Shown here in pieces: positions 1-64,000 of a stretch of DNA of 64,000 bases. The notes under the pieces were generated by a model, which saw only the letters and a list, made by a program, of their open reading frames with translations, searched no databases and was not told the DNA's origin. Origin of the DNA: an uncultured Lachnospiraceae bacterium (GTDB lineage Bacteria; Bacillota; Clostridia; Lachnospirales; Lachnospiraceae); assembly GCA_947626435.1 (NCBI GenBank), contig CANQSB010000013.1, positions 1 to 64,000 on the forward strand, given 5' to 3'. Numbering within the stretch: the first letter of the stretch is position 1; the number at the start of each line of letters is the position of its first letter. Made by a program: the position numbers and the translations under genes.

Positions 1-282
1 GCCGTCGGCGCGCCTTATATTTTCAAGGCAGGAAAGCCCAATCCCAGAAATTACAGGGCGGCAATGCAAAGAATGAGAACAGACGCCCACAGCACGCTTT
101 TTGTAGGCGACCAGATTTTTACCGACGTGTGGGGAGCAAACAGGGCGGGTATATATTCAATACTTGTGAAGCCAATTCACCCCAAGGAAGAAATTCAGAT
201 TGTTTTGAAACGGTATCTTGAGAAAATTGTGCTGTTCTTTTATAATAGAAGGTGCAGGAAGCAAATCGGCGGCAGGAATTAG
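1..282 (+). CDS. YqeG-family HAD phosphatase, C-terminal part
   Basis: The reading frame is open from the first base and ends at a TAG at 280-282, so the N-terminal part lies outside the window. The visible 93 residues contain GDQIFTDVWGANRAG followed by YSILVKPI. This is the HAD motif III/IV region (G-D-Q-x-x-T-D) typical of the YqeG HAD-IIIA family, which is found beside aroE in many Firmicutes. The family is a putative phosphatase of unknown substrate. The catalytic Asp of motif I is not in view. Location just upstream of aroE is as expected for this family. Assignment rests on the motif and the neighbourhood. Confidence 0.75.
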   Translation, partial: AVGAPYIFKAGKPNPRNYRAAMQRMRTDAHSTLFVGDQIFTDVWGANRAGIYSILVKPIHPKEEIQIVLKRYLEKIVLFFYNRRCRKQIGGRN

Positions 283-331
283 CCGCACTGCTGTGTAGAA
301 TTCTGTAATTATCTAAATGCAGTATTAGTAA

Positions 332-487
332 TTGCGAAATGTGTTCTAAACTGCCCGAATTTAGTCAAAATATATAAAAATCGCGTCAATGTACTGTATC
401 ACAGATACAGTACATGAGCGCTCCGCGAGACACCGCTTATTTTATATATTTTGCCTAAATTCTATGTTGTCGAATAGAGTTTCGCAA
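332..487 (-). repeat. Dispersed palindromic intergenic repeat, copy A
   Basis: The outer ends are TTGCGAAA and TTTCGCAA, an inverted pair. Inside lies a perfect 12-bp stem ATGTACTGTATC / GATACAGTACAT with a 3-base loop at about 390-416. The reverse complement of this stretch matches the repeats at 13605-13735 and 18143-18298 along their length, including the CGCTTATTTT and CCTAAATTC / CCCAAATTC blocks. It occupies most of the gap before aroE and lies upstream of its ribosome binding site. No protein is encoded, and it looks like a MITE-like or REP-like element. Confidence 0.75.
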
Positions 488-527
488 ATGCTTATAAATG
501 CGGCATAAGTGAAAGGAAAATTTGAAG

Positions 528-1406
528 ATGACAATAAATGGAAAGACACGCACATGCGGGCTTATCGGCAATCCCGTAGAGCACACGATGTCGCCCCAGA
601 TACATAATTTTATTGCGGAAAGCCTTGGCATTGATATGGTGTATGTGCCGTTTTTTGTGGACAACGGGGAGCTTGGCGCGGCTGTAAATGGCGCGTATGG
701 ATTAAACATACTCGGAATGAATGTTACAGTGCCATACAAAAATGATGTAATAAATTACCTTACGGATATAGACGCGCGCGCAAAAAATATCGGGGCGGTC
801 AATACGCTTGTGCGAATTGACGGCGGTTATAAGGGTTATAATACCGACATTTCGGGATTGGAGCGCGCTATGAGGAGTGACGGTGTCGTTATTGATGGCG
901 AGGAGGTCATAGTACTTGGCGCAGGCGGAGTGGGACGCGCAGTGGCTTTTATGTGTGCTTCATACAATGTGAAAAAGGCGTACCTTTTGAACAGGAGCGT
1001 GGAAAAGGCTGTAGCGATAGCGGATGAGGTGAATAAAGCGCTCAATACTGACTGCATAGCGCCGATGCCGTTAAGCGAATATGGCAGCCTTTCCCAAAAC
1101 GGCGAAAAAAAATACATCGTAATACAATGCACCAGCGTAGGGCTTTTCCCGAATGTTGACGCGTCTGCCATTGAGGACGAATCATTTTACGGCTGCGTCA
1201 AGGTAGGGTATGACCTTATTTACACGCCATGGGAGACAAAGTTTATGAAGCTTGTACGCCAGAGCGGCGCGCCGGCGCATAATGGCTTGAAAATGCTTTT
1301 ATATCAGGCGGTTGATGCCTTTGAACTTTGGAATGGCTGCAAGGTGCCGAATGAAATCGCGGATAAGGCGTATGAGCTTTTGAAGAGCGGGCAAAACATT
1401 AAATAG
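528..1406 (+). CDS. aroE: Shikimate dehydrogenase (NADP+)
   Basis: Reduces 3-dehydroshikimate to shikimate in the chorismate pathway, in the cytoplasm. The 292-residue protein shows the shikimate-binding NPVEHTMSP (residues 15-23), the catalytic Lys in VTVPYK (K71), the catalytic Asp in GYNTD (D107) and the NADP-binding loop GAGGVG (131-136). I chose ATG 528, with AAAGGA at 512-517, over the in-frame TTG at 522, which is only 4 bases from the same ribosome binding site. aroK and aroQ follow in the same direction, so three shikimate genes are grouped. Length and motifs are normal for the family. Confidence 0.95.
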   Translation: MTINGKTRTCGLIGNPVEHTMSPQIHNFIAESLGIDMVYVPFFVDNGELGAAVNGAYGLNILGMNVTVPYKNDVINYLTDIDARAKNIGAVNTLVRIDGGYKGYNTDISGLERAMRSDGVVIDGEEVIVLGAGGVGRAVAFMCASYNVKKAYLLNRSVEKAVAIADEVNKALNTDCIAPMPLSEYGSLSQNGEKKYIVIQCTSVGLFPNVDASAIEDESFYGCVKVGYDLIYTPWETKFMKLVRQSGAPAHNGLKMLLYQAVDAFELWNGCKVPNEIADKAYELLKSGQNIK

Positions 1407-1495
1407 CTTAAAATCTGCGGAAGACATTATTTAAGGCTTTTAAAATGTTTGGAAAAAAACGGCGAGGATGGACATTTTGCGGAACAGGGAGAAAT

Positions 1496-2017
1496 ATGAA
1501 ACGCGATAATATAATTTTAATCGGATATATGGGCTGCGGCAAGACTACAATGGGGAAATGCCTTGCAAAGCTTTTGGACTATACATTTACTGACACAGAT
1601 GAGCTTATAGAGCAACAGCAAAACCGTACCATAAGCGAGATATTTGCCACAGACGGCGAGCAGGGCTTTAGGGACATGGAGACAGCAATCTTGAAACAGC
1701 TGCTTGACAAAAAAAGTGACAGGCTTGTCATTTCTACAGGCGGCGGCATGCCAATGCGCGAGGAAAACAGGGCGCTTTTGCAAAAGCTTGGAACGGTAGT
1801 TTATTTAAGGGCGACCCCTGAAACAATTTATGAAAGGATAAAATATGACACCTCAAGGCCGCTCTTGCAATGCGAAAATCCGCTTAAACGCATAAAGGAA
1901 ATGCTTGCGCAGAGAGCAGACGCGTATGAGGCGGCAGCGGAGCTTAACTTTGATGCAGATGAGATGAGCCAGATGGAGCTTGCGAATACTATAGCGGACA
2001 GTATAAAAAAATCTTAA
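1496..2017 (+). CDS. aroK: Shikimate kinase
   Basis: Phosphorylates shikimate at the 3-hydroxyl using ATP. The protein has 173 residues, the usual size. Walker A is GYMGCGKT (residues 10-17), the shikimate-binding Asp lies in FTDTDELIE (D33/D35) and the GGG motif in TGGGMPM (82-84). The frame is open upstream to an ATG at 1445, but ATG 1496 has AGGGAG 5 bases ahead and begins directly with the beta-strand before the P-loop, so it is preferred. The gene starts 90 bases after aroE and is probably co-transcribed with it. Confidence 0.93.
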   Translation: MKRDNIILIGYMGCGKTTMGKCLAKLLDYTFTDTDELIEQQQNRTISEIFATDGEQGFRDMETAILKQLLDKKSDRLVISTGGGMPMREENRALLQKLGTVVYLRATPETIYERIKYDTSRPLLQCENPLKRIKEMLAQRADAYEAAAELNFDADEMSQMELANTIADSIKKS

Positions 2018-2034
2018 TTTGGATATGAAATTTT

Positions 2035-2141
2035 TTGGCAAATTTAAACGCATTAGAGCATATTTGCCAATCACAAGCAATAATAAAATAGGCATTTACA
2101 GAATTAAATTCAGACGGTTTAAAACACATTTCCCAATTACC
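2035..2141. repeat. Possible degenerate half-copies of the palindromic repeat
   Basis: The second half (about 2104-2140) reads AAATTCAGACGGTTTAAAAC and continues into CATTTCCCAATTAC. This resembles the end block of the dispersed repeat (AAATTCGGACAGTTTAGAA in copy B, then CATT and a GCAA-type terminus). A weaker similar block lies at about 2040-2074 in the same orientation. The central hairpin of the full element is absent. It could be a decayed copy or chance similarity in AT-rich DNA. Confidence 0.35.
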
Positions 2142-2178
2142 TAAGTGATAATAAAAACGAGAAAGGATTATTAGTAAT

Positions 2179-2607
2179 ATGAAACTTTTAGTCATAAACG
2201 GACCAAACCTTAATTTCCTCGGCATAAGGGAAAAAGGCATATACGGCACACAGGATTATAATTACCTTGTAAATATGATACAGGAAAAGGCAAAGGCTGA
2301 GAACTGCGAGATAGAGTGCTTCCAGTCAAACCACGAGGGAGCGATAATTGACAGGATACAAGAAGCATATTTTGACGGAACACAGGGCATAGTCATAAAC
2401 CCCGGCGCATACACGCATTACTCATATGCGATACGCGACGCGCTTGCAAGCATTGAAATACCAAAGGTTGAGATACATATTTCGGACATTACAAAAAGGG
2501 AAGAATTTAGAAAAAATTCTGTGACAAAAGCAGCGTGCGACCATCAGATTTACGGCAAAGGGCTTGACGGATATATTATGGCGATAGACTTTATTTTGAG
2601 AAAATAG
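2179..2607 (+). CDS. aroQ: 3-dehydroquinate dehydratase, type II
   Basis: Converts 3-dehydroquinate to 3-dehydroshikimate. At 142 residues it has the short flavodoxin-like dodecameric type II form. Motifs in order are NGPNLNFLG near the N-terminus, IYG (catalytic Tyr region), ECFQSNHEG, INPGAYTHYSYAIRDA, and VEIHISDI followed by REEFR and NSVT (substrate-binding His, Ser and Arg). AGAAAGGA stands ahead of ATG 2179. With aroE and aroK upstream it forms a partial shikimate cluster; no aroB, aroA or aroC is seen here. Confidence 0.95.
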   Translation: MKLLVINGPNLNFLGIREKGIYGTQDYNYLVNMIQEKAKAENCEIECFQSNHEGAIIDRIQEAYFDGTQGIVINPGAYTHYSYAIRDALASIEIPKVEIHISDITKREEFRKNSVTKAACDHQIYGKGLDGYIMAIDFILRK

Positions 2608-2628
2608 GCTTGTAAAAAGAGGAGATTT

Positions 2629-3771
2629 ATGAAAAAGAGCATAGCAATAATAATGGCGGCGATTATACTGCCGACTGTCCTGATGACAGGATGCGGGGGT
2701 TCAAGCGCGGATTCAAGTGAAAGCAATATGGCGGAAGGTGTGACAAATTCCGCAGATATGCAAGGTATAGGCTCATCATATACATATGAAACTGATGACT
2801 ATGAGGAAGAATACCAGGCATCGGCGGAGGAAGGCGGTGATTTATCCGATTCCGCTCAGTCAGACATAAGCCAAAAGCTTGTTTACACAGGCAGCCTTTC
2901 CATAGAAACGCTTGATTACGCAGCGACAATGTCAAACCTTCGCAGCCGCATCAAAGAGTACGGAGGCTTTATTGAGAGCGAATATGAATGGGATTCCAAT
3001 ACTCGTTGGTATATGGACAATGCCTCATCAACAGGCACAATGCACATGGATATGACAGTGCGCGTGCCGTCGCAAAAGTATGAAGATTTTATAAATACGA
3101 TAGAGGGCGAGGAAAGGATAACATCTAAAAATTCACAGGTAGAGAACATAACAAAATCCTACTACGAGACCTCGGCGTTGCTCGAGTCAAGCAGAATACA
3201 GGAGGAACGCCTGCTTGATATGATGGAAAACGCCTATACTATCGAGGACATGATAGCTATAGAGGCAAGGCTTACCGAAGTGCAGAAAGAGATAAATGTC
3301 TACAAAAGCCAGCTCGCCGTAATGGACACTAATGTGTCATATTCCACAGTGACATTGAGCGTGGAAGAAGTGCGCAGATATACGGAAGTAAAGGACACCT
3401 TTAAATTCACAGACAGGCTCTCAAACACTGTCAGGGAAAGCTGGGAATCCTTCTGGAACATATTGGAGTGGCTGCTGTTTTTTATCATAAGACTGATACC
3501 GATTGTATTAATATTTACGCCGATTGTTCTGCTGATAATATTTATAATAAGAAGAACACAGCCATCCGAAATAAGGCAGATGAAAAAGCAGGCAAAACAG
3601 GAGCAAAAAAGAAGACGGCACATGGGCATGCCGCCTCAGATGCCAATGCCGCCAATGCCTCAAATGCCGCCAATGCATCAGCCGATAAACAGCGTCGCGC
3701 AGGAAACGCCCGCCGGTCAGACACAGGACAGCGCGGACAAGACGGACAATAAAACCGAAGATAAGAAGTAA
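2629..3771 (+). CDS. DUF4349 lipoprotein with C-terminal membrane anchor
   Basis: The N-terminus is a lipoprotein signal: a basic start, a hydrophobic core and the lipobox LMTGC with Cys at residue 22. An acidic Ser/Glu-rich linker follows, then the DUF4349 region (SLSIETLDYAATMSNL, KEYGGFIES, ITKSYYETSALLE) with coiled-coil character at about residues 190-240. Two adjacent hydrophobic stretches (about 275-310) form a membrane segment, followed by a basic part and a Met/Pro-rich tail (MPPQMPMPPMPQ). GAGGAG precedes ATG 2629. DUF4349 proteins are membrane-associated and of unknown function. A lipobox plus a C-terminal membrane segment would anchor both ends. Confidence 0.8.
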   Translation: MKKSIAIIMAAIILPTVLMTGCGGSSADSSESNMAEGVTNSADMQGIGSSYTYETDDYEEEYQASAEEGGDLSDSAQSDISQKLVYTGSLSIETLDYAATMSNLRSRIKEYGGFIESEYEWDSNTRWYMDNASSTGTMHMDMTVRVPSQKYEDFINTIEGEERITSKNSQVENITKSYYETSALLESSRIQEERLLDMMENAYTIEDMIAIEARLTEVQKEINVYKSQLAVMDTNVSYSTVTLSVEEVRRYTEVKDTFKFTDRLSNTVRESWESFWNILEWLLFFIIRLIPIVLIFTPIVLLIIFIIRRTQPSEIRQMKKQAKQEQKRRRHMGMPPQMPMPPMPQMPPMHQPINSVAQETPAGQTQDSADKTDNKTEDKK

Positions 3772-3829
3772 ATTTAGAAGTAAAAATGATACAAAATTAA
3801 TAAAATTTTCGAGATGTAAAAAATAATAG

Positions 3830-3856
3830 TTGAAATGTGTTCCAATTTGTTATAAA
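3830..3856 (+). promoter_or_regulatory. Possible sigma-A promoter for efp
   Basis: TTGAAA (3830-3835) and TATAAA (3851-3856) are separated by 15 bases, shorter than the ideal 17. It lies about 50 bases upstream of the efp start. Weak call. Confidence 0.35.
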
Positions 3857-3904
3857 ATGGACAAGGATTGCAAATGTGAAAAGAGAGTATTAGGAGGATT
3901 ATTT

Positions 3905-4462
3905 ATGATATCAGCAGGAGATTTCAGAAACGGCATTACGATAGAGTATGAAGGAAACATCTATCAGATTATTGAGTTTCAGCATGTTAAGCCCGGAAAG
4001 GGAGCCGCTTTCGTGAGGACCAAGCTCAAAAACATAATCAATGGTGGCGTAGTTGAGAAGACTTTCAGACCCACTGAAAAATGCCCGCAGGCGCGTATCG
4101 ACAGAAAGGATATGCAGTATCTCTACGAGGACGGAGATTTATACTACTTTATGGATACAGAAAATTATGAGCAGATTGGACTTAATGCCGACAGCGTAGG
4201 TGATGCGCTCAAGTTTGTCAAGGAAAATGAAATGGTTAAGGTTTGCTCACATAATGGCAATGTATTCGCTATCGAGCCGCCCTTGTTTGTAGAGTTAAAG
4301 ATTACAGATACGGAGCCGGGCTTCAAAGGCGATACCGCTACAGGCGCGACAAAGCCTGCTACGGTTGAGACAGGTGCGGTTGTGGCAGTACCTTTGTTTG
4401 TCAATACAGATGATGTCATCAAGATTGACACGAGAACAGGCGAGTACCTTTCAAGGGTATAA
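3905..4462 (+). CDS. efp: Translation elongation factor P
   Basis: EF-P binds between the P and E sites and relieves ribosome stalling at polyproline. The 185-residue product has the KOW-like N-terminal domain and two OB domains. The tip loop is [14 protein letters not shown] with Lys32 at the position that is modified in many bacteria. The frame is open to ATG 3830, but ATG 3905 gives the standard N-terminus ([10 protein letters not shown]) and has TTAGGAGG just upstream. A strong terminator follows at 4481-4527, so this is probably a one-gene unit. No modification enzyme is seen in the window. Confidence 0.95.
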
Positions 4463-4480
4463 TGCTGTATTATAAATAAT

Positions 4481-4527
4481 AAGACAACGGGAAAAATGTA
4501 ACAGGCTTTTTTCGCGTTGTCTTTTTT
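4481..4527 (+). terminator. Rho-independent terminator after efp
   Basis: Stem AAGACAACG / CGTTGTCTT is followed by a run of T. The loop is about 23 bases, with a partly complementary inside. Confidence 0.8.
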
Positions 4528-4568
4528 ATTGTCAAAATTAAGGCAATTTGGCGAAAGGAGAAAAGAGT

Positions 4569-4580
4569 ATGAATAATTAA
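4569..4580 (+). other. Three-codon mini-ORF ahead of the DUF5688 gene
   Basis: GAAAGGAG at 4553-4560 is followed at normal spacing by ATG AAT AAT TAA. A second ribosome binding site, AGGAAAGGG, comes right after it and serves the real start at 4601. It could be a translated leader or the ribosome binding site of a lost gene. Confidence 0.35.
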
Positions 4581-4600
4581 AGGAAAGGGATATTTTATTT

Positions 4601-5485
4601 ATGGAGTTTACAAGTTTTAAAGCAATAGTGAGAGATGAAGTGGAAAGAAGGACGGGCGATGCATGTTATGTCCGCCTGAACGACATAATAAAGAACAATG
4701 GGGTGAAGCTTTGCGGGCTTACGGTGACGCAGGAGGATTGTAATATTTCTCCCACGATATATCTTGATGAATACTATGAGGCATATGAGAGCGGCAAAGC
4801 TACGCTGGAGGAGGTAATAAACGATGTGATGTCGGCATACAGGCACAGCAAGGCGACACACAATATAGAAATGAAATACTTTTTTGACTATGGCACAGTG
4901 AGGAAAAGGATAGTGTACAAGCTTATTAACACTGAAAAAAACAAGGAACTTTTGTCCGATGTGCCTCACATTGATTTTCATGATTTATCGATAGTTTTTC
5001 AATTCCTTTTTGATGAGGACTATCTTGGAAGCGCGACAATCCTTATACACAACGCCCACCTCAAAATATGGGGCATAACTTTGGAAGAGCTTTACAGTGA
5101 TGCCAAGCGCAATACGCCGGTCTTAAATAAATATGAGATAAAAAGCATGAGCGATGTGATATCTGAAATTATGCCGCAGCAGGGTTCTGTGCGTAATGAA
5201 ATCCCATTATATGTGCTAAGTAATAAAAGCAGGCTTCAAGGCGCTGCATGCATACTTTATCCTGACCTGCTGAAGAATTTTTCTGCGGCGATAGACAGCA
5301 GCCTCTATATAATACCATCGTCAATCCATGAGGTTCTGCTTCTTCCGACAGACGAAAATGACGAGGCGGAAAGCATAAAGCAGATGGTAAAAGAGGTAAA
5401 CGACACCCAAGTTGAGGCGGAGGAGGTACTTTCATATTCGGTTTACTTCTATAATAATGCGGATGATAAGATATATGTATGTTAA
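4601..5485 (+). CDS. DUF5688 family protein
   Basis: The 294-residue soluble protein has the pattern of DUF5688: MEFTSFKAIVRDEVE at the start, GVKLCGLTV, then NISPTIYLDEYYEAYESG and, in the C-terminal half, MYVLSN-type text (here IPLYVLSNKSRLQGAACILY) and FYIIPSSIHEVLLLP-like text (SSLYIIPSSIHEVLLLP). The family is common in Lachnospiraceae and has no known function. No signal peptide or membrane segment is seen. The gene stands alone between the efp terminator and the ppdK promoter. Confidence 0.8.
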   Translation: MEFTSFKAIVRDEVERRTGDACYVRLNDIIKNNGVKLCGLTVTQEDCNISPTIYLDEYYEAYESGKATLEEVINDVMSAYRHSKATHNIEMKYFFDYGTVRKRIVYKLINTEKNKELLSDVPHIDFHDLSIVFQFLFDEDYLGSATILIHNAHLKIWGITLEELYSDAKRNTPVLNKYEIKSMSDVISEIMPQQGSVRNEIPLYVLSNKSRLQGAACILYPDLLKNFSAAIDSSLYIIPSSIHEVLLLPTDENDEAESIKQMVKEVNDTQVEAEEVLSYSVYFYNNADDKIYVC

Positions 5486-5553
5486 AGGCTGAGAGGCTTA
5501 ATGGAAGAATGTTAAAAATTTAGCAATTTTTTGAAAAAATCTTTGATAAATTA

Positions 5554-5582
5554 TTGACAATTGAATATATTATGTTTATCAT
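5554..5582 (+). promoter_or_regulatory. Sigma-A promoter for ppdK
   Basis: TTGACA (5554-5559), a 17-base spacer and TATCAT (5577-5582). It lies about 60 bases upstream of the ppdK ribosome binding site. Confidence 0.65.
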
Positions 5583-5651
5583 TGTTACAGCAGCTAGTAA
5601 AAATGCATCGTTAGATGATTTAACTAATTGAGAAAAGGAGAGTTCAGGTAG

Positions 5652-8276
5652 ATGAAAAAATGGGTTTATCTATTCACAGAAGGCAATGCAAACATGCGTG
5701 AGCTCCTCGGTGGTAAAGGCGCAAACCTTGCAGAGATGACAGGTTTAGGGCTTCCCGTTCCACAGGGCTTCACAATCACGACAGAGGCTTGTACTCAGTA
5801 TTACGAGGACGGCAGAGAGATTAATGAGGAAATTCAGGCGCAGATTAATGAGTATATCGTAAAGATGGAGGAGATTACCGGAAAGAAATTCGGCGACAAG
5901 GAAAATCCCCTTCTCGTGTCAGTGCGTTCAGGTGCAAGAGCTTCAATGCCTGGCATGATGGATACTATACTGAATCTTGGATTAAATGAGACGGTTGTTA
6001 ATGTTATTGCGGAGAAATCAGGCAATCCCCGTTGGGCTTGGGACTGCTACAGAAGATTTATCCAGATGTATTCGGACGTCGTTATGGAGGTAGGCAAGAA
6101 ATACTTTGAAGAGCTTATCGACGAGATGAAGGCAAAGAAAGGCGTGACATTTGACGTTGAGCTTACCGCAGAGGATCTGAAGGAGCTTGCTTCACAGTTC
6201 AAGGCAGAATATAAGGAAAAGATTGGCTCCGACTTCCCTGACGATCCTAAGGAGCAGCTTATGGGCGCCATCAAGGCGGTGTTCCGTTCATGGGATAATC
6301 CGCGCGCGAATGTATACCGCCGCGACAATGATATCCCTTATTCATGGGGTACGGCGGTAAACGTACAGTCTATGGCATTCGGAAATATGGGTAACGACTG
6401 CGGTACGGGCGTTGCTTTCACAAGAGACCCCGCTACAGGTGAGAAGAAGCTTATGGGCGAGTTCCTTGTAAATGCTCAGGGCGAGGATGTTGTTGCGGGC
6501 GTGCGTACGCCTATGCCTATCGCAAAGATGGAGCAGGAGTTCCCGGAGGCATTCGCTCAGTTTAAGGATGTATGCCAAAAACTTGAGACACATTACAGAG
6601 ATATGCAGGATATGGAGTTTACTGTTGAAAACAAGAAACTCTATATGCTTCAGACAAGAAACGGCAAGAGGACAGCTCAGGCTGCGCTTAAGATTGCGTG
6701 TGATTTAGTTGACGAGGGTATGCGCACAGAAGAAGAGGCTGTAGCCATGATTGACCCTCGTAACCTTGATACATTGCTGCATCCTCAGTTTGATGTTACC
6801 GTTTTAAAGAGCGCTACGCCTGTAGGCAAGGGACTTGGAGCATCACCGGGCGCTGCCTGCGGCAAGATTGTATTCTCGGCAGAGGATGCTGAAAATTGGC
6901 ATGACAGAGGCGAGAAGGTAGTGCTTGTGCGTCTTGAGACTTCACCTGAGGACATTACGGGCATGAAGGCTTCACAGGGCATCCTTACAGTGCGCGGCGG
7001 TATGACGTCTCATGCGGCTGTTGTTGCGCGCGGCATGGGCAAGTGCTGCGTATCAGGCTGCGGCGATATCGCTATGGATGAGGAAAACAAGAAGTTTACG
7101 CTTGCAGGCAAAGAGTATCATGAGGGAGATTATATCTCAATTGACGGCTCTACAGGCAATATATATGACGGCGAGATTCCTACGGTTGACGCTACGATTG
7201 CAGGCGAATTTGGCAGAATCATGAACTGGGCTGACAAGTACAGGACATTAAAGGTTAGGACAAACGCTGATACGCCTGCAGACGCAAAGAAGGCAAGAGA
7301 GCTTGGCGCAGAGGGCATCGGTCTTTGCCGTACGGAGCATATGTTCTTTGAGGAAACCAGAATTGCGGCATTCAGGGAGATGATTTGCGCGGACACTGTT
7401 GAGGAAAGAGAAGCGGCGCTTGAAAAGATTCTTCCTTACCAGCAAGGCGATTTTGAAGCGCTCTATGAGGCTCTTGAGGGCAACCCTGTTACAATCCGTT
7501 TCCTTGACCCGCCTCTTCATGAGTTTGTTCCTACAGAGGAAGAAGACATCAAGAAGCTTGCTGACGCACAGGGAAAATCTGTAGAGGAGATAAAGAATAT
7601 CATTACTTCCCTGCATGAATTTAACCCTATGATGGGTCACAGGGGCTGCCGTCTGGCGGTAACTTATCCTGAAATTGCAAAAATGCAGACGAAGGCGGTT
7701 ATCCGTGCGGCAATCAATGTTCAGAAGAAGCATTCTGACTGGAAGGTTAAGCCGGAGATTATGATTCCGCTTGTATGTGAGGTTAAGGAGCTTAAATATG
7801 TAAAGAAGATTGTCGTTGAGACGGCGGATGCCGAGATTGCGGCAGCAGGCGTTAAGCTTGAGTATGAGGTAGGCACTATGATTGAGATACCAAGGGCTGC
7901 GCTTACGGCTGATGAGATAGCTAAAGAGGCGGACTTCTTCTGCTTTGGCACGAACGACCTTACTCAGATGACGTTCGGCTTCTCTCGCGATGATGCGGGC
8001 AAGTTCCTGAACGCATACTATGACACGAAGATTTTCGAGAACGATCCGTTTGCCAAGCTTGACCAGACGGGCGTAGGCAAGCTTATGGAGCTTTCAATCA
8101 AGCTCGGCAAGCCTGTAAATCCGAAGCTTCATGTAGGTATCTGCGGCGAGCACGGTGGAGATCCTTCGTCAGTAGAGTTCTGCCACAAGATTGGACTTGA
8201 CTATGTGTCATGCTCACCGTTCCGCGTGCCTATCGCAAGGTTGGCAGCGGCGCAGGCGGCGATTGCCAATAAATAG
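5652..8276 (+). CDS. ppdK: Pyruvate, phosphate dikinase
   Basis: Interconverts pyruvate + ATP + Pi with PEP + AMP + PPi. In clostridia it commonly runs with PPi in glycolysis. The 874-residue length is standard. The N-terminal ATP-grasp region starts with GGKGANLAEM and contains SVRSGARASMPGMMDT. The swivelling phosphohistidine domain has GGMTSHAAVVARG with His454. The C-terminal TIM barrel has FGTNDLTQM and ICGEHGGDPSS with catalytic Cys831. A canonical promoter precedes it and a 14-bp hairpin follows, so it is probably monocistronic. Codon choice is biased as in a highly expressed gene. Confidence 0.97.
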   Translation: MKKWVYLFTEGNANMRELLGGKGANLAEMTGLGLPVPQGFTITTEACTQYYEDGREINEEIQAQINEYIVKMEEITGKKFGDKENPLLVSVRSGARASMPGMMDTILNLGLNETVVNVIAEKSGNPRWAWDCYRRFIQMYSDVVMEVGKKYFEELIDEMKAKKGVTFDVELTAEDLKELASQFKAEYKEKIGSDFPDDPKEQLMGAIKAVFRSWDNPRANVYRRDNDIPYSWGTAVNVQSMAFGNMGNDCGTGVAFTRDPATGEKKLMGEFLVNAQGEDVVAGVRTPMPIAKMEQEFPEAFAQFKDVCQKLETHYRDMQDMEFTVENKKLYMLQTRNGKRTAQAALKIACDLVDEGMRTEEEAVAMIDPRNLDTLLHPQFDVTVLKSATPVGKGLGASPGAACGKIVFSAEDAENWHDRGEKVVLVRLETSPEDITGMKASQGILTVRGGMTSHAAVVARGMGKCCVSGCGDIAMDEENKKFTLAGKEYHEGDYISIDGSTGNIYDGEIPTVDATIAGEFGRIMNWADKYRTLKVRTNADTPADAKKARELGAEGIGLCRTEHMFFEETRIAAFREMICADTVEEREAALEKILPYQQGDFEALYEALEGNPVTIRFLDPPLHEFVPTEEEDIKKLADAQGKSVEEIKNIITSLHEFNPMMGHRGCRLAVTYPEIAKMQTKAVIRAAINVQKKHSDWKVKPEIMIPLVCEVKELKYVKKIVVETADAEIAAAGVKLEYEVGTMIEIPRAALTADEIAKEADFFCFGTNDLTQMTFGFSRDDAGKFLNAYYDTKIFENDPFAKLDQTGVGKLMELSIKLGKPVNPKLHVGICGEHGGDPSSVEFCHKIGLDYVSCSPFRVPIARLAAAQAAIANK

Positions 8277-8416
8277 GCAAATAGAAAATCGCGAGTATTT
8301 TTACTTTACAACGCTGGTTATTACTCGGAAAGATGCGCAGAAGTACATGAAACGTCATCTCGAGTATATAAAGGCGAAACGTTTTAAGATATTATTTGCA
8401 AAATCTATATTTAACT

Positions 8417-8450
8417 CGAAAGGGAAGCAAGTTGCTTCCCTTTCGTTATT
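8417..8450 (+). terminator. Hairpin after ppdK, likely terminator
   Basis: A perfect 14-bp stem CGAAAGGGAAGCAA / TTGCTTCCCTTTCG with a 2-base loop, followed by a weak T-rich tail (TTATTTCTC). Confidence 0.65.
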
Positions 8451-8604
8451 TCTCGAAGTGTAAAACACTACAAGCCATATATTTTAACGTCCAATTTCGA
8501 AGGTTAAGCACATGTGTTATAAATGTCAAGGAAAAAATAAAATTTTTGATAATAGCTAAAATGTAAATTTATGCACAAAAAAATTGAAATAATATAAATT
8601 CAGA
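8451..8604. other. AT-rich gap, nothing recognised
   Basis: Of the roughly 400 bases between ppdK and the next gene, the ppdK hairpin and the promoter at 8605 account for part. The rest is AT-rich and shows no reading frame, RNA or repeat that I can support. Confidence 0.5.
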
Positions 8605-8633
8605 TTGACAAGTAAATAGTAATGACGTATAGT
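8605..8633 (+). promoter_or_regulatory. Sigma-A promoter for the surface protein gene
   Basis: TTGACA (8605-8610), a 17-base spacer and TATAGT (8628-8633). It lies about 40 bases upstream of the coding start. Confidence 0.75.
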
Positions 8634-8675
8634 ATAAATGTTAAAAAAAATATGGAATAACAGGAGGATATTGTA

Positions 8676-10850
8676 ATGAAAATGCGTTGGAAGAAGATTG
8701 TCGCAATTCTTGGCGCTGTGACAATTGTTGCAAGCTCAGGCAATCTAATGACAGTAAGAGCTGCTGAACAGCCAACAGAAAATGCTGTTGATGAAGTTTC
8801 TGATGAAAATGAGAAAGAGGGAACATTAGATTCTACAGATGAAAAAGAAACTTCGAGCTCTACGGAGGCAGAGAAAACATCAAATTCAGGAGAAGAACAA
8901 GGTGATTCAAACTCTGTGGATAAGGAAGAAACATCAGGTTCGCCAGAGGAAACAAGTACAGAGGATTCAGCAGATAAGACTTCTGAGGAAGACACAAAGG
9001 ATGAGAATGCATCAGAGGAGGAAACAGAAGGCGAGAGCGAGACTGAGTTGGAAGAAGATGGGATTATGCTTCTTTCAGAGGATGCCGATGGTGAAAATGG
9101 CGAATTAAAGGATGCTGATAGTGAAGATGGCGAATTGAAGGTTGCTGAGGAGCTTAGATGGAGTGATGAAATTCCCGGACAGGCAGTTTTTTATAATCCT
9201 AATGATGAAAATATTTCATATGAACTTCATTTATACAAAGATGGCAATTCATTAGGAGGTTGGTCAGGACCGATTGATGGAATCGGTGATGTGGAAGTTA
9301 ATACAGTCAGTAACATAATGGAATCGGGAGTGTATACATATAGGGTAGAGTTGTTTGCTTATGGAGTAAAACCGGATTATGACCTTTCTGACGGTTGTGT
9401 TTCAGAAGTTAGTAGTGATTTTGTATACACAAGACCGGATAGTGTTATAAGTATACCTCAAAATATAAAATGTGGTACTGATGGCAAGGTCACATGGGAT
9501 GCGGTTGAAAATGCGTACGGTTACTGGTCATGTCTGTATTATAAAGATGATAATCAGAATTATGTTATGGTAATGAGCAGAGGAAGAACTGATGCTTATA
9601 CAGACTGGTCAGACAAATTGGGTGAGGGATATGACTATTATGTAAATGTTAGGACTGTAAGCAATAATATAAATAAATATGCTAATAGTGAATGGTCTGA
9701 TTATATTCCGTTTGACACCAGTGCTGTAGGCGAAAAGGTTAGTGAAAAATTGAATGAAACGATTAGTGGAGTAACATCGGACAATGTAAGCGACCAAGTA
9801 CAGGCTGTAAAGAATGGTTTTAAGGACAATAAGGGTGAATTGCGTACAGCAATGCAGACTGACCCAAGTACACAGGGCATAATAGCAGATCTTGAAGAAA
9901 AATATATAGGAGAAAAGCATCTAACTGTTAATCCTGAAGTATCAGAAGATATTGGGATAGGCGCAAGTGAAGTAAAGGTGTTAGGCGCTGCATTAAATGC
10001 AACGGAAGAAGGCGGCAGTATTACATTTAATATGTCAAAGCCGGATGAGGAAACACAAAAGGATTTAATCACAAATAGCCATTTTAAAAACGCAATAGCA
10101 TTAAATTTTGACCTTTATGGTGCCGGAATTAAAGAAGGGGATGAACTTGCAATCCCTGTTACGATAACGATGCCTATACCGGAAGGAATAGAAGATGTTA
10201 ATTCGCTTGCAATTATTCATTATAAAAGTGACAATACAATTGATGAATATATTGAGCCCCATGTTAATGGCGATGGCACAATTTCCTTTACAGTAACACA
10301 CTTCAGCAATTTTGTATTTGGTGAAGACAAGCGGAGTTCAGGTAGCAATTCATCAAATTCAGGCAGCAGTTCATCTTCAGGCGATGACGATTCAGAATCG
10401 GTAAGTGTTGTTGACAACTCATGGAAACCGACAACACCTGATGAGATTAAGAGATATTCATTCTACAGCAGAGAAAAGGTAAACTATACGATGGATGTAA
10501 CAAATGCATATCCTGTAACAATCACAAATGCCATGCAAGGTAAGCTCTGCTTTGACTCCTTTGAGGCAGTGCTTGGTGATTACACGATAGGCAGGACATA
10601 CAATATCTTTCCAAGTACAAACGGAAAGGCTGTATACAAAATGCCGACAGCAGCAAAAATAACGCTGACAATACCAAACGGCTTACAGAAGGCAAACAGA
10701 GAGTACAAGATGATATGCGTTACGGAGAAAGGTCTGCCGATAGTGCTTGACGATATCGACACGAATCCCAATACGATAACCTTCTCGACAGACAGTTATT
10801 ATGCGTTTGCACTTATCTATAAAGACGCGGCGCCATCGAACTTGAATTAA
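8676..10850 (+). CDS. Secreted acidic repeat-linker surface protein, function unknown
   Basis: 724 residues. Residues 1-29 are a Sec signal peptide (MKMRWKKIVAILG, hydrophobic core, cleavage near VRAAE). Residues 30-155 are low complexity, rich in Ser, Glu, Asp and Thr, and end with a short duplication (ENGELKDADS / EDGELKVAEE). Two FN3-like beta segments follow (about 160-350), then a beta-rich region (380-560), a Ser/Asn/Gly linker (about 556-580) and a C-terminal domain rich in Tyr and Thr. No LPXTG sorting signal, S-layer repeats or catalytic motif is seen. AGGAGG precedes ATG 8676, and the gene has its own promoter and terminator. A cell-surface or extracellular adhesin-like role is plausible but unproven. 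Confidence 0.7.
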   Translation: MKMRWKKIVAILGAVTIVASSGNLMTVRAAEQPTENAVDEVSDENEKEGTLDSTDEKETSSSTEAEKTSNSGEEQGDSNSVDKEETSGSPEETSTEDSADKTSEEDTKDENASEEETEGESETELEEDGIMLLSEDADGENGELKDADSEDGELKVAEELRWSDEIPGQAVFYNPNDENISYELHLYKDGNSLGGWSGPIDGIGDVEVNTVSNIMESGVYTYRVELFAYGVKPDYDLSDGCVSEVSSDFVYTRPDSVISIPQNIKCGTDGKVTWDAVENAYGYWSCLYYKDDNQNYVMVMSRGRTDAYTDWSDKLGEGYDYYVNVRTVSNNINKYANSEWSDYIPFDTSAVGEKVSEKLNETISGVTSDNVSDQVQAVKNGFKDNKGELRTAMQTDPSTQGIIADLEEKYIGEKHLTVNPEVSEDIGIGASEVKVLGAALNATEEGGSITFNMSKPDEETQKDLITNSHFKNAIALNFDLYGAGIKEGDELAIPVTITMPIPEGIEDVNSLAIIHYKSDNTIDEYIEPHVNGDGTISFTVTHFSNFVFGEDKRSSGSNSSNSGSSSSSGDDDSESVSVVDNSWKPTTPDEIKRYSFYSREKVNYTMDVTNAYPVTITNAMQGKLCFDSFEAVLGDYTIGRTYNIFPSTNGKAVYKMPTAAKITLTIPNGLQKANREYKMICVTEKGLPIVLDDIDTNPNTITFSTDSYYAFALIYKDAAPSNLN

Positions 10851-10869
10851 TTATATAGCATTTGTTAAG

Positions 10870-10906
10870 CTCCGAAGTGGAAAGACATCCACTTCGGAGT
10901 TTTTTT
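10870..10906 (+). terminator. Rho-independent terminator after the surface protein gene
   Basis: An 11-bp perfect stem CTCCGAAGTGG / CCACTTCGGAG with an 8-base loop, followed by seven T. Confidence 0.9.
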
Positions 10907-10939
10907 GCATAAATGTGCGAATTGTCCAAATTTTCCTAT

Positions 10940-10968
10940 TTTACAAACACAATCAAATAAATTATAAT
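10940..10968 (+). promoter_or_regulatory. Sigma-A promoter for hflX
   Basis: TTTACA (10940-10945), a 17-base spacer and consensus TATAAT (10963-10968), about 55 bases upstream of hflX. Confidence 0.75.
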
Positions 10969-11023
10969 GTATTTATAAAATCCAGACCCAAAGCCTAAAT
11001 ATGAAAGCAGGAGATATATTTAT

Positions 11024-12286
11024 ATGGAAAGAGCAATGATAATAGGCGTAAACATAGATAAAAGCGTCAGCGCCTTTGAGCTTGCGATGGATGAGATGTC
11101 AAGTCTTGCCGAGGCATGTGATATGGAGGTTGTAGGGCGCATAGAGCAGCATATGGAAAGGGCAAACACAGCCACTTACATAGGCAGCGGCAAGGTCAGG
11201 GAGGCGCGCGAAATGGCGGATGCGTTGGAGGCGGATGTCATTATATTTGACAATGGACTGACTCCGATACAACTGAGAAACCTGCAAAACGAGCTTGACT
11301 ATCCTGTAATGGACAGGACTACCCTGATACTTGAAATATTTTCAAGACGGGCAAAGACAAGGGAGGCTAAGCTGCAGGTAGAAACGGCAAGGCTTCAATA
11401 TATGCTTCCGCGTCTTGTTGGTCTGCACAAGGCGCTTTCGAGGCAGGGTGGCACTAGCGGAGCCATGAGCAGCAGAGGCGCAGGCGAAAAGAAAATAGAA
11501 CTTGACAAAAGACGGCTTGAACAGCGTCTAGCCACTATGAGGCGGGAGCTTGCGGGAATATCTGATGAAAGAAAGACGCAGCGCAAGCAGCGCGCGTCGT
11601 CTAATCTTCCGAGAGTGGCGCTTGTCGGCTATACCAACGCGGGCAAGTCAACCATCATGAATCTGCTGCTATCGGCGTTTGTGGAAGACGAGGGAAAGCA
11701 GGTGCTTGAGAAGGATATGCTTTTTGCGACACTTGACACGACCGTAAGAAAAATAGCGCCGCCAAACAGAAACGCTTTCCTGCTTTCTGATACGGTCGGA
11801 TTTATCTCCAATCTGCCGCACAATCTGATAAAGGCATTCCGTTCGACGCTTGATGAGCTGCGGGAGGCGGATTTGCTTTTGCAGGTGATTGATTATTCTG
11901 ATGAAAACCACGCGGAGCATATGAAGGTTACGAGCGAAACGCTAAAGGAGCTTGGCGCGGGCAATATACCGATGCTTTATATTTTTAACAAGGCAGACCT
12001 GTGTGGGATGGGGCGGCTTGCGGCGGTTCAAGGCGAGGACAGGCTGTATATGTGCGCAAAATCTGAAAACAGCATTGACGCGCTGCTGTCGCTTATCGAA
12101 CAGAAGCTTTCAGGCGGGTACAGGGAATGCGAGCTGCTGATACCATATAAGAGAGGAGACATAATGTCTTATCTGAATGAGAATTCTGCGGTATATGAAA
12201 CGGATTACAGAGAGGACGGCATATATATGAGAGCGAGGCTGACTGTTGAAGATGCGGGACGGTATGCGCAGTATGTGATTGCTTAG
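11024..12286 (+). CDS. hflX: GTPase HflX
   Basis: Ribosome-associated GTPase that splits stalled or stress-damaged 70S ribosomes. The 420-residue protein has the HflX N-terminal domain (MIIGVNIDKS, YIGSGKV, FDNGLTPIQLRNL) and the Gly-rich linker GTSGAMSSRGAGE. The GTPase domain shows G1 GYTNAGKST, G3 DTVGFISNLPH and G4 NKAD. A coiled-coil segment (about 155-190) links the two. The ribosome binding site is GCAGGAG. It has its own promoter and is not obviously joined to the next gene. Confidence 0.95.
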   Translation: MERAMIIGVNIDKSVSAFELAMDEMSSLAEACDMEVVGRIEQHMERANTATYIGSGKVREAREMADALEADVIIFDNGLTPIQLRNLQNELDYPVMDRTTLILEIFSRRAKTREAKLQVETARLQYMLPRLVGLHKALSRQGGTSGAMSSRGAGEKKIELDKRRLEQRLATMRRELAGISDERKTQRKQRASSNLPRVALVGYTNAGKSTIMNLLLSAFVEDEGKQVLEKDMLFATLDTTVRKIAPPNRNAFLLSDTVGFISNLPHNLIKAFRSTLDELREADLLLQVIDYSDENHAEHMKVTSETLKELGAGNIPMLYIFNKADLCGMGRLAAVQGEDRLYMCAKSENSIDALLSLIEQKLSGGYRECELLIPYKRGDIMSYLNENSAVYETDYREDGIYMRARLTVEDAGRYAQYVIA

Positions 12287-12316
12287 ATTATTATATTTGA
12301 TTTGGGCAATGATTCA

Positions 12317-12416
12317 CTATATGCAGAATTAACAGGAATGATGACGTAACTTTGATATGGCTTTAAATGAGATGAAATTGTTCGCTATACACAGAATTAA
12401 CGGGAATGGTGATACG
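12317..12416 (+). repeat. Imperfect direct repeat ahead of the DUF3810 gene
   Basis: Two blocks, 12317-12346 (CTATATGCAGAATTAACAGG, then AATGATGACG) and 12385-12416 (CTATACACAGAATTAACGGG, then AATGGTGATACG), match along about 30 bases. The second block supplies the GGTGAT ribosome binding site of the next gene, so the first may be a duplicated start region. Confidence 0.55.
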
Positions 12417-12417
12417 G

Positions 12418-13566
12418 ATGCGCAGAAAAATATACATTGGCGGATTTATTTTGGTAATACTTATCAATATTCTGGCTTGGAACAGCCCAAGCTTCTGTGA
12501 CTGGCACATAAAGCATATACTGCCGCTAATCCTGAATACCTATGGACGATTCACAAGCCTTGTTCCGTTTAGCGCGGGCGAAGCAATGCTTGTCTTGGCA
12601 GTGTTCATTACGCTGTTTGGAATTATATTCTTTATATGGAGCATGGTAAAAAGAAGTAAATTCAAAAAGGCGGTAAAAATATACTGGAAAGCATATGCGT
12701 GGATATTCTGGGCGGTATGCTGGATTATGACGTTAAATTGTTCAATATTTTACCATGCGCCTGATTTTGAACAGCGCTATCTTACATATGATGGTGGAGG
12801 AAATGAGACTAGCACCGACGGCGGAAACAATGAGAAAGATAAAAAAATGTATTCAAATGAAGAACTTGCCGCCCTGCGCGATTACATAGTCGTTCATTGC
12901 AATGAACTTGCGCAGACCTTTACACGTGATGAAAACGGATATATAATCTATGGTAAGGATTTATTTGAACTGTCGCGTGAAGCAATGCGGAAGCTTGGGA
13001 CGGAATACGAGCTATTAAACGGATATTATGTGACACCCAAATATTTGAAAATGTCCGCCTTCTTCACGCAGCAAAACATAATGGGCTATTATTTCCCGTT
13101 TTCAATGGAGGCAAACATCAATTCAATGATGTACATCGCAAATGTGCCTGTGACGGTCTGCCACGAGCTTGCGCATACCAAGGGCTTTCTAAATGAAGAC
13201 GATGCGAATATGATAGGCTATCTTGCCTGCATAAAATCAGACGATAAATTTATGCAGTACAGCGGGTATTTAAGTGTGCTGAACTATGTCAACAACGAAT
13301 TTTACTATTTAATAGGCAAAGACGCGGCGGTTTATAAAAATCATGCACAAATAAGCAGCCTTGTAAGTCACGACAATATTTTTCTCACCCCCGCAGAAAA
13401 CGCCAAAGTGGAGCAGAAAGCAGTCATAAAAACGGAAACGGTGAGAGAGGTTTCAAACATGTTTACGGATACGGTGCTTAAATTAAACGGCGTCGAGGAA
13501 GGCCGAAAGCAGTATGACGGGGTCGTTAATCTGCTTTTGCAGTATTATGACGGCGAGCTGTATTGA
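12418..13566 (+). CDS. DUF3810 membrane protein with HExxH motif
   Basis: 382 residues. The first third is membrane-embedded: hydrophobic segments at about 5-25, 45-75 and 95-115, with a short loop between. The rest is extracytoplasmic and contains VTVCHELAHTKGF followed by NEDDANMIGYLAC. This is a zincin-like HExxH with a downstream Glu/Asp cluster, typical of DUF3810, a predicted metallopeptidase-like family without a proven substrate. I prefer ATG 12418 (MRRKIYIGG) with GGTGAT just upstream; ATG 12406 lacks a ribosome binding site. No partner gene is evident. Confidence 0.8.
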   Translation: MRRKIYIGGFILVILINILAWNSPSFCDWHIKHILPLILNTYGRFTSLVPFSAGEAMLVLAVFITLFGIIFFIWSMVKRSKFKKAVKIYWKAYAWIFWAVCWIMTLNCSIFYHAPDFEQRYLTYDGGGNETSTDGGNNEKDKKMYSNEELAALRDYIVVHCNELAQTFTRDENGYIIYGKDLFELSREAMRKLGTEYELLNGYYVTPKYLKMSAFFTQQNIMGYYFPFSMEANINSMMYIANVPVTVCHELAHTKGFLNEDDANMIGYLACIKSDDKFMQYSGYLSVLNYVNNEFYYLIGKDAAVYKNHAQISSLVSHDNIFLTPAENAKVEQKAVIKTETVREVSNMFTDTVLKLNGVEEGRKQYDGVVNLLLQYYDGELY

Positions 13567-13604
13567 GGGCTTGAAACATAATCATTCAAATGTCTAATTA
13601 AATC

Positions 13605-13735
13605 TTGCAAAAGCTTCCTTGATAACGCAGAATTTGGGTGAAATATACAAAATAAGCGGTGCCTTGTGGAGCACCACGCCGCGTTTTTATATATTTCACA
13701 CAAATTCGGACAGTTTAGAATACATTCTGCAAACG
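13605..13735 (+). repeat. Dispersed palindromic intergenic repeat, copy B
   Basis: It starts at TTGCAAAAGC and ends near CTGCAAACGC. It contains AATTTGGGTGAAATATACAA, the hairpin GGTGC / GCACC, and the mirrored TATATATTTCACACAAATTC. It lacks the central GTACTGTATC palindrome of copies A and C. It fills the gap before the DUF2974 gene. A spurious reading frame (13619-13855) crosses it. Confidence 0.75.
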
Positions 13736-13781
13736 CAGATGCCTACTGTTAGTCTAAATAATGAAAGGAGGATGTTTTATA

Positions 13782-14939
13782 ATGGGAAATGTAATCTCAT
13801 ATATAGAAGAATTTGGAGGCTATACTTTTGTGGAAAAGCCAATGTGCGAGCTTGACGGGCTGATTTTATCGCACTTATCATACTATGTCTACGACGGCAT
13901 AGTGCCGACGCTTGAGGAAGCGCCCGCCTCCATAAAGCTTGAGGACTTGGGGCGCGATATCGACAAGGAAAATTTTATCTCCGTAAAATGGGAGCTTGAA
14001 AAAAACCGCGAGCTTTTTGAAAAAGTGACAAGCTCACGCCGCTATAGGAGCGCCCGCGCCTGCTTTTATGTGCACGAAACAGACAACGACAGCGCGGTGC
14101 AGTTTGGCGCAGTGACATTTGTCTTGGGAAACGGAGATGTATTCGTATCATTTAGAGGAACAGACGACGAACTTATAGGTTGGAAAGAAGACTTTTACAT
14201 GGCATGCAGAGCGCCCGTAGGAGCGCAACTCAGAAGCGCAGAATACCTAAACCACATCGCAGAGCATTTCACCAAGCGCAAAAATCTAAGACTGTATCTG
14301 GGCGGTCATTCCAAAGGCGGCAACCTCGCCGTATACGCCGCCATGTGCTGTGACGACCATGTAAAACATAAAATAGCGCGCATCTACGACATGGACGGTC
14401 CCGGCTTTCACCCCGAATTTATGAAACATCTCGACTACGACAGCGTAAGGGACAAAATATTCAAAATAGTCCCCGACGGCTCTTTCGTCGGTCTGCTCAT
14501 GGAAACAAGGACGGACTACACGCTTATAAAAAGCACCCAAATCGGACTATCCCAGCATGTAACGCTCTCATGGTGCGTAGAAGGCGACAGCTTCGTTCGC
14601 TCTGATGCCGCCGACCCATCCCGCAAAGCACTGTACGACAAAATCAACCAATGGATTTACGACATGAGCAGAGAACAGGTTGACAATTTCACCGAAAACC
14701 TTTTCAAACTCATAGAAATCACAGAAGCCAGCACCCTCACAGACCTAAAAACCGTAATGCCCGACGCCCCCAAAAAGCTTCACAACATAGGCATCGAATA
14801 CAGAAAAATGGACGAAAAAACAAAACACATCTTCTGGGAGATAAGCGTCTTCATCATGGAAGTAGCCGCCCAGGACCAACAAGACCGCATAAAAAAATCC
14901 AAAACCCTAGAAAAAATCAGACAACATATAGAGGCATGA
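13782..14939 (+). CDS. DUF2974 (Mbeg1-like) alpha/beta hydrolase
   Basis: 385 residues with the family's usual opening (VISYIEEFGGYTFVEKP, then LDGLILSHLSYYVYDGIVP). A lipase-like nucleophile elbow GGHSKGGNLAVYAA gives Ser as the probable nucleophile. FVSFRGTDDELIGWKEDF is the usual pre-nucleophile segment. The frame opens at 13761, but that ATG is inside the ribosome binding site (AAAGGAGG), so ATG 13782 is the start. No signal peptide is seen. The substrate is unknown; a cytoplasmic lipase or esterase is a family-based guess. Confidence 0.8.
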   Translation: MGNVISYIEEFGGYTFVEKPMCELDGLILSHLSYYVYDGIVPTLEEAPASIKLEDLGRDIDKENFISVKWELEKNRELFEKVTSSRRYRSARACFYVHETDNDSAVQFGAVTFVLGNGDVFVSFRGTDDELIGWKEDFYMACRAPVGAQLRSAEYLNHIAEHFTKRKNLRLYLGGHSKGGNLAVYAAMCCDDHVKHKIARIYDMDGPGFHPEFMKHLDYDSVRDKIFKIVPDGSFVGLLMETRTDYTLIKSTQIGLSQHVTLSWCVEGDSFVRSDAADPSRKALYDKINQWIYDMSREQVDNFTENLFKLIEITEASTLTDLKTVMPDAPKKLHNIGIEYRKMDEKTKHIFWEISVFIMEVAAQDQQDRIKKSKTLEKIRQHIEA

Positions 14940-15000
14940 CAGAGAACGCAAGCGTTTTTCTACTTGTAATTTTGTCGCGGCGACTGGGGTAGTAATCAAA

Positions 15001-15014
15001 TGAAACCGTTTACA
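15001..15014 (+). promoter_or_regulatory. cre site (CcpA operator), perfect consensus match
   Basis: TGAAACCGTTTACA fits the catabolite-responsive element consensus TGWAANCGNTNWCA at every position. It lies 40 bases upstream of the -35 box of the hexuronate promoter. CcpA regulation of sugar-acid catabolic operons is common in Firmicutes; the gene for CcpA is not in this window. Confidence 0.7.
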
Positions 15015-15054
15015 AAAAATTTCTAAAGAAATTGCTAAAGCAAATTAAAGGTAG

Positions 15055-15083
15055 TTGACTTTCTAACTAAAACGATATAAAAT
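15055..15083 (+). promoter_or_regulatory. Sigma-A promoter of the hexuronate operon
   Basis: TTGACT (15055-15060), a 17-base spacer and TAAAAT (15078-15083), upstream of uxaB and between the two operator-like palindromes. Confidence 0.7.
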
Positions 15084-15089
15084 TTAATA

Positions 15090-15103
15090 TGTAAGTGCTT
15101 ACA
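15090..15103 (+). promoter_or_regulatory. Palindromic operator at the transcription start, LacI/cre type
   Basis: TGTAAGTGCTTACA is a dyad with 6-bp arms around TG. It differs from the cre consensus at one position, and its place at about +1 to +14 suits a repressor. A LacI-family uronate regulator or a second CcpA contact are both possible. Confidence 0.55.
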
Positions 15104-15167
15104 GAAAATACCATATATTGATGTCACCACAGCGCCTACAAACAATAAATTGATAGGAGATAAGAAA

Positions 15168-16628
15168 ATGGAATTATTGAACGCGGCTAAGACCGGAAAA
15201 AAGACAAGACCTATTAAGGTGCTTCAGTTTGGCGAAGGCAACTTCCTACGTGCTTTTGTCGATTATTTCATCGACATAGCAAATGAAACAGGTAAATTCG
15301 ACGGCGACATAGTTCTGGTAAAACCCATTGATTTTGGAAATCTCGATATGTTCCACAATCAGGATTGCCAGTACACAGTATGCCTGCGCGGTATCGTAGA
15401 CGGCGAGCCGAAAGTAATCAAGAGAGTAGTCACAAGCGTTGCAGACGCAGTTGACGCTTATAAAGAGTATGAGAAGTACGACGGCTACGCAAAGCTTGAC
15501 TCCCTGAGATTTATTGTTTCAAACACGACAGAGGCAGGAATCGTTTACGACGACAGCGATAAATTCGAGAGCAACCCTCCCAAGACATATCCCGGCAAGC
15601 TCTGCAAGCTGCTCTACACAAGATATAAGCATTTCAATGGAGCTGCAGACAAGGGACTTATCATTCTTCCCGTAGAGCTCATTGACGACAACGGTATTCA
15701 TCTGAAAGAGTGCGTAGTAAAATTTGCAAAGCTCTGGAACCTCGAGGACGGCTTTACCAAGTGGCTTGACGATGCATGCGTATTCACATCTACATTAGTA
15801 GACCGCATTGTTACAGGCTATCCCAGAGACGAGGCAGAGGAAATCTGGAAAGACTTAGGCTATCAGGACAATATCGTGGTAACAGCCGAGCCGTTTGGTC
15901 TGTGGGTAATCGAAAGCTCAAAGGATATAAGCAAGGAGCTCCCGCTTCCCGACGCAGGACTTCCCGTAATATACACAGACAATCAGAAACCGTACAAGCA
16001 GAGGAAAGTGCGCATTTTAAACGGCGCCCACACTTCATTCGTGCTTGCATCATATCTTGCTGGCAACGATTATGTAAGAGAGTCTATGGAAGACGAGATA
16101 ATCGGCAAGTTTATGCATGACACGATTTATAATGAAGTTATCCCGACGCTCGACCTTCCCAAGGAAGATCTGATTAACTTTGCAGAGGCAGTAGACGGCA
16201 GATTTAAGAATCCGTATATAAAGCATGCGCTCCTTTCAATTTCGCTCAATTCCGTATCAAAGTGGAGAGCAAGATGCCTTCCTTCACTGCTTGAGTACAT
16301 CAACAGAAAGGGCGAGCTTCCCAAGCATCTTACCTTCTCTATCGCGGCGCTCATGGCGTTCTACACAGGCAGCGAAATCCGTGAGAAGGCGCTTATCGGA
16401 CACAGAGACGGACAGGAGTACAATATCCTTGATGACGCGGCAGTGCTTGAATTCTTTGCGGCAAACAGCGCTAAACCTTCAAAAGAGTTTACGGATTTGT
16501 ACCTTAGCAATGCGGACTTCCATGGTCAGGATCTGACAAAGGTTGCAGGACTTGCTGACGCGGTAGCCTCTTACCTTGACGATATTAGGACACTTGGCAT
16601 GAGAAAAGCTTTGGAGAAGAATTTTTAA
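15168..16628 (+). CDS. uxaB: Tagaturonate reductase
   Basis: Reduces D-tagaturonate to D-altronate with NADH in galacturonate breakdown. 486 residues of the mannitol dehydrogenase/UxaB family. The Rossmann start is IKVLQFGEGNFLRAFVDYFI; FIVSNTTEAGI and the C-terminal LNGAHTSFVLASYLAG (with the conserved LNGxHT, here ILNGAHTS) follow. ATG 15168 has ATAGGAGAT 8 bases upstream and is preferred to ATG 15150, which precedes that ribosome binding site. First gene of the hexuronate cluster, 22 bases ahead of uxaA. Fructuronate reductase (uxuB) is related, but the pairing with altronate dehydratase favours uxaB. Confidence 0.9.
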   Translation: MELLNAAKTGKKTRPIKVLQFGEGNFLRAFVDYFIDIANETGKFDGDIVLVKPIDFGNLDMFHNQDCQYTVCLRGIVDGEPKVIKRVVTSVADAVDAYKEYEKYDGYAKLDSLRFIVSNTTEAGIVYDDSDKFESNPPKTYPGKLCKLLYTRYKHFNGAADKGLIILPVELIDDNGIHLKECVVKFAKLWNLEDGFTKWLDDACVFTSTLVDRIVTGYPRDEAEEIWKDLGYQDNIVVTAEPFGLWVIESSKDISKELPLPDAGLPVIYTDNQKPYKQRKVRILNGAHTSFVLASYLAGNDYVRESMEDEIIGKFMHDTIYNEVIPTLDLPKEDLINFAEAVDGRFKNPYIKHALLSISLNSVSKWRARCLPSLLEYINRKGELPKHLTFSIAALMAFYTGSEIREKALIGHRDGQEYNILDDAAVLEFFAANSAKPSKEFTDLYLSNADFHGQDLTKVAGLADAVASYLDDIRTLGMRKALEKNF

Positions 16629-16650
16629 TGAAAGTCATATGGGGGTTTAA

Positions 16651-18132
16651 ATGGCAAATTTAATAAAAATAAATGAAAACGATAATGTGGCTGTAGCGCT
16701 GGAGGTTATTCCTGCTAATACTACGGTAAACGTGAACGGCGAGAGCGTTACGACCACAATGGAAATCCCCGCGGGGCATAAATTCGCGCTTTGCGATATG
16801 CCCGAGGGTACGCCTGTCATAAAGTACGGCTTTAGAATCGGCAACACGACGACAGCCGTAAAGAAAGGTGAATGGATTCATACCCACAATATCAAGACGG
16901 GTCTTGGGGATTTGCTTGAATACACATATGAGCCAAGCTTTGCGGAGGAGAAATTTACCGATGACGTGACCTTTATGGGTTACAATCGCGACAACGGCAA
17001 GGTAGGTGTAAGAAATGAGATTTGGATTATACCGACAGTCGGCTGTGTAAACAATGTTGCAAGCAAAATCGCCGAGCTTTCGCAGGGACTTGTGAGAGAA
17101 AACATTGAAGCGGTATGCGCATTTCCACACCCTTACGGCTGCTCACAGATGGGCGACGACCAGGAGCACACAAGACAGATACTTGCCAATCTCATAAACC
17201 ACCCGAACGCAGGCGGAGTGCTTGTTCTGGGGCTTGGCTGTGAGAACAGCAATATTGACGTCTTAAAGGGCTATATGGGAGAGATAAATCCTGATAGGGT
17301 TAAATTCCTCGTAGCCCAGGAAAGCGACGACGAGATAGCAGAGGGCGTCGAGATTGTAAAGGGTCTTGCCGAATATGCCGCTCAGTTTAAGAGAGAGCCG
17401 ATAAGCGTGTCAAAGCTTGTCGTTGGCATGAAGTGCGGTGGCAGCGATGGATTTTCAGGCATCACAGCAAACCCCACAGTGGGGCGCTTTTCAGATATTC
17501 TTATCAGCAAAAAGGGTACAACCATACTTACCGAGGTTCCCGAGATGTTCGGCGCGGAGACAATCCTTATGAACCGCTGCGCAAACAAGGAGCTTTTTGA
17601 CAAGACGGTTGACCTGATTAACGACTTTAAGAATTATTTCAAGAGCCACAACCAGACAATATATGAAAATCCCTCACCAGGCAATAAAAAGGGCGGTATC
17701 TCAACTCTCGAGGACAAGTCACTTGGCTGCACGCAGAAGTCAGGTAGTGCTATTGTAAAGGGAGTGCTTGCTTATGGCGAGGTTGTGAGCACGCCAGGAC
17801 TTAACCTGCTCAGCGCGCCGGGCAATGACCTTGTAGCTGCGACAGCGCTTGCGGCAAGCGGAGCTCATATCGTGCTGTTTACTACAGGCAGAGGCACGCC
17901 ATTTGCATGTCCTGTGCCTACCATGAAGATTTCGAGCAATTCAAGGCTTGCGGGCAAGAAGGACAATTGGATTGACTTCAATGCTGGCGTAGTCGCGGAG
18001 GGCGAGGATTTAGATGCGGCAGGCAAGAGGCTCTTTGACGAGGTGGTTGCTATTGCTTCGGGCAAAGAGGTAAAGAGCGAGCTTGCAGGTTTTCATGATA
18101 TGGCAATCTTTAAGCAGGGCGTTACACTCTAA
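16651..18132 (+). CDS. uxaA: Altronate dehydratase
   Basis: Dehydrates D-altronate to 2-keto-3-deoxygluconate (KDG). 493 residues, the fused form: an N-terminal SAF domain (about 1-90, with GEWIHTHNIKTGL) and the C-terminal UxaA catalytic part. In the latter, GYNRDNGKVGVRNEIWIIPT, VCAFPHPYGCSQMGDD, CGGSDGFSGITANP and PGNDLVAATALAASGAH are visible. The Cys and His residues in these blocks are the likely metal ligands. It follows uxaB by 22 bases with GGGGG as ribosome binding site. A repeat element separates it from the KDG kinase gene. Confidence 0.93.
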   Translation: MANLIKINENDNVAVALEVIPANTTVNVNGESVTTTMEIPAGHKFALCDMPEGTPVIKYGFRIGNTTTAVKKGEWIHTHNIKTGLGDLLEYTYEPSFAEEKFTDDVTFMGYNRDNGKVGVRNEIWIIPTVGCVNNVASKIAELSQGLVRENIEAVCAFPHPYGCSQMGDDQEHTRQILANLINHPNAGGVLVLGLGCENSNIDVLKGYMGEINPDRVKFLVAQESDDEIAEGVEIVKGLAEYAAQFKREPISVSKLVVGMKCGGSDGFSGITANPTVGRFSDILISKKGTTILTEVPEMFGAETILMNRCANKELFDKTVDLINDFKNYFKSHNQTIYENPSPGNKKGGISTLEDKSLGCTQKSGSAIVKGVLAYGEVVSTPGLNLLSAPGNDLVAATALAASGAHIVLFTTGRGTPFACPVPTMKISSNSRLAGKKDNWIDFNAGVVAEGEDLDAAGKRLFDEVVAIASGKEVKSELAGFHDMAIFKQGVTL

Positions 18133-18142
18133 TTATTAAGAA

Positions 18143-18298
18143 TTGTAAAAATCTGTTCAATAACGTAGAATTTGGGCGAAATATACAAAATAAGCGGTGC
18201 ATTGCGGAGCACCTATGTACTGTATCTGTGATACAGTACATTAACGCGATTTTTGTATATTTTACACAAATTCGGACGGATGAGAAAATATTTTGCAA
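18143..18298 (+). repeat. Dispersed palindromic intergenic repeat, copy C
   Basis: Same order as copy B (AATTTGGGCGAAATATACAA, GGTGC / GCACC, then TATTTTACACAAATTCGGAC), with the additional 12-bp perfect palindrome ATGTACTGTATC / GATACAGTACAT of copy A. It lies between uxaA and the KDG kinase gene, inside a probable operon, where the stacked hairpins could act on mRNA processing or partial termination. Confidence 0.75.
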
Positions 18299-18345
18299 CT
18301 AATATAAAAACAAAAAATATAAAATAAAATGGAGGAATTTTAATT

Positions 18346-19380
18346 ATGGCAAAGAAAGTAGTTACAATGGGCGAGATTATGCTGAGACTTTCAACACCCA
18401 ACAACGAGAAATTCATTCAGGCAGATGAGTTTGACATCAACTATGGCGGCGGCGAGGCAAACGTGGCTGTATCACTTGCAAATTACGGACATAACGCAAG
18501 CTTCGTTACGGCAGTGCCTGACAACGAGCTTGGCGAGTGTGCTATCGCGGCGCTCAGAAAGTACAACGTAGACACTACGAATATCGCTAAGTGCGGCGAG
18601 AGACTTGGCATTTATTATTTGGAGTCTGGCTCTGCTATGCGTCCTTCAAAGGTAGTTTACGACAGGGCTCATTCTTCTATCTCTACGGCTACGGCTGCTG
18701 ACTTTGATTTTGACAAGATTTTTGAAGGAGCTGACTGGTTCCATTTCACAGGCATTACTCCCGCCGTGTCAGACGCGGCCGCAGTTCTCACGGAGGAGGC
18801 TTTAAAGGCTGCTAAAAAGCATGGCGTTAAGGTTTCAGTAGACTTGAACTTCAGAAAGAAGCTTTGGTCTTCAGAGAAGGCACAGAAGGTTATGAAGAAC
18901 CTTATGCAGTATGTTGACGTATGCATCGGAAACGAGGAAGATGCGGAGCTCGTACTTGGCTACAAGCCGGGCAACACGGACGTTACAAGCGGCGATTTGG
19001 AGCTTGCAGGCTACAAGTCAATTTTTGAGCAGATGGTAGCTGACTACAACTTTGAATATTGCATTTCTTCATTGAGAGTAAGCCATTCAGCATCAGACAA
19101 CGGCTGGTCTGCGTGCATTTATTCAAGAGATACAAAGGAATTTTATCATTCAAAGCAGTACAGCATTCATCCTATCGTTGATCGTGTTGGCGGCGGCGAT
19201 TCATTTGCGGGTGGCGTAATCTGTGGTCTTCTTGATGGCAAGGATTTCAAGGCGGCGCTTGAGTTTGGCGTAGCTGCATCTGCATTGAAGCATACTATCC
19301 CTGGCGACTTTAACCTCGTATCAAGGAAAGAGGTTGAGACTCTGGCAGGCGGAGATGCGTCAGGACGTGTACAGAGATAA
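18346..19380 (+). CDS. kdgK: PfkB-family sugar kinase, probably 2-keto-3-deoxygluconate kinase
   Basis: Phosphorylates KDG to KDPG, the step after altronate dehydratase. 344 residues. The PfkB start is VVTMGEIMLRLSTP, substrate contacts lie in YGGGEANVAVSLANYG, and the C-terminal signature DRVGGGDSFAGGVICGL has the catalytic Asp. GGAGGAATTTTAATT precedes ATG 18346. Position between uxaA and the KDPG aldolase makes KDG the most likely substrate; specificity cannot be read from the sequence. Confidence 0.88.
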   Translation: MAKKVVTMGEIMLRLSTPNNEKFIQADEFDINYGGGEANVAVSLANYGHNASFVTAVPDNELGECAIAALRKYNVDTTNIAKCGERLGIYYLESGSAMRPSKVVYDRAHSSISTATAADFDFDKIFEGADWFHFTGITPAVSDAAAVLTEEALKAAKKHGVKVSVDLNFRKKLWSSEKAQKVMKNLMQYVDVCIGNEEDAELVLGYKPGNTDVTSGDLELAGYKSIFEQMVADYNFEYCISSLRVSHSASDNGWSACIYSRDTKEFYHSKQYSIHPIVDRVGGGDSFAGGVICGLLDGKDFKAALEFGVAASALKHTIPGDFNLVSRKEVETLAGGDASGRVQR

Positions 19381-19456
19381 AAAATGAAAAGAAACGCAAA
19401 CTATGTGAAAATTTACAGAATTAAATATTATAAAAAATTTTAGGAGGAATAAAATT

Positions 19457-20257
19457 ATGGCAAGTAATCCATTCTCACTCGAAGGTAAAGTAGCTTTAGT
19501 AACAGGTGCATCTTACGGCATAGGTTTTGCCATTGCCAAGGCTATGTCAGCGGCAGGAGCAACAATTGTATTCAATGATATCAAGCAGGAGCTTGTTGAC
19601 AAGGGACTTGCTTCATATAAGGAAGCTGGCATCACTGCTCATGGCTATGTATGCGACGTTACAAATGAAGAAGCTGTGAATGAGCTCGTTGCAAAGATTG
19701 AAAAAGAGGTAGGCGTTATTGACATCCTCGTAAACAATGCGGGCATTATCAAAAGAATACCTATGTGCGATATGACGGCGGCAGAGTTCAGACAGGTTAT
19801 CGATGTTGACCTCAACGCTCCGTTTATCGTTTCAAAGGCAGTTATCCCTTCAATGATTAAAAAAGGACACGGCAAGATTATAAACATCTGCTCTATGATG
19901 TCAGAGCTTGGTCGCGAGACGGTTTCAGCTTATGCTGCTGCAAAGGGTGGTCTTAAAATGCTTACAAGGAACATAGCGTCTGAGTACGGTGACCAGAACA
20001 TTCAGTGCAACGGCATTGGACCAGGCTACATCGAGACACCGCAGACAGCGCCTTTGCGCGAGAAACAGCCTGACGGCAGCAGACATCCGTTCGACCAGTT
20101 TATCGTAAACAGGACACCCGCAGGCAGATGGCTTCAGCCTGACGAGCTTGGCGGTCCTGCGGTATTCCTCGCGTCAGACGCTTCAAACGGCGTAAATGGA
20201 CACATCCTCTATGTGGACGGCGGCATACTTGCTTACATCGGCAAGCAGCCTAAATAA
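19457..20257 (+). CDS. SDR oxidoreductase, gluconate 5-dehydrogenase / KduD-like
   Basis: 266 residues of a classical short-chain dehydrogenase: TGASYGIG (cofactor loop), NNAG (active-site support), Ser in CSMMSELG and YAAAKGG (Tyr-x3-Lys). The C-terminal VDGG is also normal. Members next to hexuronate genes are annotated gluconate 5-dehydrogenase or 2-deoxy-D-gluconate 3-dehydrogenase (KduD). In this cluster it could interconvert a keto-deoxy-uronate with KDG, extending the pathway to pectin-derived unsaturated uronates. TTAGGAGG precedes ATG 19457. Substrate is inferred from context only. Confidence 0.8.
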   Translation: MASNPFSLEGKVALVTGASYGIGFAIAKAMSAAGATIVFNDIKQELVDKGLASYKEAGITAHGYVCDVTNEEAVNELVAKIEKEVGVIDILVNNAGIIKRIPMCDMTAAEFRQVIDVDLNAPFIVSKAVIPSMIKKGHGKIINICSMMSELGRETVSAYAAAKGGLKMLTRNIASEYGDQNIQCNGIGPGYIETPQTAPLREKQPDGSRHPFDQFIVNRTPAGRWLQPDELGGPAVFLASDASNGVNGHILYVDGGILAYIGKQPK

Positions 20258-20371
20258 GACCAAAAGAATTTCTGAGCCTGCAGAAGCTGCAGGCTTGGAA
20301 ATTTGTGCAATTGAGGGCACGTTTCACAATCATTTAAAGATAGATTGATGTTAGAAAGGGGTAAGATTAAA

Positions 20372-21334
20372 ATGAATGAAGTATTGGAGAAAATTAGTAA
20401 AATAGGCATTGTCCCTGTTGTTGTATTAGATGACGCTAAGGATGCTGAGCCTTTGGCACAGGCGCTTGTAAAGGGCGGTCTTCCCTGCGCTGAGGTTACG
20501 TTCAGGACAGCGGCGGCAGAGGAATCTATCAGGATTATGTCTACGAAGTTTCCTGAGATGCTTGTAGGCGCAGGCACAGTACTCACTACAGAGCAGGTTG
20601 ACCGTGCCGTAAACGCGGGCGCGAAGTTTATCGTAAGCCCGGGCTTAAATCCCAAGATTGTTAAATATTGTATTGATAAGGGCGTTCCTGTCACTCCCGG
20701 TACGGCAAATCCTTCTGATGTTGAGCAGGCTATCGAGCTTGGGCTTGAGGTTGTCAAGTTCTTCCCCGCAGAGGCGGCAGGCGGCTTAAATATGATTAAG
20801 TCTATGGCAGCGCCTTATATACAGATGAAGTTTATGCCTACAGGCGGTATTTCTGCAAAGAATATCTGCGAGTATCTTGCATTTGACAAGATTATCGCCT
20901 GCGGCGGTTCTTGGATGGTTAAGAAAGACCTCGTAGCTGCTGGAAAATATGACGAGATTCAGGCACTCACAGAGGAAGCCGTAAGGACAATGCTTGGCTT
21001 TGAGCTTAGGCATATCGGCGTAAACTGCGAGGACGAGGCTGCAGCTGACAGCGTAGCTGCAAGATATGACGAGCTGTTTGGATTTACAAAGAAGCCAGGC
21101 AACAGCTCAATATTCGCAGGCATAGAGGTAGAAGCTATGAAGAAGATAGGCCGCGGCAAGAACGGTCATATCGCTATCGGCACAAACAGCGTAGCGCGCG
21201 CTAAGAATTACCTTGAGTCTGTAAAGGGTGTTAAGTTTATTGAGGATTCGGCTGTAGTTAAGAACGGCAAGCTTACGGCGATTTACTTAGATGAGGAAAT
21301 CGGCGGATTTGCGATACATCTTGTTCAAAAATAG
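20372..21334 (+). CDS. eda: KDPG/KHG aldolase with C-terminal VOC-like domain
   Basis: Cleaves KDPG to pyruvate and glyceraldehyde 3-phosphate, closing the hexuronate route. Residues 1-205 are a class I aldolase barrel: IGIVPVVVLDD, AEVTFRTAAAEE, VGAGTVLT, FIVSPGLNP, the Schiff-base Lys in VVKFFPAE, and FMPTGGI. Residues 215-320 are an extra domain (FELRHIGVN, YDELFGFTKKPGNSSIFAG, KNGHIAIGTNSV, GGFAIHLVQ) with the beta-alpha pattern of the VOC/glyoxalase superfamily. A normal Eda is about 210 residues. ATG 20372 with AAAGGGG is preferred to ATG 20348 or the upstream in-frame start at 20345. Two hairpins follow, ending the cluster. Confidence 0.88.
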   Translation: MNEVLEKISKIGIVPVVVLDDAKDAEPLAQALVKGGLPCAEVTFRTAAAEESIRIMSTKFPEMLVGAGTVLTTEQVDRAVNAGAKFIVSPGLNPKIVKYCIDKGVPVTPGTANPSDVEQAIELGLEVVKFFPAEAAGGLNMIKSMAAPYIQMKFMPTGGISAKNICEYLAFDKIIACGGSWMVKKDLVAAGKYDEIQALTEEAVRTMLGFELRHIGVNCEDEAAADSVAARYDELFGFTKKPGNSSIFAGIEVEAMKKIGRGKNGHIAIGTNSVARAKNYLESVKGVKFIEDSAVVKNGKLTAIYLDEEIGGFAIHLVQK

Positions 21335-21344
21335 AAAACCAAAA

Positions 21345-21426
21345 AACTAAGCAACTCTAAGAGTGCAAAGGACGCACTCTAAGACTTGCTAAGTTTTTAA
21401 AAGAACGCCAAGGGCGGGCGTTCTTT
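21345..21426 (+). terminator. Two hairpins closing the hexuronate cluster
   Basis: The first hairpin (21345-21397) has inner arms AGAGTGC / GCACTCT and outer arms ACTAAGCAA / TTGCTAAGT followed by TTTTT. The second (21400-21426) has the perfect 10-bp stem AAAGAACGCC / GGCGTTCTTT. The first has the form of an intrinsic terminator. Confidence 0.7.
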
Positions 21427-21582
21427 CTGCCTGATTACTTTAAGTATAGAAATGGTGGGAGGGACGTGTTTGGATAAGATAGATAAGGGCATCACTTGTG
21501 GTTGGGTGATGCCTTTATGATTTAGATATTCATATAAAGTGAGATGGACTGATATAAGTTTGACAGAAATGAGGGATTTTAA

Positions 21583-21888
21583 GTGTTATATAAGATAAAT
21601 ATGATTACTGAGGAGGACGGCTGGATAGTGCTTGATACGGCGGGAAATTATAAGTATGGCTCTGATCCTGTCAAGATGCTTGCGCAGAGCATAGCGGACG
21701 AATACGGAAAGGAAATGTTCCAGCCGTATGAGGGCGATGCGCAGTTTATGATAAAGGGCGATCCGTATAAGCTTATTTTTCAGTATGACGATTGTTTCGG
21801 CTCAGTGGTGATACTTGACAAGCTGTCGGACAAAGATGAGGTAGTGGCGCTTTTGGAGAGGCATTTTGAAAAGCTGAAAAATGCGTAG
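21583..21888 (+). CDS. Small conserved-looking protein, function unknown
   Basis: 101 residues from GTG 21583, with GAGGG 8 bases upstream. The sequence is acidic and soluble, opening LYKINMITEEDGWIVLDT, with AGNYKYGSDPVKMLAQSIAD and KLIFQYDDCFGSVVIL. The first half resembles a beta strand plus helix module and the second a beta pair. No known domain is recognised. It stands alone between the hexuronate terminators and the HIT gene. Confidence 0.6.
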   Translation: MLYKINMITEEDGWIVLDTAGNYKYGSDPVKMLAQSIADEYGKEMFQPYEGDAQFMIKGDPYKLIFQYDDCFGSVVILDKLSDKDEVVALLERHFEKLKNA

Positions 21889-22002
21889 CGGTAAAAGTTT
21901 ATATGTGATTAGATTTTATATTATTGAATAGGTTTTTATAATTATATATGTATAAGGATAATAACCATAAATATATTGTAGTAGAAACGGAGGTATTTCA
22001 TT

Positions 22003-22422
22003 ATGATAGACAATAATTGTTCATATTGCGTTGAGGGTGAATTGGTGGCGAAGTTTGGCATCAAGATTTGCGAGCTTGACGCGACTAAGGTGTATCTTTT
22101 CAAGGAGCAGAGCCATAAGGGCAGGGTGATTGTGGCGAGCAAGTATCACGTAAGCGAAATTACAGAGCTTACAGACGAGCAGAGGAACGCTTTCTTTGCA
22201 GACGTAAACCACGTAGCCGAGGCAATCCACAAGGCATTTTCGCCCGACAAGGTCAATTACGGCGCATACGGCGACACAGGCCATCACCTTCATTTCCACC
22301 TCGTACCCAAATACAAGGACGAGTTTGAATGGGGCGGCACATTCGCAATGGATCCCAAGCAGAAGACCTTGACGGATGCTGAGTATGATGAGCTTATAAA
22401 TGAATTGAAAAAATACCTGTAA
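22003..22422 (+). CDS. HIT family nucleotide-binding hydrolase
   Basis: 139 residues. The histidine triad is in GHHLHFHLVPK (H-x-H-x-H with hydrophobic spacers), the nucleotidyl-His motif of Hint/Fhit proteins. The N-terminal CSYC resembles the first half of a zinc site seen in some HIT proteins. Likely hydrolyses a nucleoside phosphoramidate or dinucleoside polyphosphate; the substrate is unknown. ACGGAGG precedes ATG 22003. The YitT gene begins 32 bases downstream and may be co-transcribed. Confidence 0.88.
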   Translation: MIDNNCSYCVEGELVAKFGIKICELDATKVYLFKEQSHKGRVIVASKYHVSEITELTDEQRNAFFADVNHVAEAIHKAFSPDKVNYGAYGDTGHHLHFHLVPKYKDEFEWGGTFAMDPKQKTLTDAEYDELINELKKYL

Positions 22423-22453
22423 TTTGGTAAGATGCGCGAGAGGGAAGACGCCA

Positions 22454-23314
22454 ATGAAATTCAGCTTTAAAGAAGATTTTAAAAGAATAGTCGTATTGTG
22501 TATAGCCTCAGCAGTGATGGCAATTAATATCAAATCCTTTGTGCGCACAGGTGGGCTTTATCCGGGCGGCGCTACGGGACTTACGCTGCTCATTCAGCGT
22601 GCGTTTGAGATGTTCGCCAATATCAGCCTGCCGTATACGCTTATAAATGTGCTGCTGAACCTGATACCTATTTATATCGGATTTCGCTTTATCGGCAAAA
22701 AATTCACGCTGTATTCTGTACTTAACATAATGCTCACAAACATTCTTACTGACGTGCTGCCAAGCTTTCCCATAACTTACGACATACTTCTGATAAGCAT
22801 ATTCGGTGGTCTTGTCAATGGTGCTGTCATAAGCCTTTGCCTGATGATGAATGCGACTACTGGCGGTACTGATTTTATTGCGATTTTCCTGTCCGACAGA
22901 AAAGGCGTGGATTCGTTCAATGTAATTTTGGGCTTTAACGCTGTGCTTCTGCTTATCGCGGGCATAATGTTTGGCTGGGATAAGGCACTGTACTCGATTA
23001 TTTTCCAGTATACATCGACGCAGGTGCTCCATATGCTGTACAAGCAGTACAGGCAGCACACCCTGCTTGTCGTGACGAATAACGCGGCGGGAGTATACGA
23101 GGTAATATCAAAGGAAAGCAATCACAGTGCTACGATTTTAAGCGGCGAGGGCTCGTATGAGCATCAGGAGCGTAAAATTGTGTATTCAGTAGTATCGCGG
23201 GCGGAGTGCAAAAAGATAATTGACGACATCAAAAAGGTTGACCCGAAAGCATTTGTAAATGTCATAAACACTCAGCAGATTTCGGGACGCTTTTATCAGA
23301 AACCGCATGAATAA
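22454..23314 (+). CDS. YitT family membrane protein (DUF161 + DUF2179)
   Basis: 286 residues. Five to six hydrophobic segments span residues 10-185, with the family text FVRTGGLYPGGATGLTLLIQ and MMNATTGGTDFIAIF. The cytoplasmic C-terminal DUF2179 part (about 205-285) has HSATILSGEGSYEHQERKI and VDPKAFVNVI. Integral membrane protein of unknown transport or signalling role. The frame opens at 22424, but ATG 22454 has GAGAGGGA and gives the normal N-terminus. Confidence 0.88.
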   Translation: MKFSFKEDFKRIVVLCIASAVMAINIKSFVRTGGLYPGGATGLTLLIQRAFEMFANISLPYTLINVLLNLIPIYIGFRFIGKKFTLYSVLNIMLTNILTDVLPSFPITYDILLISIFGGLVNGAVISLCLMMNATTGGTDFIAIFLSDRKGVDSFNVILGFNAVLLLIAGIMFGWDKALYSIIFQYTSTQVLHMLYKQYRQHTLLVVTNNAAGVYEVISKESNHSATILSGEGSYEHQERKIVYSVVSRAECKKIIDDIKKVDPKAFVNVINTQQISGRFYQKPHE

Positions 23315-23349
23315 GGGCTAAGTTATAATAAGCTCTAAGTGAGAAGAAA

Positions 23350-23391
23350 ATAAAAGCGTGAAACAAAACTGCCTTAAGTTTAGTTTCACGC
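23350..23391 (-). terminator. Terminator of the minus-strand tRNA-Leu
   Basis: Stem GCGTGAAAC / GTTTCACGC (9 bp). Read on the - strand it is followed by TTTTATTTTC, so it terminates the tRNA transcript that ends just before it. Confidence 0.75.
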
Positions 23392-23398
23392 TATAAAG

Positions 23399-23482
23399 TG
23401 CAGGAGATGGGACTTGAACCCACACGGTATTGCTACCACAGGCACCTGAAGCCTGCGCGTCTGCCAATTCCACCACTCCTGC
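23399..23482 (-). tRNA. tRNA-Leu (anticodon CAG)
   Basis: Read on the - strand: acceptor stem GCAGGAG / CTCCTGC (23476-23482 and 23400-23406), D-arm TGGAATTGGCAGACG, anticodon arm CAGGC-TTCAGGT-GCCTG with anticodon CAG, a long class II variable arm, and T-arm GTGGGTTCAAGTCCCAT. Discriminator A at 23399; CCA is not encoded. Confidence 0.95.
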
Positions 23483-23640
23483 GCACAAACATTATTTTAC
23501 ATGTTTTAGATGATAATGTCAACCGTTTTTTTTATAAAAATTAGCAATTTAAAATTAGCAAAATTTTAGGCATGGCTATATCAAAAATTGGTTAGTTAAT
23601 GGACTGCTTAAAAAAATATTGAAAAAACAAAAAATAAGTG

Positions 23641-23669
23641 TTGACATCTGAGATATGAAGTGGTAACAT
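23641..23669 (+). promoter_or_regulatory. Sigma-A promoter of the plus-strand tRNA-Leu
   Basis: TTGACA (23641-23646), a 17-base spacer and TAACAT (23664-23669), about 58 bases ahead of the tRNA. Confidence 0.7.
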
Positions 23670-23727
23670 ATATTTTGTTACGGCGATAATGCTAATTGCA
23701 TTAAAGTGAATTACATATTGCTGTTAT

Positions 23728-23811
23728 GCGGGAATGCTGGAATTGGCAGACAGGCAAGACTAAGGATCTTGTGTCCGCAAGGACGTGTGGGTTCAAGTCC
23801 CACTTTCCGCA
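23728..23811 (+). tRNA. tRNA-Leu (anticodon AAG)
   Basis: Acceptor stem GCGGGAA / TTTCCGC with one G-T pair, D-arm TGGAATTGGCAGACA, anticodon arm CAAGA-CTAAGGA-TCTTG. With T at position 33 the anticodon is AAG, so A34 probably becomes inosine. A class II variable arm (TGTCCGCAAGGACG) and T-arm GTGGGTTCAAGTCCCAC follow. Discriminator A at 23811; no encoded CCA. Confidence 0.93.
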
Positions 23812-23829
23812 TTAAAGAAATTGTTTATG

Positions 23830-23875
23830 AATCGTTTAGAACACGCGGTAAGGCAGTGGATTTAAACGATTTTTT
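23830..23875 (+). terminator. Terminator after tRNA-Leu(AAG)
   Basis: Stem AATCGTTTA / TAAACGATT followed by TTTTT. Confidence 0.75.
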
Positions 23876-24329
23876 GTTGTATGTTTATGCCGGGGGCGCC
23901 GTATTGCCTGTTTAGTGCTAAATTTGCCCGGTTGATTCCGTTTTGTGTGTTTATTTGGCGTAATATTGCTATGCCTTAATTCTTTACTATTTATATGAAA
24001 ATTTATTCCATGTTATATATATATCAAACGACAATTCTTTTTGCATGTAAGCATTCTGTAAATATTGTAAAGTTTATGGCTTTTAAACATCTATGAACAA
24101 GAAATAATGTCTTTTACTGTAACTGAGAGTGAATGAGATATTGAACTGAATTTTTTCATATATGGATGTTTCTGTAAAAATATGCAAATAAAAAAAGGAA
24201 TTTAAGCGTCAGCGCGTAATATTATAAATATATGGACATTAAATTTGAGTATCATGTCGTTGCGCAGATTGGATTTTATTTTGTGTAGATGCATAGTGAA
24301 AAAGCAGCGCATTTGGAGGTGTGGCATTT
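23876..24329. other. AT-rich gap of about 450 bases, nothing recognised
   Basis: Between the tRNA terminator and dgt the DNA is AT-rich with a TATATATATATC run near 24017. No convincing reading frame, RNA fold or repeat copy is seen on either strand. The last bases hold GGAGG (24315-24319), the dgt ribosome binding site. Confidence 0.5.
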
Positions 24330-25337
24330 ATGTTGGTTCGTGAGAGCTTGGAGCAGTGGGAGCGGGAGTATTTGAGCCCATACGCTACGCTCAGCATTAA
24401 TTCAAAAGGGCGCGACAGGGAGGAGCCTGAATGTGACATACGTCCCGTTTTTCAGCGTGACAGAGATCGTATCATCCATTCCAAATCGTTTCGCAGGTTA
24501 AAGGACAAGACGCAGGTCTTTCTTTCGCCCGAGAGTGACCATTACAGGACGAGGCTCACTCATACGCTTGAAGTATCGCAGAATGCGCGTACCATAGCGA
24601 GGGCGCTGCAGTTAAACGAGGAGCTTGTCGAGGCTATAGCCTTGGGGCATGATTTGGGTCATACGCCTTTTGGACATGCCGGAGAGCGCGCTCTTGCGGA
24701 GGTGTGTCCGCTTGGCTTTAAGCACAATGAACAGAGCGTGCGCACTGTGGAAATAATAGAAAAGGACGGTGAAGGGCTTAATCTTACTTGGGAGGTGCGT
24801 GACGGGATATTAAATCACCAGACGTCAAGCATGCCGGCTACGCTGGAGGGCAAGATAGTGCGCTTTTCGGATAAGATTGCTTATACTTACCATGATATGG
24901 ATGATGCTGTAAGGGCGGGTATTCTAAAGGAGGACGATGTGCCGCGCGAGATTGGCGAGGTTGTAGGCTATACGCCGCGCGAGAGGCTTAACAATTTTAT
25001 CCATGATATAGTAAGAAACAGCAAGGGAACGGACGATGTGAAAATGTCGCCGGAGGTCGAGCTTGCGATGAAAAATCTCAGGAGCTTTATGTACGACCGG
25101 GTGTACAAAAATCCGATAGCAAAGCATGAGGAAGGCAAGGCGGTTTCTCTTGTCAAGACGCTTTATGAATACTATATGAGCCATACGGAGGAACTTCCGA
25201 AGTTTTATGTCGAGCTTGGTTTCAGGGGTGAGCCGCGGGAGCGTGTGGTATGCGATTACATAAGCTCCATGACGGATAGGTTCGCGGTAGCGCTGTACAA
25301 TGATTTGTATGTGCCTAAGTTTTGGCAAAAAAGCTAA
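24330..25337 (+). CDS. dgt: Deoxyguanosinetriphosphate triphosphohydrolase-like HD protein
   Basis: 335 residues. The HD-domain metal ligands are visible as RTRLTHTLEV (first His), ALGHDLGHTPFGHAGE (the H-D pair and third His) and SDKIAYTYHDMDDA (last Asp). The SFRRLKDKTQVF block is typical of bacterial Dgt-like proteins, which hydrolyse dNTPs to the nucleoside and triphosphate. The start is ATG 24330 with GGAGG 10 bases upstream; an in-frame GTG at 24321 is too close to that site. It precedes dnaG, the common clostridial order dgt-dnaG-rpoD. Confidence 0.92.
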   Translation: MLVRESLEQWEREYLSPYATLSINSKGRDREEPECDIRPVFQRDRDRIIHSKSFRRLKDKTQVFLSPESDHYRTRLTHTLEVSQNARTIARALQLNEELVEAIALGHDLGHTPFGHAGERALAEVCPLGFKHNEQSVRTVEIIEKDGEGLNLTWEVRDGILNHQTSSMPATLEGKIVRFSDKIAYTYHDMDDAVRAGILKEDDVPREIGEVVGYTPRERLNNFIHDIVRNSKGTDDVKMSPEVELAMKNLRSFMYDRVYKNPIAKHEEGKAVSLVKTLYEYYMSHTEELPKFYVELGFRGEPRERVVCDYISSMTDRFAVALYNDLYVPKFWQKS

Positions 25338-25451
25338 TCAACCCATAAGACTGTATAAGCCTTTAAGAATAGCAGGAATGTTCGGTAAAGCTTAGGCAAT
25401 ACGGTTATGGGCTTGTGGTGGGGCGTGTATAAAAGGGGTGAAGCAGGAGAT

Positions 25452-27239
25452 ATGTATTATCCGGAGGAGCTTGTCGAGGAAGTGCGGCAGAGGAATGACA
25501 TAGTCGAAGTGATTTCGGGCTATGTGCGGCTGCAGAGGAAAGGCAGCAACTATATGTGCTGCTGTCCGTTTCACAGTGAAAAGACGCCCTCCTTTTCGGT
25601 AAACGGTGCGAGGCAGATTTACAAATGCTTTGGATGCGGTGAGGGCGGCAATGTAGTTACGTTTGTCATGAAATATGAAAACTGCACTTTCCCGGAGGCA
25701 CTCAAGATACTTGCAGACAGAGCGGGGATAGAGCTCCCGCAGGCGGAGTATTCCGAGGAGGCTAAGCGCAAAGAGAGCAGGCGGCAGAGGCTTTTAGCGG
25801 TAAATAAGGAAACGGCGAAGTTTTATTATTACCAGCTTCGCAGCCAGAGAGGCGAAAAAGCAAAGGAATATTTGGACAAGCGTGAGCTTTCCGATGAGAC
25901 ACGCAAGAAATTCGGATTGGGATATGCGCCTGTAAAGGGTGAGGAGCTGCTTAGTTATCTTCGTCAAAAGGGATTTAACGACGAGCTTATAATAGCTGCC
26001 GGACTTGCAAAGAACAACGAGCGGCGCGGCACTACGATGCAGTTTTGGAACCGGGTAATGTTTCCTATCCAGGACATAAATGGGCGTGTCATAGGCTTTG
26101 GCGGGCGCATTATGGGAGATGGCGACAGCGGACCTAAGTATCTCAATTCGCCCGAGACCGAAATCTTTGACAAGAGCCGCAACCTCTACGGCATGAATTA
26201 TGCGCGGGCGGCGCGGACCGGCAATATAATCTTGTGCGAGGGGTACATGGACGTCATAAGCATGCATCAGGCGGGCTTTACGCAGGCGGTAGCATCGCTT
26301 GGTACGGCGTTTACGGCGGGACAGGCAGGCGTCATTAAGAAGTATACGAAAGACGTGCTGCTTGCCTATGACAGCGACGGCGCGGGCGTCAAGGCGGCGC
26401 TTAGGGCGATTGGCATATTGAGGTCGTCGGGAATGTCGGGCAAAATCATAAATATGTCGCCATACAAGGACCCGGACGAGTTTATCAAAAATCTTGGACA
26501 GGCGGCCTTTCAGGAGCGCATAGATAATGCGGAAAATTCGTTTATGTTTGAAATCAGGATGATGGAGCGCGACTTTGACATGAATGACCCGGAGGAAAAA
26601 ACGAATTTTCACAATCAGATAGCCCGAAGGTTGTGCGAATTTTCGGAGGATATAGAGCGTGAAAATTACATAGAGGCGATTGCGGACAAGTACCACATGG
26701 GCTTTGAAAATTTAAGAAAGCTTGTGGTAAGCATGGCGGCTAAAACGGGGGGCTATGCCGTCCCTATCGAAAGACCGCGCTCAGGCATCCAGAGCAGAAA
26801 CAAAAAGACACCCGAGGAAAATTCAAAGAAAATTCAGCGGCTGTTTCTTACATGGATTAGTGAATATCCGCAGCTTTATCCCAAAATCAAGAGCTATGTC
26901 ACGCCCGAAGATTTTACGGAGGAGCTCTATGTGCGGGTGGCGGGGCGCATGTTTGACGACATAGAAAATGACAGCTTCAGCCCTGCCAAGATTATAAACA
27001 TGTTTGAGGATGAGACGGAGCAGAACGAGGCGGCATCACTTTTTACGACACAGCTTCCAAGGTTAGAAAGCGAGCAAGAGCAGGAAAAGGCGTTTAATGA
27101 TATTTTGATTAATTTAAAGAAGAACAGCTTTGATTACTATTCCGCCAGGTCAAGCGTGGACATTGAGGCGCTGAACAAGGTCATAGCGGGGAGAAAGGCA
27201 CTGGAAGAACTTAGCAAAACGCATATTTCTTTAAAATAA
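25452..27239 (+). CDS. dnaG: DNA primase
   Basis: Synthesises RNA primers at the replication fork. 595 residues. The N-terminal CHC2 zinc finger reads [13 protein letters not shown] followed by [13 protein letters not shown]. The TOPRIM core has [27 protein letters not shown] (catalytic Glu) and [17 protein letters not shown] (the DxD metal site). The C-terminal part is helicase-binding. ATG 25452 gives the standard N-terminus [20 protein letters not shown]; the frame is open to 25407. Part of the macromolecular synthesis run with rpoD 35 bases downstream. Confidence 0.95.
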
Positions 27240-27273
27240 GGATAAAAATATATGGTATGGAGGATTGACCAAA

Positions 27274-28389
27274 ATGGACGAAAACACACAAGCAAAGTTT
27301 GAGGCAAAATTAAAAGAACTTTTGGCGATGGCAAAAAAGAAAAAGAATGTGCTGGAATATCAGGAAATCAGCGATTTTTTCAAGGATATGCCTCTTGAGG
27401 AGGAGCAGTTTGAAAAAATTCTTGAGTTCCTTGACCAAAACAACATAGATGTTTTGCGCATTACGGACGATGACGATGATTTGCCCGATGACGATATTCT
27501 GCTTTCGGACGAAGAAGAAGTCGACATGGAAAACATCGACCTGTCTATCCCCGACGGTATAGGCATAGAGGACCCAGTGAGAATGTATTTGAAAGAGATA
27601 GGCAAGGTGCCGCTGCTTAGTGCCGATGAGGAGATTGAGCTTGCAAAGAAAATGGAGCTTGGCGATGAGGATGCCAAAAAGCGTCTTGCGGAGGCAAATC
27701 TGCGTCTTGTCGTCAGCATTGCCAAGAGATATGTCGGCAGGGGAATGCTTTTTCTCGACCTTATTCAGGAAGGCAATCTCGGCCTTATAAAGGCGGTTGA
27801 AAAGTTTGATTACAGAAAAGGCTATAAATTTTCGACCTATGCGACTTGGTGGATTCGTCAAGCAATCACGCGCGCTATCGCGGACCAGGCGCGCACTATC
27901 CGTATACCCGTCCATATGGTGGAGACAATCAATAAGCTTATCCGTGTGAGCAGGCAGCTTTTGCAGGAGCTTGGGCGCGAGCCGACTCCCGAGGAGATTG
28001 CAAAAGAGATGAATATGCCGGAGGAGCGCGTGCGCGAGATTTTGAAAATTTCGCAGGAGCCGGTTTCGTTGGAGACGCCTATCGGCGAGGAGGAGGACAG
28101 CCATCTCGGAGATTTTATACAGGATGACAACGTGCCTGTGCCCGCGGATGCTGCGGCGTTTACGCTCTTAAAGGAGCAGCTTGTGGAAGTGCTCGATACT
28201 CTTACTGACAGGGAGCAAAAGGTGCTGCGCCTTAGGTTTGGGCTTGACGACGGCAGGGCGCGGACGCTCGAAGAAGTCGGCAGGGAGTTCAATGTCACAA
28301 GGGAGCGCATAAGGCAGATAGAGGCGAAAGCGCTCAGAAAGCTGCGCCATCCGTCAAGAAGCCGCAAGCTGAAGGACTTTTTGGAGTAA
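27274..28389 (+). CDS. rpoD: RNA polymerase primary sigma factor (sigma-70/SigA)
   Basis: Primary housekeeping sigma factor. 371 residues from ATG 27274, with ATGGAGG as ribosome binding site; the TTG at 27265 lies too close. Region 1.2 is [17 protein letters not shown], region 2 contains [20 protein letters not shown] and [20 protein letters not shown], region 3 [19 protein letters not shown], and region 4 [18 protein letters not shown] and [19 protein letters not shown]. An acidic stretch ([18 protein letters not shown]) precedes region 1.2. The stop codon overlaps the trmK start by one base. Confidence 0.97.
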
Positions 28390-29105
28390 TGGCGCTGTCA
28401 GAGAGAATGAAAGCAGTCATAGGGCTTGTGGAGCCGTGCGGGTGCATTGCGGATATTGGCTGTGACCATGGCTATGTCGCGGCAGAGCTTGTAAGACGCG
28501 GGATTTGCAGGCGCGTGATTGCTATGGATATAAATAAAGGTCCGCTTGAGCACGCAAGGGCAAATGTGGCGGCGCTTGGAATGGAAGAATATATACAGAC
28601 GCGCCTGTCAAACGGTACGGAGGCGCTTTTAAAGGGAGAGGCGGACGGCATAATCTGCGCAGGAATGGGCGGACGGCTGATTATGTCAATCTTGGAAAGA
28701 GGAAAAGACGTAATAAAGCCGATGAGTCAGATTATTTTGCAGCCGCAATCGGAGCTTAGCGAAGTCAGGTCATATCTGCGTGAAAACAGATTTGTGGCGA
28801 TGCGTGAGGATATGGTTTGCGAGGATGGCAAGTATTATCCGATGATGAGTGTGCGTGTGGAGGAGAGGCAGCAAAAACAGCAGAAAAGTGGGCATACCAC
28901 AATATATGATACATATGGGAAAGGACTGCTTGAGAGCGCTAATCCGGTGATGAAAGAATATTTGCTTTATCGGAGAGGTAAGCTTGAAAAAATAAAGCGA
29001 GGGCTGCCGCGTGGCGCGGCGGCTACACAAAGGCAGCAAAAGCGCGCGTCAGAGCTTGACGGCGAGCTCGCGGATATAGACTTCTGCCTGAGCAAATATT
29101 TTTAA
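28389..29105 (+). CDS. trmK: tRNA (adenine(22)-N(1))-methyltransferase
   Basis: 238 residues. The SAM-binding motif I is CIADIGCDHGYVAAELVRRG, followed by VIAMDINKGPLEHAR and the catalytic-region text GIICAGMGGRLI and LILQPQSEL-like (here IILQPQSELSEVRSYL). The family methylates A22 of tRNA using SAM. It starts at the last base of the rpoD stop codon, so translation is probably coupled. Gene order rpoD-trmK-nif3 is conserved in Firmicutes. Confidence 0.9.
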   Translation: MALSERMKAVIGLVEPCGCIADIGCDHGYVAAELVRRGICRRVIAMDINKGPLEHARANVAALGMEEYIQTRLSNGTEALLKGEADGIICAGMGGRLIMSILERGKDVIKPMSQIILQPQSELSEVRSYLRENRFVAMREDMVCEDGKYYPMMSVRVEERQQKQQKSGHTTIYDTYGKGLLESANPVMKEYLLYRRGKLEKIKRGLPRGAAATQRQQKRASELDGELADIDFCLSKYF

Positions 29106-29126
29106 AATCACAAATGCTTAGTTGCG

Positions 29127-29162
29127 GCATATAAGCTGTTGCATATAAGCTGCTGCATATAA
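29127..29162 (+). repeat. Short tandem repeat, 14-bp unit
   Basis: GCATATAAGCTGTT, then GCATATAAGCTGCT, then a partial GCATATAAAA. It lies directly upstream of the nif3 ribosome binding site. Confidence 0.7.
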
Positions 29163-29179
29163 AAAGAGGAGGGCAAACA

Positions 29180-29962
29180 ATGACGTGCGGCGATATAATA
29201 GAAATGCTTGAGACGCTTTCACCCGCGATGTACGCGGAGAGCTGGGACAACATAGGGCTGCTTGCGGGGAGGCGCGATAAGGATGTAAATACGATTTACA
29301 TAGCGCTTGACGCGACGGACGAGGTGATAGACGATGCGCTGCAGAAAGGCGCGGATATGCTGCTTACGCATCACCCTTTGATTTTTAAAAGCCTCAACAG
29401 GATAACGACGGACGACTTTATCCAAAGGCGTGTATATAAGCTTATTCAAAATGACATCAGTTATTACGCCATGCACACGAATTTTGACGTGATGGGTATG
29501 GCAGATGCGGCGGCGGATGAGCTCTTTTTGAAGGACCGAAAGGTTTTGAACGTTACATATGAGGATGATATCTCGAAGGAGGGCTGCGGGCGTGTGGGCA
29601 GGCTTTCCGACAAGATGAGCGTGGCGGATTGCGCGGAATTTGTAAAAAATCGCTTTAAGGTGCCGAATGTGAAGATTTTTGGCGAGCTTGGGGATATAGT
29701 CGAGTATGCGGCTGTCATGCCGGGTTCAGGCGGGGATTATGTAAAGGACGCGATTGCCGCGGGCGCTGATGTCATGATTACGGGGGATATTTCGCATCAT
29801 ACGGGTATAGACGCGGCAGCGCAGGGACTTAACATAATAGACGCGGGGCATTATGGGATAGAAAAGCTCTTTATCCCGTATATGGAAGAATTTTTGAAAA
29901 GAGAGCTTTCGGGCGTGAGCATTATCGCGGCTGAGCCGAAAGAACCGTTTGTCGTGAAATAA
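29180..29962 (+). CDS. Nif3-like dinuclear metal centre protein
   Basis: 260 residues of the Nif3/YqfO family. Seen are SWDNIGLLAGRRD, DMLLTHHPLIFK (metal-binding His pair), MHTNFD and the C-terminal TGDISHHTGIDAA and DAGHYGIEK, which complete the two-metal site. It is the short form without the YqfO insert domain. The family has been called GTP cyclohydrolase I type 2 homologue, but its activity is uncertain. AGAGGAGG precedes ATG 29180. Follows trmK by 74 bases with a small tandem repeat between. Confidence 0.9.
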   Translation: MTCGDIIEMLETLSPAMYAESWDNIGLLAGRRDKDVNTIYIALDATDEVIDDALQKGADMLLTHHPLIFKSLNRITTDDFIQRRVYKLIQNDISYYAMHTNFDVMGMADAAADELFLKDRKVLNVTYEDDISKEGCGRVGRLSDKMSVADCAEFVKNRFKVPNVKIFGELGDIVEYAAVMPGSGGDYVKDAIAAGADVMITGDISHHTGIDAAAQGLNIIDAGHYGIEKLFIPYMEEFLKRELSGVSIIAAEPKEPFVVK

Positions 29963-30035
29963 TATGGGCGGCTGCAGGGCATTATCAAACATGTCTTTGC
30001 ATATACAAAATAATAAATAAAGGAGTACCGGCAAA

Positions 30036-31718
30036 ATGGATTTGAATGGTAATAAGAGAAAAAGCTATCAAGTGACATTTAAGGGAAAGACGAGGGAATT
30101 TCCCGTAGGAGTTACCTTTGGCGAATTGGCGGGCATTTATCAGAAGGAATATGAGCATCAGATAGCGCTTGCTGTGAGAAACGGCAAGATAATGGAGCTT
30201 TTCAAGAAAGTTGACAGGGATTGCACTGTGGAATTTTTGACCTTGTCGGACGATACAGGCGCAAAGACGTACAACCGCACGGCTACGCTTATATTGATGA
30301 AAGCGATAAGCGAGGTGGTGGGCGCGGATAAGGTTGAAAAGATTAAGATGGAGTTTTCAATCGGAAACGGCTATTATTGCTCGAAGACAGGTGATTTTGA
30401 AGTCACTGATGAGCTTATCGAAAAGGTAAAGGCGAAAATGCAGGAGTATGTAGACAAGGACATTCTGATTATCAAGAAAAGCATGTCCATAGACGAAGCG
30501 AATGAGCTTTTTGAGAGCCAGAAAATGTACGATAAAGTAAAGCTTTTTAAGTACAGGGGCAGTTCGACGGTCAATGTATACAACCTTGACGGATATTATG
30601 ATTACTATTACGGCTATATGCTGCCGAGTACGGGGTATGTGAAATATTTTGACCTGAAAAAATATGAGGACGGCTTTATGCTGATATTGCCGTACAGGGA
30701 TACGCCGGAAACCATAGATGAATTTAAGCCATTGCCCAAGCTTTTCAAATCTATGGAAATTGCGTCCGACTGGGGCATAAAGCTTGGCATTGATACAGTG
30801 GCGGACTTAAACGACCAAATAAGGCTGGGCAAGTTCAACGAGCTTGTACTTGTGCAGGAGGCGCTGCAGGAAAGGCGTATAAGCGAGATTGCATCGGATA
30901 TAGTGTCGCGCGGCGGCGTAAAATTTGTCATGATTGCGGGACCGTCTTCCTCCGGAAAAACGACATTTTCACATAGGCTGTCAGTGCAGCTTAGAACACA
31001 TGGTTTAGTGCCGCATCCGATACCTGTGGACGACTATTTTGTGGACCGCGAGAAAACGCCGAGGCAGCCAAACGGTGATTACGATTTTGAGTGCCTTGAG
31101 GCTATTGATGTAGAGAAGTTCAATACAGATATGTGTGACTTGCTGGCGGGTAAGAGAGTGGAGCTGCCGACCTTTAATTTTGTGACCGGCAAGCGTGAGT
31201 TTAAGGGCAATTTCAAGCAACTGGGTCCTGATGATGTGTTAGTCATAGAGGGAATACATGGACTTAATGATAAGATGTCGTATGCACTGCCCGCAGAGAG
31301 CAAATATAAAATATACATCAGCGCGCTTACTACGCTGAACATTGATGAACATAACCGCATACCGACCACAGATGGAAGGCTCCTGCGCCGCCTCGTGCGC
31401 GACGCGAGGACACGCGGCGCGACAGCAAAGCGCACCATACAGATGTGGCCGTCAGTGCGCAAGGGCGAGACGGAAAACATATTCCCATTCCAGGAGAGCG
31501 CGGATGCTTTGTTCAATTCGGCGCTGATATATGAGCTTGCTGTGCTCAAGCAGTTTGCGGAACCGCTGCTCTATAATATCGGACCGAATGAGCCTGAATA
31601 CTTTGAAGCGGTAAGGCTGCTTAAATTCCTGAGCTATTTTCTGGGCGTCAGTACGGAGGCGCTGCCGATGAATTCAATTGTCAGGGAGTTTGTAGGAGGG
31701 AGCTGCTTTAAGGTCTGA
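30036..31718 (+). CDS. Nucleoside (uridine-type) kinase with N-terminal TGS and ThrRS-like domains
   Basis: 560 residues. Residues 1-70 resemble a TGS domain. Residues 75-180 resemble the second additional domain of threonyl-tRNA synthetase, with YYCSKTGDFEVTDELIEKV. Residues 285-500 are a P-loop kinase of the uridine kinase / phosphoribulokinase type: MIAGPSSSGKTTFSHRLSVQ (Walker A), PIPVDDYFVDREKTP and VLVIEGIHGLND. This architecture is known in clostridia and Thermotoga, where it is annotated as uridine or nucleoside kinase. AAAGGAG precedes ATG 30036. Cytosolic; the role of the tRNA-synthetase-like part is unknown. Confidence 0.88.
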   Translation: MDLNGNKRKSYQVTFKGKTREFPVGVTFGELAGIYQKEYEHQIALAVRNGKIMELFKKVDRDCTVEFLTLSDDTGAKTYNRTATLILMKAISEVVGADKVEKIKMEFSIGNGYYCSKTGDFEVTDELIEKVKAKMQEYVDKDILIIKKSMSIDEANELFESQKMYDKVKLFKYRGSSTVNVYNLDGYYDYYYGYMLPSTGYVKYFDLKKYEDGFMLILPYRDTPETIDEFKPLPKLFKSMEIASDWGIKLGIDTVADLNDQIRLGKFNELVLVQEALQERRISEIASDIVSRGGVKFVMIAGPSSSGKTTFSHRLSVQLRTHGLVPHPIPVDDYFVDREKTPRQPNGDYDFECLEAIDVEKFNTDMCDLLAGKRVELPTFNFVTGKREFKGNFKQLGPDDVLVIEGIHGLNDKMSYALPAESKYKIYISALTTLNIDEHNRIPTTDGRLLRRLVRDARTRGATAKRTIQMWPSVRKGETENIFPFQESADALFNSALIYELAVLKQFAEPLLYNIGPNEPEYFEAVRLLKFLSYFLGVSTEALPMNSIVREFVGGSCFKV

Positions 31719-31737
31719 AATAATAAAGAACAAAAAG

Positions 31738-31768
31738 ACAGTGTCGTATTTTGCGGCGCTGTTTTTTT
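31738..31768 (+). terminator. Terminator after the nucleoside kinase gene
   Basis: Stem ACAGTGTCG / CGGCGCTGT (two G-T pairs) followed by TTTTTTT. Confidence 0.75.
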
Positions 31769-31832
31769 ATGTAGTTTTTTTGTGGAAACCGATGACTGTC
31801 GTTGTTTCATCTTGGATTATAATAGTATCGGG

Positions 31833-31877
31833 AAAGCAGAAGTAAGTTATTTAAAACATAACTTATTCCTGCTTTTT
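31833..31877 (+). terminator. Hairpin with T-run upstream of the recombinase, terminator or attenuator
   Basis: Arms AGCAGAAGTAAGTTAT and ATAACTTATTCCTGCT pair over 16 positions with two G-T pairs, followed by TTTTT. A TATAAT box stands just before it (31818-31823), without a clear -35 box at 17 bases. It may stop a short transcript ahead of the recombinase gene. Confidence 0.5.
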
Positions 31878-31894
31878 CTGAAAATAACAGGTGA

Positions 31895-31974
31895 TTGCAA
31901 AAATCTTTACAATGCATTAATTTGAGCTTGCAATATTTCATCTAAATTTTGCGTTGCGGCAGAGAGCTTTGCAA
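31895..31974. repeat. Dispersed palindromic repeat, short copy D
   Basis: It starts at TTGCAAAAATCTTTAC and ends at GAGAGCTTTGCAA, so the outer TTGCAAA ends are inverted. The right part (CTAAATTTTGCGTTG then AGAGCTTTGCAAATGC) matches the end of copy A (CTAAATTCTATGTTG then AGAGTTTCGCAAATGC). The central hairpin is missing, as if internally deleted. Confidence 0.6.
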
Positions 31975-32009
31975 ATGCCTGTTAGTAAAAAGCAAAGTAA
32001 AAGGAGAAG

Positions 32010-32615
32010 ATGAAAATGGGAAATGTTTACGGGTACGTGCGTGTTTCCACAAAGGAACAAAATGAGGACAGGCAGATGCTTGCAATGCTTGACATGAAGG
32101 TGCCGAGGAAAAATATTTATATGGATAAGCTGTCAGGGAAGGATTTTAACCGGCCGCAGTACCAAAAAATGATAAAAAAAATCAAGGCGGGCGATTTAAT
32201 TTACATAAAGTCAATAGACAGACTGGGCAGAAATTATGAGGAGATTATAGAGCAGTGGAGGATTATTACAAAGGAAAAGGGCGCTGACCTTTCCGTTATT
32301 GAGATGCCGCTGCTTGATACGCGTCATGAAAAAAATCTGCTGGGAACATTTATAAGCGACCTTGTGCTCGCGCTGCTTTCATATGTGGCTGAGAATGAGC
32401 GCGGCACGATAAAGCAAAGGCAGGCGGAAGGAATCGCGGCGGCAAAGGAGCGCGGTGTGCGCTTTGGAAGACCGCCCAAGGCGCTGCCTGAAAATTTTTA
32501 TGATGTGTGTAAAAAATGGGATGCCGGTATGCTTACAAATGAAGCGGCAGCGAAAGAATGTGGCATGCCGACGACCAGCTTTAGGAAACGGGCGGCTGAA
32601 TATAAAAAAGGCTAA
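32010..32615 (+). CDS. Small serine recombinase (invertase/resolvase type)
   Basis: 201 residues. The catalytic domain leads: YGYVRVSTKEQNEDRQ with nucleophile Ser13 and Arg11, YMDKLSGKDFNRPQYQKM, then IKSIDRLGRNYEEI with the catalytic Arg. A long E-helix (FISDLVLALLSYVAENER) and GIAAAKERGVRFGRPPK lead to a C-terminal HTH (about 165-200). This is the Hin/Gin/Tn3-resolvase layout; IS607 transposases place their DNA-binding domain first. AAAAGGAG precedes ATG 32010. The stop codon abuts a 26-bp dyad site that recurs inverted at 32748-32773, so the likely substrate is the segment between them. Confidence 0.92.
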   Translation: MKMGNVYGYVRVSTKEQNEDRQMLAMLDMKVPRKNIYMDKLSGKDFNRPQYQKMIKKIKAGDLIYIKSIDRLGRNYEEIIEQWRIITKEKGADLSVIEMPLLDTRHEKNLLGTFISDLVLALLSYVAENERGTIKQRQAEGIAAAKERGVRFGRPPKALPENFYDVCKKWDAGMLTNEAAAKECGMPTTSFRKRAAEYKKG

Positions 32616-32634
32616 AAAGTATACATTTTAGTCT
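32609..32634 (+). repeat. Left recombination site, 26-bp dyad
   Basis: Half-sites AGGCTAAAAAGTA and TACATTTTAGTCT are reverse complements at 11 of 13 positions. The site matches the reverse complement of 32748-32773 at 22 of 26 positions, including an uninterrupted 15-mer AAAAGTATACATTTT. It overlaps the recombinase stop codon. Size and symmetry match hix/gix-type crossover sites of serine invertases. Confidence 0.8.
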
Positions 32635-32747
32635 AAATTATATATCGGTAAAAATCCTAAAAGTTTAATGCTATTTTACAAAAAAATCAGGGGTAAGTCA
32701 ATATTTTTTTTGTGCACATTTAATATATCCTGCATCCAAGATTTTAC
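32635..32747. other. Predicted invertible segment
   Basis: 113 bases lie between the two 26-bp inverted sites, directly behind a serine recombinase gene. The segment has no reading frame but carries a sigma-A promoter on the - strand (32673-32701). Inversion would turn that promoter towards the TnpB-like gene, with the -10 box moving to about 32704-32709, roughly 90 bases from the start codon. Confidence 0.7.
32673..32701 (-). promoter_or_regulatory. Sigma-A promoter inside the invertible segment, now pointing left
   Basis: On the - strand: TTGACT (32701-32696), a 17-base spacer, TAAAAT (32678-32673). Each box is 5/6 to consensus. In the present orientation it would give antisense RNA to the recombinase gene. 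Confidence 0.7.
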
Positions 32748-32773
32748 AAACCAAAATGTATACTTTTCTGCCT
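32748..32773 (-). repeat. Right recombination site, 26-bp, inverted copy of 32609-32634
   Basis: It contains AAAATGTATACTTTT, the exact reverse complement of the 15-mer in the left site, and matches that site at 22 of 26 positions overall. Its own dyad is weaker (8 of 13). It lies 28 bases ahead of the TnpB-like start. Confidence 0.8.
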
Positions 32774-32800
32774 GAATAGAATAGTTGGTGAGAGCAGGAA

Positions 32801-34141
32801 ATGATGCCAGATAAAAATACCGTAACAAAGACAATAGTACAGCATAGTTATGCGCTGACGGAAGAGAAGGTTTCATTTTTAAAAGGAATCGCGCAGGACT
32901 ATTCAAAGGTTAAAAATTATGTTTATCGGCGATATTCGGGCATACGCAATGTAAACAGGCTTACCCCTGTATATACTGTCCTTAATGAGATGCGCGTATG
33001 CGGCTTAAGACAGCAGCTTGATTTTCCGGTTGTATATTATGAGCTTGCCGTGGCTGATGCGGTAACAGATATCAAGAGCAATTGGAGCATAGTAAAAAAT
33101 AAAATAATCGACCTGATTAATGCAAATGAGAACCTCACGCATGACGACAGAGTTTATATATGCACCGTGTTTAAGATGAATGGCGTATTTTCGGCTGTTT
33201 TAAACGGTGAAGATTATGAAATGCCAAATAATTCCAAAGATCTTGAAATAAACGTGAAAAAATGCAACAACCTGATCCGCAGGCTTGTGCGAAAATATAT
33301 AAGTGTTCCCAAAACGGAGAACACAGACTCATTTAAAGTATCGCCGAATGGCTATAAATATAAGGATGGCGGTATATATCTTGTCAGCAGGATGCCGAGA
33401 CAGAGGGTGTTTCTGCCGCTTAAGGATAACAGGATATCTGACAGGCAGATACTTATTACGCTTAAAGGGCAGCAGGCGTTTCTGACAGTGCCCGTTGAAA
33501 CAAGGATAAAACAGCATGATGATTACACCAATACAGTGTACATATATATCGGGAACAGGGATATGATTACTCTGTCCAACGGAAATATTTATGGAGCAGA
33601 CCTTGAAAGCATAGTATATACGGAGACTGTGCGGCTGGACTTGAAAAACAGGGAGCGCGCCGCTCTTGTGAGAAATTACGAGAAACAGGCGGCGGATGGA
33701 AAAAATGACAAAGCCGCAAATATTGAGCGCAATAATCTCGGCAGGAAAAAGTATGACAGCATGAAAGCGCGGAGAAGGGCAAAGACACAGGACTTTATCA
33801 ATACGGAAATTAACAGGATGCTGCAGACGGAAAAACCCTCGCACATTGTGGTGACGAAGCCCGTACAAAAAAACAGGACAAAGTCCTATTCGAGAACTGC
33901 GAACCTGAAAATGAGCAGGAGTTTCAGCGCATATGTCAGACAGCGGCTGGCATTTAAATGTCAGGTCAATTCCATAACACTCACAGAGATCAATTCAAAG
34001 GGAACGGGAAGTGTGTGCTGTGTATGCGGCGGACAGGGAAAAAGACTGAAGGATAAATTTACCTGTGAAGTATGCGGCAATGAGACTACGATAGCTTTAA
34101 ATTCCGCCAAAAATATCGAAAAGAAGTTTAATCAAAAATGA
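32801..34141 (+). CDS. TnpB-like protein with predicted inactive RuvC site
   Basis: 446 residues. The N-terminal half has the TnpB/Cas12 pattern (LTEEKVSFLKGIAQDYSKV, LAVADAVTDIKSNW). The C-terminal third aligns with TnpB RuvC plus zinc ribbon: Cys406 or Cys407 with Cys409, then Cys422 and Cys425, and the end ALNSAKNIEKKF in place of DRDxNAAxNI. The three catalytic acids appear lost. GIDLG is YIYIG with Tyr249 for Asp; IVVED is IVVTK with Thr352 for Glu; the final Asp is Ala432. The frame is intact, so this is not a decaying gene. The start may be ATG 32801 or 32804, both close to AGCAGGA. Nuclease-dead TnpB homologues (TldR) are known RNA-guided repressors; by analogy this may bind DNA without cutting. 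Confidence 0.75.
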   Translation: MMPDKNTVTKTIVQHSYALTEEKVSFLKGIAQDYSKVKNYVYRRYSGIRNVNRLTPVYTVLNEMRVCGLRQQLDFPVVYYELAVADAVTDIKSNWSIVKNKIIDLINANENLTHDDRVYICTVFKMNGVFSAVLNGEDYEMPNNSKDLEINVKKCNNLIRRLVRKYISVPKTENTDSFKVSPNGYKYKDGGIYLVSRMPRQRVFLPLKDNRISDRQILITLKGQQAFLTVPVETRIKQHDDYTNTVYIYIGNRDMITLSNGNIYGADLESIVYTETVRLDLKNRERAALVRNYEKQAADGKNDKAANIERNNLGRKKYDSMKARRRAKTQDFINTEINRMLQTEKPSHIVVTKPVQKNRTKSYSRTANLKMSRSFSAYVRQRLAFKCQVNSITLTEINSKGTGSVCCVCGGQGKRLKDKFTCEVCGNETTIALNSAKNIEKKFNQK

Positions 34142-34163
34142 TTGAGTCATCAAACCGAAGAAT

Positions 34164-34381
34164 AAGCTGCCAACGGCGGCTTTACCGAAAGGATCAACGG
34201 TAAGATGCTTTAATAAATGGGGAAACTCACAGGCAACAAGTCGGCATTAGCTGAACAGGATAGTTTTCGCGTATGCCATGACCGCGACCTGAAAAAACGC
34301 GGAGCGAAGTGAAGGCATCGCCTTCACAGACGTATGCGGCATCGCCGAGTGCGTCGCGATAATCCTTATGATATAAGTAAG
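34164..34381 (+). ncRNA. Candidate structured guide (omega-like) RNA downstream of the TnpB-like gene
   Basis: Within the 270-base non-coding gap there are successive hairpins: AAGCTGCC / GGCGGCTT (34164-34182), TTACCG / CGGTAA (34182-34203), CCGCG / CGCGG (34282-34302), GTGAAGGC / GCCTTCAC (34309-34327, loop ATC), CGGC / GCCG (34337-34347, loop ATC) and CCTTA / TAAGG (34363-34381). GGCATCGCC occurs twice. The stretch is richer in G and C than its flanks. TnpB guide RNAs lie at or beyond the 3' end of the gene. Boundaries and any guide segment are unknown; a cis-regulatory leader of the next gene is the main alternative. Confidence 0.5.
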
Positions 34382-34411
34382 GAAAGACTTTCAAAAAATC
34401 GGGGTAAGGTT

Positions 34412-35758
34412 ATGAGAAAGGCACAGAAGGAACTGGCTAAGAATTTAATAAAACTGCTGGAGCAGACGCATGACCAAATAAGGAATGACATCGAAAAACA
34501 GGATGTTCAGGATGCCCTTATGCTTTTGGCGGATTGTCAGGAAAAGGCGATTGAGCTCGGGACTATGATAGAAAAGTCCGAGGGAGATGGCCGTAAAGCC
34601 GTGTCTATGCTTGAGGAATACTGCGAGATGGCGTATCAGATTTATGATAAGCTCTCGAACGGAGAGGAAGTTGGCGCTAATAAGGCTTACAAGACTTTAA
34701 GGCAGCAGATAGTGAGAGTGTCAAACAGCGTGGCTAATGACATTGTGGTGAGGAAAGAGGTCGTGTTTATACCTTACAAGGCTTCGATGTGGGACAGCCT
34801 TGAGAGTGTATGGAGAGCAGCGGATGTTGATGCGGAATGTGATGCGTATGTTGTGCCTATACCATATTATGATAAGAACCCTGACGGGAGCCTGAAGGAG
34901 TGGCATTATGAGATAGATGAATACCCGAAGGATGTGCCTGTAGTGGATTACAGGGAGTATGATTTTGAAGGAAGGCATCCTGATGTTATATACTTCCATA
35001 ATCCATATGATAATTATAATCTCGTGACGAGCGTGGAACCGTTTTTTTATACGGAGAATTTAAGGAAGTATGCGGACAAGCTGGTTTACATACCGTATTT
35101 TGTGTTGGACGAGATTTCACCTGATGATGATGCAGCGATACGAGGGATGGCGCATTTCTGCACAACGCCCGGAGTAGTGAATGCCGACGAGGTTATCGTG
35201 CAGTCGGAGGATATGAAGAAGGTGTATGTGAAGGTGCTTTCCGAAAAGTATGGTGAGGAGAGCAGGAAGGTATGGGAGGAGAAGATACTCGGGCTTGGTT
35301 CGCCTAAGCTTGATAAGGTGGCGAATACGAGGAAAGAGGAGCTTGAGATACCGCGGGAGTGGAGACGAATAATTGAAAAGCCTGACGGAAGTTGGAAGAA
35401 GATAGTCTTTTATAATACAAGTATTGCGGCGTTATTGGAGCATAATGAGAAGATGCTTGAGAAGATGAAAGACGTGTTTCGTATCTTTGAGGAAAATAAA
35501 GATGAAGTGGCGCTGCTGTGGAGACCGCATCCTTTGATAAAGAGTACGGTGGAGGCTATGAGACCTAAGCTTTGGGAGGAGTATGAGAAGATTGTTGAGG
35601 AATACAAGGCTGAAGGCTGGGGGATATATGATGATACGGCTGACGTGGACAGGGCTGTGGTGATTAGTGATGCGTATTATGGGGATGGGAGCAGCGTGGT
35701 GCAGATGTATAAGAGGACTGGGAAGCCGATTATGGTGCAGAATGTGGATGTAGTATAG
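34412..35758 (+). CDS. CDP-glycerol glycerophosphotransferase-like protein
   Basis: 448 residues. The first 110 are helical and charged, probably coiled coil. The rest resembles the GT-B-like CDP-glycerol:polyglycerophosphate transferase fold: VVFIPYKASMWDSLESVW, DVIYFHNPYDNYN, LVYIPYFV, ILGLGSPKLDKV, KKIVFYNTSIAALLEH, LLWRPHPLIKS and VISDAYYGDGSSVVQMY. The RPHP and S-D-x-Y-G-D-x-S motifs are characteristic. No membrane segment is seen. The frame is open up to 34334 through the hairpin region, but ATG 34412 has GGGGTAAGG just upstream and is preferred. First gene of the glycan island; the donor is unknown. Confidence 0.7.
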   Translation: MRKAQKELAKNLIKLLEQTHDQIRNDIEKQDVQDALMLLADCQEKAIELGTMIEKSEGDGRKAVSMLEEYCEMAYQIYDKLSNGEEVGANKAYKTLRQQIVRVSNSVANDIVVRKEVVFIPYKASMWDSLESVWRAADVDAECDAYVVPIPYYDKNPDGSLKEWHYEIDEYPKDVPVVDYREYDFEGRHPDVIYFHNPYDNYNLVTSVEPFFYTENLRKYADKLVYIPYFVLDEISPDDDAAIRGMAHFCTTPGVVNADEVIVQSEDMKKVYVKVLSEKYGEESRKVWEEKILGLGSPKLDKVANTRKEELEIPREWRRIIEKPDGSWKKIVFYNTSIAALLEHNEKMLEKMKDVFRIFEENKDEVALLWRPHPLIKSTVEAMRPKLWEEYEKIVEEYKAEGWGIYDDTADVDRAVVISDAYYGDGSSVVQMYKRTGKPIMVQNVDVV

Positions 35759-35824
35759 TAGCATTATTGCATAATTTGTACATAAAGAATATATGCTCTG
35801 CTGTTTATGAATAGGGTAATGGAT

Positions 35825-36802
35825 ATGAAGATATTAGTTACAGGCGCAGACGGTTTTATAGGAAGCCATCTGACGGAAGAGTTAGTAAAAAAAGGGTATA
35901 AGGTAAGAACTTTTGTATACTATAATTCGTTCAATACTTGGGGATGGCTTGATATACTGCCTGACAGCATTATGGAGAATGTAGAGATATTTCAGGGGGA
36001 TATCAGAGATCCAAACGGAGTTGAAGAAGCGGCTAAAGGTATGGATGCAGTTTTTCATCTGGCAGCTTTGATAGCAATTCCGTTTAGCTATTATTCGCCT
36101 GACACATATGTTGATACGAATATAAAGGGAACGTTGAATATACTGCAGGCTGCCCGAAAACAAAATTTAAAGAGGGTATTGATTACGTCTACATCAGAAG
36201 TTTATGGCACAGCGCAATATGTTCCAATTGATGAAAAGCACCCTTTTCAGGGGCAATCACCGTATTCGGCTACTAAAATAGCGGCTGACAGATTGGCAGA
36301 GAGTTTTTATCGTTCGTTTGGACTGCCTGTTACAATAGTACGCCCGTTTAATACATATGGACCAAGGCAGTCGGCAAGGGCGGTTATTCCTACGATTATC
36401 ACACAACTTCTGAGTGGAAGAACAGAGATTAAGCTTGGTTCTCTCACACCGACAAGAGACTTTAATTATGTAAAAGATACAGTAAATGGATTTATTTCAA
36501 TATATGAATCGGATAAAACGATAGGCGAAGAAATTAATATAGCTACACAAAAAGAAATATCAATAGGCGACATGGCAAAAGAGCTAATTAAGCAGATTAA
36601 CCCCAACGCTCAAATTGTCTGTGATGAGCAAAGGCTGAGACCTGAAAAAAGTGAAGTCAACAGGCTGTTGGGATGTAATGAAAAAATAATGCGCCTGACA
36701 GGCTGGAAACCGCAATATGATTTGGAAAAAGGACTCGCCGAAACAATATCTTTTTTTGAGACCAATATAAATAAATATAAAGCGAATATTTACAATATTT
36801 AG
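35825..36802 (+). CDS. legB: NAD-dependent nucleotide-sugar 4,6-dehydratase, LegB-like
   Basis: 325 residues of an extended SDR: ILVTGADGFIGSHLTEEL (NAD loop), AALIAIPFSYYSPDTYVDTN, STSEVYGTA (Ser/Thr), PYSATKIAADRLAESF (Tyr-x3-Lys) and RPFNTYGPRQSARAVIPTII. The full-length match to LegB, the first step of legionaminic acid synthesis (GDP- or UDP-GlcNAc to the 4-keto-6-deoxy sugar), is good. ATG 35825 has GGGTAATGG upstream; ATG 35807 and 35819 are alternatives. The next gene encodes a PtmE-like guanylyltransferase, which suggests that the GDP-linked route is used. Confidence 0.85.
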   Translation: MKILVTGADGFIGSHLTEELVKKGYKVRTFVYYNSFNTWGWLDILPDSIMENVEIFQGDIRDPNGVEEAAKGMDAVFHLAALIAIPFSYYSPDTYVDTNIKGTLNILQAARKQNLKRVLITSTSEVYGTAQYVPIDEKHPFQGQSPYSATKIAADRLAESFYRSFGLPVTIVRPFNTYGPRQSARAVIPTIITQLLSGRTEIKLGSLTPTRDFNYVKDTVNGFISIYESDKTIGEEINIATQKEISIGDMAKELIKQINPNAQIVCDEQRLRPEKSEVNRLLGCNEKIMRLTGWKPQYDLEKGLAETISFFETNINKYKANIYNI

Positions 36803-36845
36803 GGTCGTATTTCGCGGATAAGAACAGAAATGAGAATATAGCGCT

Positions 36846-37934
36846 ATGAATATAGAAGTAAATGTATTAAACGACATAGCAGACAATATCATATATGAGA
36901 CTGAAAATCTGAAAACGGCATTGGAGACACTTGAAAGAGCCTTTTTTAAGGTGTTGTTTGTAATTAATCGTGAAGATATATTTGTTGCCGCAATGACGGA
37001 TGCGGATGTCAGAAGGGCAATTTTAGCAGGAGCGTTACTGGAAAGCCCTATTTCACAAGTTGCTAATTATCACCCTAAATATATGAAGTATGATGATATA
37101 AATCTGGCAAAACAGTTTTTAGAGAAAGTGACAGCGTTGCCTGTTATTGATGAAAATGGGAAAATTGTAAAAATATATACAAGGGCTTATAAAAGACCTA
37201 TTGGCGATATTGATAAACTGAATCTCCCGGTAGTTATTATGGCGGGTGGAAAAGGAACGAGATTATATCCATATACCAAGATATTACCTAAACCACTGAT
37301 TCCCATTGCAGACATACCAATTTCTGAAAGAATCATACAGATGTTCCAAAAAATGGGATGTGATGAATTTCATATGATTGTTAATTATAAAAAGAGTATG
37401 ATTAAAGCTTATTTTAATGACATTGACTGCCAATATAACTTAAAATTCTGGGATGAAACAGAGCCGCTTGGTACAGGCGGTGGTTTGATATTTTTGAGGG
37501 ACAGTATAAGCAGTACGTTTATTTTGACAAACTGTGACATAATTATTCTGGATGATGTCAGAAAGATAGTGAAGCATCACAGAGAAGCAGGAAATAAAGT
37601 AACAATGGTATGTTCGTTAAAAAATTATGAGATACCATATGGCATTGTGAAATTTTCAGAAGGAGGAGACATCAAATCCTTTGAGGAAAAACCCAAGATG
37701 TCATTTTTCACAAATACAGGATATTATATTTTGGAAAAAGATGTTTTTAAATACATATGTGACGCTGAGAAAGCAGATATGCCTGAAATTATTGAAAAAA
37801 TGAGGCAGTCGGGAGAAAAAGTCGGAATTTATCCTATTGGGGAAAATTCATGGCTTGATATGGGGCAGTTTGACACTATGGATAGCATGGAGGTCAAAAT
37901 AAAGGGAATGAATATGTGTTTGTGGGATGCTTGA
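36846..37934 (+). CDS. ptmE: CBS-domain sugar nucleotidyltransferase, PtmE-like
   Basis: 362 residues. Residues 1-120 form a CBS pair (VLFVINREDIFVAAMTDADV, then LPVIDENGKIVKIYT). Residues 125-355 are an NTP-transferase: VVIMAGGKGTRLYPYTKILP, KPLIPIADIPISERII, and TNCDIII with the metal Asp. PtmE in Campylobacter has the same CBS plus transferase layout and makes GDP-glucosamine for legionaminic acid. Adjacent to legB, which supports that role. Ribosome binding site weak (GAGAA); probably read through from legB, 43 bases upstream. Nucleotide specificity cannot be read from the sequence. Confidence 0.82.
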   Translation: MNIEVNVLNDIADNIIYETENLKTALETLERAFFKVLFVINREDIFVAAMTDADVRRAILAGALLESPISQVANYHPKYMKYDDINLAKQFLEKVTALPVIDENGKIVKIYTRAYKRPIGDIDKLNLPVVIMAGGKGTRLYPYTKILPKPLIPIADIPISERIIQMFQKMGCDEFHMIVNYKKSMIKAYFNDIDCQYNLKFWDETEPLGTGGGLIFLRDSISSTFILTNCDIIILDDVRKIVKHHREAGNKVTMVCSLKNYEIPYGIVKFSEGGDIKSFEEKPKMSFFTNTGYYILEKDVFKYICDAEKADMPEIIEKMRQSGEKVGIYPIGENSWLDMGQFDTMDSMEVKIKGMNMCLWDA

Positions 37935-38014
37935 ATAATTTAATAACTATTATGTTTGGCGGTACATCAAAATAGGAAAGAAATACTTTATAGGTATGTG
38001 GGGAGACATATGTC

Positions 38015-38959
38015 ATGATAAAGATAGGATATTTTGCAGATGGTCCATGGGCGCATAAGGCGTTTGATAAAATTATGGCTGATGCATCTATAAAAATTGT
38101 TTTTATGACAGTCAGGTATGATAAGCGTGACAATATTTTGCTGCAGAAAGCTGAAGAGAATAGTATACCGATAGAGCTTAGCGCTAATATCAATTCACAG
38201 GAGTTTATTGACAGAATTAAAGAATATGGAGCTGACTTGTTTGTGTCGATGTCATTTAACCAGATTTTCAAGAAGCAGATGATAAATCTGCCCAAATATA
38301 AAACCATAAACTGCCATGCCGGAAAGCTTCCGTTTTACAGAGGCAGGAATATACTTAATTGGGTATTGATTAATGACGAGAAGGAGTTCGGTATTACTGC
38401 TCATTATATGGATGAAGGAATAGATACAGGAGATATTATAGTACAGGAAACATATCCTATCACAGATAATGATGACTATGGCACTCTGCTTGAAAGGGCA
38501 TATGACGGATGTGCAGATGTTCTGTATAGGGCTATTAAACTGATTCAAGATAATAAAGTGGAGCGGATTAGCCAGTATGATATTGATCCTGTTGGAATGT
38601 ATTGTGGTATGAGAGTGCCGGGGGATGAAATAATAGATTGGAATCAAAGCAGCAGAGAAATATTTAATTTCATCAGAGCTTTGGCATTACCTGGTCCTCA
38701 GGCTGTTTCGTGGATTAATGGAAAGAAAATAAGCATTAATCGGGCAAGAATGGTTCATGGAAGCTGCATATATAAGAATACAACAGGTCAGATTGTAGGA
38801 AAAACGGATGGTGGCTTTTATGTAAAAACAAAAGATACGATTTTGGAAGTAGTTGATTATGTTTATGATGGTAAGATAAAAATAGGAGATAGATTACAAA
38901 ATACGGGGGGGGGGTATAACACTCTAGGAATTATGCCTCATCGGGGGTGTGCGGCATGA
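38015..38959 (+). CDS. Sugar N-formyltransferase-like protein with a poly-G tract
   Basis: 314 residues. The formyltransferase catalytic set is present: NCHAGKLPFYRGRN (Asn and His) and HYMDEGIDTGDII (Asp), as in ArnA-type and WlaRD/VioF-type sugar formyltransferases that use N10-formyl-tetrahydrofolate. The C-terminal part (about 200-300) resembles the OB-like domain of methionyl-tRNA formyltransferase. The likely substrate is a 4-amino sugar nucleotide of the nonulosonate route. A run of ten G (38905-38914) lies 15 codons before the stop. GGGGAG precedes ATG 38015. The stop overlaps the next start as ATGA. Confidence 0.82.
   Translation: MIKIGYFADGPWAHKAFDKIMADASIKIVFMTVRYDKRDNILLQKAEENSIPIELSANINSQEFIDRIKEYGADLFVSMSFNQIFKKQMINLPKYKTINCHAGKLPFYRGRNILNWVLINDEKEFGITAHYMDEGIDTGDIIVQETYPITDNDDYGTLLERAYDGCADVLYRAIKLIQDNKVERISQYDIDPVGMYCGMRVPGDEIIDWNQSSREIFNFIRALALPGPQAVSWINGKKISINRARMVHGSCIYKNTTGQIVGKTDGGFYVKTKDTILEVVDYVYDGKIKIGDRLQNTGGGYNTLGIMPHRGCAA
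38905..38914 (+). repeat. Homopolymer tract G10 inside the formyltransferase gene
   Basis: Ten consecutive G in an otherwise AT-rich gene. The displayed length keeps the frame open to TGA 38957-38959. With nine G the frame would end at TAG 38925-38927, and with eleven at TAA 38917-38919. Confidence 0.9.
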
Positions 38960-39648
38960 ATGCAGCACAGAATCTGAAGCCATGGAATGGATTGCCGTTA
39001 CTTATTTTTGGAACATCAGGAATTTCAAAGGAAGTCAAGAATGTAATTGATGAAATTAATGCTGAAAATCCTGTGGATGTTTATGAAATTATTGGATTTG
39101 TTTCTGAATGTAAAAAAGACGTAGGAAGCATTATATCTGAATGCGGAGTAGTGTGTTGCGATGAGGATTTTGAAGATTATATAAAAGAGTATGTTCAGCT
39201 CGGCGTGGTGATACCATTAGGGACACCTGCCATAAAAAAGAAAATTGTAGAAAAAATAGCTGCTTATCCCAATTTAGTATATCCTAATATCATTTCGCCA
39301 TCAGCTAAAATAATGGACAAGCATACTGTTGAAATGGGAGTAGGAAATATTATATGCAGTGGGTGTATTTTAACTACCGAGATTAAAATAGGCAGTTTTA
39401 ATCTGATTAATATTAATTCCACAATAGGACACAACGTAATAATAGGAAATTATGGAGTAATTAATCCTCTTGCTTCTGTGTCGGGTGGAGTTAAGGTAGC
39501 GGATGAGGTACTTCTTGGGGCGGGATGTGCTGTGAAGCAAGGGATATCAGTAGGGAAAAAGAGTATTGTGGGATTGGGAGCAATAATAGTGAAAGATGTT
39601 GATGAAGACTCTGTAATGATATGCAAAGCGGCTGAAAGGAAAAAATGA
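38956..39648 (+). CDS. legH: PglD/NeuD-type sugar O- or N-acetyltransferase
   Basis: 230 residues from ATG 38956, overlapping the previous stop. Residues 10-100 are the PglD-type Rossmann part (LLIFGTSGISKEVKNVIDE). Residues 105-225 are a left-handed beta helix with hexapeptide repeats (VGNIICSGCILTTEIKIGSF, NVIIGNYGVIN, VLLGAGCAVKQGISVGKKSI, IVGLGAIIVKDV). The His of IGHNVIIG is the probable catalytic base. In nonulosonate clusters this protein (LegH, PglD or NeuD) acetylates the 4-amino group. It and the formyltransferase may compete for the same amine. Confidence 0.85.
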   Translation: MNAAQNLKPWNGLPLLIFGTSGISKEVKNVIDEINAENPVDVYEIIGFVSECKKDVGSIISECGVVCCDEDFEDYIKEYVQLGVVIPLGTPAIKKKIVEKIAAYPNLVYPNIISPSAKIMDKHTVEMGVGNIICSGCILTTEIKIGSFNLININSTIGHNVIIGNYGVINPLASVSGGVKVADEVLLGAGCAVKQGISVGKKSIVGLGAIIVKDVDEDSVMICKAAERKK

Positions 39649-40649
39649 TGGACAAAGGAATATTTATAATTGCCGAGGCAGGAGTAAACCACAATGGTGA
39701 TATAAATATTGCCAAGCAGCTTGTGGATGCGGCTGTGGAGGCAAGAGCGGATGCTGTGAAGTTTCAAACGTTTATTGGTGAAAAATGCGTTTCTTCAAAG
39801 GCAGAAAAGGCGGCATACCAAAAACAGACGGTTGGGGAAGCTGGCAGTCAGCTTGATATGATAAAAAAGCTGGAGCTGCCACAGGATGCTTTCTGTGTGT
39901 TAAAGGAATATTGTGAGAAGAAGAAAATCAAGTTTATGTCTACTGCTTTTGATATTGACAGCGCTATGTTTTTGAATGATATAGGAGTTGATGTTTTCAA
40001 GATACCTTCTGGAGAGATAACAAATTATCCATTATTAAAAATAATAGGGCAGTTCAAAAAAAGAGTGATTATGTCTACAGGTATGAGTGAAATTCCTGAA
40101 ATAAAAGCTGCTATTGATATATTAAAACAATATGGAACTAATGACATATCAGTCCTGCATTGCAACACACAGTACCCTACACCAATGGAGGATGTTAATC
40201 TGAAAGCTATGCAGCAGCTAAGGAATGAACTGGACTTGCCTATAGGATATTCTGATCATACCTTGGGAATTGAGGTGGCGATTGCAGCAGCCGCGTTGGG
40301 AGCAGAAATCATTGAAAAGCATTTTACTATGGACAGAAATATGGAAGGTCCGGATCACCAGGCGAGTCTTGAGCCTGACGAGCTAAAAAAAATGGTTGCG
40401 GGAATACGTAACATAGAAAAAGCGCTTGGCGACGGTATAAAAAGAGTATCGCCATCAGAAAAGGAAAACCTTAATATAGTCAGAAAGAGCATTGTAGCTT
40501 TAGTGGCGATAAATAAAGGTGATGTGTTTACAGAGGATAATATCACAGTAAAGCGACCTGGTAATGGCATTTCGCCAATGAGATGGAATGAGGTTATTGG
40601 AAAGAAAGCAGCGAGGAACTTTGAAGCAGATGAGCTGATTGAAATATGA
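39648..40649 (+). CDS. legI: Nonulosonic acid synthase (N,N'-diacetyllegionaminate-type)
   Basis: Condenses a 2,4-diacylamino-hexose with PEP to give the nine-carbon acid. 333 residues. The NeuB barrel comprises FIIAEAGVNHNGDINIAKQL, AVKFQTF, FKIPSGEITNYPLL, STGMSEIPEI, LHCNTQYPTP, GYSDHTLGIE and IEKHFTMDRNMEGPDHQASL. The C-terminal SAF antifreeze-like domain (about 275-330) contains RKSIVALVAINKGDVFTEDN. ATG 39648 is 7 bases from AAAGGA; ATG 39645 is in frame. Overlaps both neighbours. Legionaminate rather than sialate is suggested by the LegB/PtmE/LegH neighbours. Confidence 0.9.
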   Translation: MDKGIFIIAEAGVNHNGDINIAKQLVDAAVEARADAVKFQTFIGEKCVSSKAEKAAYQKQTVGEAGSQLDMIKKLELPQDAFCVLKEYCEKKKIKFMSTAFDIDSAMFLNDIGVDVFKIPSGEITNYPLLKIIGQFKKRVIMSTGMSEIPEIKAAIDILKQYGTNDISVLHCNTQYPTPMEDVNLKAMQQLRNELDLPIGYSDHTLGIEVAIAAAALGAEIIEKHFTMDRNMEGPDHQASLEPDELKKMVAGIRNIEKALGDGIKRVSPSEKENLNIVRKSIVALVAINKGDVFTEDNITVKRPGNGISPMRWNEVIGKKAARNFEADELIEI

Positions 40650-41812
40650 AGAAGATTTGTATAGTAACAGGGACGAGGGCTGAGTACGGATTGTTAAAGC
40701 CCGTAATTGAAAAAGTGCACAAAGCGGAAGATATGGAGCTGCAGCTTGCTGTTACGGGGATGCACCTTTCAAGTGAATTTGGACTTACCTACTGTGAGAT
40801 TGAAGACGATGGCTATCCGATAAGCGGCAAGATAGAAATGCTGCTTAGTTCAGATACTACAGTGGGCATTACTAAGTCAATGGGTGTAGCGTTGATGGGA
40901 TTTGCTGATTATTTTGAAGAGAACCGACCTGACATAGTTGTTATTTTGGGCGATAGGTATGAAATGCTTATGGTGGCATCAGCTGCAATGATTGCGAGAA
41001 TACCGATAGCACACATACACGGAGGGGAAAAGACAGAGGGTGCAATAGATGAGGCGATAAGGCATTGCATTACCAAGATGAGCCACCTGCATTTTACTTC
41101 GACAGAGGAATACAGAAGAAGGGTGATACAGCTTGGGGAACAGCCGCAGAATGTGTATAATGTCGGGGCACTTGGCATAGAGAGTATAAGAATGCTGAAA
41201 CTTATGCAAAAAGAAGAACTGGAGAAAAATTTAGGCTTTGATTTCAAAGAGCATACAATTATGGTGACATATCACCCTGTCACGCTTGAAAATATGACTT
41301 CTAGGGAACAGTTTGCCAATATCTTGAGTGTTATTGATAAACATAAGGATATCTTTGTGATATTTACCAAGGCGAACTCGGACACGGACGGTAGGATAAT
41401 TAATCATATGATAGACGAGTACGCGGCGCGTAATAGCGATAAGTGCAAGGCATTTATGTCGTTGGGACAATTAAGGTATCTGAGTACATTGCAGTTTTGC
41501 ACCGCGGTTGTCGGAAATTCGTCAAGCGGTATTGTGGAAGCACCGTCTTTTGGAATACCGACCGTCAACATTGGCGACAGGCAGAAAGGAAGGGCAAGTG
41601 CTGAGTCGGTAATACATTGTGGAAACAGCATTGAAGAAATAGAGAATGCGTTGGAACTTGCCATGTCGGAAAATTTCAGAAAGAAGGCAAGAACTGTCAA
41701 AAACCTGTATGAAAAAGCTGGGACATCGGACACGATAATTAAAGTGATAAGGGATGCCCTGGATAACGGGATTAATATAAAGAAAGAATTTTATGATATT
41801 ACATATGGTTAA
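40646..41812 (+). CDS. legG: Hydrolysing nucleotide-sugar 2-epimerase, NeuC/LegG-type
   Basis: 388 residues. GT-B-like 2-epimerase: ICIVTGTRAEYGLLKPVIEK, VTGMHLSSEFG, VILGDRYEMLMVASAAMIAR, IAHIHGGEKTEGAIDEAIRH, TYHPVTLE and VGNSSSGIVEAPSFGIP. LegG removes the nucleotide and inverts C2 to give the 2,4-diacylamino-mannose precursor for LegI. It starts with an ATGA overlap of legI, a typical coupled operon. In legionaminate loci this gene precedes LegF; here a protease module separates them. Confidence 0.9.
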   Translation: MKKICIVTGTRAEYGLLKPVIEKVHKAEDMELQLAVTGMHLSSEFGLTYCEIEDDGYPISGKIEMLLSSDTTVGITKSMGVALMGFADYFEENRPDIVVILGDRYEMLMVASAAMIARIPIAHIHGGEKTEGAIDEAIRHCITKMSHLHFTSTEEYRRRVIQLGEQPQNVYNVGALGIESIRMLKLMQKEELEKNLGFDFKEHTIMVTYHPVTLENMTSREQFANILSVIDKHKDIFVIFTKANSDTDGRIINHMIDEYAARNSDKCKAFMSLGQLRYLSTLQFCTAVVGNSSSGIVEAPSFGIPTVNIGDRQKGRASAESVIHCGNSIEEIENALELAMSENFRKKARTVKNLYEKAGTSDTIIKVIRDALDNGINIKKEFYDITYG

Positions 41813-41967
41813 AACCTCCGCGGTAAAAAGCGGACAGTATATATAAAATTCGAACTTTGACAACTGAATACCTTACATTAGGAGCAAGAAGTGATTGAGA
41901 TTATCAGGTGCATATGCTATCATTATTACAGATACTAGGAAAAAGCTTAAAAAGGTATGGTGATTAT

Positions 41968-42225
41968 ATGCTGCATGTTTTAAATCAAACAGACATCAAA
42001 TCGTTTAATACAGTCAAAAGAGAGTTCCCTTATAGCAGAATACTAATGCAGATTGCTTCATTGGATGATGGTGAGGGACAACTGCTGGCAGTGAGCGACT
42101 CAGAAGATTCAGATGATGACTTATGTAAAAAACTGCACGAGTACTTGGAAAAGGACATTCTGTGTATTATCATTGGAAGCTATGTGCAGGGGGGAGAAAG
42201 AAATGCTATATACAGTGTCAGATGA
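41968..42225 (+). CDS. Small acidic protein paired with a retropepsin-like protease
   Basis: 85 residues from ATG 41968 (AAAAGGT upstream; the open frame begins at 41908). It is acidic in the middle (SDSEDSDDDLCKKL) and has the text FPYSRILMQIASLDDGEGQL and DILCIIIGSYVQGG. It overlaps the following protease gene by 23 bases. Small genes of this kind precede retropepsin-like genes in Lachnospiraceae, as I recall. Function unknown; a pairing of toxin-antitoxin style would be speculation. Confidence 0.6.
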   Translation: MLHVLNQTDIKSFNTVKREFPYSRILMQIASLDDGEGQLLAVSDSEDSDDDLCKKLHEYLEKDILCIIIGSYVQGGERNAIYSVR

Positions 42226-42670
42226 CGGGATATTTACTGTTAATTGCGAATTATATATACTTGAAAAAAGAAACGCGGCGATGCAGTTTATCATTGACAC
42301 TGGAGCCAGCATAACATGCTGTAGGGCGAAAGAACTGGGAGTAAATCTGGAGGAAGAAGATTTTATTGTAAACAAGGCATCTGTCAGATATTTGAATGGT
42401 GTCTTAAAAGAGGGAAACAAGGAATACAGTAGGGACAGATACAGCATTAAATTTTATGAAGTAAAGATGAACAAACTAAAGATTGGAACTTCAATAGTTT
42501 TGGAGAATGTGTCGGTATGGATTACCTTTGACAAACGTTTTTATACCTGCCTAATGGGACAGGATATACTGGACAAGCTATATTATATGCATTGGAGCAA
42601 CACGAAAAAACTTCTTATAGCTGATAATGCGAATGATTTGAGAGAGTATGTGGATTGTATGGAGGACTGA
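42203..42670 (+). CDS. Retropepsin-like aspartic protease domain protein
   Basis: 155 residues from ATG 42203, with GGGGGGAGAAAG upstream; the open frame extends to 42113 within the previous gene. The catalytic motif is FIIDTGASITCC (D-T-G-A-S), at about residues 30-40. LMGQDILDKLY near the end is the usual G-x-D-x-L flap-after motif of single-domain retropepsins such as TasA-like or clan AA proteases. No membrane anchor is seen. Sits between LegG and the CMP transferase gene, although nothing ties it to sugar metabolism. Confidence 0.78.
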   Translation: MLYTVSDDGIFTVNCELYILEKRNAAMQFIIDTGASITCCRAKELGVNLEEEDFIVNKASVRYLNGVLKEGNKEYSRDRYSIKFYEVKMNKLKIGTSIVLENVSVWITFDKRFYTCLMGQDILDKLYYMHWSNTKKLLIADNANDLREYVDCMED

Positions 42671-42715
42671 AAAAAGAAATACAAAAATAGGATATAATTA
42701 ATTAAATATGGAAAT

Positions 42716-42783
42716 AAAAATCCCAATGTAAGGTATGCGGTTGAAAGGACAGTAATCGAGACAGCATTACATTGGGATTTTTT
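42716..42783 (+). terminator. Long hairpin with T-run before the CMP transferase gene
   Basis: Arms AAAATCCCAATGTAA and TTACATTGGGATTTT (15 bp, 35-base loop) followed by further T. TATAAT lies just upstream (42693-42698). It may end the protease transcript or act as an attenuator for the CMP transferase gene, whose start is 22 bases on. Confidence 0.75.
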
Positions 42784-42805
42784 ATTGTTGGAAAGGAGAT
42801 TTGGA

Positions 42806-43492
42806 GTGGGTAGTTTAGGAATAATAACTGCCAGAAGCGGTTCTAAAGGTATTAGAGATAAGAATATCCGCCAGTTGGCAGGTAAGCCTCTGATTGCCTA
42901 TACAATAGAAAGCGCACTTCAAAGCCGATACATTGACGAAGTGATGGTATCTACAGATTCTGACATTTATGCATCAATAGCAAAAGATTACGGTGCAAAT
43001 GTGCCGTTCTTGAGAAGTGCCGAAAACTCTACAGATACCGCGAAATCGGTTGATGTGGTATTTGAAGTACTGGAAGGATATGAAAGGCTCGGACGGTATT
43101 TTAACAATTTTGTACTTTTGCAGCCGACCTCGCCATTGCGTACATATAAAAACATTGATGATGCATTTCAATTTTTTTACGAAAAGGATGCTGATTCAAT
43201 AGTAAGCGTATGCGAATGTGAATACAGTCCTCTGCTGAGTAATGTTCTGCCTGATGATTTGAGTTTATTTGGATTTATTAAAGACGAGAATATGGGAAGA
43301 AGGCAGGACTTTGAGAAGTACTACAGACTTAATGGCGCGATTTATATTTCAAAGATAGGTGCGTTTAAGGACAGCCATACATTTTATGGGAAGAGCTCAT
43401 ATGCATATGTTATGAATCGGCAGGAGTCAATTGACATAGATACTGAGGATGACTTTGCGTATGCGGAATTTTTGATGAGGAAGGTTTTATAA
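42806..43492 (+). CDS. legF: CMP-nonulosonate cytidylyltransferase, NeuA/LegF-type
   Basis: Activates the nine-carbon acid with CTP. 228 residues from GTG 42806, with AAAGGAG 7 bases upstream; the frame is open to TTG 42785, which sits in the preceding terminator. Motifs are GIITARSGSKGIRDKNIRQL (P-loop-like), PLIAYTIESAL, VSTDSDIYA, LLQPTSPLRT, RLNGAIYISK and the metal site SIDIDTEDDFAYAE. Completes the legionaminate set except for the aminotransferase. The next start overlaps its stop by one base. Confidence 0.9.
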   Translation: MGSLGIITARSGSKGIRDKNIRQLAGKPLIAYTIESALQSRYIDEVMVSTDSDIYASIAKDYGANVPFLRSAENSTDTAKSVDVVFEVLEGYERLGRYFNNFVLLQPTSPLRTYKNIDDAFQFFYEKDADSIVSVCECEYSPLLSNVLPDDLSLFGFIKDENMGRRQDFEKYYRLNGAIYISKIGAFKDSHTFYGKSSYAYVMNRQESIDIDTEDDFAYAEFLMRKVL

Positions 43493-44469
43493 TGAGCGAA
43501 GGGATTATGAAAAAACATATGAAAGAACGTTTGGGGAAGGTGATAAATTTTTGCGAAAATCCGCCGTTGCCTCAATCGTTAAACATAGAGCTAAACAGTA
43601 CATGCAATCAGAGCTGTATATTTTGTCCATTTCATGGTAAGTATGCACCAAGCAAACCATTTCTTACGGTTATGAAAAAGAGTGATGCCATAGCACTGAT
43701 TGATATGGCGAAGATGTATGGAATAGGGAAAAAAGAAATAGGGTTTTATTTGGCAGGTGAAGCATTTTTATATAAAGATCTGGCGGAGGTTATCGAGTAT
43801 GCAAAAAAGTCAGGATTTATTTATACATTTATCACAACAAATGGCGCTTTTGCCACGCCGGATAAGATGAGAGAAGTTTTGGATGCAGGATTGGATAGCC
43901 TTAGGATATCAATTAATGCTGCTGATAGGGAAATGTATCAAGAATTACATGGCAGAGATGATTTTGACAAGGTGCTTGAAAACCTGAAATATATGCATGA
44001 CTATATCAAAGAAAATGCACTAAAGGTGGCAACTTCCATTTCCTGCGTGATTACAAAAAAAACAATGGGAATACAGAAAGAATTTAAAAAGCTATTTGGT
44101 GAATATGTCGATGATATTCTTTTTATTCCGGTTATGCTGCAAAGGCTTAATTATGATGAGCAGTTTATACATGAATATCAGGTTATTGACGATTCACAGA
44201 CAGAGGTAAAATCTGATTTTGTTTGTCCTATTTTGTTCGATACTATGTATATCAATGCCAATCTGGAGGTGGTGCCATGCTGCGAGGCGTATGATACAAA
44301 TTGTGTGTTTTACGATTTGAAACAGGATTTTGATCTTAAAAATGCATGGAACAGTGACGGATATAAAGCGTATAGAAAATTGTATTTAAATAGTGGAGAT
44401 TTAACAGATACTATATGTGAAAAATGTACGTTAAGAATGAAAGGTATAGAAAGGTTTTCTTTAGAATGA
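43492..44469 (+). CDS. Radical SAM/SPASM protein, first of a pair
   Basis: 325 residues. The [4Fe-4S] motif CNQSCIFCPFHG gives C-x3-C-x2-C near residue 37. FYLAGEAFLYKDLAEVIEYA, TTNGAFATPDKM and LDSLRISINAADREMYQ are the usual barrel strands. The C-terminal cysteines (VVPCCEAYDTN, CEKCTLRMKG) form a SPASM-like auxiliary cluster. Such proteins sit in many O-antigen and glycan loci, where the reaction is undefined. Coupled to legF upstream (1-base overlap) and to the second radical SAM gene downstream (ATGA). ATG 43507 is an alternative start. Confidence 0.82.
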   Translation: MSEGIMKKHMKERLGKVINFCENPPLPQSLNIELNSTCNQSCIFCPFHGKYAPSKPFLTVMKKSDAIALIDMAKMYGIGKKEIGFYLAGEAFLYKDLAEVIEYAKKSGFIYTFITTNGAFATPDKMREVLDAGLDSLRISINAADREMYQELHGRDDFDKVLENLKYMHDYIKENALKVATSISCVITKKTMGIQKEFKKLFGEYVDDILFIPVMLQRLNYDEQFIHEYQVIDDSQTEVKSDFVCPILFDTMYINANLEVVPCCEAYDTNCVFYDLKQDFDLKNAWNSDGYKAYRKLYLNSGDLTDTICEKCTLRMKGIERFSLE

Positions 44470-45320
44470 TTTTGAAAAAATTTCCAAATGAAATAATGAT
44501 TGAAGCAACAAATTGCTGCAATAATATGTGCTTTTTCTGTGGAAGCATGGTGAGTAAAAGACCTAGAGGGTATATAAATTCAAATCTGATGTATAAACTT
44601 ATTGATGAGGCATATAGGGAAGGGGCAAGGAAAATAAGTTTTCATGGTATGGGCGAACCGTTAATGTGTAAAGATCTTGCCGGCTATGTAGAAGCGGCTA
44701 AGCGAGCAGGCTATAAATATATTTATTTGGATACGAATGGAGTATTGGCAACACCGGAGATCATGTTTCCAGTAATAGATGCTGGATTGGATAGCTTGAA
44801 ATTTTCTATTCACGCTGCGACAAAGGAAACATACCAAAAAATTACGAATAATGATGCGTTTTGTCAGGTAAAAGAAAATTTTATTAAGACAAGTGATTAT
44901 ATCAAAAATACAGATAGCAGCTGTAAGCTGATAGCATATTTTGCAGAGAGTACTATTAATTGTACCGAGAAAGAAGCTTTTTTAAATATTTTTGAGCAGT
45001 ATGCAACTGAATTGTGGATAAAACCGATACATAACGCATCTGGGGCAAAACCTGAAAATGCAAATCTTTCAGTTGACGGTGATGTTGTGGCAACTAAAAA
45101 ATTACCATGCATAGATTTGAACAGAATGATTATCAATTGGGAAGGAAAGGCAATTGCATGCTGCACAGATTGGACAGGCAGTTTGATTTATGGAGATGTC
45201 AATACATGTTCCTTGCAGGAATTATGGAACTGCGAGAAGATTTTGGAGATCCGAAAATCTCAGGAAGAGCTTATCGGTTTAAATGAGATTTGCAGGAAGT
45301 GTGCAGGAATGATGTACTGA
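44466..45320 (+). CDS. Radical SAM/SPASM protein, second of a pair
   Basis: 284 residues. CNNMCFFCGS provides C-x3-C-x2-C; FHGMGEPLMCKDLAGYVEAA, DTNGVLATPEIM and LDSLKFSIHAATKETYQ follow; the SPASM cysteines are in IACCTDWTGS and CRKCAG. It is clearly a paralogue of the preceding protein, with the same blocks at similar spacing. The open frame reaches 44424, but ATG 44466 overlaps the previous stop as ATGA and is preferred. Substrate unknown; probably a sugar or peptide intermediate of the island. Confidence 0.82.
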   Translation: MILKKFPNEIMIEATNCCNNMCFFCGSMVSKRPRGYINSNLMYKLIDEAYREGARKISFHGMGEPLMCKDLAGYVEAAKRAGYKYIYLDTNGVLATPEIMFPVIDAGLDSLKFSIHAATKETYQKITNNDAFCQVKENFIKTSDYIKNTDSSCKLIAYFAESTINCTEKEAFLNIFEQYATELWIKPIHNASGAKPENANLSVDGDVVATKKLPCIDLNRMIINWEGKAIACCTDWTGSLIYGDVNTCSLQELWNCEKILEIRKSQEELIGLNEICRKCAGMMY

Positions 45321-45403
45321 AAGTGATTGTTTGAAATATGTACGGAGTTAATATGGATAAGAAGAAATTATATTTTTTAAATACTGTTTAAAGGAGTTTT
45401 TTC

Positions 45404-46561
45404 ATGAAAAAAAACAATGGTATTTTGTATTGGATTACAGGATTGTCTGGGGCAGGAAAAACAACAATAGGAAATAGGCTATATTATGCGCTTCGGGAAA
45501 AGTATGATAATGTAATTTTGTTTGATGGAGATGTTTTAAAAAACATTGTTAGTGATAGTTTGGGATATAGTGATAAGGATAGACGTAAAAGAGCAAAGAA
45601 GTATGCGTTTTTGTGTAAAAATCTTACAGATCAAGGAATGATTGTAATATGCTGTACAATAGCGATGTACGAAGATGTTAGGCAATGGAATCGTTTAAAT
45701 AATAAGGCATATTGTGAAATTTTTTTGGACGTTCCAATGGATATTTTGAAAAAGCGTGATCAAAAGGGCATGTATTCACAATATGAAAATGGAAATATTA
45801 ATCATATTGCAGGGGTTGATATAGAAGTAGAATTCCCCAAAACACCAGATATAGTTTTGAAGAATGATGGAAGTCTTACAGTACAACAGTGCGTTGATCA
45901 AATATTAAAATTTAAAATAAAAAAATCAGTTGATTTTGATAGGGATGTCACATATTGGAATAATTACTATGATAGCGCTGTTTGTCTGCAAGAACCATCA
46001 TTATTTGCAAAGTTTTCAATGGATAATATGGAAAAAAATAAGACTTTATTGGAACTAGGATGTGGAAATGGCAGAGATAGTATATTCTTCGCAAAGAATA
46101 ATTTAAATGTAATAGCAATTGACGCATCGGATATTGCAATTGATACATTGCAAAAAAATAATAATATGGAAAATGCCTGTTTTATTTGTGATGACTTTGT
46201 TTGTTCGTCTACATTGTTTGTGAGCCAGTATGATTATTGTTATAGCAGGTTTTCCCTACATGCAATCAATGAAGAACAAGAGGTCGAAATGATAAAAAAT
46301 GTGTATAGTTCTTTAAAAAAGGGTGGAAAATTTTTTGTTGAAGTTAGAAGTATACATGATGATTTGTTTGGAAAAGGAGAAAAAGTTGGTCGTAATGCCT
46401 TTTTTTATGATGGTCATTACAGAAGATTTATAGTTAAGGAAGAAATAGAAACAAAATTGCGGAAGGAGAAATTTTATATAGATTATTCTTGTGAAGATAA
46501 AAATTTTGCACCTTACGGTGAGAGTAATCCACCAGTCATCCGTATTATTGCAAGAAAGTAA
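45404..46561 (+). CDS. APS kinase-like P-loop kinase fused to a class I methyltransferase
   Basis: 385 residues. Residues 1-165 resemble adenylylsulfate kinase: ILYWITGLSGAGKTTIGNRL (Walker A), LFDGDVLKNIVSD and LTDQGMIVICCTIAMYEDVR. Residues 175-385 are a SAM methyltransferase: LLELGCGNGRDSIFFAKNNL (motif I), VIAIDASDIAIDTL, and YDYCYSRFSLHAI. A CysC-like protein (Cj1415) in the Campylobacter capsule locus is a cytidine diphosphoramidate kinase beside methyltransferases, which is a relevant precedent. Here the partner enzymes of that pathway are not seen. AAAGGAG precedes ATG 45404. AT-rich like its neighbours. Confidence 0.8.
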   Translation: MKKNNGILYWITGLSGAGKTTIGNRLYYALREKYDNVILFDGDVLKNIVSDSLGYSDKDRRKRAKKYAFLCKNLTDQGMIVICCTIAMYEDVRQWNRLNNKAYCEIFLDVPMDILKKRDQKGMYSQYENGNINHIAGVDIEVEFPKTPDIVLKNDGSLTVQQCVDQILKFKIKKSVDFDRDVTYWNNYYDSAVCLQEPSLFAKFSMDNMEKNKTLLELGCGNGRDSIFFAKNNLNVIAIDASDIAIDTLQKNNNMENACFICDDFVCSSTLFVSQYDYCYSRFSLHAINEEQEVEMIKNVYSSLKKGGKFFVEVRSIHDDLFGKGEKVGRNAFFYDGHYRRFIVKEEIETKLRKEKFYIDYSCEDKNFAPYGESNPPVIRIIARK

Positions 46562-46610
46562 ATGAAATATGAATGGTTATAATAAAATAGATAATTATGA
46601 GGAAGACGCA

Positions 46611-48437
46611 ATGGAGAATATGCAATCAATTAGATATTATTTAGGTTTGGTTGATGATTATAAAGCTCCCGAAGGGTATGACTGTTATGTATGGGCGGGA
46701 ACGTTTTGTACAAATGGAATAGAATGGTGTGTACGCAATGGAAAGAAATATGAAGTGCTTCAGGAAGATGTGACAACAGATGAGGATATACATAGAACTT
46801 ATCTATATTTAGACTGTGTAAGAGATAAAATTATAGATTTTCTGAAGAATATGTTAAACGAGTATCATCAATCAGATTATAGTAAATTTAAATGGCAGAT
46901 TATGTTGAATTTTTGGCTGGCGTGTTTCTTGCCGTCTGTATATGATAAGTATTTAAAACTAAAAAGGATCGCAAACGATAGCAGAGTATTTTATGTTGAT
47001 TTGTATGAAGCGAGCTGTTTAAGTGTGGCAATAGATATGTTGGATTTCAGTGAAATATTGCATGATGATTTTAATTTTCACAGATATGAATATAGTTTAT
47101 TGATAAAACATATAACAGGTATTTCTAATATCGTAGTCGATTATCATGATAATTATAAGAGACAACCTTTAAATATATATAGTACGAAATTACCAGAACA
47201 TGTTAAGAGCTTTGATGATAAATATAGAAGATATAAAGAAAATACAAAAATATATGATGAAATAGTTATTCAGTCACCTTATATTAAGTTTAATATGTAC
47301 AAAGAAATAATAGAAAAAGCATATGGTAAGATTTCGGGATATTTTCTAGACTATACACATAATGTTAGGAATTGCTTGGATTATGAAAAATCATTGGATG
47401 TGGGATGGCGAACAAGGCGGCAATGTATTTCGGGAGAAACGGACCAATTTGTTAATTTAATCTGTGATATAATTGGCTGCTTTATTCCTATGGTGTATGT
47501 GGAAGAATTTCAGCATATAACAAAGATAGCGCTTGATAATTATAAGTGGGGATTAAAGCCAAAGACAGTGGTGTATGATTGTGAAGGTGTAACCATTAAT
47601 GAGCTATTTAAAGCGTATTTGATGAATATTGATGTCGAAAATGTTTTGAAGATTGATATAATGCATGCCTTACCATATGGAATGGGAGGATATAGCTGGT
47701 ATGAATTGACGGAATTACAATTTTGTGATGAGTTTTTGAAATGCGGAGAAATTCAGAATAATAATTTAAAGGCTAAACTTATACGCATGCCTTATATTAA
47801 CTTCTTTAGGCAGATAGACAATATTCATAAGAAAACAGAGTTTGGCAATGCAATTGTTTATGCCAATTATGCCTATCCGCAACATCGGGGCAGGCTTAGT
47901 ATGTATGAATGGAATTGGTACAAATACATAAAAGGTGAATTGGAATTTTTGCAGTTGCTGGATAAAGATATTCTTTCTGAATTGAGGTATCGCCCCCATC
48001 CGTTTCATAAAACTCAATGGAATAATTTGGAAAAAGTAAAGCAGTTTATACCGAGTTTGTTAATTGATGAAGAACCTTCTTTTTTTGAAAGCATACGTCA
48101 TGCAAAGCTTTTTATCTCAGAAATAATGGGAGCGGCGGCATTTGAGGCAATAGGTATAGGAAAGCCTACAATAATAATGTTTTATCCTGAAAGAGGATTT
48201 GCAGGAACAGATGAAAATCGTTCAGATATTGAAGATATGCTGCGTGTTGGAATAATTGCTGAAACTCCAGAGAAATTAGCTGCTTTAGTCAATGATATTC
48301 ATAATGATATAGAAGGTTGGTGGGGTGAATCGGAGCGACAAAGGGTTGTAAATAAAATTCGTGATAAATATGTATATTTTCCTAAGAATGCAAAAGAGAT
48401 ATGGATAAATAAGATTGTATCATATTTGAAACAATGA
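46611..48437 (+). CDS. LIC12162-like surface glycan transferase
   Basis: 608 residues from ATG 46611, with GAGGAAG upstream; the frame is open to 46569 without a clear site. VWAGTFCTNGIEWCVRNGKK is followed by FLKNMLNEYHQSDYSKFKW and WLACFLPSVYDKYLKLK. The C-terminal third is GT-B-like with LRYRPHPFHKTQW, LLIDEEPSFFESIRHAKLFI and SEIMGAAAFEAIGIGKPTII. This order resembles the LIC12162 family of putative O-antigen transferases. No membrane segment. The next gene overlaps by 4 bases. Donor and acceptor are unknown. Confidence 0.6.
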   Translation: MENMQSIRYYLGLVDDYKAPEGYDCYVWAGTFCTNGIEWCVRNGKKYEVLQEDVTTDEDIHRTYLYLDCVRDKIIDFLKNMLNEYHQSDYSKFKWQIMLNFWLACFLPSVYDKYLKLKRIANDSRVFYVDLYEASCLSVAIDMLDFSEILHDDFNFHRYEYSLLIKHITGISNIVVDYHDNYKRQPLNIYSTKLPEHVKSFDDKYRRYKENTKIYDEIVIQSPYIKFNMYKEIIEKAYGKISGYFLDYTHNVRNCLDYEKSLDVGWRTRRQCISGETDQFVNLICDIIGCFIPMVYVEEFQHITKIALDNYKWGLKPKTVVYDCEGVTINELFKAYLMNIDVENVLKIDIMHALPYGMGGYSWYELTELQFCDEFLKCGEIQNNNLKAKLIRMPYINFFRQIDNIHKKTEFGNAIVYANYAYPQHRGRLSMYEWNWYKYIKGELEFLQLLDKDILSELRYRPHPFHKTQWNNLEKVKQFIPSLLIDEEPSFFESIRHAKLFISEIMGAAAFEAIGIGKPTIIMFYPERGFAGTDENRSDIEDMLRVGIIAETPEKLAALVNDIHNDIEGWWGESERQRVVNKIRDKYVYFPKNAKEIWINKIVSYLKQ

Positions 48438-49579
48438 CAGATGGGGTGAGAGATGTGATAAAAAATTATTTAGTAGGGCATAAGGTTGAAGTGACAGATG
48501 GAAAAAAGATTTGGTATGTTGCTGAACTTAGTGGTTTGATTATGGAAGTTGATATAGAGGTCCAAAAGTTGAAATGTATATGGAAAATACCGAATTCTAT
48601 AGGCGCCTGTGCTTATAGATTGCTGTTTTATGATAAGCATAAATTATATATTTTTCCATATAGTCAAAGTGATATATATATATATGATTTAAGAACGGCG
48701 GAATATGCTGCAATAAAGGTAAAGAACAATCCTGAATTAATGGGATGCATAAAAAGAGGGCATTTTCTGTATGTGTTTGGAAATAAGGCGGAAATTATAA
48801 AATTTGATATAAACGAAAGAACGGTTAGCTACATTGATATGCAGACAAAGCGGTTGGATTTTAAAACACCATCGCAGAATTGGTTTTGGACAAATTCGTA
48901 TATATTAAACGAGAAAATACATATACCACTTCAAAATTCAAATATATTGATTATATTGGATAGAGAAGATAATGTTTCTAGTGTATGTTTAGGAGAGAAA
49001 CCGGAAAAAAGAATATTGGATAGTATTTATTTAGACTATGAACGTTATTGTACCATTTATTGCAAAAAGGAATATGATACGCTCATAACATATATCGCTG
49101 AATATGATTTGAGTGGTAGACTGTTGAAAGAAAAAAGTGTGAAAGAAGAATACAATTATCGGATATATCCTTTTTTGTGCTCAATATGGGATAGAGAAAA
49201 TTGGCTTTGTCTTCCTTTTGGAAGAAATGAAATTCTCATAAGAAATACGGAGCGCGACAAAATGATATTTAAAATTGAAAATGGCGCGGAAAATGTCGAT
49301 GATGTAATACAAGGGTTGTTTTACTGTAGTGTAAGAATAAATGATGACATGATTTGTAGTATAAATCAGGCTTCAAAAAGTCTTATATGTGTGAATTTAA
49401 AAAATTGGATAATAAATTATTCACCATTAAAATTGGAAATTGATTATTGTGGTTTGACTGAAAAAGGGTATCGGGATGCCTTTCAACATGGGAATGTAAT
49501 TAGTGAAATCAAGGATTTATATGATATAAAGAGTTTCATTGATTTTATTTGTAAGCATGAAAAGGAATATATCAATTAA
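48434..49579 (+). CDS. Beta-propeller-like protein of the glycan island, function unknown
   Basis: 381 residues, no recognised domain. The sequence consists of repeated short beta strands with aromatic endings (IWYVAELSGLIMEVDIE, KLYIFPYSQSDIYIYDL, HFLYVFGNKAEIIKFDINE, ILIILDREDNVSSVCL, ICSINQASKSLICVNLKNW), as in six- or seven-bladed propellers. It has no signal peptide, so it is cytosolic. It starts with an ATGA overlap of the LIC12162-like gene, which suggests a paired function, perhaps acceptor binding. Confidence 0.5.
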   Translation: MTDGVRDVIKNYLVGHKVEVTDGKKIWYVAELSGLIMEVDIEVQKLKCIWKIPNSIGACAYRLLFYDKHKLYIFPYSQSDIYIYDLRTAEYAAIKVKNNPELMGCIKRGHFLYVFGNKAEIIKFDINERTVSYIDMQTKRLDFKTPSQNWFWTNSYILNEKIHIPLQNSNILIILDREDNVSSVCLGEKPEKRILDSIYLDYERYCTIYCKKEYDTLITYIAEYDLSGRLLKEKSVKEEYNYRIYPFLCSIWDRENWLCLPFGRNEILIRNTERDKMIFKIENGAENVDDVIQGLFYCSVRINDDMICSINQASKSLICVNLKNWIINYSPLKLEIDYCGLTEKGYRDAFQHGNVISEIKDLYDIKSFIDFICKHEKEYIN

Positions 49580-49620
49580 AAATATAATTAATTAAGAACT
49601 GTATGTAAAAAGGGAGAATT

Positions 49621-50877
49621 ATGAGAAAAGTAATATTGTATGGTGCAGGACAGGGCGGACAGGAAGCATTATTGTGGTTTGGTGAGGAAAACGTCAATTT
49701 TTTTATTGATAACAATACCGAAATACAAAAAAATGGTGCGTATGGTAAAGAAGCTTTTTCGTTTGCTAATTATATAGAAAAATATGAGAATAGCAGTGAA
49801 TTGAGAGAGCAATATGATGTAGTCATTACAATTAAATGGCGTTGGGCGATACATCAACTTGCGTATGAACTTGAGAAAAAAGGAATTTATGGATACAGTA
49901 TTTTTGGTGATATAAAGAGACGATGGGAAAACGCAGAGAAATTTCTTGACAGAGATTGTAAACAGTATCCTTGTGAACAGGAAAGCATTAAGGATATACG
50001 GCTGGCGCAGAATAAATGGTTGTTGCGCCATATTGAGCCTGCTTCTCTCACACCGGCTATAGGAAAACTGCGTGAAAAACAGTTGCGTATTTTATCATAT
50101 ACTGCGCGGGCATTTGAGGAGTACAAAAGTGTTTTGGGTATAATGCCCGTTATGGAGGCTGGAACTTTGCTTGGAGCTGTACGGCATAAGGGTTTTATTC
50201 CTTGGGATTATGACCTTGATTTTTGTATACCCAGATATGAGTATAATATGCTTTGTAAATATTTATTGGAAAATTATGAAGTATATATATTGACAGATCC
50301 AAATCCTAAAAAAAACAAGTGGCGGAAAGCGGGTGCTTCAAAGGAAAAAACTTATAAAGCTTATTTTGTATATGGAGAAATAGTTTTGGCTATTGCAGAA
50401 CCCGATGGAAAATTTGAGGGTTTCGATACCTTAAATAGGAACAGAATTGTGGATATTGTACCTCTGGATGTATTTCCAACAGATACGGATTTAAATTTGT
50501 ATAGGAAAAAAATGGAGGAGTTTAAGAAATTTTGGAATAAAGAAGGAGATTTTTATAAACATCTATTAGAATTTCAAAAAGCAAATCCAATATTCTCAAA
50601 GAAGCCTGAAAAAGGTGATACGCTTGCTAGAGGTGTAGACGCTGCAGTTGGAGCGGCTTTTGTATCACTTCCAGGGAGATGGTGGGATAAACAGTTATAT
50701 CAATATGAAGATGTATATGAAACACAGCCTATGTTGTTTGAAAATGTTTTTTTTGAAGCGCCTGCCCAGCCGAAGGAGGTTCTTGCCAAAATGTATGGAG
50801 ATGATTTTATGAAACTTCCTAATAGGTATGGGGTTCATAAAGAAAATCCTGAATGGTTGTTTACAGAAGAATATTAA
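49621..50877 (+). CDS. YGAG-module + LicD-family phosphotransferase
   Basis: 418 residues. Residues 1-110 are a Rossmann-like module starting KVILYGAGQGGQEALLWFG with FFIDNN after the second strand. Residues 160-415 are LicD: MEAGTLLGAVRHKGFIPWD, then YDLDFCIPRYEY, VDIVPLDVFP and a late KMYGDDFMKLP. LicD proteins transfer phosphocholine or related phospho-substituents onto glycans. The usual DDD(I/V)D metal box is DYDLD here. GGGAGAA precedes ATG 49621. A second LicD lies at 61093. Confidence 0.82.
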   Translation: MRKVILYGAGQGGQEALLWFGEENVNFFIDNNTEIQKNGAYGKEAFSFANYIEKYENSSELREQYDVVITIKWRWAIHQLAYELEKKGIYGYSIFGDIKRRWENAEKFLDRDCKQYPCEQESIKDIRLAQNKWLLRHIEPASLTPAIGKLREKQLRILSYTARAFEEYKSVLGIMPVMEAGTLLGAVRHKGFIPWDYDLDFCIPRYEYNMLCKYLLENYEVYILTDPNPKKNKWRKAGASKEKTYKAYFVYGEIVLAIAEPDGKFEGFDTLNRNRIVDIVPLDVFPTDTDLNLYRKKMEEFKKFWNKEGDFYKHLLEFQKANPIFSKKPEKGDTLARGVDAAVGAAFVSLPGRWWDKQLYQYEDVYETQPMLFENVFFEAPAQPKEVLAKMYGDDFMKLPNRYGVHKENPEWLFTEEY

Positions 50878-50917
50878 GTAGTGGGTAGCAAAAAATAAAT
50901 GAGAGAGGATAGCACTA

Positions 50918-51856
50918 ATGAACAAATTTATAATTTATGGAGCAGGCAAATGTGGACAAAAGTGGCTTGACTTTTTTAAGTACAAACATTTACAAGAATG
51001 TGTGTATTGTTTTGTGGACAAAAATGCAAAATCTATTAAAAAAATAAGCGGAGTTGATGTATTGTCGTTTGAAGAAACATATAATTTGGATTTGCCTTAT
51101 TTGATTGCGGTAACTGACTCTGAATTAAAAGAGGAAATAGAAAATATTTTGAGAAAAGCCAATAAAAAATATACGGATAATATTGAGTACATAGCAGAAT
51201 ATTGTGGAGAAGACAGGATTACGTTTAATCGAGATTATTGCGCGTGGAGTCATCTAAATACTTCCTATTTTGAAAGAGCAGAAGAAAGTGACTGGATGGA
51301 TGTCTTTTGGAATAAAAATGGTGTATTTTATAAAATGTTCATAAATTTGGATCTTAGTAATGTAGTTGAATTGGCATGTGGACATGGCAGACATGTTCCT
51401 ATGTATGCATCATCTGCAAAACATATTACTTTGGTTGATATTCTTGAGGATAATATCCGTTTTTGCAAGGAACGTTTTAGAAATAAAAACAATATTTCGT
51501 ATTATTGTAACAATGGATATAATTTATCAGAATTGGCAGATAGTTCATATACATCATTGTTTTCATACGATGCCATGGTACATTTTGAAATGTTGGATAT
51601 TGTGTCTTATTTAAAGGAATTTTATAGAATTCTTATGCCAGGTGGATATGCATTGTTACATCATTCCAATAATACTTCAGATTATAAGGCGGCATTTAAA
51701 ACAGGGGTTGCTATGCGAAGTTATATGAGTGCGGATATTTTTGCGTATTTTGCCTATAGAAATGGTTTTGAAATAGTAGAGCAGAAGATTATTGACTGGG
51801 AAGGAATCAAAAACTTAGATTGCATTACGTTGCTGAAAAAACCTCATATTTTATAA
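50918..51856 (+). CDS. YGAG-module + class I SAM methyltransferase
   Basis: 312 residues. The module is at 1-95 (KFIIYGAGKCGQKWLDFFK, FVDKNAKSI, LIAVTDSELKEEI). The methyltransferase (about 130-310) shows VVELACGHGRHVPMYA (motif I), ITLVDILEDNIRFCKERF, YDAMVHFEML and FYRILMPGGYALLHHSNNT. A small-molecule or sugar O-methyltransferase is likely. GAGAGG precedes ATG 50918. It lies 40 bases after the LicD gene and probably shares its transcript. Confidence 0.78.
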   Translation: MNKFIIYGAGKCGQKWLDFFKYKHLQECVYCFVDKNAKSIKKISGVDVLSFEETYNLDLPYLIAVTDSELKEEIENILRKANKKYTDNIEYIAEYCGEDRITFNRDYCAWSHLNTSYFERAEESDWMDVFWNKNGVFYKMFINLDLSNVVELACGHGRHVPMYASSAKHITLVDILEDNIRFCKERFRNKNNISYYCNNGYNLSELADSSYTSLFSYDAMVHFEMLDIVSYLKEFYRILMPGGYALLHHSNNTSDYKAAFKTGVAMRSYMSADIFAYFAYRNGFEIVEQKIIDWEGIKNLDCITLLKKPHIL

Positions 51857-51884
51857 ATAGGAATTACTGAAAAGGAGATAGAAG

Positions 51885-52790
51885 ATGCAAGAATTTATGT
51901 GTCCAACGGCAGTAATATGGGGATATGGAAAAACATATAATCAAAATCTCAATTTAATTAAGTATCAGGAGATACGGAACCTTATTAAAATTGTTGGCAT
52001 TACAGGGAAAGACATATATCATACATATATTGATGGATATCCCTGTATCCCCATAACAGATTTGCGCGATACGGAATTTGATTACCTGATTATTTCAGCA
52101 CAAGGCTACTATAGCAAAATATGTGAAGAGGCAGTTGAGCTGGGAATTGAAAGAAACAGTATAATTGATATTCAAGTGTTCAACATACCTAATTTTAATT
52201 TTTTGAACTATATAAAGTTGGTTAAATCACATATTTCCATTATAGCTAATAATTGTTGGGGAGGCGTTACATATCACTTGTTAAGAATGCAATTTTTGTC
52301 GCCATTTATTAATATGTTTGTCAGAGATAAGGATTATATAAAATTATTAAAAGATTTAAAGATATTACAAGAAAAAATAGAGTTTATAGGATGGAATTGT
52401 TCTTCTGAACTGGAACGGGAATATCCTATATACAATTTGGGAAGGGATATTTCCCTGCATTTCAATCACTATGTATCACAGGAAGAGGTTGAGTTTAAGT
52501 GGTATGAGCGGCTAAAAAGGATTAATTGGAATAATTTGTTTGTTATGATGTGGACGGAGGATGTAAATATAGCACAGCAGTTTGATGAACTGGACTATGA
52601 GAAGAAGATATGTTTTGTGCCGTTTAATTGTAACTTGAAATCTGCATATACATTAGCAAATCCAAACGGGGATATAAAATTTTGGGAAGTTGTAAACGGT
52701 GTGCCGTTGAATCGAATAATTGACTATAATGTGATTGATATGCTATGCGGAATTGGGAGGAAACATGATAGATTAGTCTCTCATAATTAA
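51885..52790 (+). CDS. YGAG-like module + DUF1919 protein
   Basis: 301 residues. The N-terminal part (AVIWGYGKTYNQNLNLIK, ITGKDIYHTYIDGYP, YLIISAQGYYSKICEEAVEL) is a divergent form of the island's Rossmann module. From about residue 120 the DUF1919 pattern appears: ISIIANNCWGGVTYHLLRMQ, FLSPFINMF, YPIYNLGRDISLHFNHY and FVMMWTEDV. DUF1919 proteins occur in exopolysaccharide loci and may be transferases; their mechanism is unknown. AAAAGGAGAT precedes ATG 51885. Confidence 0.78.
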   Translation: MQEFMCPTAVIWGYGKTYNQNLNLIKYQEIRNLIKIVGITGKDIYHTYIDGYPCIPITDLRDTEFDYLIISAQGYYSKICEEAVELGIERNSIIDIQVFNIPNFNFLNYIKLVKSHISIIANNCWGGVTYHLLRMQFLSPFINMFVRDKDYIKLLKDLKILQEKIEFIGWNCSSELEREYPIYNLGRDISLHFNHYVSQEEVEFKWYERLKRINWNNLFVMMWTEDVNIAQQFDELDYEKKICFVPFNCNLKSAYTLANPNGDIKFWEVVNGVPLNRIIDYNVIDMLCGIGRKHDRLVSHN

Positions 52791-52823
52791 TGGATAAAAA
52801 TAAATTGTTGTATTAGGAGAAAA

Positions 52824-54023
52824 ATGAAAGAGCTTATTAGTGTGATTATTCCTATATTTAATATTGAAGATTATATAGGGAAATGTATAGAAAGTGTTGT
52901 TTCGCAGACTTATACCAATATGGAAATTATCCTTGTAGATGATGGATCTACAGATAATTCTGGGGAAATATGTAAACAATATGCCTACAGGGATTCCAGA
53001 ATTAAATGCGTATATCAAGAGAATGAAGGTTCAGTAGGCGCTAGAAAAACGGGGTTAACCAATGCAACTGGAAAATATATTGTTTTTGTTGATGGTGATG
53101 ATTATGTGGAAAAAGATTATGTTAAAAAATTATATGAATTAATGATTGATAATGATGTTGATATGGTTCATTCTAATTACATTGTGGATTGTAAAGAACA
53201 AAGATATATAAAAAATGTGCATTTATTTAAGGAAAAGGATTTGGATTTTGAATTCCGAAAGGCGCTGTTACGAGATTATGTATTTGAATGGAACTCGGAA
53301 AAGGAAATTATTGAGTGTAACTTATATGGATGCATTTATAAAAAAAATGTGATATATGATTGCTATATGGAACTGCCAAATTATCAGCAGTATGGAGAAG
53401 ACTTGCTTTGTCTTTGTAATTTGATTATGAGATGTCAGAGTATAATGTTGATTCCTGATGCCTACTATCATTATGTAATGAGAGAAGGTTCACTTGATCA
53501 TACAGAAAATTTTATGAAAGCATTATTAAACAAGGCATCCTTATACAAAGAAGTAGAAAAAATTCTTGAGAGATATGAGATTTTTTCTGAACTTTTTGAC
53601 AAATGCCAGACTTTTTTTGTATATAAAGTGTTTAGAGATTTTAGTTTGTTTCCGCTTGAGAATGTGCAGGTGAAACCGCAATTCGTGTGTAGTTTTATTG
53701 ATTTATTATTGAATAAAAAAATTGTTTTATATGGTGCGGGAATGGTAGGGCAAAGTATATATGAACAGTTGACAAATTATGAAAGTATTGAAATTGTTGG
53801 ATGGTTTGACCGTAATTATAGAAAAGTTCAATTGCCATATAAGCGTATAGAAAATCCGGCTTTGGTTAATTTAATGAAATTTGATTATATTATTGTGGCA
53901 GTTAAAGAAAAAAGTATTGCAGAGGAAATTATAGATTATCTATCTGACATGAACATAGATAGAAAATTAATTTTATGGGAGCCTTATTTATGCTCTGAAA
54001 GTATTTCTCTGTTGGTATCGTAA
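52824..54023 (+). CDS. GT2 glycosyltransferase with C-terminal YGAG module
   Basis: 399 residues. Residues 1-230 are a GT-A family 2 enzyme: LISVIIPIFNIEDYIGKCIE, IILVDDGSTDNSG, NEGSVGARKTGLTNATGKYI and FVDGDDYVE (the DxD-type motif). NYQQYGEDLLCLCNLI supplies the later acidic base region. Residues 295-399 are the Rossmann-like module (KKIVLYGAGMVGQSIYEQL, WFDRNYRKV, YIIVAVKEKSIAEEIIDYL) placed at the C-terminus. TTAGGAG precedes ATG 52824. Transfers an unknown sugar. Confidence 0.88.
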   Translation: MKELISVIIPIFNIEDYIGKCIESVVSQTYTNMEIILVDDGSTDNSGEICKQYAYRDSRIKCVYQENEGSVGARKTGLTNATGKYIVFVDGDDYVEKDYVKKLYELMIDNDVDMVHSNYIVDCKEQRYIKNVHLFKEKDLDFEFRKALLRDYVFEWNSEKEIIECNLYGCIYKKNVIYDCYMELPNYQQYGEDLLCLCNLIMRCQSIMLIPDAYYHYVMREGSLDHTENFMKALLNKASLYKEVEKILERYEIFSELFDKCQTFFVYKVFRDFSLFPLENVQVKPQFVCSFIDLLLNKKIVLYGAGMVGQSIYEQLTNYESIEIVGWFDRNYRKVQLPYKRIENPALVNLMKFDYIIVAVKEKSIAEEIIDYLSDMNIDRKLILWEPYLCSESISLLVS

Positions 54024-54050
54024 AATGAGTTAATATAATGGTATATATTT

Positions 54051-55340
54051 ATGAATGATATTATTATAAAACTAAAATATATTTGTGAGCATTATAGGGT
54101 ATGTCTCTATGGCGCAGGCATGTATGCAAGGACGCTTTACGCGTTTATGAAGGAACAGAACATAGGACAGATAGAACAGTTTATTGTGAGTAAGGGAGCA
54201 CCTTTAAATGATACTGTTTTTGGGAAAAATGTCATTGAATTAGGAGAATATGTTTTACAGAAAAACTTAAAAAGCAAATCAAGGGAAAAAAATTTAATTA
54301 TTCTTGCTGTGTCAGAGCAGTATTATGCAGAAATAATAGAAGAACTTAAAAATAGAAAAATAAATCAATACGTAACACTATCAAATGAAGAATGGCAGAT
54401 GGTAATTCAGGCGACTCAATTTGAGGGTATTGTCCCACAAAAAAATATCGCTATATTAATGTACCATAGGATTATAGATTCTGATTATAACTTTTGGAAG
54501 CTGAATATTTCTCCAGCGATATTTGAGAAGCATATGAAGTATATAAGCGAAAATTATAATGTATTACGGTTGGAAGAAATATGGAATAATATAGTCCAAC
54601 CCAATCAAAAGTATGTTGTTATTACATTTGACGATGGATATGTAGACAATTTTCGTTTTGCTCTCCCCATTTTAGAAAAATATCAGGTTCCTGCCACGGT
54701 ATTTGTAAGTACAGATCTTATAGATACGAATGAAATGTATTGGTGGGATGAACTGGAAAAGATATTTATTTTAGACAGTTATGTGGGTGAATTTGTCTTT
54801 AAAGGTATCTCATACAGAGTTGTCAATTCTGATGACAGTAATGCAGCATGTATTGCAATCAGGAATCGAATTAAAGAAATGAATCCGGCAGAGCAGAAAA
54901 AAAGTATGAGAGAACTTCGTGAGGTATTAGGCGTAGAGAAACCGTCAACATCTGAATTGCGGTGCGTAAATACGAATGAATTAAGGGCAATGGCAGAATC
55001 GCAGTATATAACAATTGGTGGTCATACGAAGTCACATTTATCAATGGGAAAGCAGCATTCGGAGGAGTTATTACGTTCAGAATTAGAAGAGTCATTGGAA
55101 ATATTGAAAAGAAAAACAGGAAAACGGATTAATGTATTTGCCTATCCTTTTGGAGGAAAGGAAGATTGGTGTGATACAGCAGATAGGATTGTAGCCGAAT
55201 GTGGGATTGCCAAGTCAGTGTTGGTTGGCAGTGGAAATATCAATGCAAGTGATACGATGTATAATCTTCCGCGTCATATGGTTTTTACAACTGATAATAT
55301 AGAAAAGAAAATGATAAGAATTTGGGGGATATATGGATGA
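54051..55340 (+). CDS. YGAG-module + NodB-type polysaccharide deacetylase
   Basis: 429 residues. The module (1-130) has VCLYGAGMYARTLYAFMKE and NLIILAVSEQYYAEIIEELK. The deacetylase (about 140-420) has AILMYHRIIDSD, VVITFDDGYVDNFRFALPIL (the TFDDG metal site), PATVFVSTDLID, IGGHTKSHLSMGK (H-x3-H) and FAYPFGGKEDW. NodB enzymes remove N- or O-acetyl groups from glycans; no signal peptide is present, so this one acts inside the cell. The stop overlaps the next start as ATGA. Confidence 0.87.
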   Translation: MNDIIIKLKYICEHYRVCLYGAGMYARTLYAFMKEQNIGQIEQFIVSKGAPLNDTVFGKNVIELGEYVLQKNLKSKSREKNLIILAVSEQYYAEIIEELKNRKINQYVTLSNEEWQMVIQATQFEGIVPQKNIAILMYHRIIDSDYNFWKLNISPAIFEKHMKYISENYNVLRLEEIWNNIVQPNQKYVVITFDDGYVDNFRFALPILEKYQVPATVFVSTDLIDTNEMYWWDELEKIFILDSYVGEFVFKGISYRVVNSDDSNAACIAIRNRIKEMNPAEQKKSMRELREVLGVEKPSTSELRCVNTNELRAMAESQYITIGGHTKSHLSMGKQHSEELLRSELEESLEILKRKTGKRINVFAYPFGGKEDWCDTADRIVAECGIAKSVLVGSGNINASDTMYNLPRHMVFTTDNIEKKMIRIWGIYG

Positions 55341-56425
55341 CAAAAGAAAGGGTAATTGTATTTGGCGCAGGAAAGCTATTTGCGGAACGCAGAAATTTGA
55401 TTGAAAAGTATGGTGAGATAGAAGGGATTTTGGATAATAAAGCATGTGAGTTAAGCATACCTTCCATTGAAACATATCTGCCAGAAGAATTAGTTCATTT
55501 GCCGAAAGTACCTATTATTATTATGTCAGATTATCTTGTGCCAATGGTTCTTCAGGTTAGTAGGATCATTGGGGAGGATGAGTGCAGCAAAAGGGTAAAA
55601 ATCGGGCGTATTTGCTACCCGGTGGAAGAAGAAGAAAATGTACTTGCAAATGCGGCACTGCAGATTATTGTAGAATCAGGAAATGTATACTGTGTGTTAG
55701 AAGATGGGCAAAGGGTATTATTAGATGAGAAGTCTCATTATATGAAAGATATTTACCGTGTTGTTTCCCAAAAAAGAGATGTACTGCTCAATGCACTGAT
55801 TGCGGCAAAAGTAAGACCGATAGACGCATTTTTTGGGCGAAAGAGAGGAGAACCGATAGATAGATATTATATTGAAAAATTTCTTGATGAACATAAGGAG
55901 TTTATACGCGGACGATGCCTTGAAATCGCAGAAGATACATATACCAAGAAATTTGGAGGAAATCGTGTGACTGATTCCGTAATGCTTCATGTAGAAGGCT
56001 GGGGAGACAATGTGATAAAGGGAAATTTAGAAACTGGTGACGGTATTGTGGCGGAAACGTATGATTCAATGATTATCACGCAGACATTGATGTGTATATA
56101 TAATGTAGAAGCTGCGGTGAGGAATATATTCGTAGGTCTGAAAAAAGGTGGCTCTGCACTCGTGACGGTATCCGGAATATCGCAGATTGCGAGGTATGAT
56201 GATGACAATTGGGGAATGTTTCATTCTTTTTATATGAGTGGTTTAAAGAAATTGTTTTATCCTGTTTTTGGTGAAGAAAATGTTGAAATAATTCACTATG
56301 GAAATGTGAAAACTGCAATGGCATTTTTATATGGGGCTGTTCGTGAAGAAGTAAGAGATGAGGATTTTAATATATCCGATATGGATTATCCTGTCATATA
56401 TGGTATTCATGCAATAAGAAGGTAG
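55337..56425 (+). CDS. YGAG-module + methyltransferase-like protein
   Basis: 362 residues from ATG 55337, overlapping the previous stop, with GGGGG upstream; the open frame starts at 55322. The N-terminal module has VIVFGAGKLFAERRNLIEK and GILDNKACELSI. The rest contains PIDRYYIEKFLDEHKEFIRG, CLEIAEDTYTKKFGG, VTDSVMLHVEGWG and LMCIYNVEAAVRNIFVGLKK, a pattern seen in glycan-locus SAM methyltransferases. Motif I is unusual (CLEIAEDTY in place of LEIGCGxG), so activity is uncertain. Confidence 0.65.
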   Translation: MTKERVIVFGAGKLFAERRNLIEKYGEIEGILDNKACELSIPSIETYLPEELVHLPKVPIIIMSDYLVPMVLQVSRIIGEDECSKRVKIGRICYPVEEEENVLANAALQIIVESGNVYCVLEDGQRVLLDEKSHYMKDIYRVVSQKRDVLLNALIAAKVRPIDAFFGRKRGEPIDRYYIEKFLDEHKEFIRGRCLEIAEDTYTKKFGGNRVTDSVMLHVEGWGDNVIKGNLETGDGIVAETYDSMIITQTLMCIYNVEAAVRNIFVGLKKGGSALVTVSGISQIARYDDDNWGMFHSFYMSGLKKLFYPVFGEENVEIIHYGNVKTAMAFLYGAVREEVRDEDFNISDMDYPVIYGIHAIRR

Positions 56426-56477
56426 GAATATTATTGTTCTATAGGTATAAGCCATATAGTGTAATGGAGAGAAAATT

Positions 56478-57857
56478 TTGAAGATTATAATATTTGGATT
56501 AGGTAATATATACAGTCAGATTAAGCAGTATTTTTATGGCAACGACTCAGAAGTGGTGGCATTGGTGGATAACAACAAAGACTTAATAGGCTCTGTGGTG
56601 GATAGCTATGTGGTAGAGGATCCAAGGTATATATGGAAGTATTCATATGATTATGTCGTAATCACAAGTAATTATGCTGTTGAAATGAAACAACAACTTA
56701 TAGATATGGGGATAGAACGGGAGAAACTGATTCATTATAAAGATTATATTGGAAGTTTTCCCTTAGATCCATGGATTGTCCAAACAGATTCCTTGGAGAA
56801 CAGTGTATTGATTTTGTCAAATAAATTTGGATATCATGGGGGACCGATTGCTTGTCTCAGCTTGGCACATGTATTGATTCAAAGGGGGTATAATGTCACA
56901 ATAGCGGTTCCGCAGGCAGACAGCGGTTTTGTGGATGAAATTTCATCAATGGATTTAAGGGTGATAGTTGTAGAAAATCTTGATTATTTAAGTATGGAAA
57001 ATCTGAAGTGGACAGATAGATATGATTATATATTTGCGAATACGATTGTTATGGCAAGGTGCGCTATAAAACTTGCAAAAAAACGCAAGGTATATTTGTG
57101 GCTGCATGAAAGTGTAGATTCATATGCTGATTATGAGTATTGGCATGAAGAAATTGTGGAAGAAATCAAAAATGATTCTTTGATAATTGGGGCAGTCAGT
57201 GATGTGGCAAAGAAAAATTTTTTTAGTATTTATAAGATTGAAAAAACGGTAAGTGTCATGCCATATGGAATTGAAGATAAGTGTAAGAAGAAGGACGTTG
57301 ACCTCACAGATGGGATTATGACATTTGCTGTAGTTGCGAACCATATTCCGCTGAAAGGCTTGGACGTGTTATTTGCTGCTTTAACTTTGCTTCCCAAAGA
57401 AGCAAAGCTGCGGATCAGGGTATTAATTGCGGGAAAGACATATGACAATGATTATGGCAATAGAATCAAATATGAAATTACTCAAAATAATAGCTGCACA
57501 TATTTAGGAGAGCTTTCCAGAGAAAAAATATTTGAACTATATGACAGGACAGATGTTGTTATAATTCCATCTCGCCGTGATTCTTTGCCGATAGTTGCAA
57601 CGGAGGCTATGATGTTGAAAAAAACATGTATTATTTCAGATTCAATAGGAACGGCAAAGTATATAAAACATAAATTTAATGGTTTGGTTTTTAAGAACGA
57701 AGATATAAAGGAACTGTCCAAGGCGATTAACTGGTGTTTGGAAAATAGGAGATTTTTAAAAACAATTGCAGAAAATGCAAGGAAAACATATGAAGAGAGT
57801 TTTACTATGGAGAAATTTGGCGATAGGGTTGCTGCAGCGATTGAATGCTTAAAATAA
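56478..57857 (+). CDS. YGAG-like module + GT4 glycosyltransferase
   Basis: 459 residues from TTG 56478, with ATGGAGAG upstream. The N-terminal module (1-95) has IIIFGLGNIYSQIKQYFYG, ALVDNNKDLIG and YVVITSNYAVEMKQQL. Then a GT-B family 4 enzyme: VLILSNKFGYHGGPIACLSL, VYLWLHESVDSY, VSVMPYGIED, VVANHIPLKGLDVLFAALTL, TYLGELSREKIFELY, and VVIIPSRRDSLPIVATEAMM (the E-x7-E nucleotide-sugar site). Retaining transferase with unknown donor. AT-rich. Confidence 0.87.
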   Translation: MKIIIFGLGNIYSQIKQYFYGNDSEVVALVDNNKDLIGSVVDSYVVEDPRYIWKYSYDYVVITSNYAVEMKQQLIDMGIEREKLIHYKDYIGSFPLDPWIVQTDSLENSVLILSNKFGYHGGPIACLSLAHVLIQRGYNVTIAVPQADSGFVDEISSMDLRVIVVENLDYLSMENLKWTDRYDYIFANTIVMARCAIKLAKKRKVYLWLHESVDSYADYEYWHEEIVEEIKNDSLIIGAVSDVAKKNFFSIYKIEKTVSVMPYGIEDKCKKKDVDLTDGIMTFAVVANHIPLKGLDVLFAALTLLPKEAKLRIRVLIAGKTYDNDYGNRIKYEITQNNSCTYLGELSREKIFELYDRTDVVIIPSRRDSLPIVATEAMMLKKTCIISDSIGTAKYIKHKFNGLVFKNEDIKELSKAINWCLENRRFLKTIAENARKTYEESFTMEKFGDRVAAAIECLK

Positions 57858-57871
57858 CAGATTGTATTTGA

Positions 57872-58039
57872 ATGATGAAGCAAATTATTGGAGAATTTTT
57901 GAAATTGTATTTGAAATTTAAGAGACATAATATGAATGGGTGTATGAAGATTTTTTGGATGATATTCAGGACAATGCCAGAAAAATGTTTCAATAAAAAG
58001 AACATATTGTCAAACTTAGACAGTCGTATTTTGTATTAG
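57872..58039 (+). other. Short open frame, possible gene remnant
   Basis: A 55-codon frame (57872-58039) opens MMKQIIGEFLKLYLKFKR and contains several Cys, Met and Phe residues. There is no convincing ribosome binding site and no recognised domain. The 190-base gap it occupies between two glycosyltransferase genes suggests a fragment left by recombination. Weak call. Confidence 0.2.
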
Positions 58040-58050
58040 GGATAAATTGG

Positions 58051-59193
58051 ATGAAACGAATATGTATTTATGTAACCTATAACAAAAAAAATGAAATAAA
58101 AGAATATATGGGTTATGTGCTGAAATCAATTCGTAGATATGTAGATGGGCTTTATGTAGTATGCAATTATCTTCAAATAAAAGAAGGGTTTAAGTATATA
58201 GAGCCATACGCGGACGAAATATTTTATAGGGAAAACAAGGGTTATGATGCAGGGGGGTATAAAGACACATTATGCACTCTGCTTGGCTGGGATGAAGTTT
58301 ACAAGTATGATGAGCTTATTTTAATGAATGATTCTTTTCTTGGACCATTTTATGACTTAGGGAAATATTTTAATATGATGGAAAGCATATCCTGCGATTT
58401 TTGGGGAATGACGAGGCAGTTTTCTGTGGAGTTAGAATCGTTGAATTACAGGTATGGTTCCCATGTACATAGTTATTTCCTTGTATTCCGCAGAAAAATG
58501 TTGCATAGTAATGAATTTAGAAATTTTTGGGAAAATTTAATTTATCCAAAAACATTTGCTGAAGCAATTCTATATTTTGAAATCGGTATTAATAAAGACA
58601 TGCAGGAAAATGGATATAAATCTATGGCACTGACGGATGTATGGGGGATGGAGTTTAAAGGAAACGAGAATCCGTTTCTCTTATATTCATTTGAACTAAT
58701 TTGTGATAAAGGCTTTCCAATATTAAAGAAGAAATGTCTGTTGATAAGGAACAAGGGATTTGCAGACACATTGAAAGCAATTATATATTTAGAAAATAGT
58801 AATAATTATCCTATAAAATGGATATGGGAACAGTTAGACAGCCAGTTTTATATAGAAAATTATGCTCCCGCTAATACCAGCTGCCTTGAATTTTTCTATA
58901 AAAAATATAAAAGGATATACATATATGGCGCAGGAGTTTGTGGAAAAAACCTTGCTATATATTTCAGACACAAAGGCTGGCAGTATGCAGGAATAATTGT
59001 GTCAGACACCACAGATCAGAACATAGAATGCATCAGGTTCGAGGATGCGCAGATTGATGAAGAAACAGGTGTCATAGTATCGGTAATACACAAGGACGCA
59101 TCAGAACAGATTGTTAATCATATAGGAAACAAGTGCAGCCGTGAACAGTTATTTATTTTATACGAATGCACAGCTATAAGGATTCCTGAGTAG
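58051..59193 (+). CDS. Rhamnan synthesis F-like glycosyltransferase with C-terminal YGAG module
   Basis: 380 residues. Residues 1-280 follow the RgpF family: ICIYVTYNKKNEIKEYMGYV, FYRENKGYDAGGYKDTL, ELILMNDSFLGPFYDLGKYF, CDFWGMTRQFSVE, HVHSYFLVFRRKMLHSNEF. Residues 285-380 are the Rossmann-like module (RIYIYGAGVCGKNLAIYFRH, AGIIVSDTTDQNIECI, VIVSVIHKDASEQIVNHI). The family is involved in rhamnose-glucose polysaccharide assembly; here the sugar is unknown. AGGGATAAATTGG precedes ATG 58051. Confidence 0.85.
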   Translation: MKRICIYVTYNKKNEIKEYMGYVLKSIRRYVDGLYVVCNYLQIKEGFKYIEPYADEIFYRENKGYDAGGYKDTLCTLLGWDEVYKYDELILMNDSFLGPFYDLGKYFNMMESISCDFWGMTRQFSVELESLNYRYGSHVHSYFLVFRRKMLHSNEFRNFWENLIYPKTFAEAILYFEIGINKDMQENGYKSMALTDVWGMEFKGNENPFLLYSFELICDKGFPILKKKCLLIRNKGFADTLKAIIYLENSNNYPIKWIWEQLDSQFYIENYAPANTSCLEFFYKKYKRIYIYGAGVCGKNLAIYFRHKGWQYAGIIVSDTTDQNIECIRFEDAQIDEETGVIVSVIHKDASEQIVNHIGNKCSREQLFILYECTAIRIPE

Positions 59194-59234
59194 GAAGCGT
59201 ATCACAATTTCGAGAAAGGCGGCAGAATAAGCCA

Positions 59235-59948
59235 ATGAACATCGCAATGATAATCGCAGGCGGCACAGGCAGCAGGATGCGGCAGGATATCCCAAAGCAG
59301 TTCCTTACCGTAAACGAAAAACCCGTAATCATATACACCCTTGAGGTATTCCAAAATCATCCTGCTATAGACGAGATCATCGTCGTCTGCATCGAGGGCT
59401 GGGAGCAGATATTATGGGCATACATAAAACAGTTCAATATTGTCAAAGCCACGACAGTGACCGCAGGCGGTGAATGCGGACAGGCTTCAATATACAATGG
59501 GCTTCTGGCACTTGAAAAGAACCACAATCCCGATGACATAGTCCTTATACACGACGCAATCCGTCCAATGGTGTCGGAAGAAATAATTTCCGACTGTATA
59601 AATAAAACCATAGAATACGGGTGCGCAATCGCCACAATTCCCTGTGCTGAGGCGATGCTTGTCACGGAAGATCAGGAAAGCTCAGAGCGCGTTTTCAGCC
59701 GTGAAAATCTAAAAAGAACGCAGACCCCGCAGGGGTTCAGGCTGGGCCATCTGCTTGAAGTCCACAGGAAAGCGCTTGATAAGAACATAACAAACTCCGT
59801 GGCATCATGCACGCTGATGATTGAGATGGGAGAGCAAGTATATTTCTCAAAGGGTTCGGAAAAAAATCTAAAACTTACGACAGTTGAGGACATAGACATC
59901 TTCAAGGCGCTGCTTCTGGCAAAGCGGGCGGAGTGGCTGAAACATTAA
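59235..59948 (+). CDS. IspD/TarI-family cytidylyltransferase
   Basis: 237 residues. The CTP-binding start is MIIAGGTGSRMRQDIPKQFL, followed by VNEKPVIIYTLEVFQNH, AGGECGQASIYNGLLAL, LIHDAIRPMVSEEII, RTQTPQGFRLGHLLEVHRKA and LTTVEDIDIFKALL. IspD (MEP pathway) and TarI (ribitol-5-phosphate) share this fold. Position in a glycan island beside an SDR and a LicD gene favours a TarI-like role making a CDP-alditol or CDP-sugar alcohol donor. It is less AT-rich than the genes before it. Ribosome binding site GAGAAAGG is distant. Confidence 0.85.
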   Translation: MNIAMIIAGGTGSRMRQDIPKQFLTVNEKPVIIYTLEVFQNHPAIDEIIVVCIEGWEQILWAYIKQFNIVKATTVTAGGECGQASIYNGLLALEKNHNPDDIVLIHDAIRPMVSEEIISDCINKTIEYGCAIATIPCAEAMLVTEDQESSERVFSRENLKRTQTPQGFRLGHLLEVHRKALDKNITNSVASCTLMIEMGEQVYFSKGSEKNLKLTTVEDIDIFKALLLAKRAEWLKH

Positions 59949-59993
59949 GAACGGCGGTTTTCATTTTTTGCGGCAAAGGCAGAGGTGGTTGAT

Positions 59994-61031
59994 ATGGCAT
60001 GTTCGGGGAAAAACAGATATTTCAGTAATAACAAGTATCTTGAAAATCCGCAGTATATCAAGGATGTATTGGAAGCAATAAACAATACAAAGGATATAGG
60101 ATATTTTAGCAACAAAAAAATACTGGTATTAGGAGCATCAGGCCTGATAGGTTCATTTTTAATAGACAGTCTTATCTATGCTGCATATATGAGAAATGCC
60201 GGCATCAGGATTCATGCATTAAGCAGAAGCACAGGCAGGCTGAAGGCACGTTTTGGATGTGAGACGGAATGCCTTCATTTTATGGAAGGCGATGCGTCAG
60301 CATTAGAAACGGATACGCCGTTTGACATAATAATAAACGCGGCAAGCGCAGCCCACCCGCGGGCATTCAGGGAAAATCCGGTTGAGACAATGCTTGCGAA
60401 TATGCTGGGGACATACCGCGTAATGGAAACGGCACGAAAAAATCCAAAGTGCCGTGTCTTATATGTTTCTTCAGGCGAAGTACAAGAAGACATAAACCAT
60501 CTGCTGCCGAGAGCCTGTTATCCTGTCAGCAAAAAGGCAGGAGAAACACTGTGCATGTCGTATATTTATGAGTACCGGACAGATATAGTGATAGCAAGAC
60601 CATGCCATACTTTTGGACCGAACTATACATTGGACGATAACAGAGCGGCATCACAGTTTATTGACAGGGCAGCAAAAGAACAGGACATTGTTATGAACAG
60701 TTCAGGGCAGCAGGTGCGCTCATTCGCATATGTGCCGGACTGTGTTTCAGGTCTTCTGACGATATTGTCAAAAGGAAATACAGGATGCGTATATGGAGTG
60801 GCATCAGACGAAAACTGTTCAGTCAGGCAGTTTGCGGATATATGTGCCAGAGTTTCCGATACTAAATTAATATTTAAAGAGGCAGATAAAGCAGAGCAGG
60901 CAGAAGCATCACCCATAAAAGGGCAGATTATAGATAATGCAGAGCTCAAGCTTTTGGGATGGAGCCCGGCATTTTCAATAGAACGAGGAATTGAACATTC
61001 AATTCAAATCCGTAAAAATATATCGGAATAA
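59994..61031 (+). CDS. NAD-dependent epimerase/dehydratase
   Basis: 345 residues from ATG 59994, with AGAGGTGG upstream; the frame is open to GTG 59985. Extended SDR: KILVLGASGLIGSFLIDSLI (NAD loop, about residue 42), NAASAAHPRAFRENPVETML, VLYVSSGEVQED, CYPVSKKAGETLCMSYI (Tyr-x3-Lys), RPCHTFGPNYTLDDNRAASQ and LLGWSPAFSIERGIEHSI. The last block is the usual substrate-binding C-terminus. UDP-glucuronate decarboxylase-like and CDP-sugar epimerase activities are possible. Forms a cassette with the cytidylyltransferase and the LicD gene. Confidence 0.85.
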   Translation: MACSGKNRYFSNNKYLENPQYIKDVLEAINNTKDIGYFSNKKILVLGASGLIGSFLIDSLIYAAYMRNAGIRIHALSRSTGRLKARFGCETECLHFMEGDASALETDTPFDIIINAASAAHPRAFRENPVETMLANMLGTYRVMETARKNPKCRVLYVSSGEVQEDINHLLPRACYPVSKKAGETLCMSYIYEYRTDIVIARPCHTFGPNYTLDDNRAASQFIDRAAKEQDIVMNSSGQQVRSFAYVPDCVSGLLTILSKGNTGCVYGVASDENCSVRQFADICARVSDTKLIFKEADKAEQAEASPIKGQIIDNAELKLLGWSPAFSIERGIEHSIQIRKNISE

Positions 61032-61092
61032 AAACAATGCAGCAGAAAATGATATGCATCAAAAGCATAAAGCATATGGGGGCATATTTTAC

Positions 61093-62304
61093 ATGGAAAA
61101 ATATTATGTAAAAAGTCTTATAGGCGAAGTCGCAGAAGGATTGGACAGGCTGATAGGACAGGGAATAATCAAAAATGACAGAAGCGTCATTTTGTACGGA
61201 CTGGACAGGTATTCCTATGCAATGCGCACGATACTGTCAAACAAAGGCATGAATAATATTGAATGTTACATATCTGATGACGAGGCATCGGTTATTGCCA
61301 TAAATCAGGACATAAAAAATTTTGCCTGCCGCTATTTAAACCACACATCTGATTTAATCAAAATAGCCACAGTCAGTGAAAGGCTTATGCCGTTTGATGA
61401 TAATGCACGGATTTTGATTGCGTCAGAGAGTTATGCTTTAGAGAAAAAGAAACTCGAAAAACTGGGATATAAAGAAAACATACATTTTTATAAGGTATGC
61501 GATTTCTTTGATGAAAATATTGAAAATATGTTCAGGAACAAGCAACGGATGTCGCTTAAAGAGATACAATTAGTCGGCAAAGAGTTACTGCTGTATGTTG
61601 ATAAGCTTTGCGAAAAGTATAATCTGCGTTACTGGGTGTGCGGGGGCACGCTTTTAGGCGCTGTAAGGCATAAGGGTTTTATTCCGTGGGATGACGATGT
61701 GGATATATTCCTCCCATGGAACGACTATAAGAAATTTATAGAAGTATTTGAAGAAAATGAGAGATTTTCAATGCTTGGAATGGGAACGTCACAAGTGAGC
61801 GAATTTAGTGATGCTTTTGCAAAAGTGCTGGATATGCGTACGCTGTTATGTGAAAACATCGGCACGGTAAAAAAAATAAATCCTGTGGGTTTGGATGTAT
61901 TTCCGCTTATAGGGCTGCCGGGCGATGATAAGGAAAGGCATTTATTTTTTACAGAGTATAAGGAATTGAACCGTTCAATTTGGCAGGACTTTTATGCGGA
62001 GAATGGCGATAAAAATGTTTTCGCGAAGTATTATGAGGTTCAGAGGGAATATTTGGATAAATATGACTTTGACAAATCTGATTATGTGGGGGTGATTGGT
62101 ACGGCGTATGGTGAACGCGACTGCACAAGTGTGTCTGTGTACAGTTCAACACTGCGGCTGCCGTTTGAAGATATTGAGGTGAATGTGCCGATGGGATATA
62201 GAGAGTATTTAGAAAATCTGTATGGCAGAGATTGGGAAGAAATCCCTGACGAGAGCAGGAGAGTTACACATCATAATGTTTGCGCATATTGGGCGCAAGA
62301 TTAA
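61093..62304 (+). CDS. Degenerate YGAG-like module + LicD-family phosphotransferase
   Basis: 403 residues from ATG 61093, after GGGGG; the open frame extends to 60991 inside the preceding gene. The N-terminal part (1-130) has SVILYGLDRYSYAMRTILS and ILIASESYALEKKKLEKLGY, a divergent Rossmann module. LicD follows: YWVCGGTLLGAVRHKGFIPW, then DDDVDIFLPWNDYKKF with the full DDDVD metal box, LDVFPLIGLPGDD and FEDIEVNVPMGYREYLENLY. Likely transfers a CDP-activated substituent, which would fit the cytidylyltransferase two genes upstream. Confidence 0.85.
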   Translation: MEKYYVKSLIGEVAEGLDRLIGQGIIKNDRSVILYGLDRYSYAMRTILSNKGMNNIECYISDDEASVIAINQDIKNFACRYLNHTSDLIKIATVSERLMPFDDNARILIASESYALEKKKLEKLGYKENIHFYKVCDFFDENIENMFRNKQRMSLKEIQLVGKELLLYVDKLCEKYNLRYWVCGGTLLGAVRHKGFIPWDDDVDIFLPWNDYKKFIEVFEENERFSMLGMGTSQVSEFSDAFAKVLDMRTLLCENIGTVKKINPVGLDVFPLIGLPGDDKERHLFFTEYKELNRSIWQDFYAENGDKNVFAKYYEVQREYLDKYDFDKSDYVGVIGTAYGERDCTSVSVYSSTLRLPFEDIEVNVPMGYREYLENLYGRDWEEIPDESRRVTHHNVCAYWAQD

Positions 62305-62326
62305 AAGTGATTGGAGGATTGTAAAA

Positions 62327-63355
62327 ATGAAGATAATACTATTTGGAGCAGGGGAAAACGCACGCAGATTTATAAGATATAGTCCTGCCGCAAAAATGGT
62401 GGAGATTGTAGGAATTGTAGATAATGACAGTTCAAAATGGGGGAATAAATTTGAAGATAGATATGTGATTGAAAAGCCTGAAATAATAAGAAATATTGAA
62501 TGGGATATTATAGTAGTTTGTTTCCATGGATTTGATGAAATATTTAATCAGTTAGGAAATGAATACCAGATTGACAGAAAAAGAATGATATGTGTAAATG
62601 AGCTTATTGTTCCAAGTCAGTCTAATTTGGGAACAGTCCGCTTGGATTGTAATTATGATGAATATTACAATGTCAATGAATTGATGCCGGATAAAGTGAT
62701 TGCGAGTAATCAGTTTGAAGAGTTTTACTTTCACAGGCATCACAGAATAATGAACAAATGGTGGCATTATTTTGAAATATACGATACGTTTTTTAGCAAA
62801 TTTAAAAACAGAAAAATAAGATTTCTTGAAATAGGTGTATATAAAGGTGGATCAATGCAGATGTGGAAGGAATACTTTGGCAAGGGCTCAACAATTGTTG
62901 GAATAGACATTGACGATAGCTGTAAAGAATATGAAGAAGAACATGTCCATATATGTATTGGCTCGCAAGCGGATAGAGAATTTCTCGAACAAGTTTCAAA
63001 AGAATATGGACCGTTCGACATAATACTTGATGATGGAAGTCATCAGATGGAGCATCAAATCATAACCTTTGAAACATTGTTTCCATTATTAAAAGAAAAT
63101 GGCATATTTATTTGCGAGGATTGTCATTGTGCATATTCAGCCAGATATGGCGGTGCATATAAAAAAGAAGGGACTTTTATAGAGTATAGTAAAAATTTTG
63201 CGGATTATGTAAACAGTCAATTCATAGATTTTGACGAAAAGGATAAGCTGCCGTTCTATGCGGATGACATAAAGGCATGCCATTATTATGATTCTATGGT
63301 AGTAGTAGAAAAGGCGCATAGAGGATATTCGTTTGTTACTGAGTTTTCACAGTAA
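62327..63355 (+). CDS. YGAG-module + CmcI/TylF-like methyltransferase
   Basis: 342 residues from ATG 62327, with TGGAGG 9 bases upstream; the open frame extends to 62222. The module (1-100) has KIILFGAGENARRFIRYSPA, VGIVDNDSSKWGNKFEDRY and DIIVVCFHGFDEIFNQL. The methyltransferase (about 150-340) has IRFLEIGVYKGGSMQMWKEY, IVGIDIDDSCKEYEE, PFDIILDDGSHQMEHQII and GIFICEDCHCAYS, typical of the cephalosporin hydroxylase/macrocin O-methyltransferase group. Last gene of the island. Confidence 0.83.
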   Translation: MKIILFGAGENARRFIRYSPAAKMVEIVGIVDNDSSKWGNKFEDRYVIEKPEIIRNIEWDIIVVCFHGFDEIFNQLGNEYQIDRKRMICVNELIVPSQSNLGTVRLDCNYDEYYNVNELMPDKVIASNQFEEFYFHRHHRIMNKWWHYFEIYDTFFSKFKNRKIRFLEIGVYKGGSMQMWKEYFGKGSTIVGIDIDDSCKEYEEEHVHICIGSQADREFLEQVSKEYGPFDIILDDGSHQMEHQIITFETLFPLLKENGIFICEDCHCAYSARYGGAYKKEGTFIEYSKNFADYVNSQFIDFDEKDKLPFYADDIKACHYYDSMVVVEKAHRGYSFVTEFSQ

Positions 63356-63360
63356 TAATC

Positions 63361-63716
63361 ATTTTTAGTGTTAATGATAGAAAGAAAGTTATTGTCATAC
63401 ACCGAATTGGAATATTAGCATATACGCTTATTTAAAACAAGAAAGCATATTTTTCAATGCTGTGTGCGGATGTCCGGGCTTGCAGGGTTTTGGGCGGCAT
63501 ATCAGGGCTTTGTCCCTCAAAAGTAGTAAATTGGTAGTAAATTCAGCTTGAAATTCTGCTTGTATGTCCGTAAATCAAGGTTTTTGAGATAATCAACAAT
63601 TTTGAAGATAAAAGCGAGAGACACTGATGCAATCATAATTGATATATAGGTATATGAAAAAGCTAATATACCCTAAAAAAGTACATTGACAATTTTATAC
63701 TTATATCGGTAAGCCG
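63361..63716. other. Intergenic gap with a short direct repeat
   Basis: About 350 bases without a credible gene. TAGTAAATT occurs twice (63524-63532 and 63535-63543). Nothing else is recognised, and no terminator hairpin for the glycan island is evident. Confidence 0.4.
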
Positions 63717-63745
63717 TTGAGCAGAATGTAAAACTATGCTATAAT
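63717..63745 (+). promoter_or_regulatory. Sigma-A promoter with extended -10, for the last gene
   Basis: TTGAGC (63717-63722), a 17-base spacer and TATAAT (63740-63745), with TG one base ahead of the -10 box. Confidence 0.75.
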
Positions 63746-63800
63746 AAATTATAATCTTTTATGTGCACATGATGATGCTTGGAAAGGTAAGGTGTTTATT

Positions 63801-64000
63801 ATGGAAGAAACTGCGGGACAGCGTTTTACATGGGAGCAGATACATGATAAGTATCCCGATCAATGGGTTGCTTTGACAGATGTTGAGTATTTAGACAACG
63901 ACGGCATTAATGTTAAATCGGCAGTTGTGGTATGCGGCATGACAGATGAAGACTATGTGGCGCGGAGGCTGGAATTTATGAGAGAGGGCAAGACTTATGA
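63801..64000 (+). CDS. Small protein resembling retropepsin-module partners, 5' part
   Basis: 66 codons are visible from ATG 63801, with GGAAAGGTAAGGTG upstream, and the gene runs off the window. The sequence reads RFTWEQIHDKYPDQWVALTD, then VEYLDNDGINVKSAVVVCGM and MREGKTYE. Proteins with this W-E-Q-I...P-D-Q-W pattern, as I recall, stand ahead of retropepsin-like protease genes in Lachnospiraceae. If so, a protease gene should follow just outside the window. Function unknown. Confidence 0.6.
   Translation, partial: MEETAGQRFTWEQIHDKYPDQWVALTDVEYLDNDGINVKSAVVVCGMTDEDYVARRLEFMREGKTY

Follow-up and report, generated by a model that had tools for sequence, protein, structure and literature searches.

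A nuclease-dead TnpB-like protein with an omegaRNA-like partner recurs at phase-variable surface-glycan loci and may be an RNA-directed regulator

In Bacteroides, capsule invertons are promoter switches of the Mpi serine-invertase type that lie before glycan loci, the first genes of which encode the regulators UpxY and UpxZ; we know of no structured RNA partner for either. Another regulator, LoaP, is an antiterminator and a paralogue of NusG. The sections of PMC13174815 that concern LoaP-linked loci tie this regulator to capsule clusters and describe megabase inversions that alter capsule expression, while a capsule promoter of a gut bacterium was, according to the section of PMC13121745 that deals with it, not phase-variable under the conditions of that study. 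The closest precedent for the locus analysed here is provided by the csrA-associated TldR loci of gut Bacillota, for which excerpts of PMC13418256 describe hin upstream of most loci, inversions of about 120 bp around the promoter, several loci per genome and fliC as the target; these hin-inverton-csrA-TldR-fliC loci were compared with ours by description and gene neighbours.

The window, that is, the whole stretch of 64,000 nucleotides analysed (contig CANQSB010000013.1, assembly GCA_947626435.1, an uncultured Lachnospiraceae bacterium), had been proposed in a first-pass annotation to carry a phase-variable, RNA-guided regulator at the head of a glycan island. The recombinase, the inverted repeat with its promoter, the TnpB-like gene and the structured RNA were all four present where that annotation had placed them (Table 1), and the proposal that they form a recurrent unit upstream of glycan loci held, since the arrangement was found again in relatives, with cluster c0 near 61 of the 88 loci.

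Table 1. Features of the window from the recombinase gene to the glycan genes
Feature	Position	Strand	Basis
Serine recombinase (Hin/Mpi-like, N-terminal catalytic domain; candidate invertase), 201 aa	32010..32615	+	Pfam Resolvase E 6.6e-27
Inverted-repeat left arm, overlapping the recombinase stop	32609..32632	.	core motif also in relatives
Invertible promoter segment, 117 nt	32633..32749	.	inferred from relatives
Promoter-like site TTGACT-17-TAAAAT, directed away from the TnpB-like gene	32673..32701	-	matches promoter pattern conserved in relatives; inference
Inverted-repeat right arm	32750..32773	.	repeat search
Nuclease-dead TnpB-like protein, 446 aa	32801..34141	+	profile matches and missing RuvC residues
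RNA 5' domain: hairpin region with TTTACCG motif	34142..34239	+	33-locus alignment
OmegaRNA-like RNA core with pseudoknot; conservation stops about here	34240..34372	+	covariance model
Unconserved stretch past the RNA core; may hold a guide, or the leader and ribosome-binding site of the gene that follows, or both	34373..34411	+	
First glycan-operon gene, Glyphos_transf-like, cluster c0	34412..35758	+	Pfam PF04464 E 5.1e-6
Nonulosonate/surface-glycan genes: epimerase, NTP transferase, NeuB, NeuC-type epimerase, CMP transferase, LicD, others	35807..50877	+	Pfam

The Bacteroides Mpi/UpxY/UpxZ loci likewise have a serine-invertase promoter switch before glycan loci headed by regulator genes, whereas UpxY and UpxZ are not TnpB-like. 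With the csrA-associated TldR loci, as the excerpts present them, the window family shares a nuclease-dead TnpB homologue with an RNA, a serine invertase, promoter inversion and several loci per genome; the setting there, however, is csrA and fliC, and here it is surface-glycan operons, with tyrosine-recombinase versions besides. Membership of that group by linkage was rejected, motif searches having found a csrA-like start within 4 kb at 0/88 loci and a flagellin-like N-terminus near 1/88. The phage-encoded TldR repressors of flagellin, described in the same excerpts (PMC13418256), also have a dead RuvC and kinship to TnpB, and a guide RNA, a TldR feature, is putative here; in contrast to the phase-variable, glycan-linked setting of the window family, theirs is a prophage and flagellin setting. 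The LoaP loci, as far as the sections of PMC13174815 describe them, are alike in having a regulator linked to capsule clusters and inversions, and unlike in that the regulator is an antiterminator and the inversions are of megabase size.

The TnpB-like protein of the window matched the NCBIfam model guided_TnpB (E 3e-15, under its cut-off) and Pfam Cas12f1-like_TNB (E 1.4e-7). It was assigned to the TnpB/Cas12f fold, and the predicted fold, for which a protein alignment (A3) of 69 of the 80 listed rows with near-copies dropped was used, matches DNA-bound TnpB and Cas12f. All three RuvC catalytic residues are absent, the RuvC-I Asp being a Tyr and the RuvC-II Glu and RuvC-III Asp missing. Across the family the RuvC-I Asp is lost in 83/87 members, including that of the window, while the RuvC-III column still holds Asp in 5/87 and has Glu in 40/87. 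The catalytically intact members recovered by the same scan are clostridial IStron TnpBs (L091, L094, L098 and L103), which differ from the window family in their active site and in having no candidate inverton; Oceanirhabdus carries three IStron TnpB copies with shared ends, and a group I intron lies upstream of L091. Values of dN/dS for the TnpB-like genes were 0.067-0.259, which shows purifying selection on the dead protein; its zinc finger is invariant across 69 aligned members. A locus with a premature stop (L037) was excluded from the protein alignment listing, the catalytic-residue count and the analysis of recombinase class changes, and contigs fetched twice (L028-L032) entered the counts once. 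A processive antiterminator of the LoaP/RfaH kind was rejected as the identity of the window protein, in which Pfam found no NusG-type domain and the fold of which points to TnpB.

The window RNA core matched the covariance model, the training set of which includes this RNA, with an E-value of 9.6e-15. The RNA shows covariation, counted on the same alignment on which its structure was selected; the RNA alignment (A2) held 41 of 50 candidate rows, and a search of Rfam gave no relevant match. The RNA adjoins a TnpB-like gene in 81 of 87 sources and, in a further count, in 27/27; there are several paralogues per genome, each with its RNA, and strong protein matches and strong RNA matches mark the identical 9 of 299 genomes. 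Weak matches of the RNA model in two further genomes, G102 (inside a gene that by eye is gyrase-like) and G203, were treated as false. Behind the intact clostridial TnpBs, too, the model has a match in three cases out of four, and it finds no RNA at the remaining one, L103. Judged by comparison of sequences, the RNA is a conserved structured partner, an omegaRNA-like scaffold beside its gene, and the pairing of a nuclease-dead protein with a structured RNA put forward in the first-pass annotation was borne out.

The window holds a serine recombinase and inverted repeats around a promoter, the combination expected of a Hin/Mpi-type invertible promoter. The nearest NCBIfam models to the recombinase are XisF and Mpi invertase, both far under cut-off (Mpi-family invertase E 1.4e-12); an IS607 TnpA-type transposase was rejected, the protein scoring 23.9 bits on that model (cut-off 110) with its resolvase domain beginning at residue 6. 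The arms of the repeat are 24 nt long, 88% complementary and 117 nt apart, and their motif, with 1 mismatch allowed, occurs seven times in the 3.7 Mb window genome, always at two TnpB-like loci (reversed pattern, two matches). An inverted-repeat score of at least 12 was reached upstream of 35/80 loci, against 10/236 upstream regions of other genes at the same loci and a maximum of 12 among 240 shuffles. Segments that are candidates for inversion by a serine or a tyrosine recombinase were present in 63 of the 80 loci with usable upstream DNA, one of these loci (L093, score 11) being counted by hand as its segment aligns with others; four of the 17 loci without such a segment are the intact TnpBs. 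Serine-recombinase homologues are the next gene upstream in 7/88 loci and the second in 1/88, and all eight reach a score of at least 12. The promoter-like site is weak when taken alone, since 8 such sites were found in the scanned region against 6.1 expected.

Phase variation of this promoter, as first proposed, is supported by the relatives, in which both orientations occur: 17 against 6 of the 23 homologous serine segments, and 22 against 7 of the recombinase genes. Opposite orientations are seen in the pairs L063/L064, L066/L067 and L082/L106. Two of the six flipped segments (L064 and L072) lie on contigs with perfectly identical inverted duplications upstream, which are likely assembly effects, and the L063/L064 inversion is therefore weaker evidence than L082/L106. 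The window segment itself could be aligned with L055 and L027 only, and has the same orientation as both, so that comparison with its near twin L055 gave no inversion; the orientation assembled in the window would be the OFF state. The recombinase class differs between loci, well-supported branches requiring at least four class changes, and the presence of two unrelated recombinase families before one protein-RNA unit suggests selection for a switchable regulator.

A Pfam scan of ten island proteins recovered NeuB, a NeuC-type epimerase, a CMP-sugar transferase and LicD, with one protein left without a match. The label nonulosonate therefore fits, whereas the flagellin-type half of the same label finds no support, as no flagellin was found in the window by N-terminal motif search and only the single locus mentioned above has a flagellin-like N-terminus nearby. 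Among the open-licence PMC texts listed by our searches, none dealt with TnpB-like proteins linked to glycan genes.

Separate occurrence of the parts, by which the first-pass annotation would have let its own reading fall, was found for some parts and not for others. Besides the swaps of recombinase class, the second TnpB-like copy of the window genome has no recombinase among its nearest called upstream genes, and same-type inverted-repeat pairs lie beside two gene sets without TnpB (L165 and L166); three regions with a single arm-motif site each (L171-L173) have no TnpB-like gene near the site. One genome, G283, carries three orphan RNAs without a TnpB-like gene, each about 150-165 nt past an inverted repeat of the serine type, with glycan genes immediately following, together with an intact TnpB-like gene at which the model finds no RNA and one decayed copy. 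When the 1.2-2.5 kb upstream of the orphan RNAs were searched by tblastn for gene remnants, the best E-values lay between 0.004 and 0.066 and were attributed to chance; another set of 116 genomes, from around G283, returned the same positive genomes and no further orphan RNA. The protein-RNA pair, by contrast, is nearly inseparable.

We consider it probable, with moderate confidence, that phase-variable glycan loci have recruited a nuclease-dead TnpB/omegaRNA complex by exaptation and that it works there in the manner of a TldR, as an RNA-directed regulator that does not cleave. A TnpB family related to the clostridial IStron TnpBs would have lost its nuclease and retained its fold and omegaRNA, and the host would have put both to use as the products made first from its phase-variable surface-glycan operons. 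The promoter segment before the TnpB-like gene would be inverted by a recombinase of the serine or the tyrosine class; when ON, it would have the dead TnpB and its RNA co-transcribed with the glycan genes, and when OFF none of them would be transcribed. Protein and RNA would then form a complex for which RNA-guided DNA binding is likely; we infer both the sign of its action and its target, most likely surface-glycan genes in the same cell. A more elaborate scheme, which we put forward tentatively and hold to be rather unlikely, is one of RNA-directed glycan choice, with an omegaRNA for each switchable operon, one or more dead TnpBs serving all of them in trans, and the RNA of the ON operon silencing its competitors or licensing its own long operon. 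Were this true, the system would stand exposed in G283, where the intact gene is RNA-less and glycan genes follow three orphan RNAs, each preceded by an inverted repeat.

The same genome is explained more simply by a cis role of the RNA, in which the RNA would act within the nascent glycan-operon transcript and the dead TnpB, which would not target DNA, would bind the RNA and serve in elongation of the transcript, in RNA processing or in first-gene translation. Searches of genomes and loci for guide targets, which found none, also favour this rival. One 20-mer candidate guide, allowed 3 mismatches in the window genome, gave two further weak sites, each lying within an unrelated gene, and candidate guides in two other genomes matched only the RNA loci themselves. 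The mean longest match of candidate guides to their own loci (n=70) was 10.29 against 9.88 for shuffled sequences, and between loci of one genome (32 comparisons) 10.63 against 10.08. A further between-locus set (20 comparisons) gave 11.65 against 9.77, which was rejected as a target signal because it was due to three G348 paralogues sharing post-RNA sequence at the same position. The window guide has one 10-nt match in the leader of a paralogous TnpB-like gene, a length at which shuffled sequences do as well, and the idea that a target-adjacent motif at the 3' end of the RNA allows self-targeting was dropped, as IStron left ends yielded no supporting motif. These searches are blind to guides as short as 6 nt, which, in the excerpts of PMC13418256, can suffice for TldRs. 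In 31/71 loci no more than 60 nt separate the RNA core from the start of the next called gene, in further support of a leader, and in 17/71 at most 36 nt, which leaves little space for a dedicated guide. Against a cis leader, however, stand the near-constant position of the RNA beside the protein gene, the recognition by the RNA model of the position behind all but one of the four intact TnpBs and the predicted fold, which matches DNA-bound TnpB and Cas12f. Between the RNA and the next called gene, moreover, 0 terminator-like sites were found in 71 loci (0.8 expected), and simple attenuation by a terminator switch is thus unlikely, a search that leaves room for longer-range antitermination. 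On balance we regard the cis leader as possible and somewhat doubtful.

That the switch merely drives read-through into the glycan genes, with the TnpB-like gene as a passenger or a decaying insertion sequence, had been the simpler alternative of the first-pass annotation. The lost catalytic residues, the decayed copy in G283 and the repeat pairs beside TnpB-less genes at L165 and L166 agree with it, and in ten loci a glycan-type c0 gene lies immediately upstream of the TnpB-like gene, which puts glycan genes within direct reach of the switch. We nevertheless find an incidental TnpB-like protein highly unlikely, given the recurrence of the unit at glycan loci, the two promoter orientations, the purifying selection with an invariant zinc finger, and the covarying RNA that accompanies the protein, also in several paralogues per genome. 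No more credible is a complex that steers or gates inversion and not glycan transcription, for although the gene adjoins recombinases, and serine recombinase and TnpB are partners in IS607-type elements, the unit accompanies two unrelated recombinase classes through repeated class changes, occurs at L027 with no adjacent recombinase, and is missing beside same-type repeat pairs.

Control of glycan switching in gut bacteria is little known, and the list of host processes co-opted by nuclease-dead TnpB proteins is, to our knowledge, short; if the regulator that we favour is real, surface polysaccharides would join it. The orphan RNAs offer a clean handle for telling a cis role of the RNA from one as a guide. 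The recurrence of the unit in relatives suggests that an RNA-protein regulator has been enlisted to determine the sugars that the cells of a population show on their surface.

The first-pass annotation had proposed, at 32010..34411, a phase-variable RNA-guided regulator upstream of a glycan island, and its coordinates and parts proved correct. The source genome is a 3.7 Mb draft. Pfam analysis of ten island proteins identified NeuB, a NeuC-type epimerase, a CMP-sugar transferase, a formyltransferase, LicD and sugar-nucleotide enzymes, while a motif search for flagellin in the window found none.

Features of the window locus and of individual related loci
Feature	Source	Position	Strand	Remarks
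Serine recombinase, 201 aa	window	32010-32615	+	Pfam Resolvase
Inverted repeat, 24 nt	window			arms 117 nt apart; between recombinase and TnpB-like gene
TnpB-like protein, 446 aa	window	32801-34141	+	
270-nt stretch containing the structured RNA	window		+	between TnpB-like gene and glycan operon
Glycan operon	window	from 34412	+	
tRNA gene	window	23399-23482	-	divergent from the next; unrelated to the TnpB-like locus
tRNA gene	window	23728-23811	+	as above
Flagellin gene, 719 aa	L036	10599-12758	-	
Second RNA copy	L044	4591-4721		
Two partial RNA-model matches	L088	11716-12047		
Repeat pair of the serine type	L165	4127-4281		beside a regulator and a very large 1793-aa protein (by eye)
Repeat pair of the serine type	L166	6069-6213		beside a secreted 852-aa protein (by eye)

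A second TnpB-like gene, 58% identical to that of the window, was found on contig C5 of the same genome, with an inverted repeat and an RNA of its own and followed by the same first glycan gene as in the window; none of the four nearest called upstream genes encoded a recombinase. The arm motif (one mismatch allowed) matched seven times genome-wide, always at one of these two loci, as against two matches for its backward control pattern. A contig search returned 221 relatives. The best 80 loci were kept, and adding the window, its paralogue and six others gave a studied set of 88, which record titles place chiefly in Lachnospiraceae. Glyphos_transf-like proteins (cluster c0) were encoded near 61 of the 88; the window member matched PF04464 and one long member had no Pfam match. 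This cluster supplied the first downstream plus-strand gene (>=150 aa) in 45 of 79 loci and a second cluster, c3, did so in 10, the one c3 member scanned giving no Pfam match. L055, a 97% twin of the window, shares the operon head and differs in the later genes. At L036, alone among the 88 loci in encoding a flagellin-like N-terminus, the flagellin gene lies immediately upstream of a TnpB-like gene with its RNA.

The RNA 3' of the gene follows the conserved pattern GGCATTAG ... GCCARGACC ... GAGCGAAG ... CCAATATGCCTTAT. In an alignment of 41 sequences, 91.2% of cells were paired in the proposed structure, and 200 two-sided changes were counted, against 58 +/- 8 after shuffling and 27-49 with slid partners, a count that leans towards the structure, which had been chosen on this very alignment; in the pseudoknot helix, three of four pairs showed such changes. 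A covariance model detected the RNA in 81 of 87 sources, 41 of which had been used to build it; independently of these, the RNA was present in 40 of the other 46. The six sources without it were the four catalytically intact TnpBs, L099, and L061, where the contig ends. Rfam gave no relevant match. The intact TnpBs (L091, L094 and L098 of Oceanirhabdus seepicola, and L103 of Clostridium rectalis) share the right end AGAACCAG in all four copies and the left end GGAGCAAC in three. In an unfiltered search over 84 kb, the three best RNA-model matches each lay precisely downstream of one of the three Oceanirhabdus TnpB genes (E 0.0004-0.0095, singly modest but telling in position), with no match behind that of L103. 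Most simply, the RNA is the descendant of an omegaRNA.

Several loci carry additions to this arrangement. Directly after the RNA core, 8 of 83 loci (L086, L089, L109, L110, L112, L115, L167 and L168) carry a motif close to AATGAGCCGTGC, compared with 4 of 1520 control windows. By eye, some of these loci seem to continue into a long hairpin; the motif could belong to an RNA extended at its 3' end or to a small ORF of leader type. L044 has a further RNA one gene farther downstream of its TnpB-like gene, and in L088 the partial matches surround a repeated insert of ~50-100 nt, which looks like a single RNA expanded by repeats.

An inverted-repeat score of at least 12 within 500 nt upstream was obtained in 35 of 80 loci, compared with 10 of 236 regions upstream of other genes in these loci and a maximum of 12 in 240 shuffles. 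Spacers measured 95-140 nt in 32 of the 35, and 31 of these 32 had the core AAAANGTRTASNTTTT (<=2 mismatches) in common. Among 23 homologous serine segments, 17 lay in one orientation and six, two of them on suspect contigs, in the other, all 99 pairwise alignments being consistent. Between L082 and L106 (one MAG), collinear flanks enclose an inverted 418-nt segment carrying a TTGACA-17-TATAAT promoter. The L082/L106 comparison and the two-way orientation are direct signs of inversion. The conserved promoter pattern faces away from the TnpB-like gene both in the larger orientation set and in the window, and the assembled window would thus represent the OFF state. In L064 and L072, the 5' region of the TnpB-like gene recurs as a perfectly identical inverted duplication within ~1 kb upstream of the gene, probably an assembly artefact.

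In another 29 loci the recombinase is of the tyrosine type (the three cluster members scanned matched Phage_integrase); its gene runs in the same direction as the TnpB-like gene in 22 and in the opposite direction in seven. The recombinase gene is enclosed by repeats, mostly of the TTTTCGCAGA...TCTGCGAAAA type, in 27 of these 29 loci; the same score was reached in none of 87 shuffles and in two of 25 downstream regions of equal size. Overall, 63 of 80 loci (one added by hand) contain a candidate inverton, and recombinase class changes on the protein tree at least four times by well-supported branches and six times by parsimony. The serine repeat is not exclusive; six further paired sites occur in four genomes, four being more TnpB-RNA-glycan loci and two, L165 and L166, lying beside other genes with no TnpB-like gene. 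This kind of switch may serve surface variation more widely.

Strong protein matches (E <1e-39) and strong RNA matches (E <1e-10) fell in the same nine of 299 family genomes, with weak matches to the protein in eight more and to the RNA in two more. In the whole genomes behind 11 studied loci, those loci included, all 27 RNA matches had the gene within 1.5 kb. The exception was genome G283, with three orphan RNAs (L151, L152 and L153; two on contig C52, one on C42) beside which neither a TnpB-like gene nor a convincing remnant was found. Each follows a serine-type inverted repeat (spacing 101-111 nt) at a distance of 149-167 nt and immediately precedes glycan genes, and the single intact TnpB-like gene of G283 has no RNA by the model.

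We place RNA-guided regulation by the TnpB-like protein-RNA complex first because of its ancestry, fold and RNA. The nearest functional model is that of the TldR proteins, for which PMC13418256 describes gene repression through RNA-guided binding, hin upstream of most csrA-TldR loci with ~120-bp inversions in one species, and working guides of 6 nt. Guide-target searches were empty, which counts against RNA-guided regulation but carries little weight since such short guides work in TldR. The orphan RNAs also count against it; they would fit a cis leader or, alternatively, one protein serving several RNAs in trans. Nuclease-dead TnpB regulators are already known, including one switchable example published in 2026; what is new, as far as our searches of the open-licence literature reach, is the association with glycan genes, this clade with its RNA, the use of recombinases from two classes and the existence of orphan RNAs. 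Read from the anatomy of the loci, the protein, the RNA and the glycan genes would be switched together.
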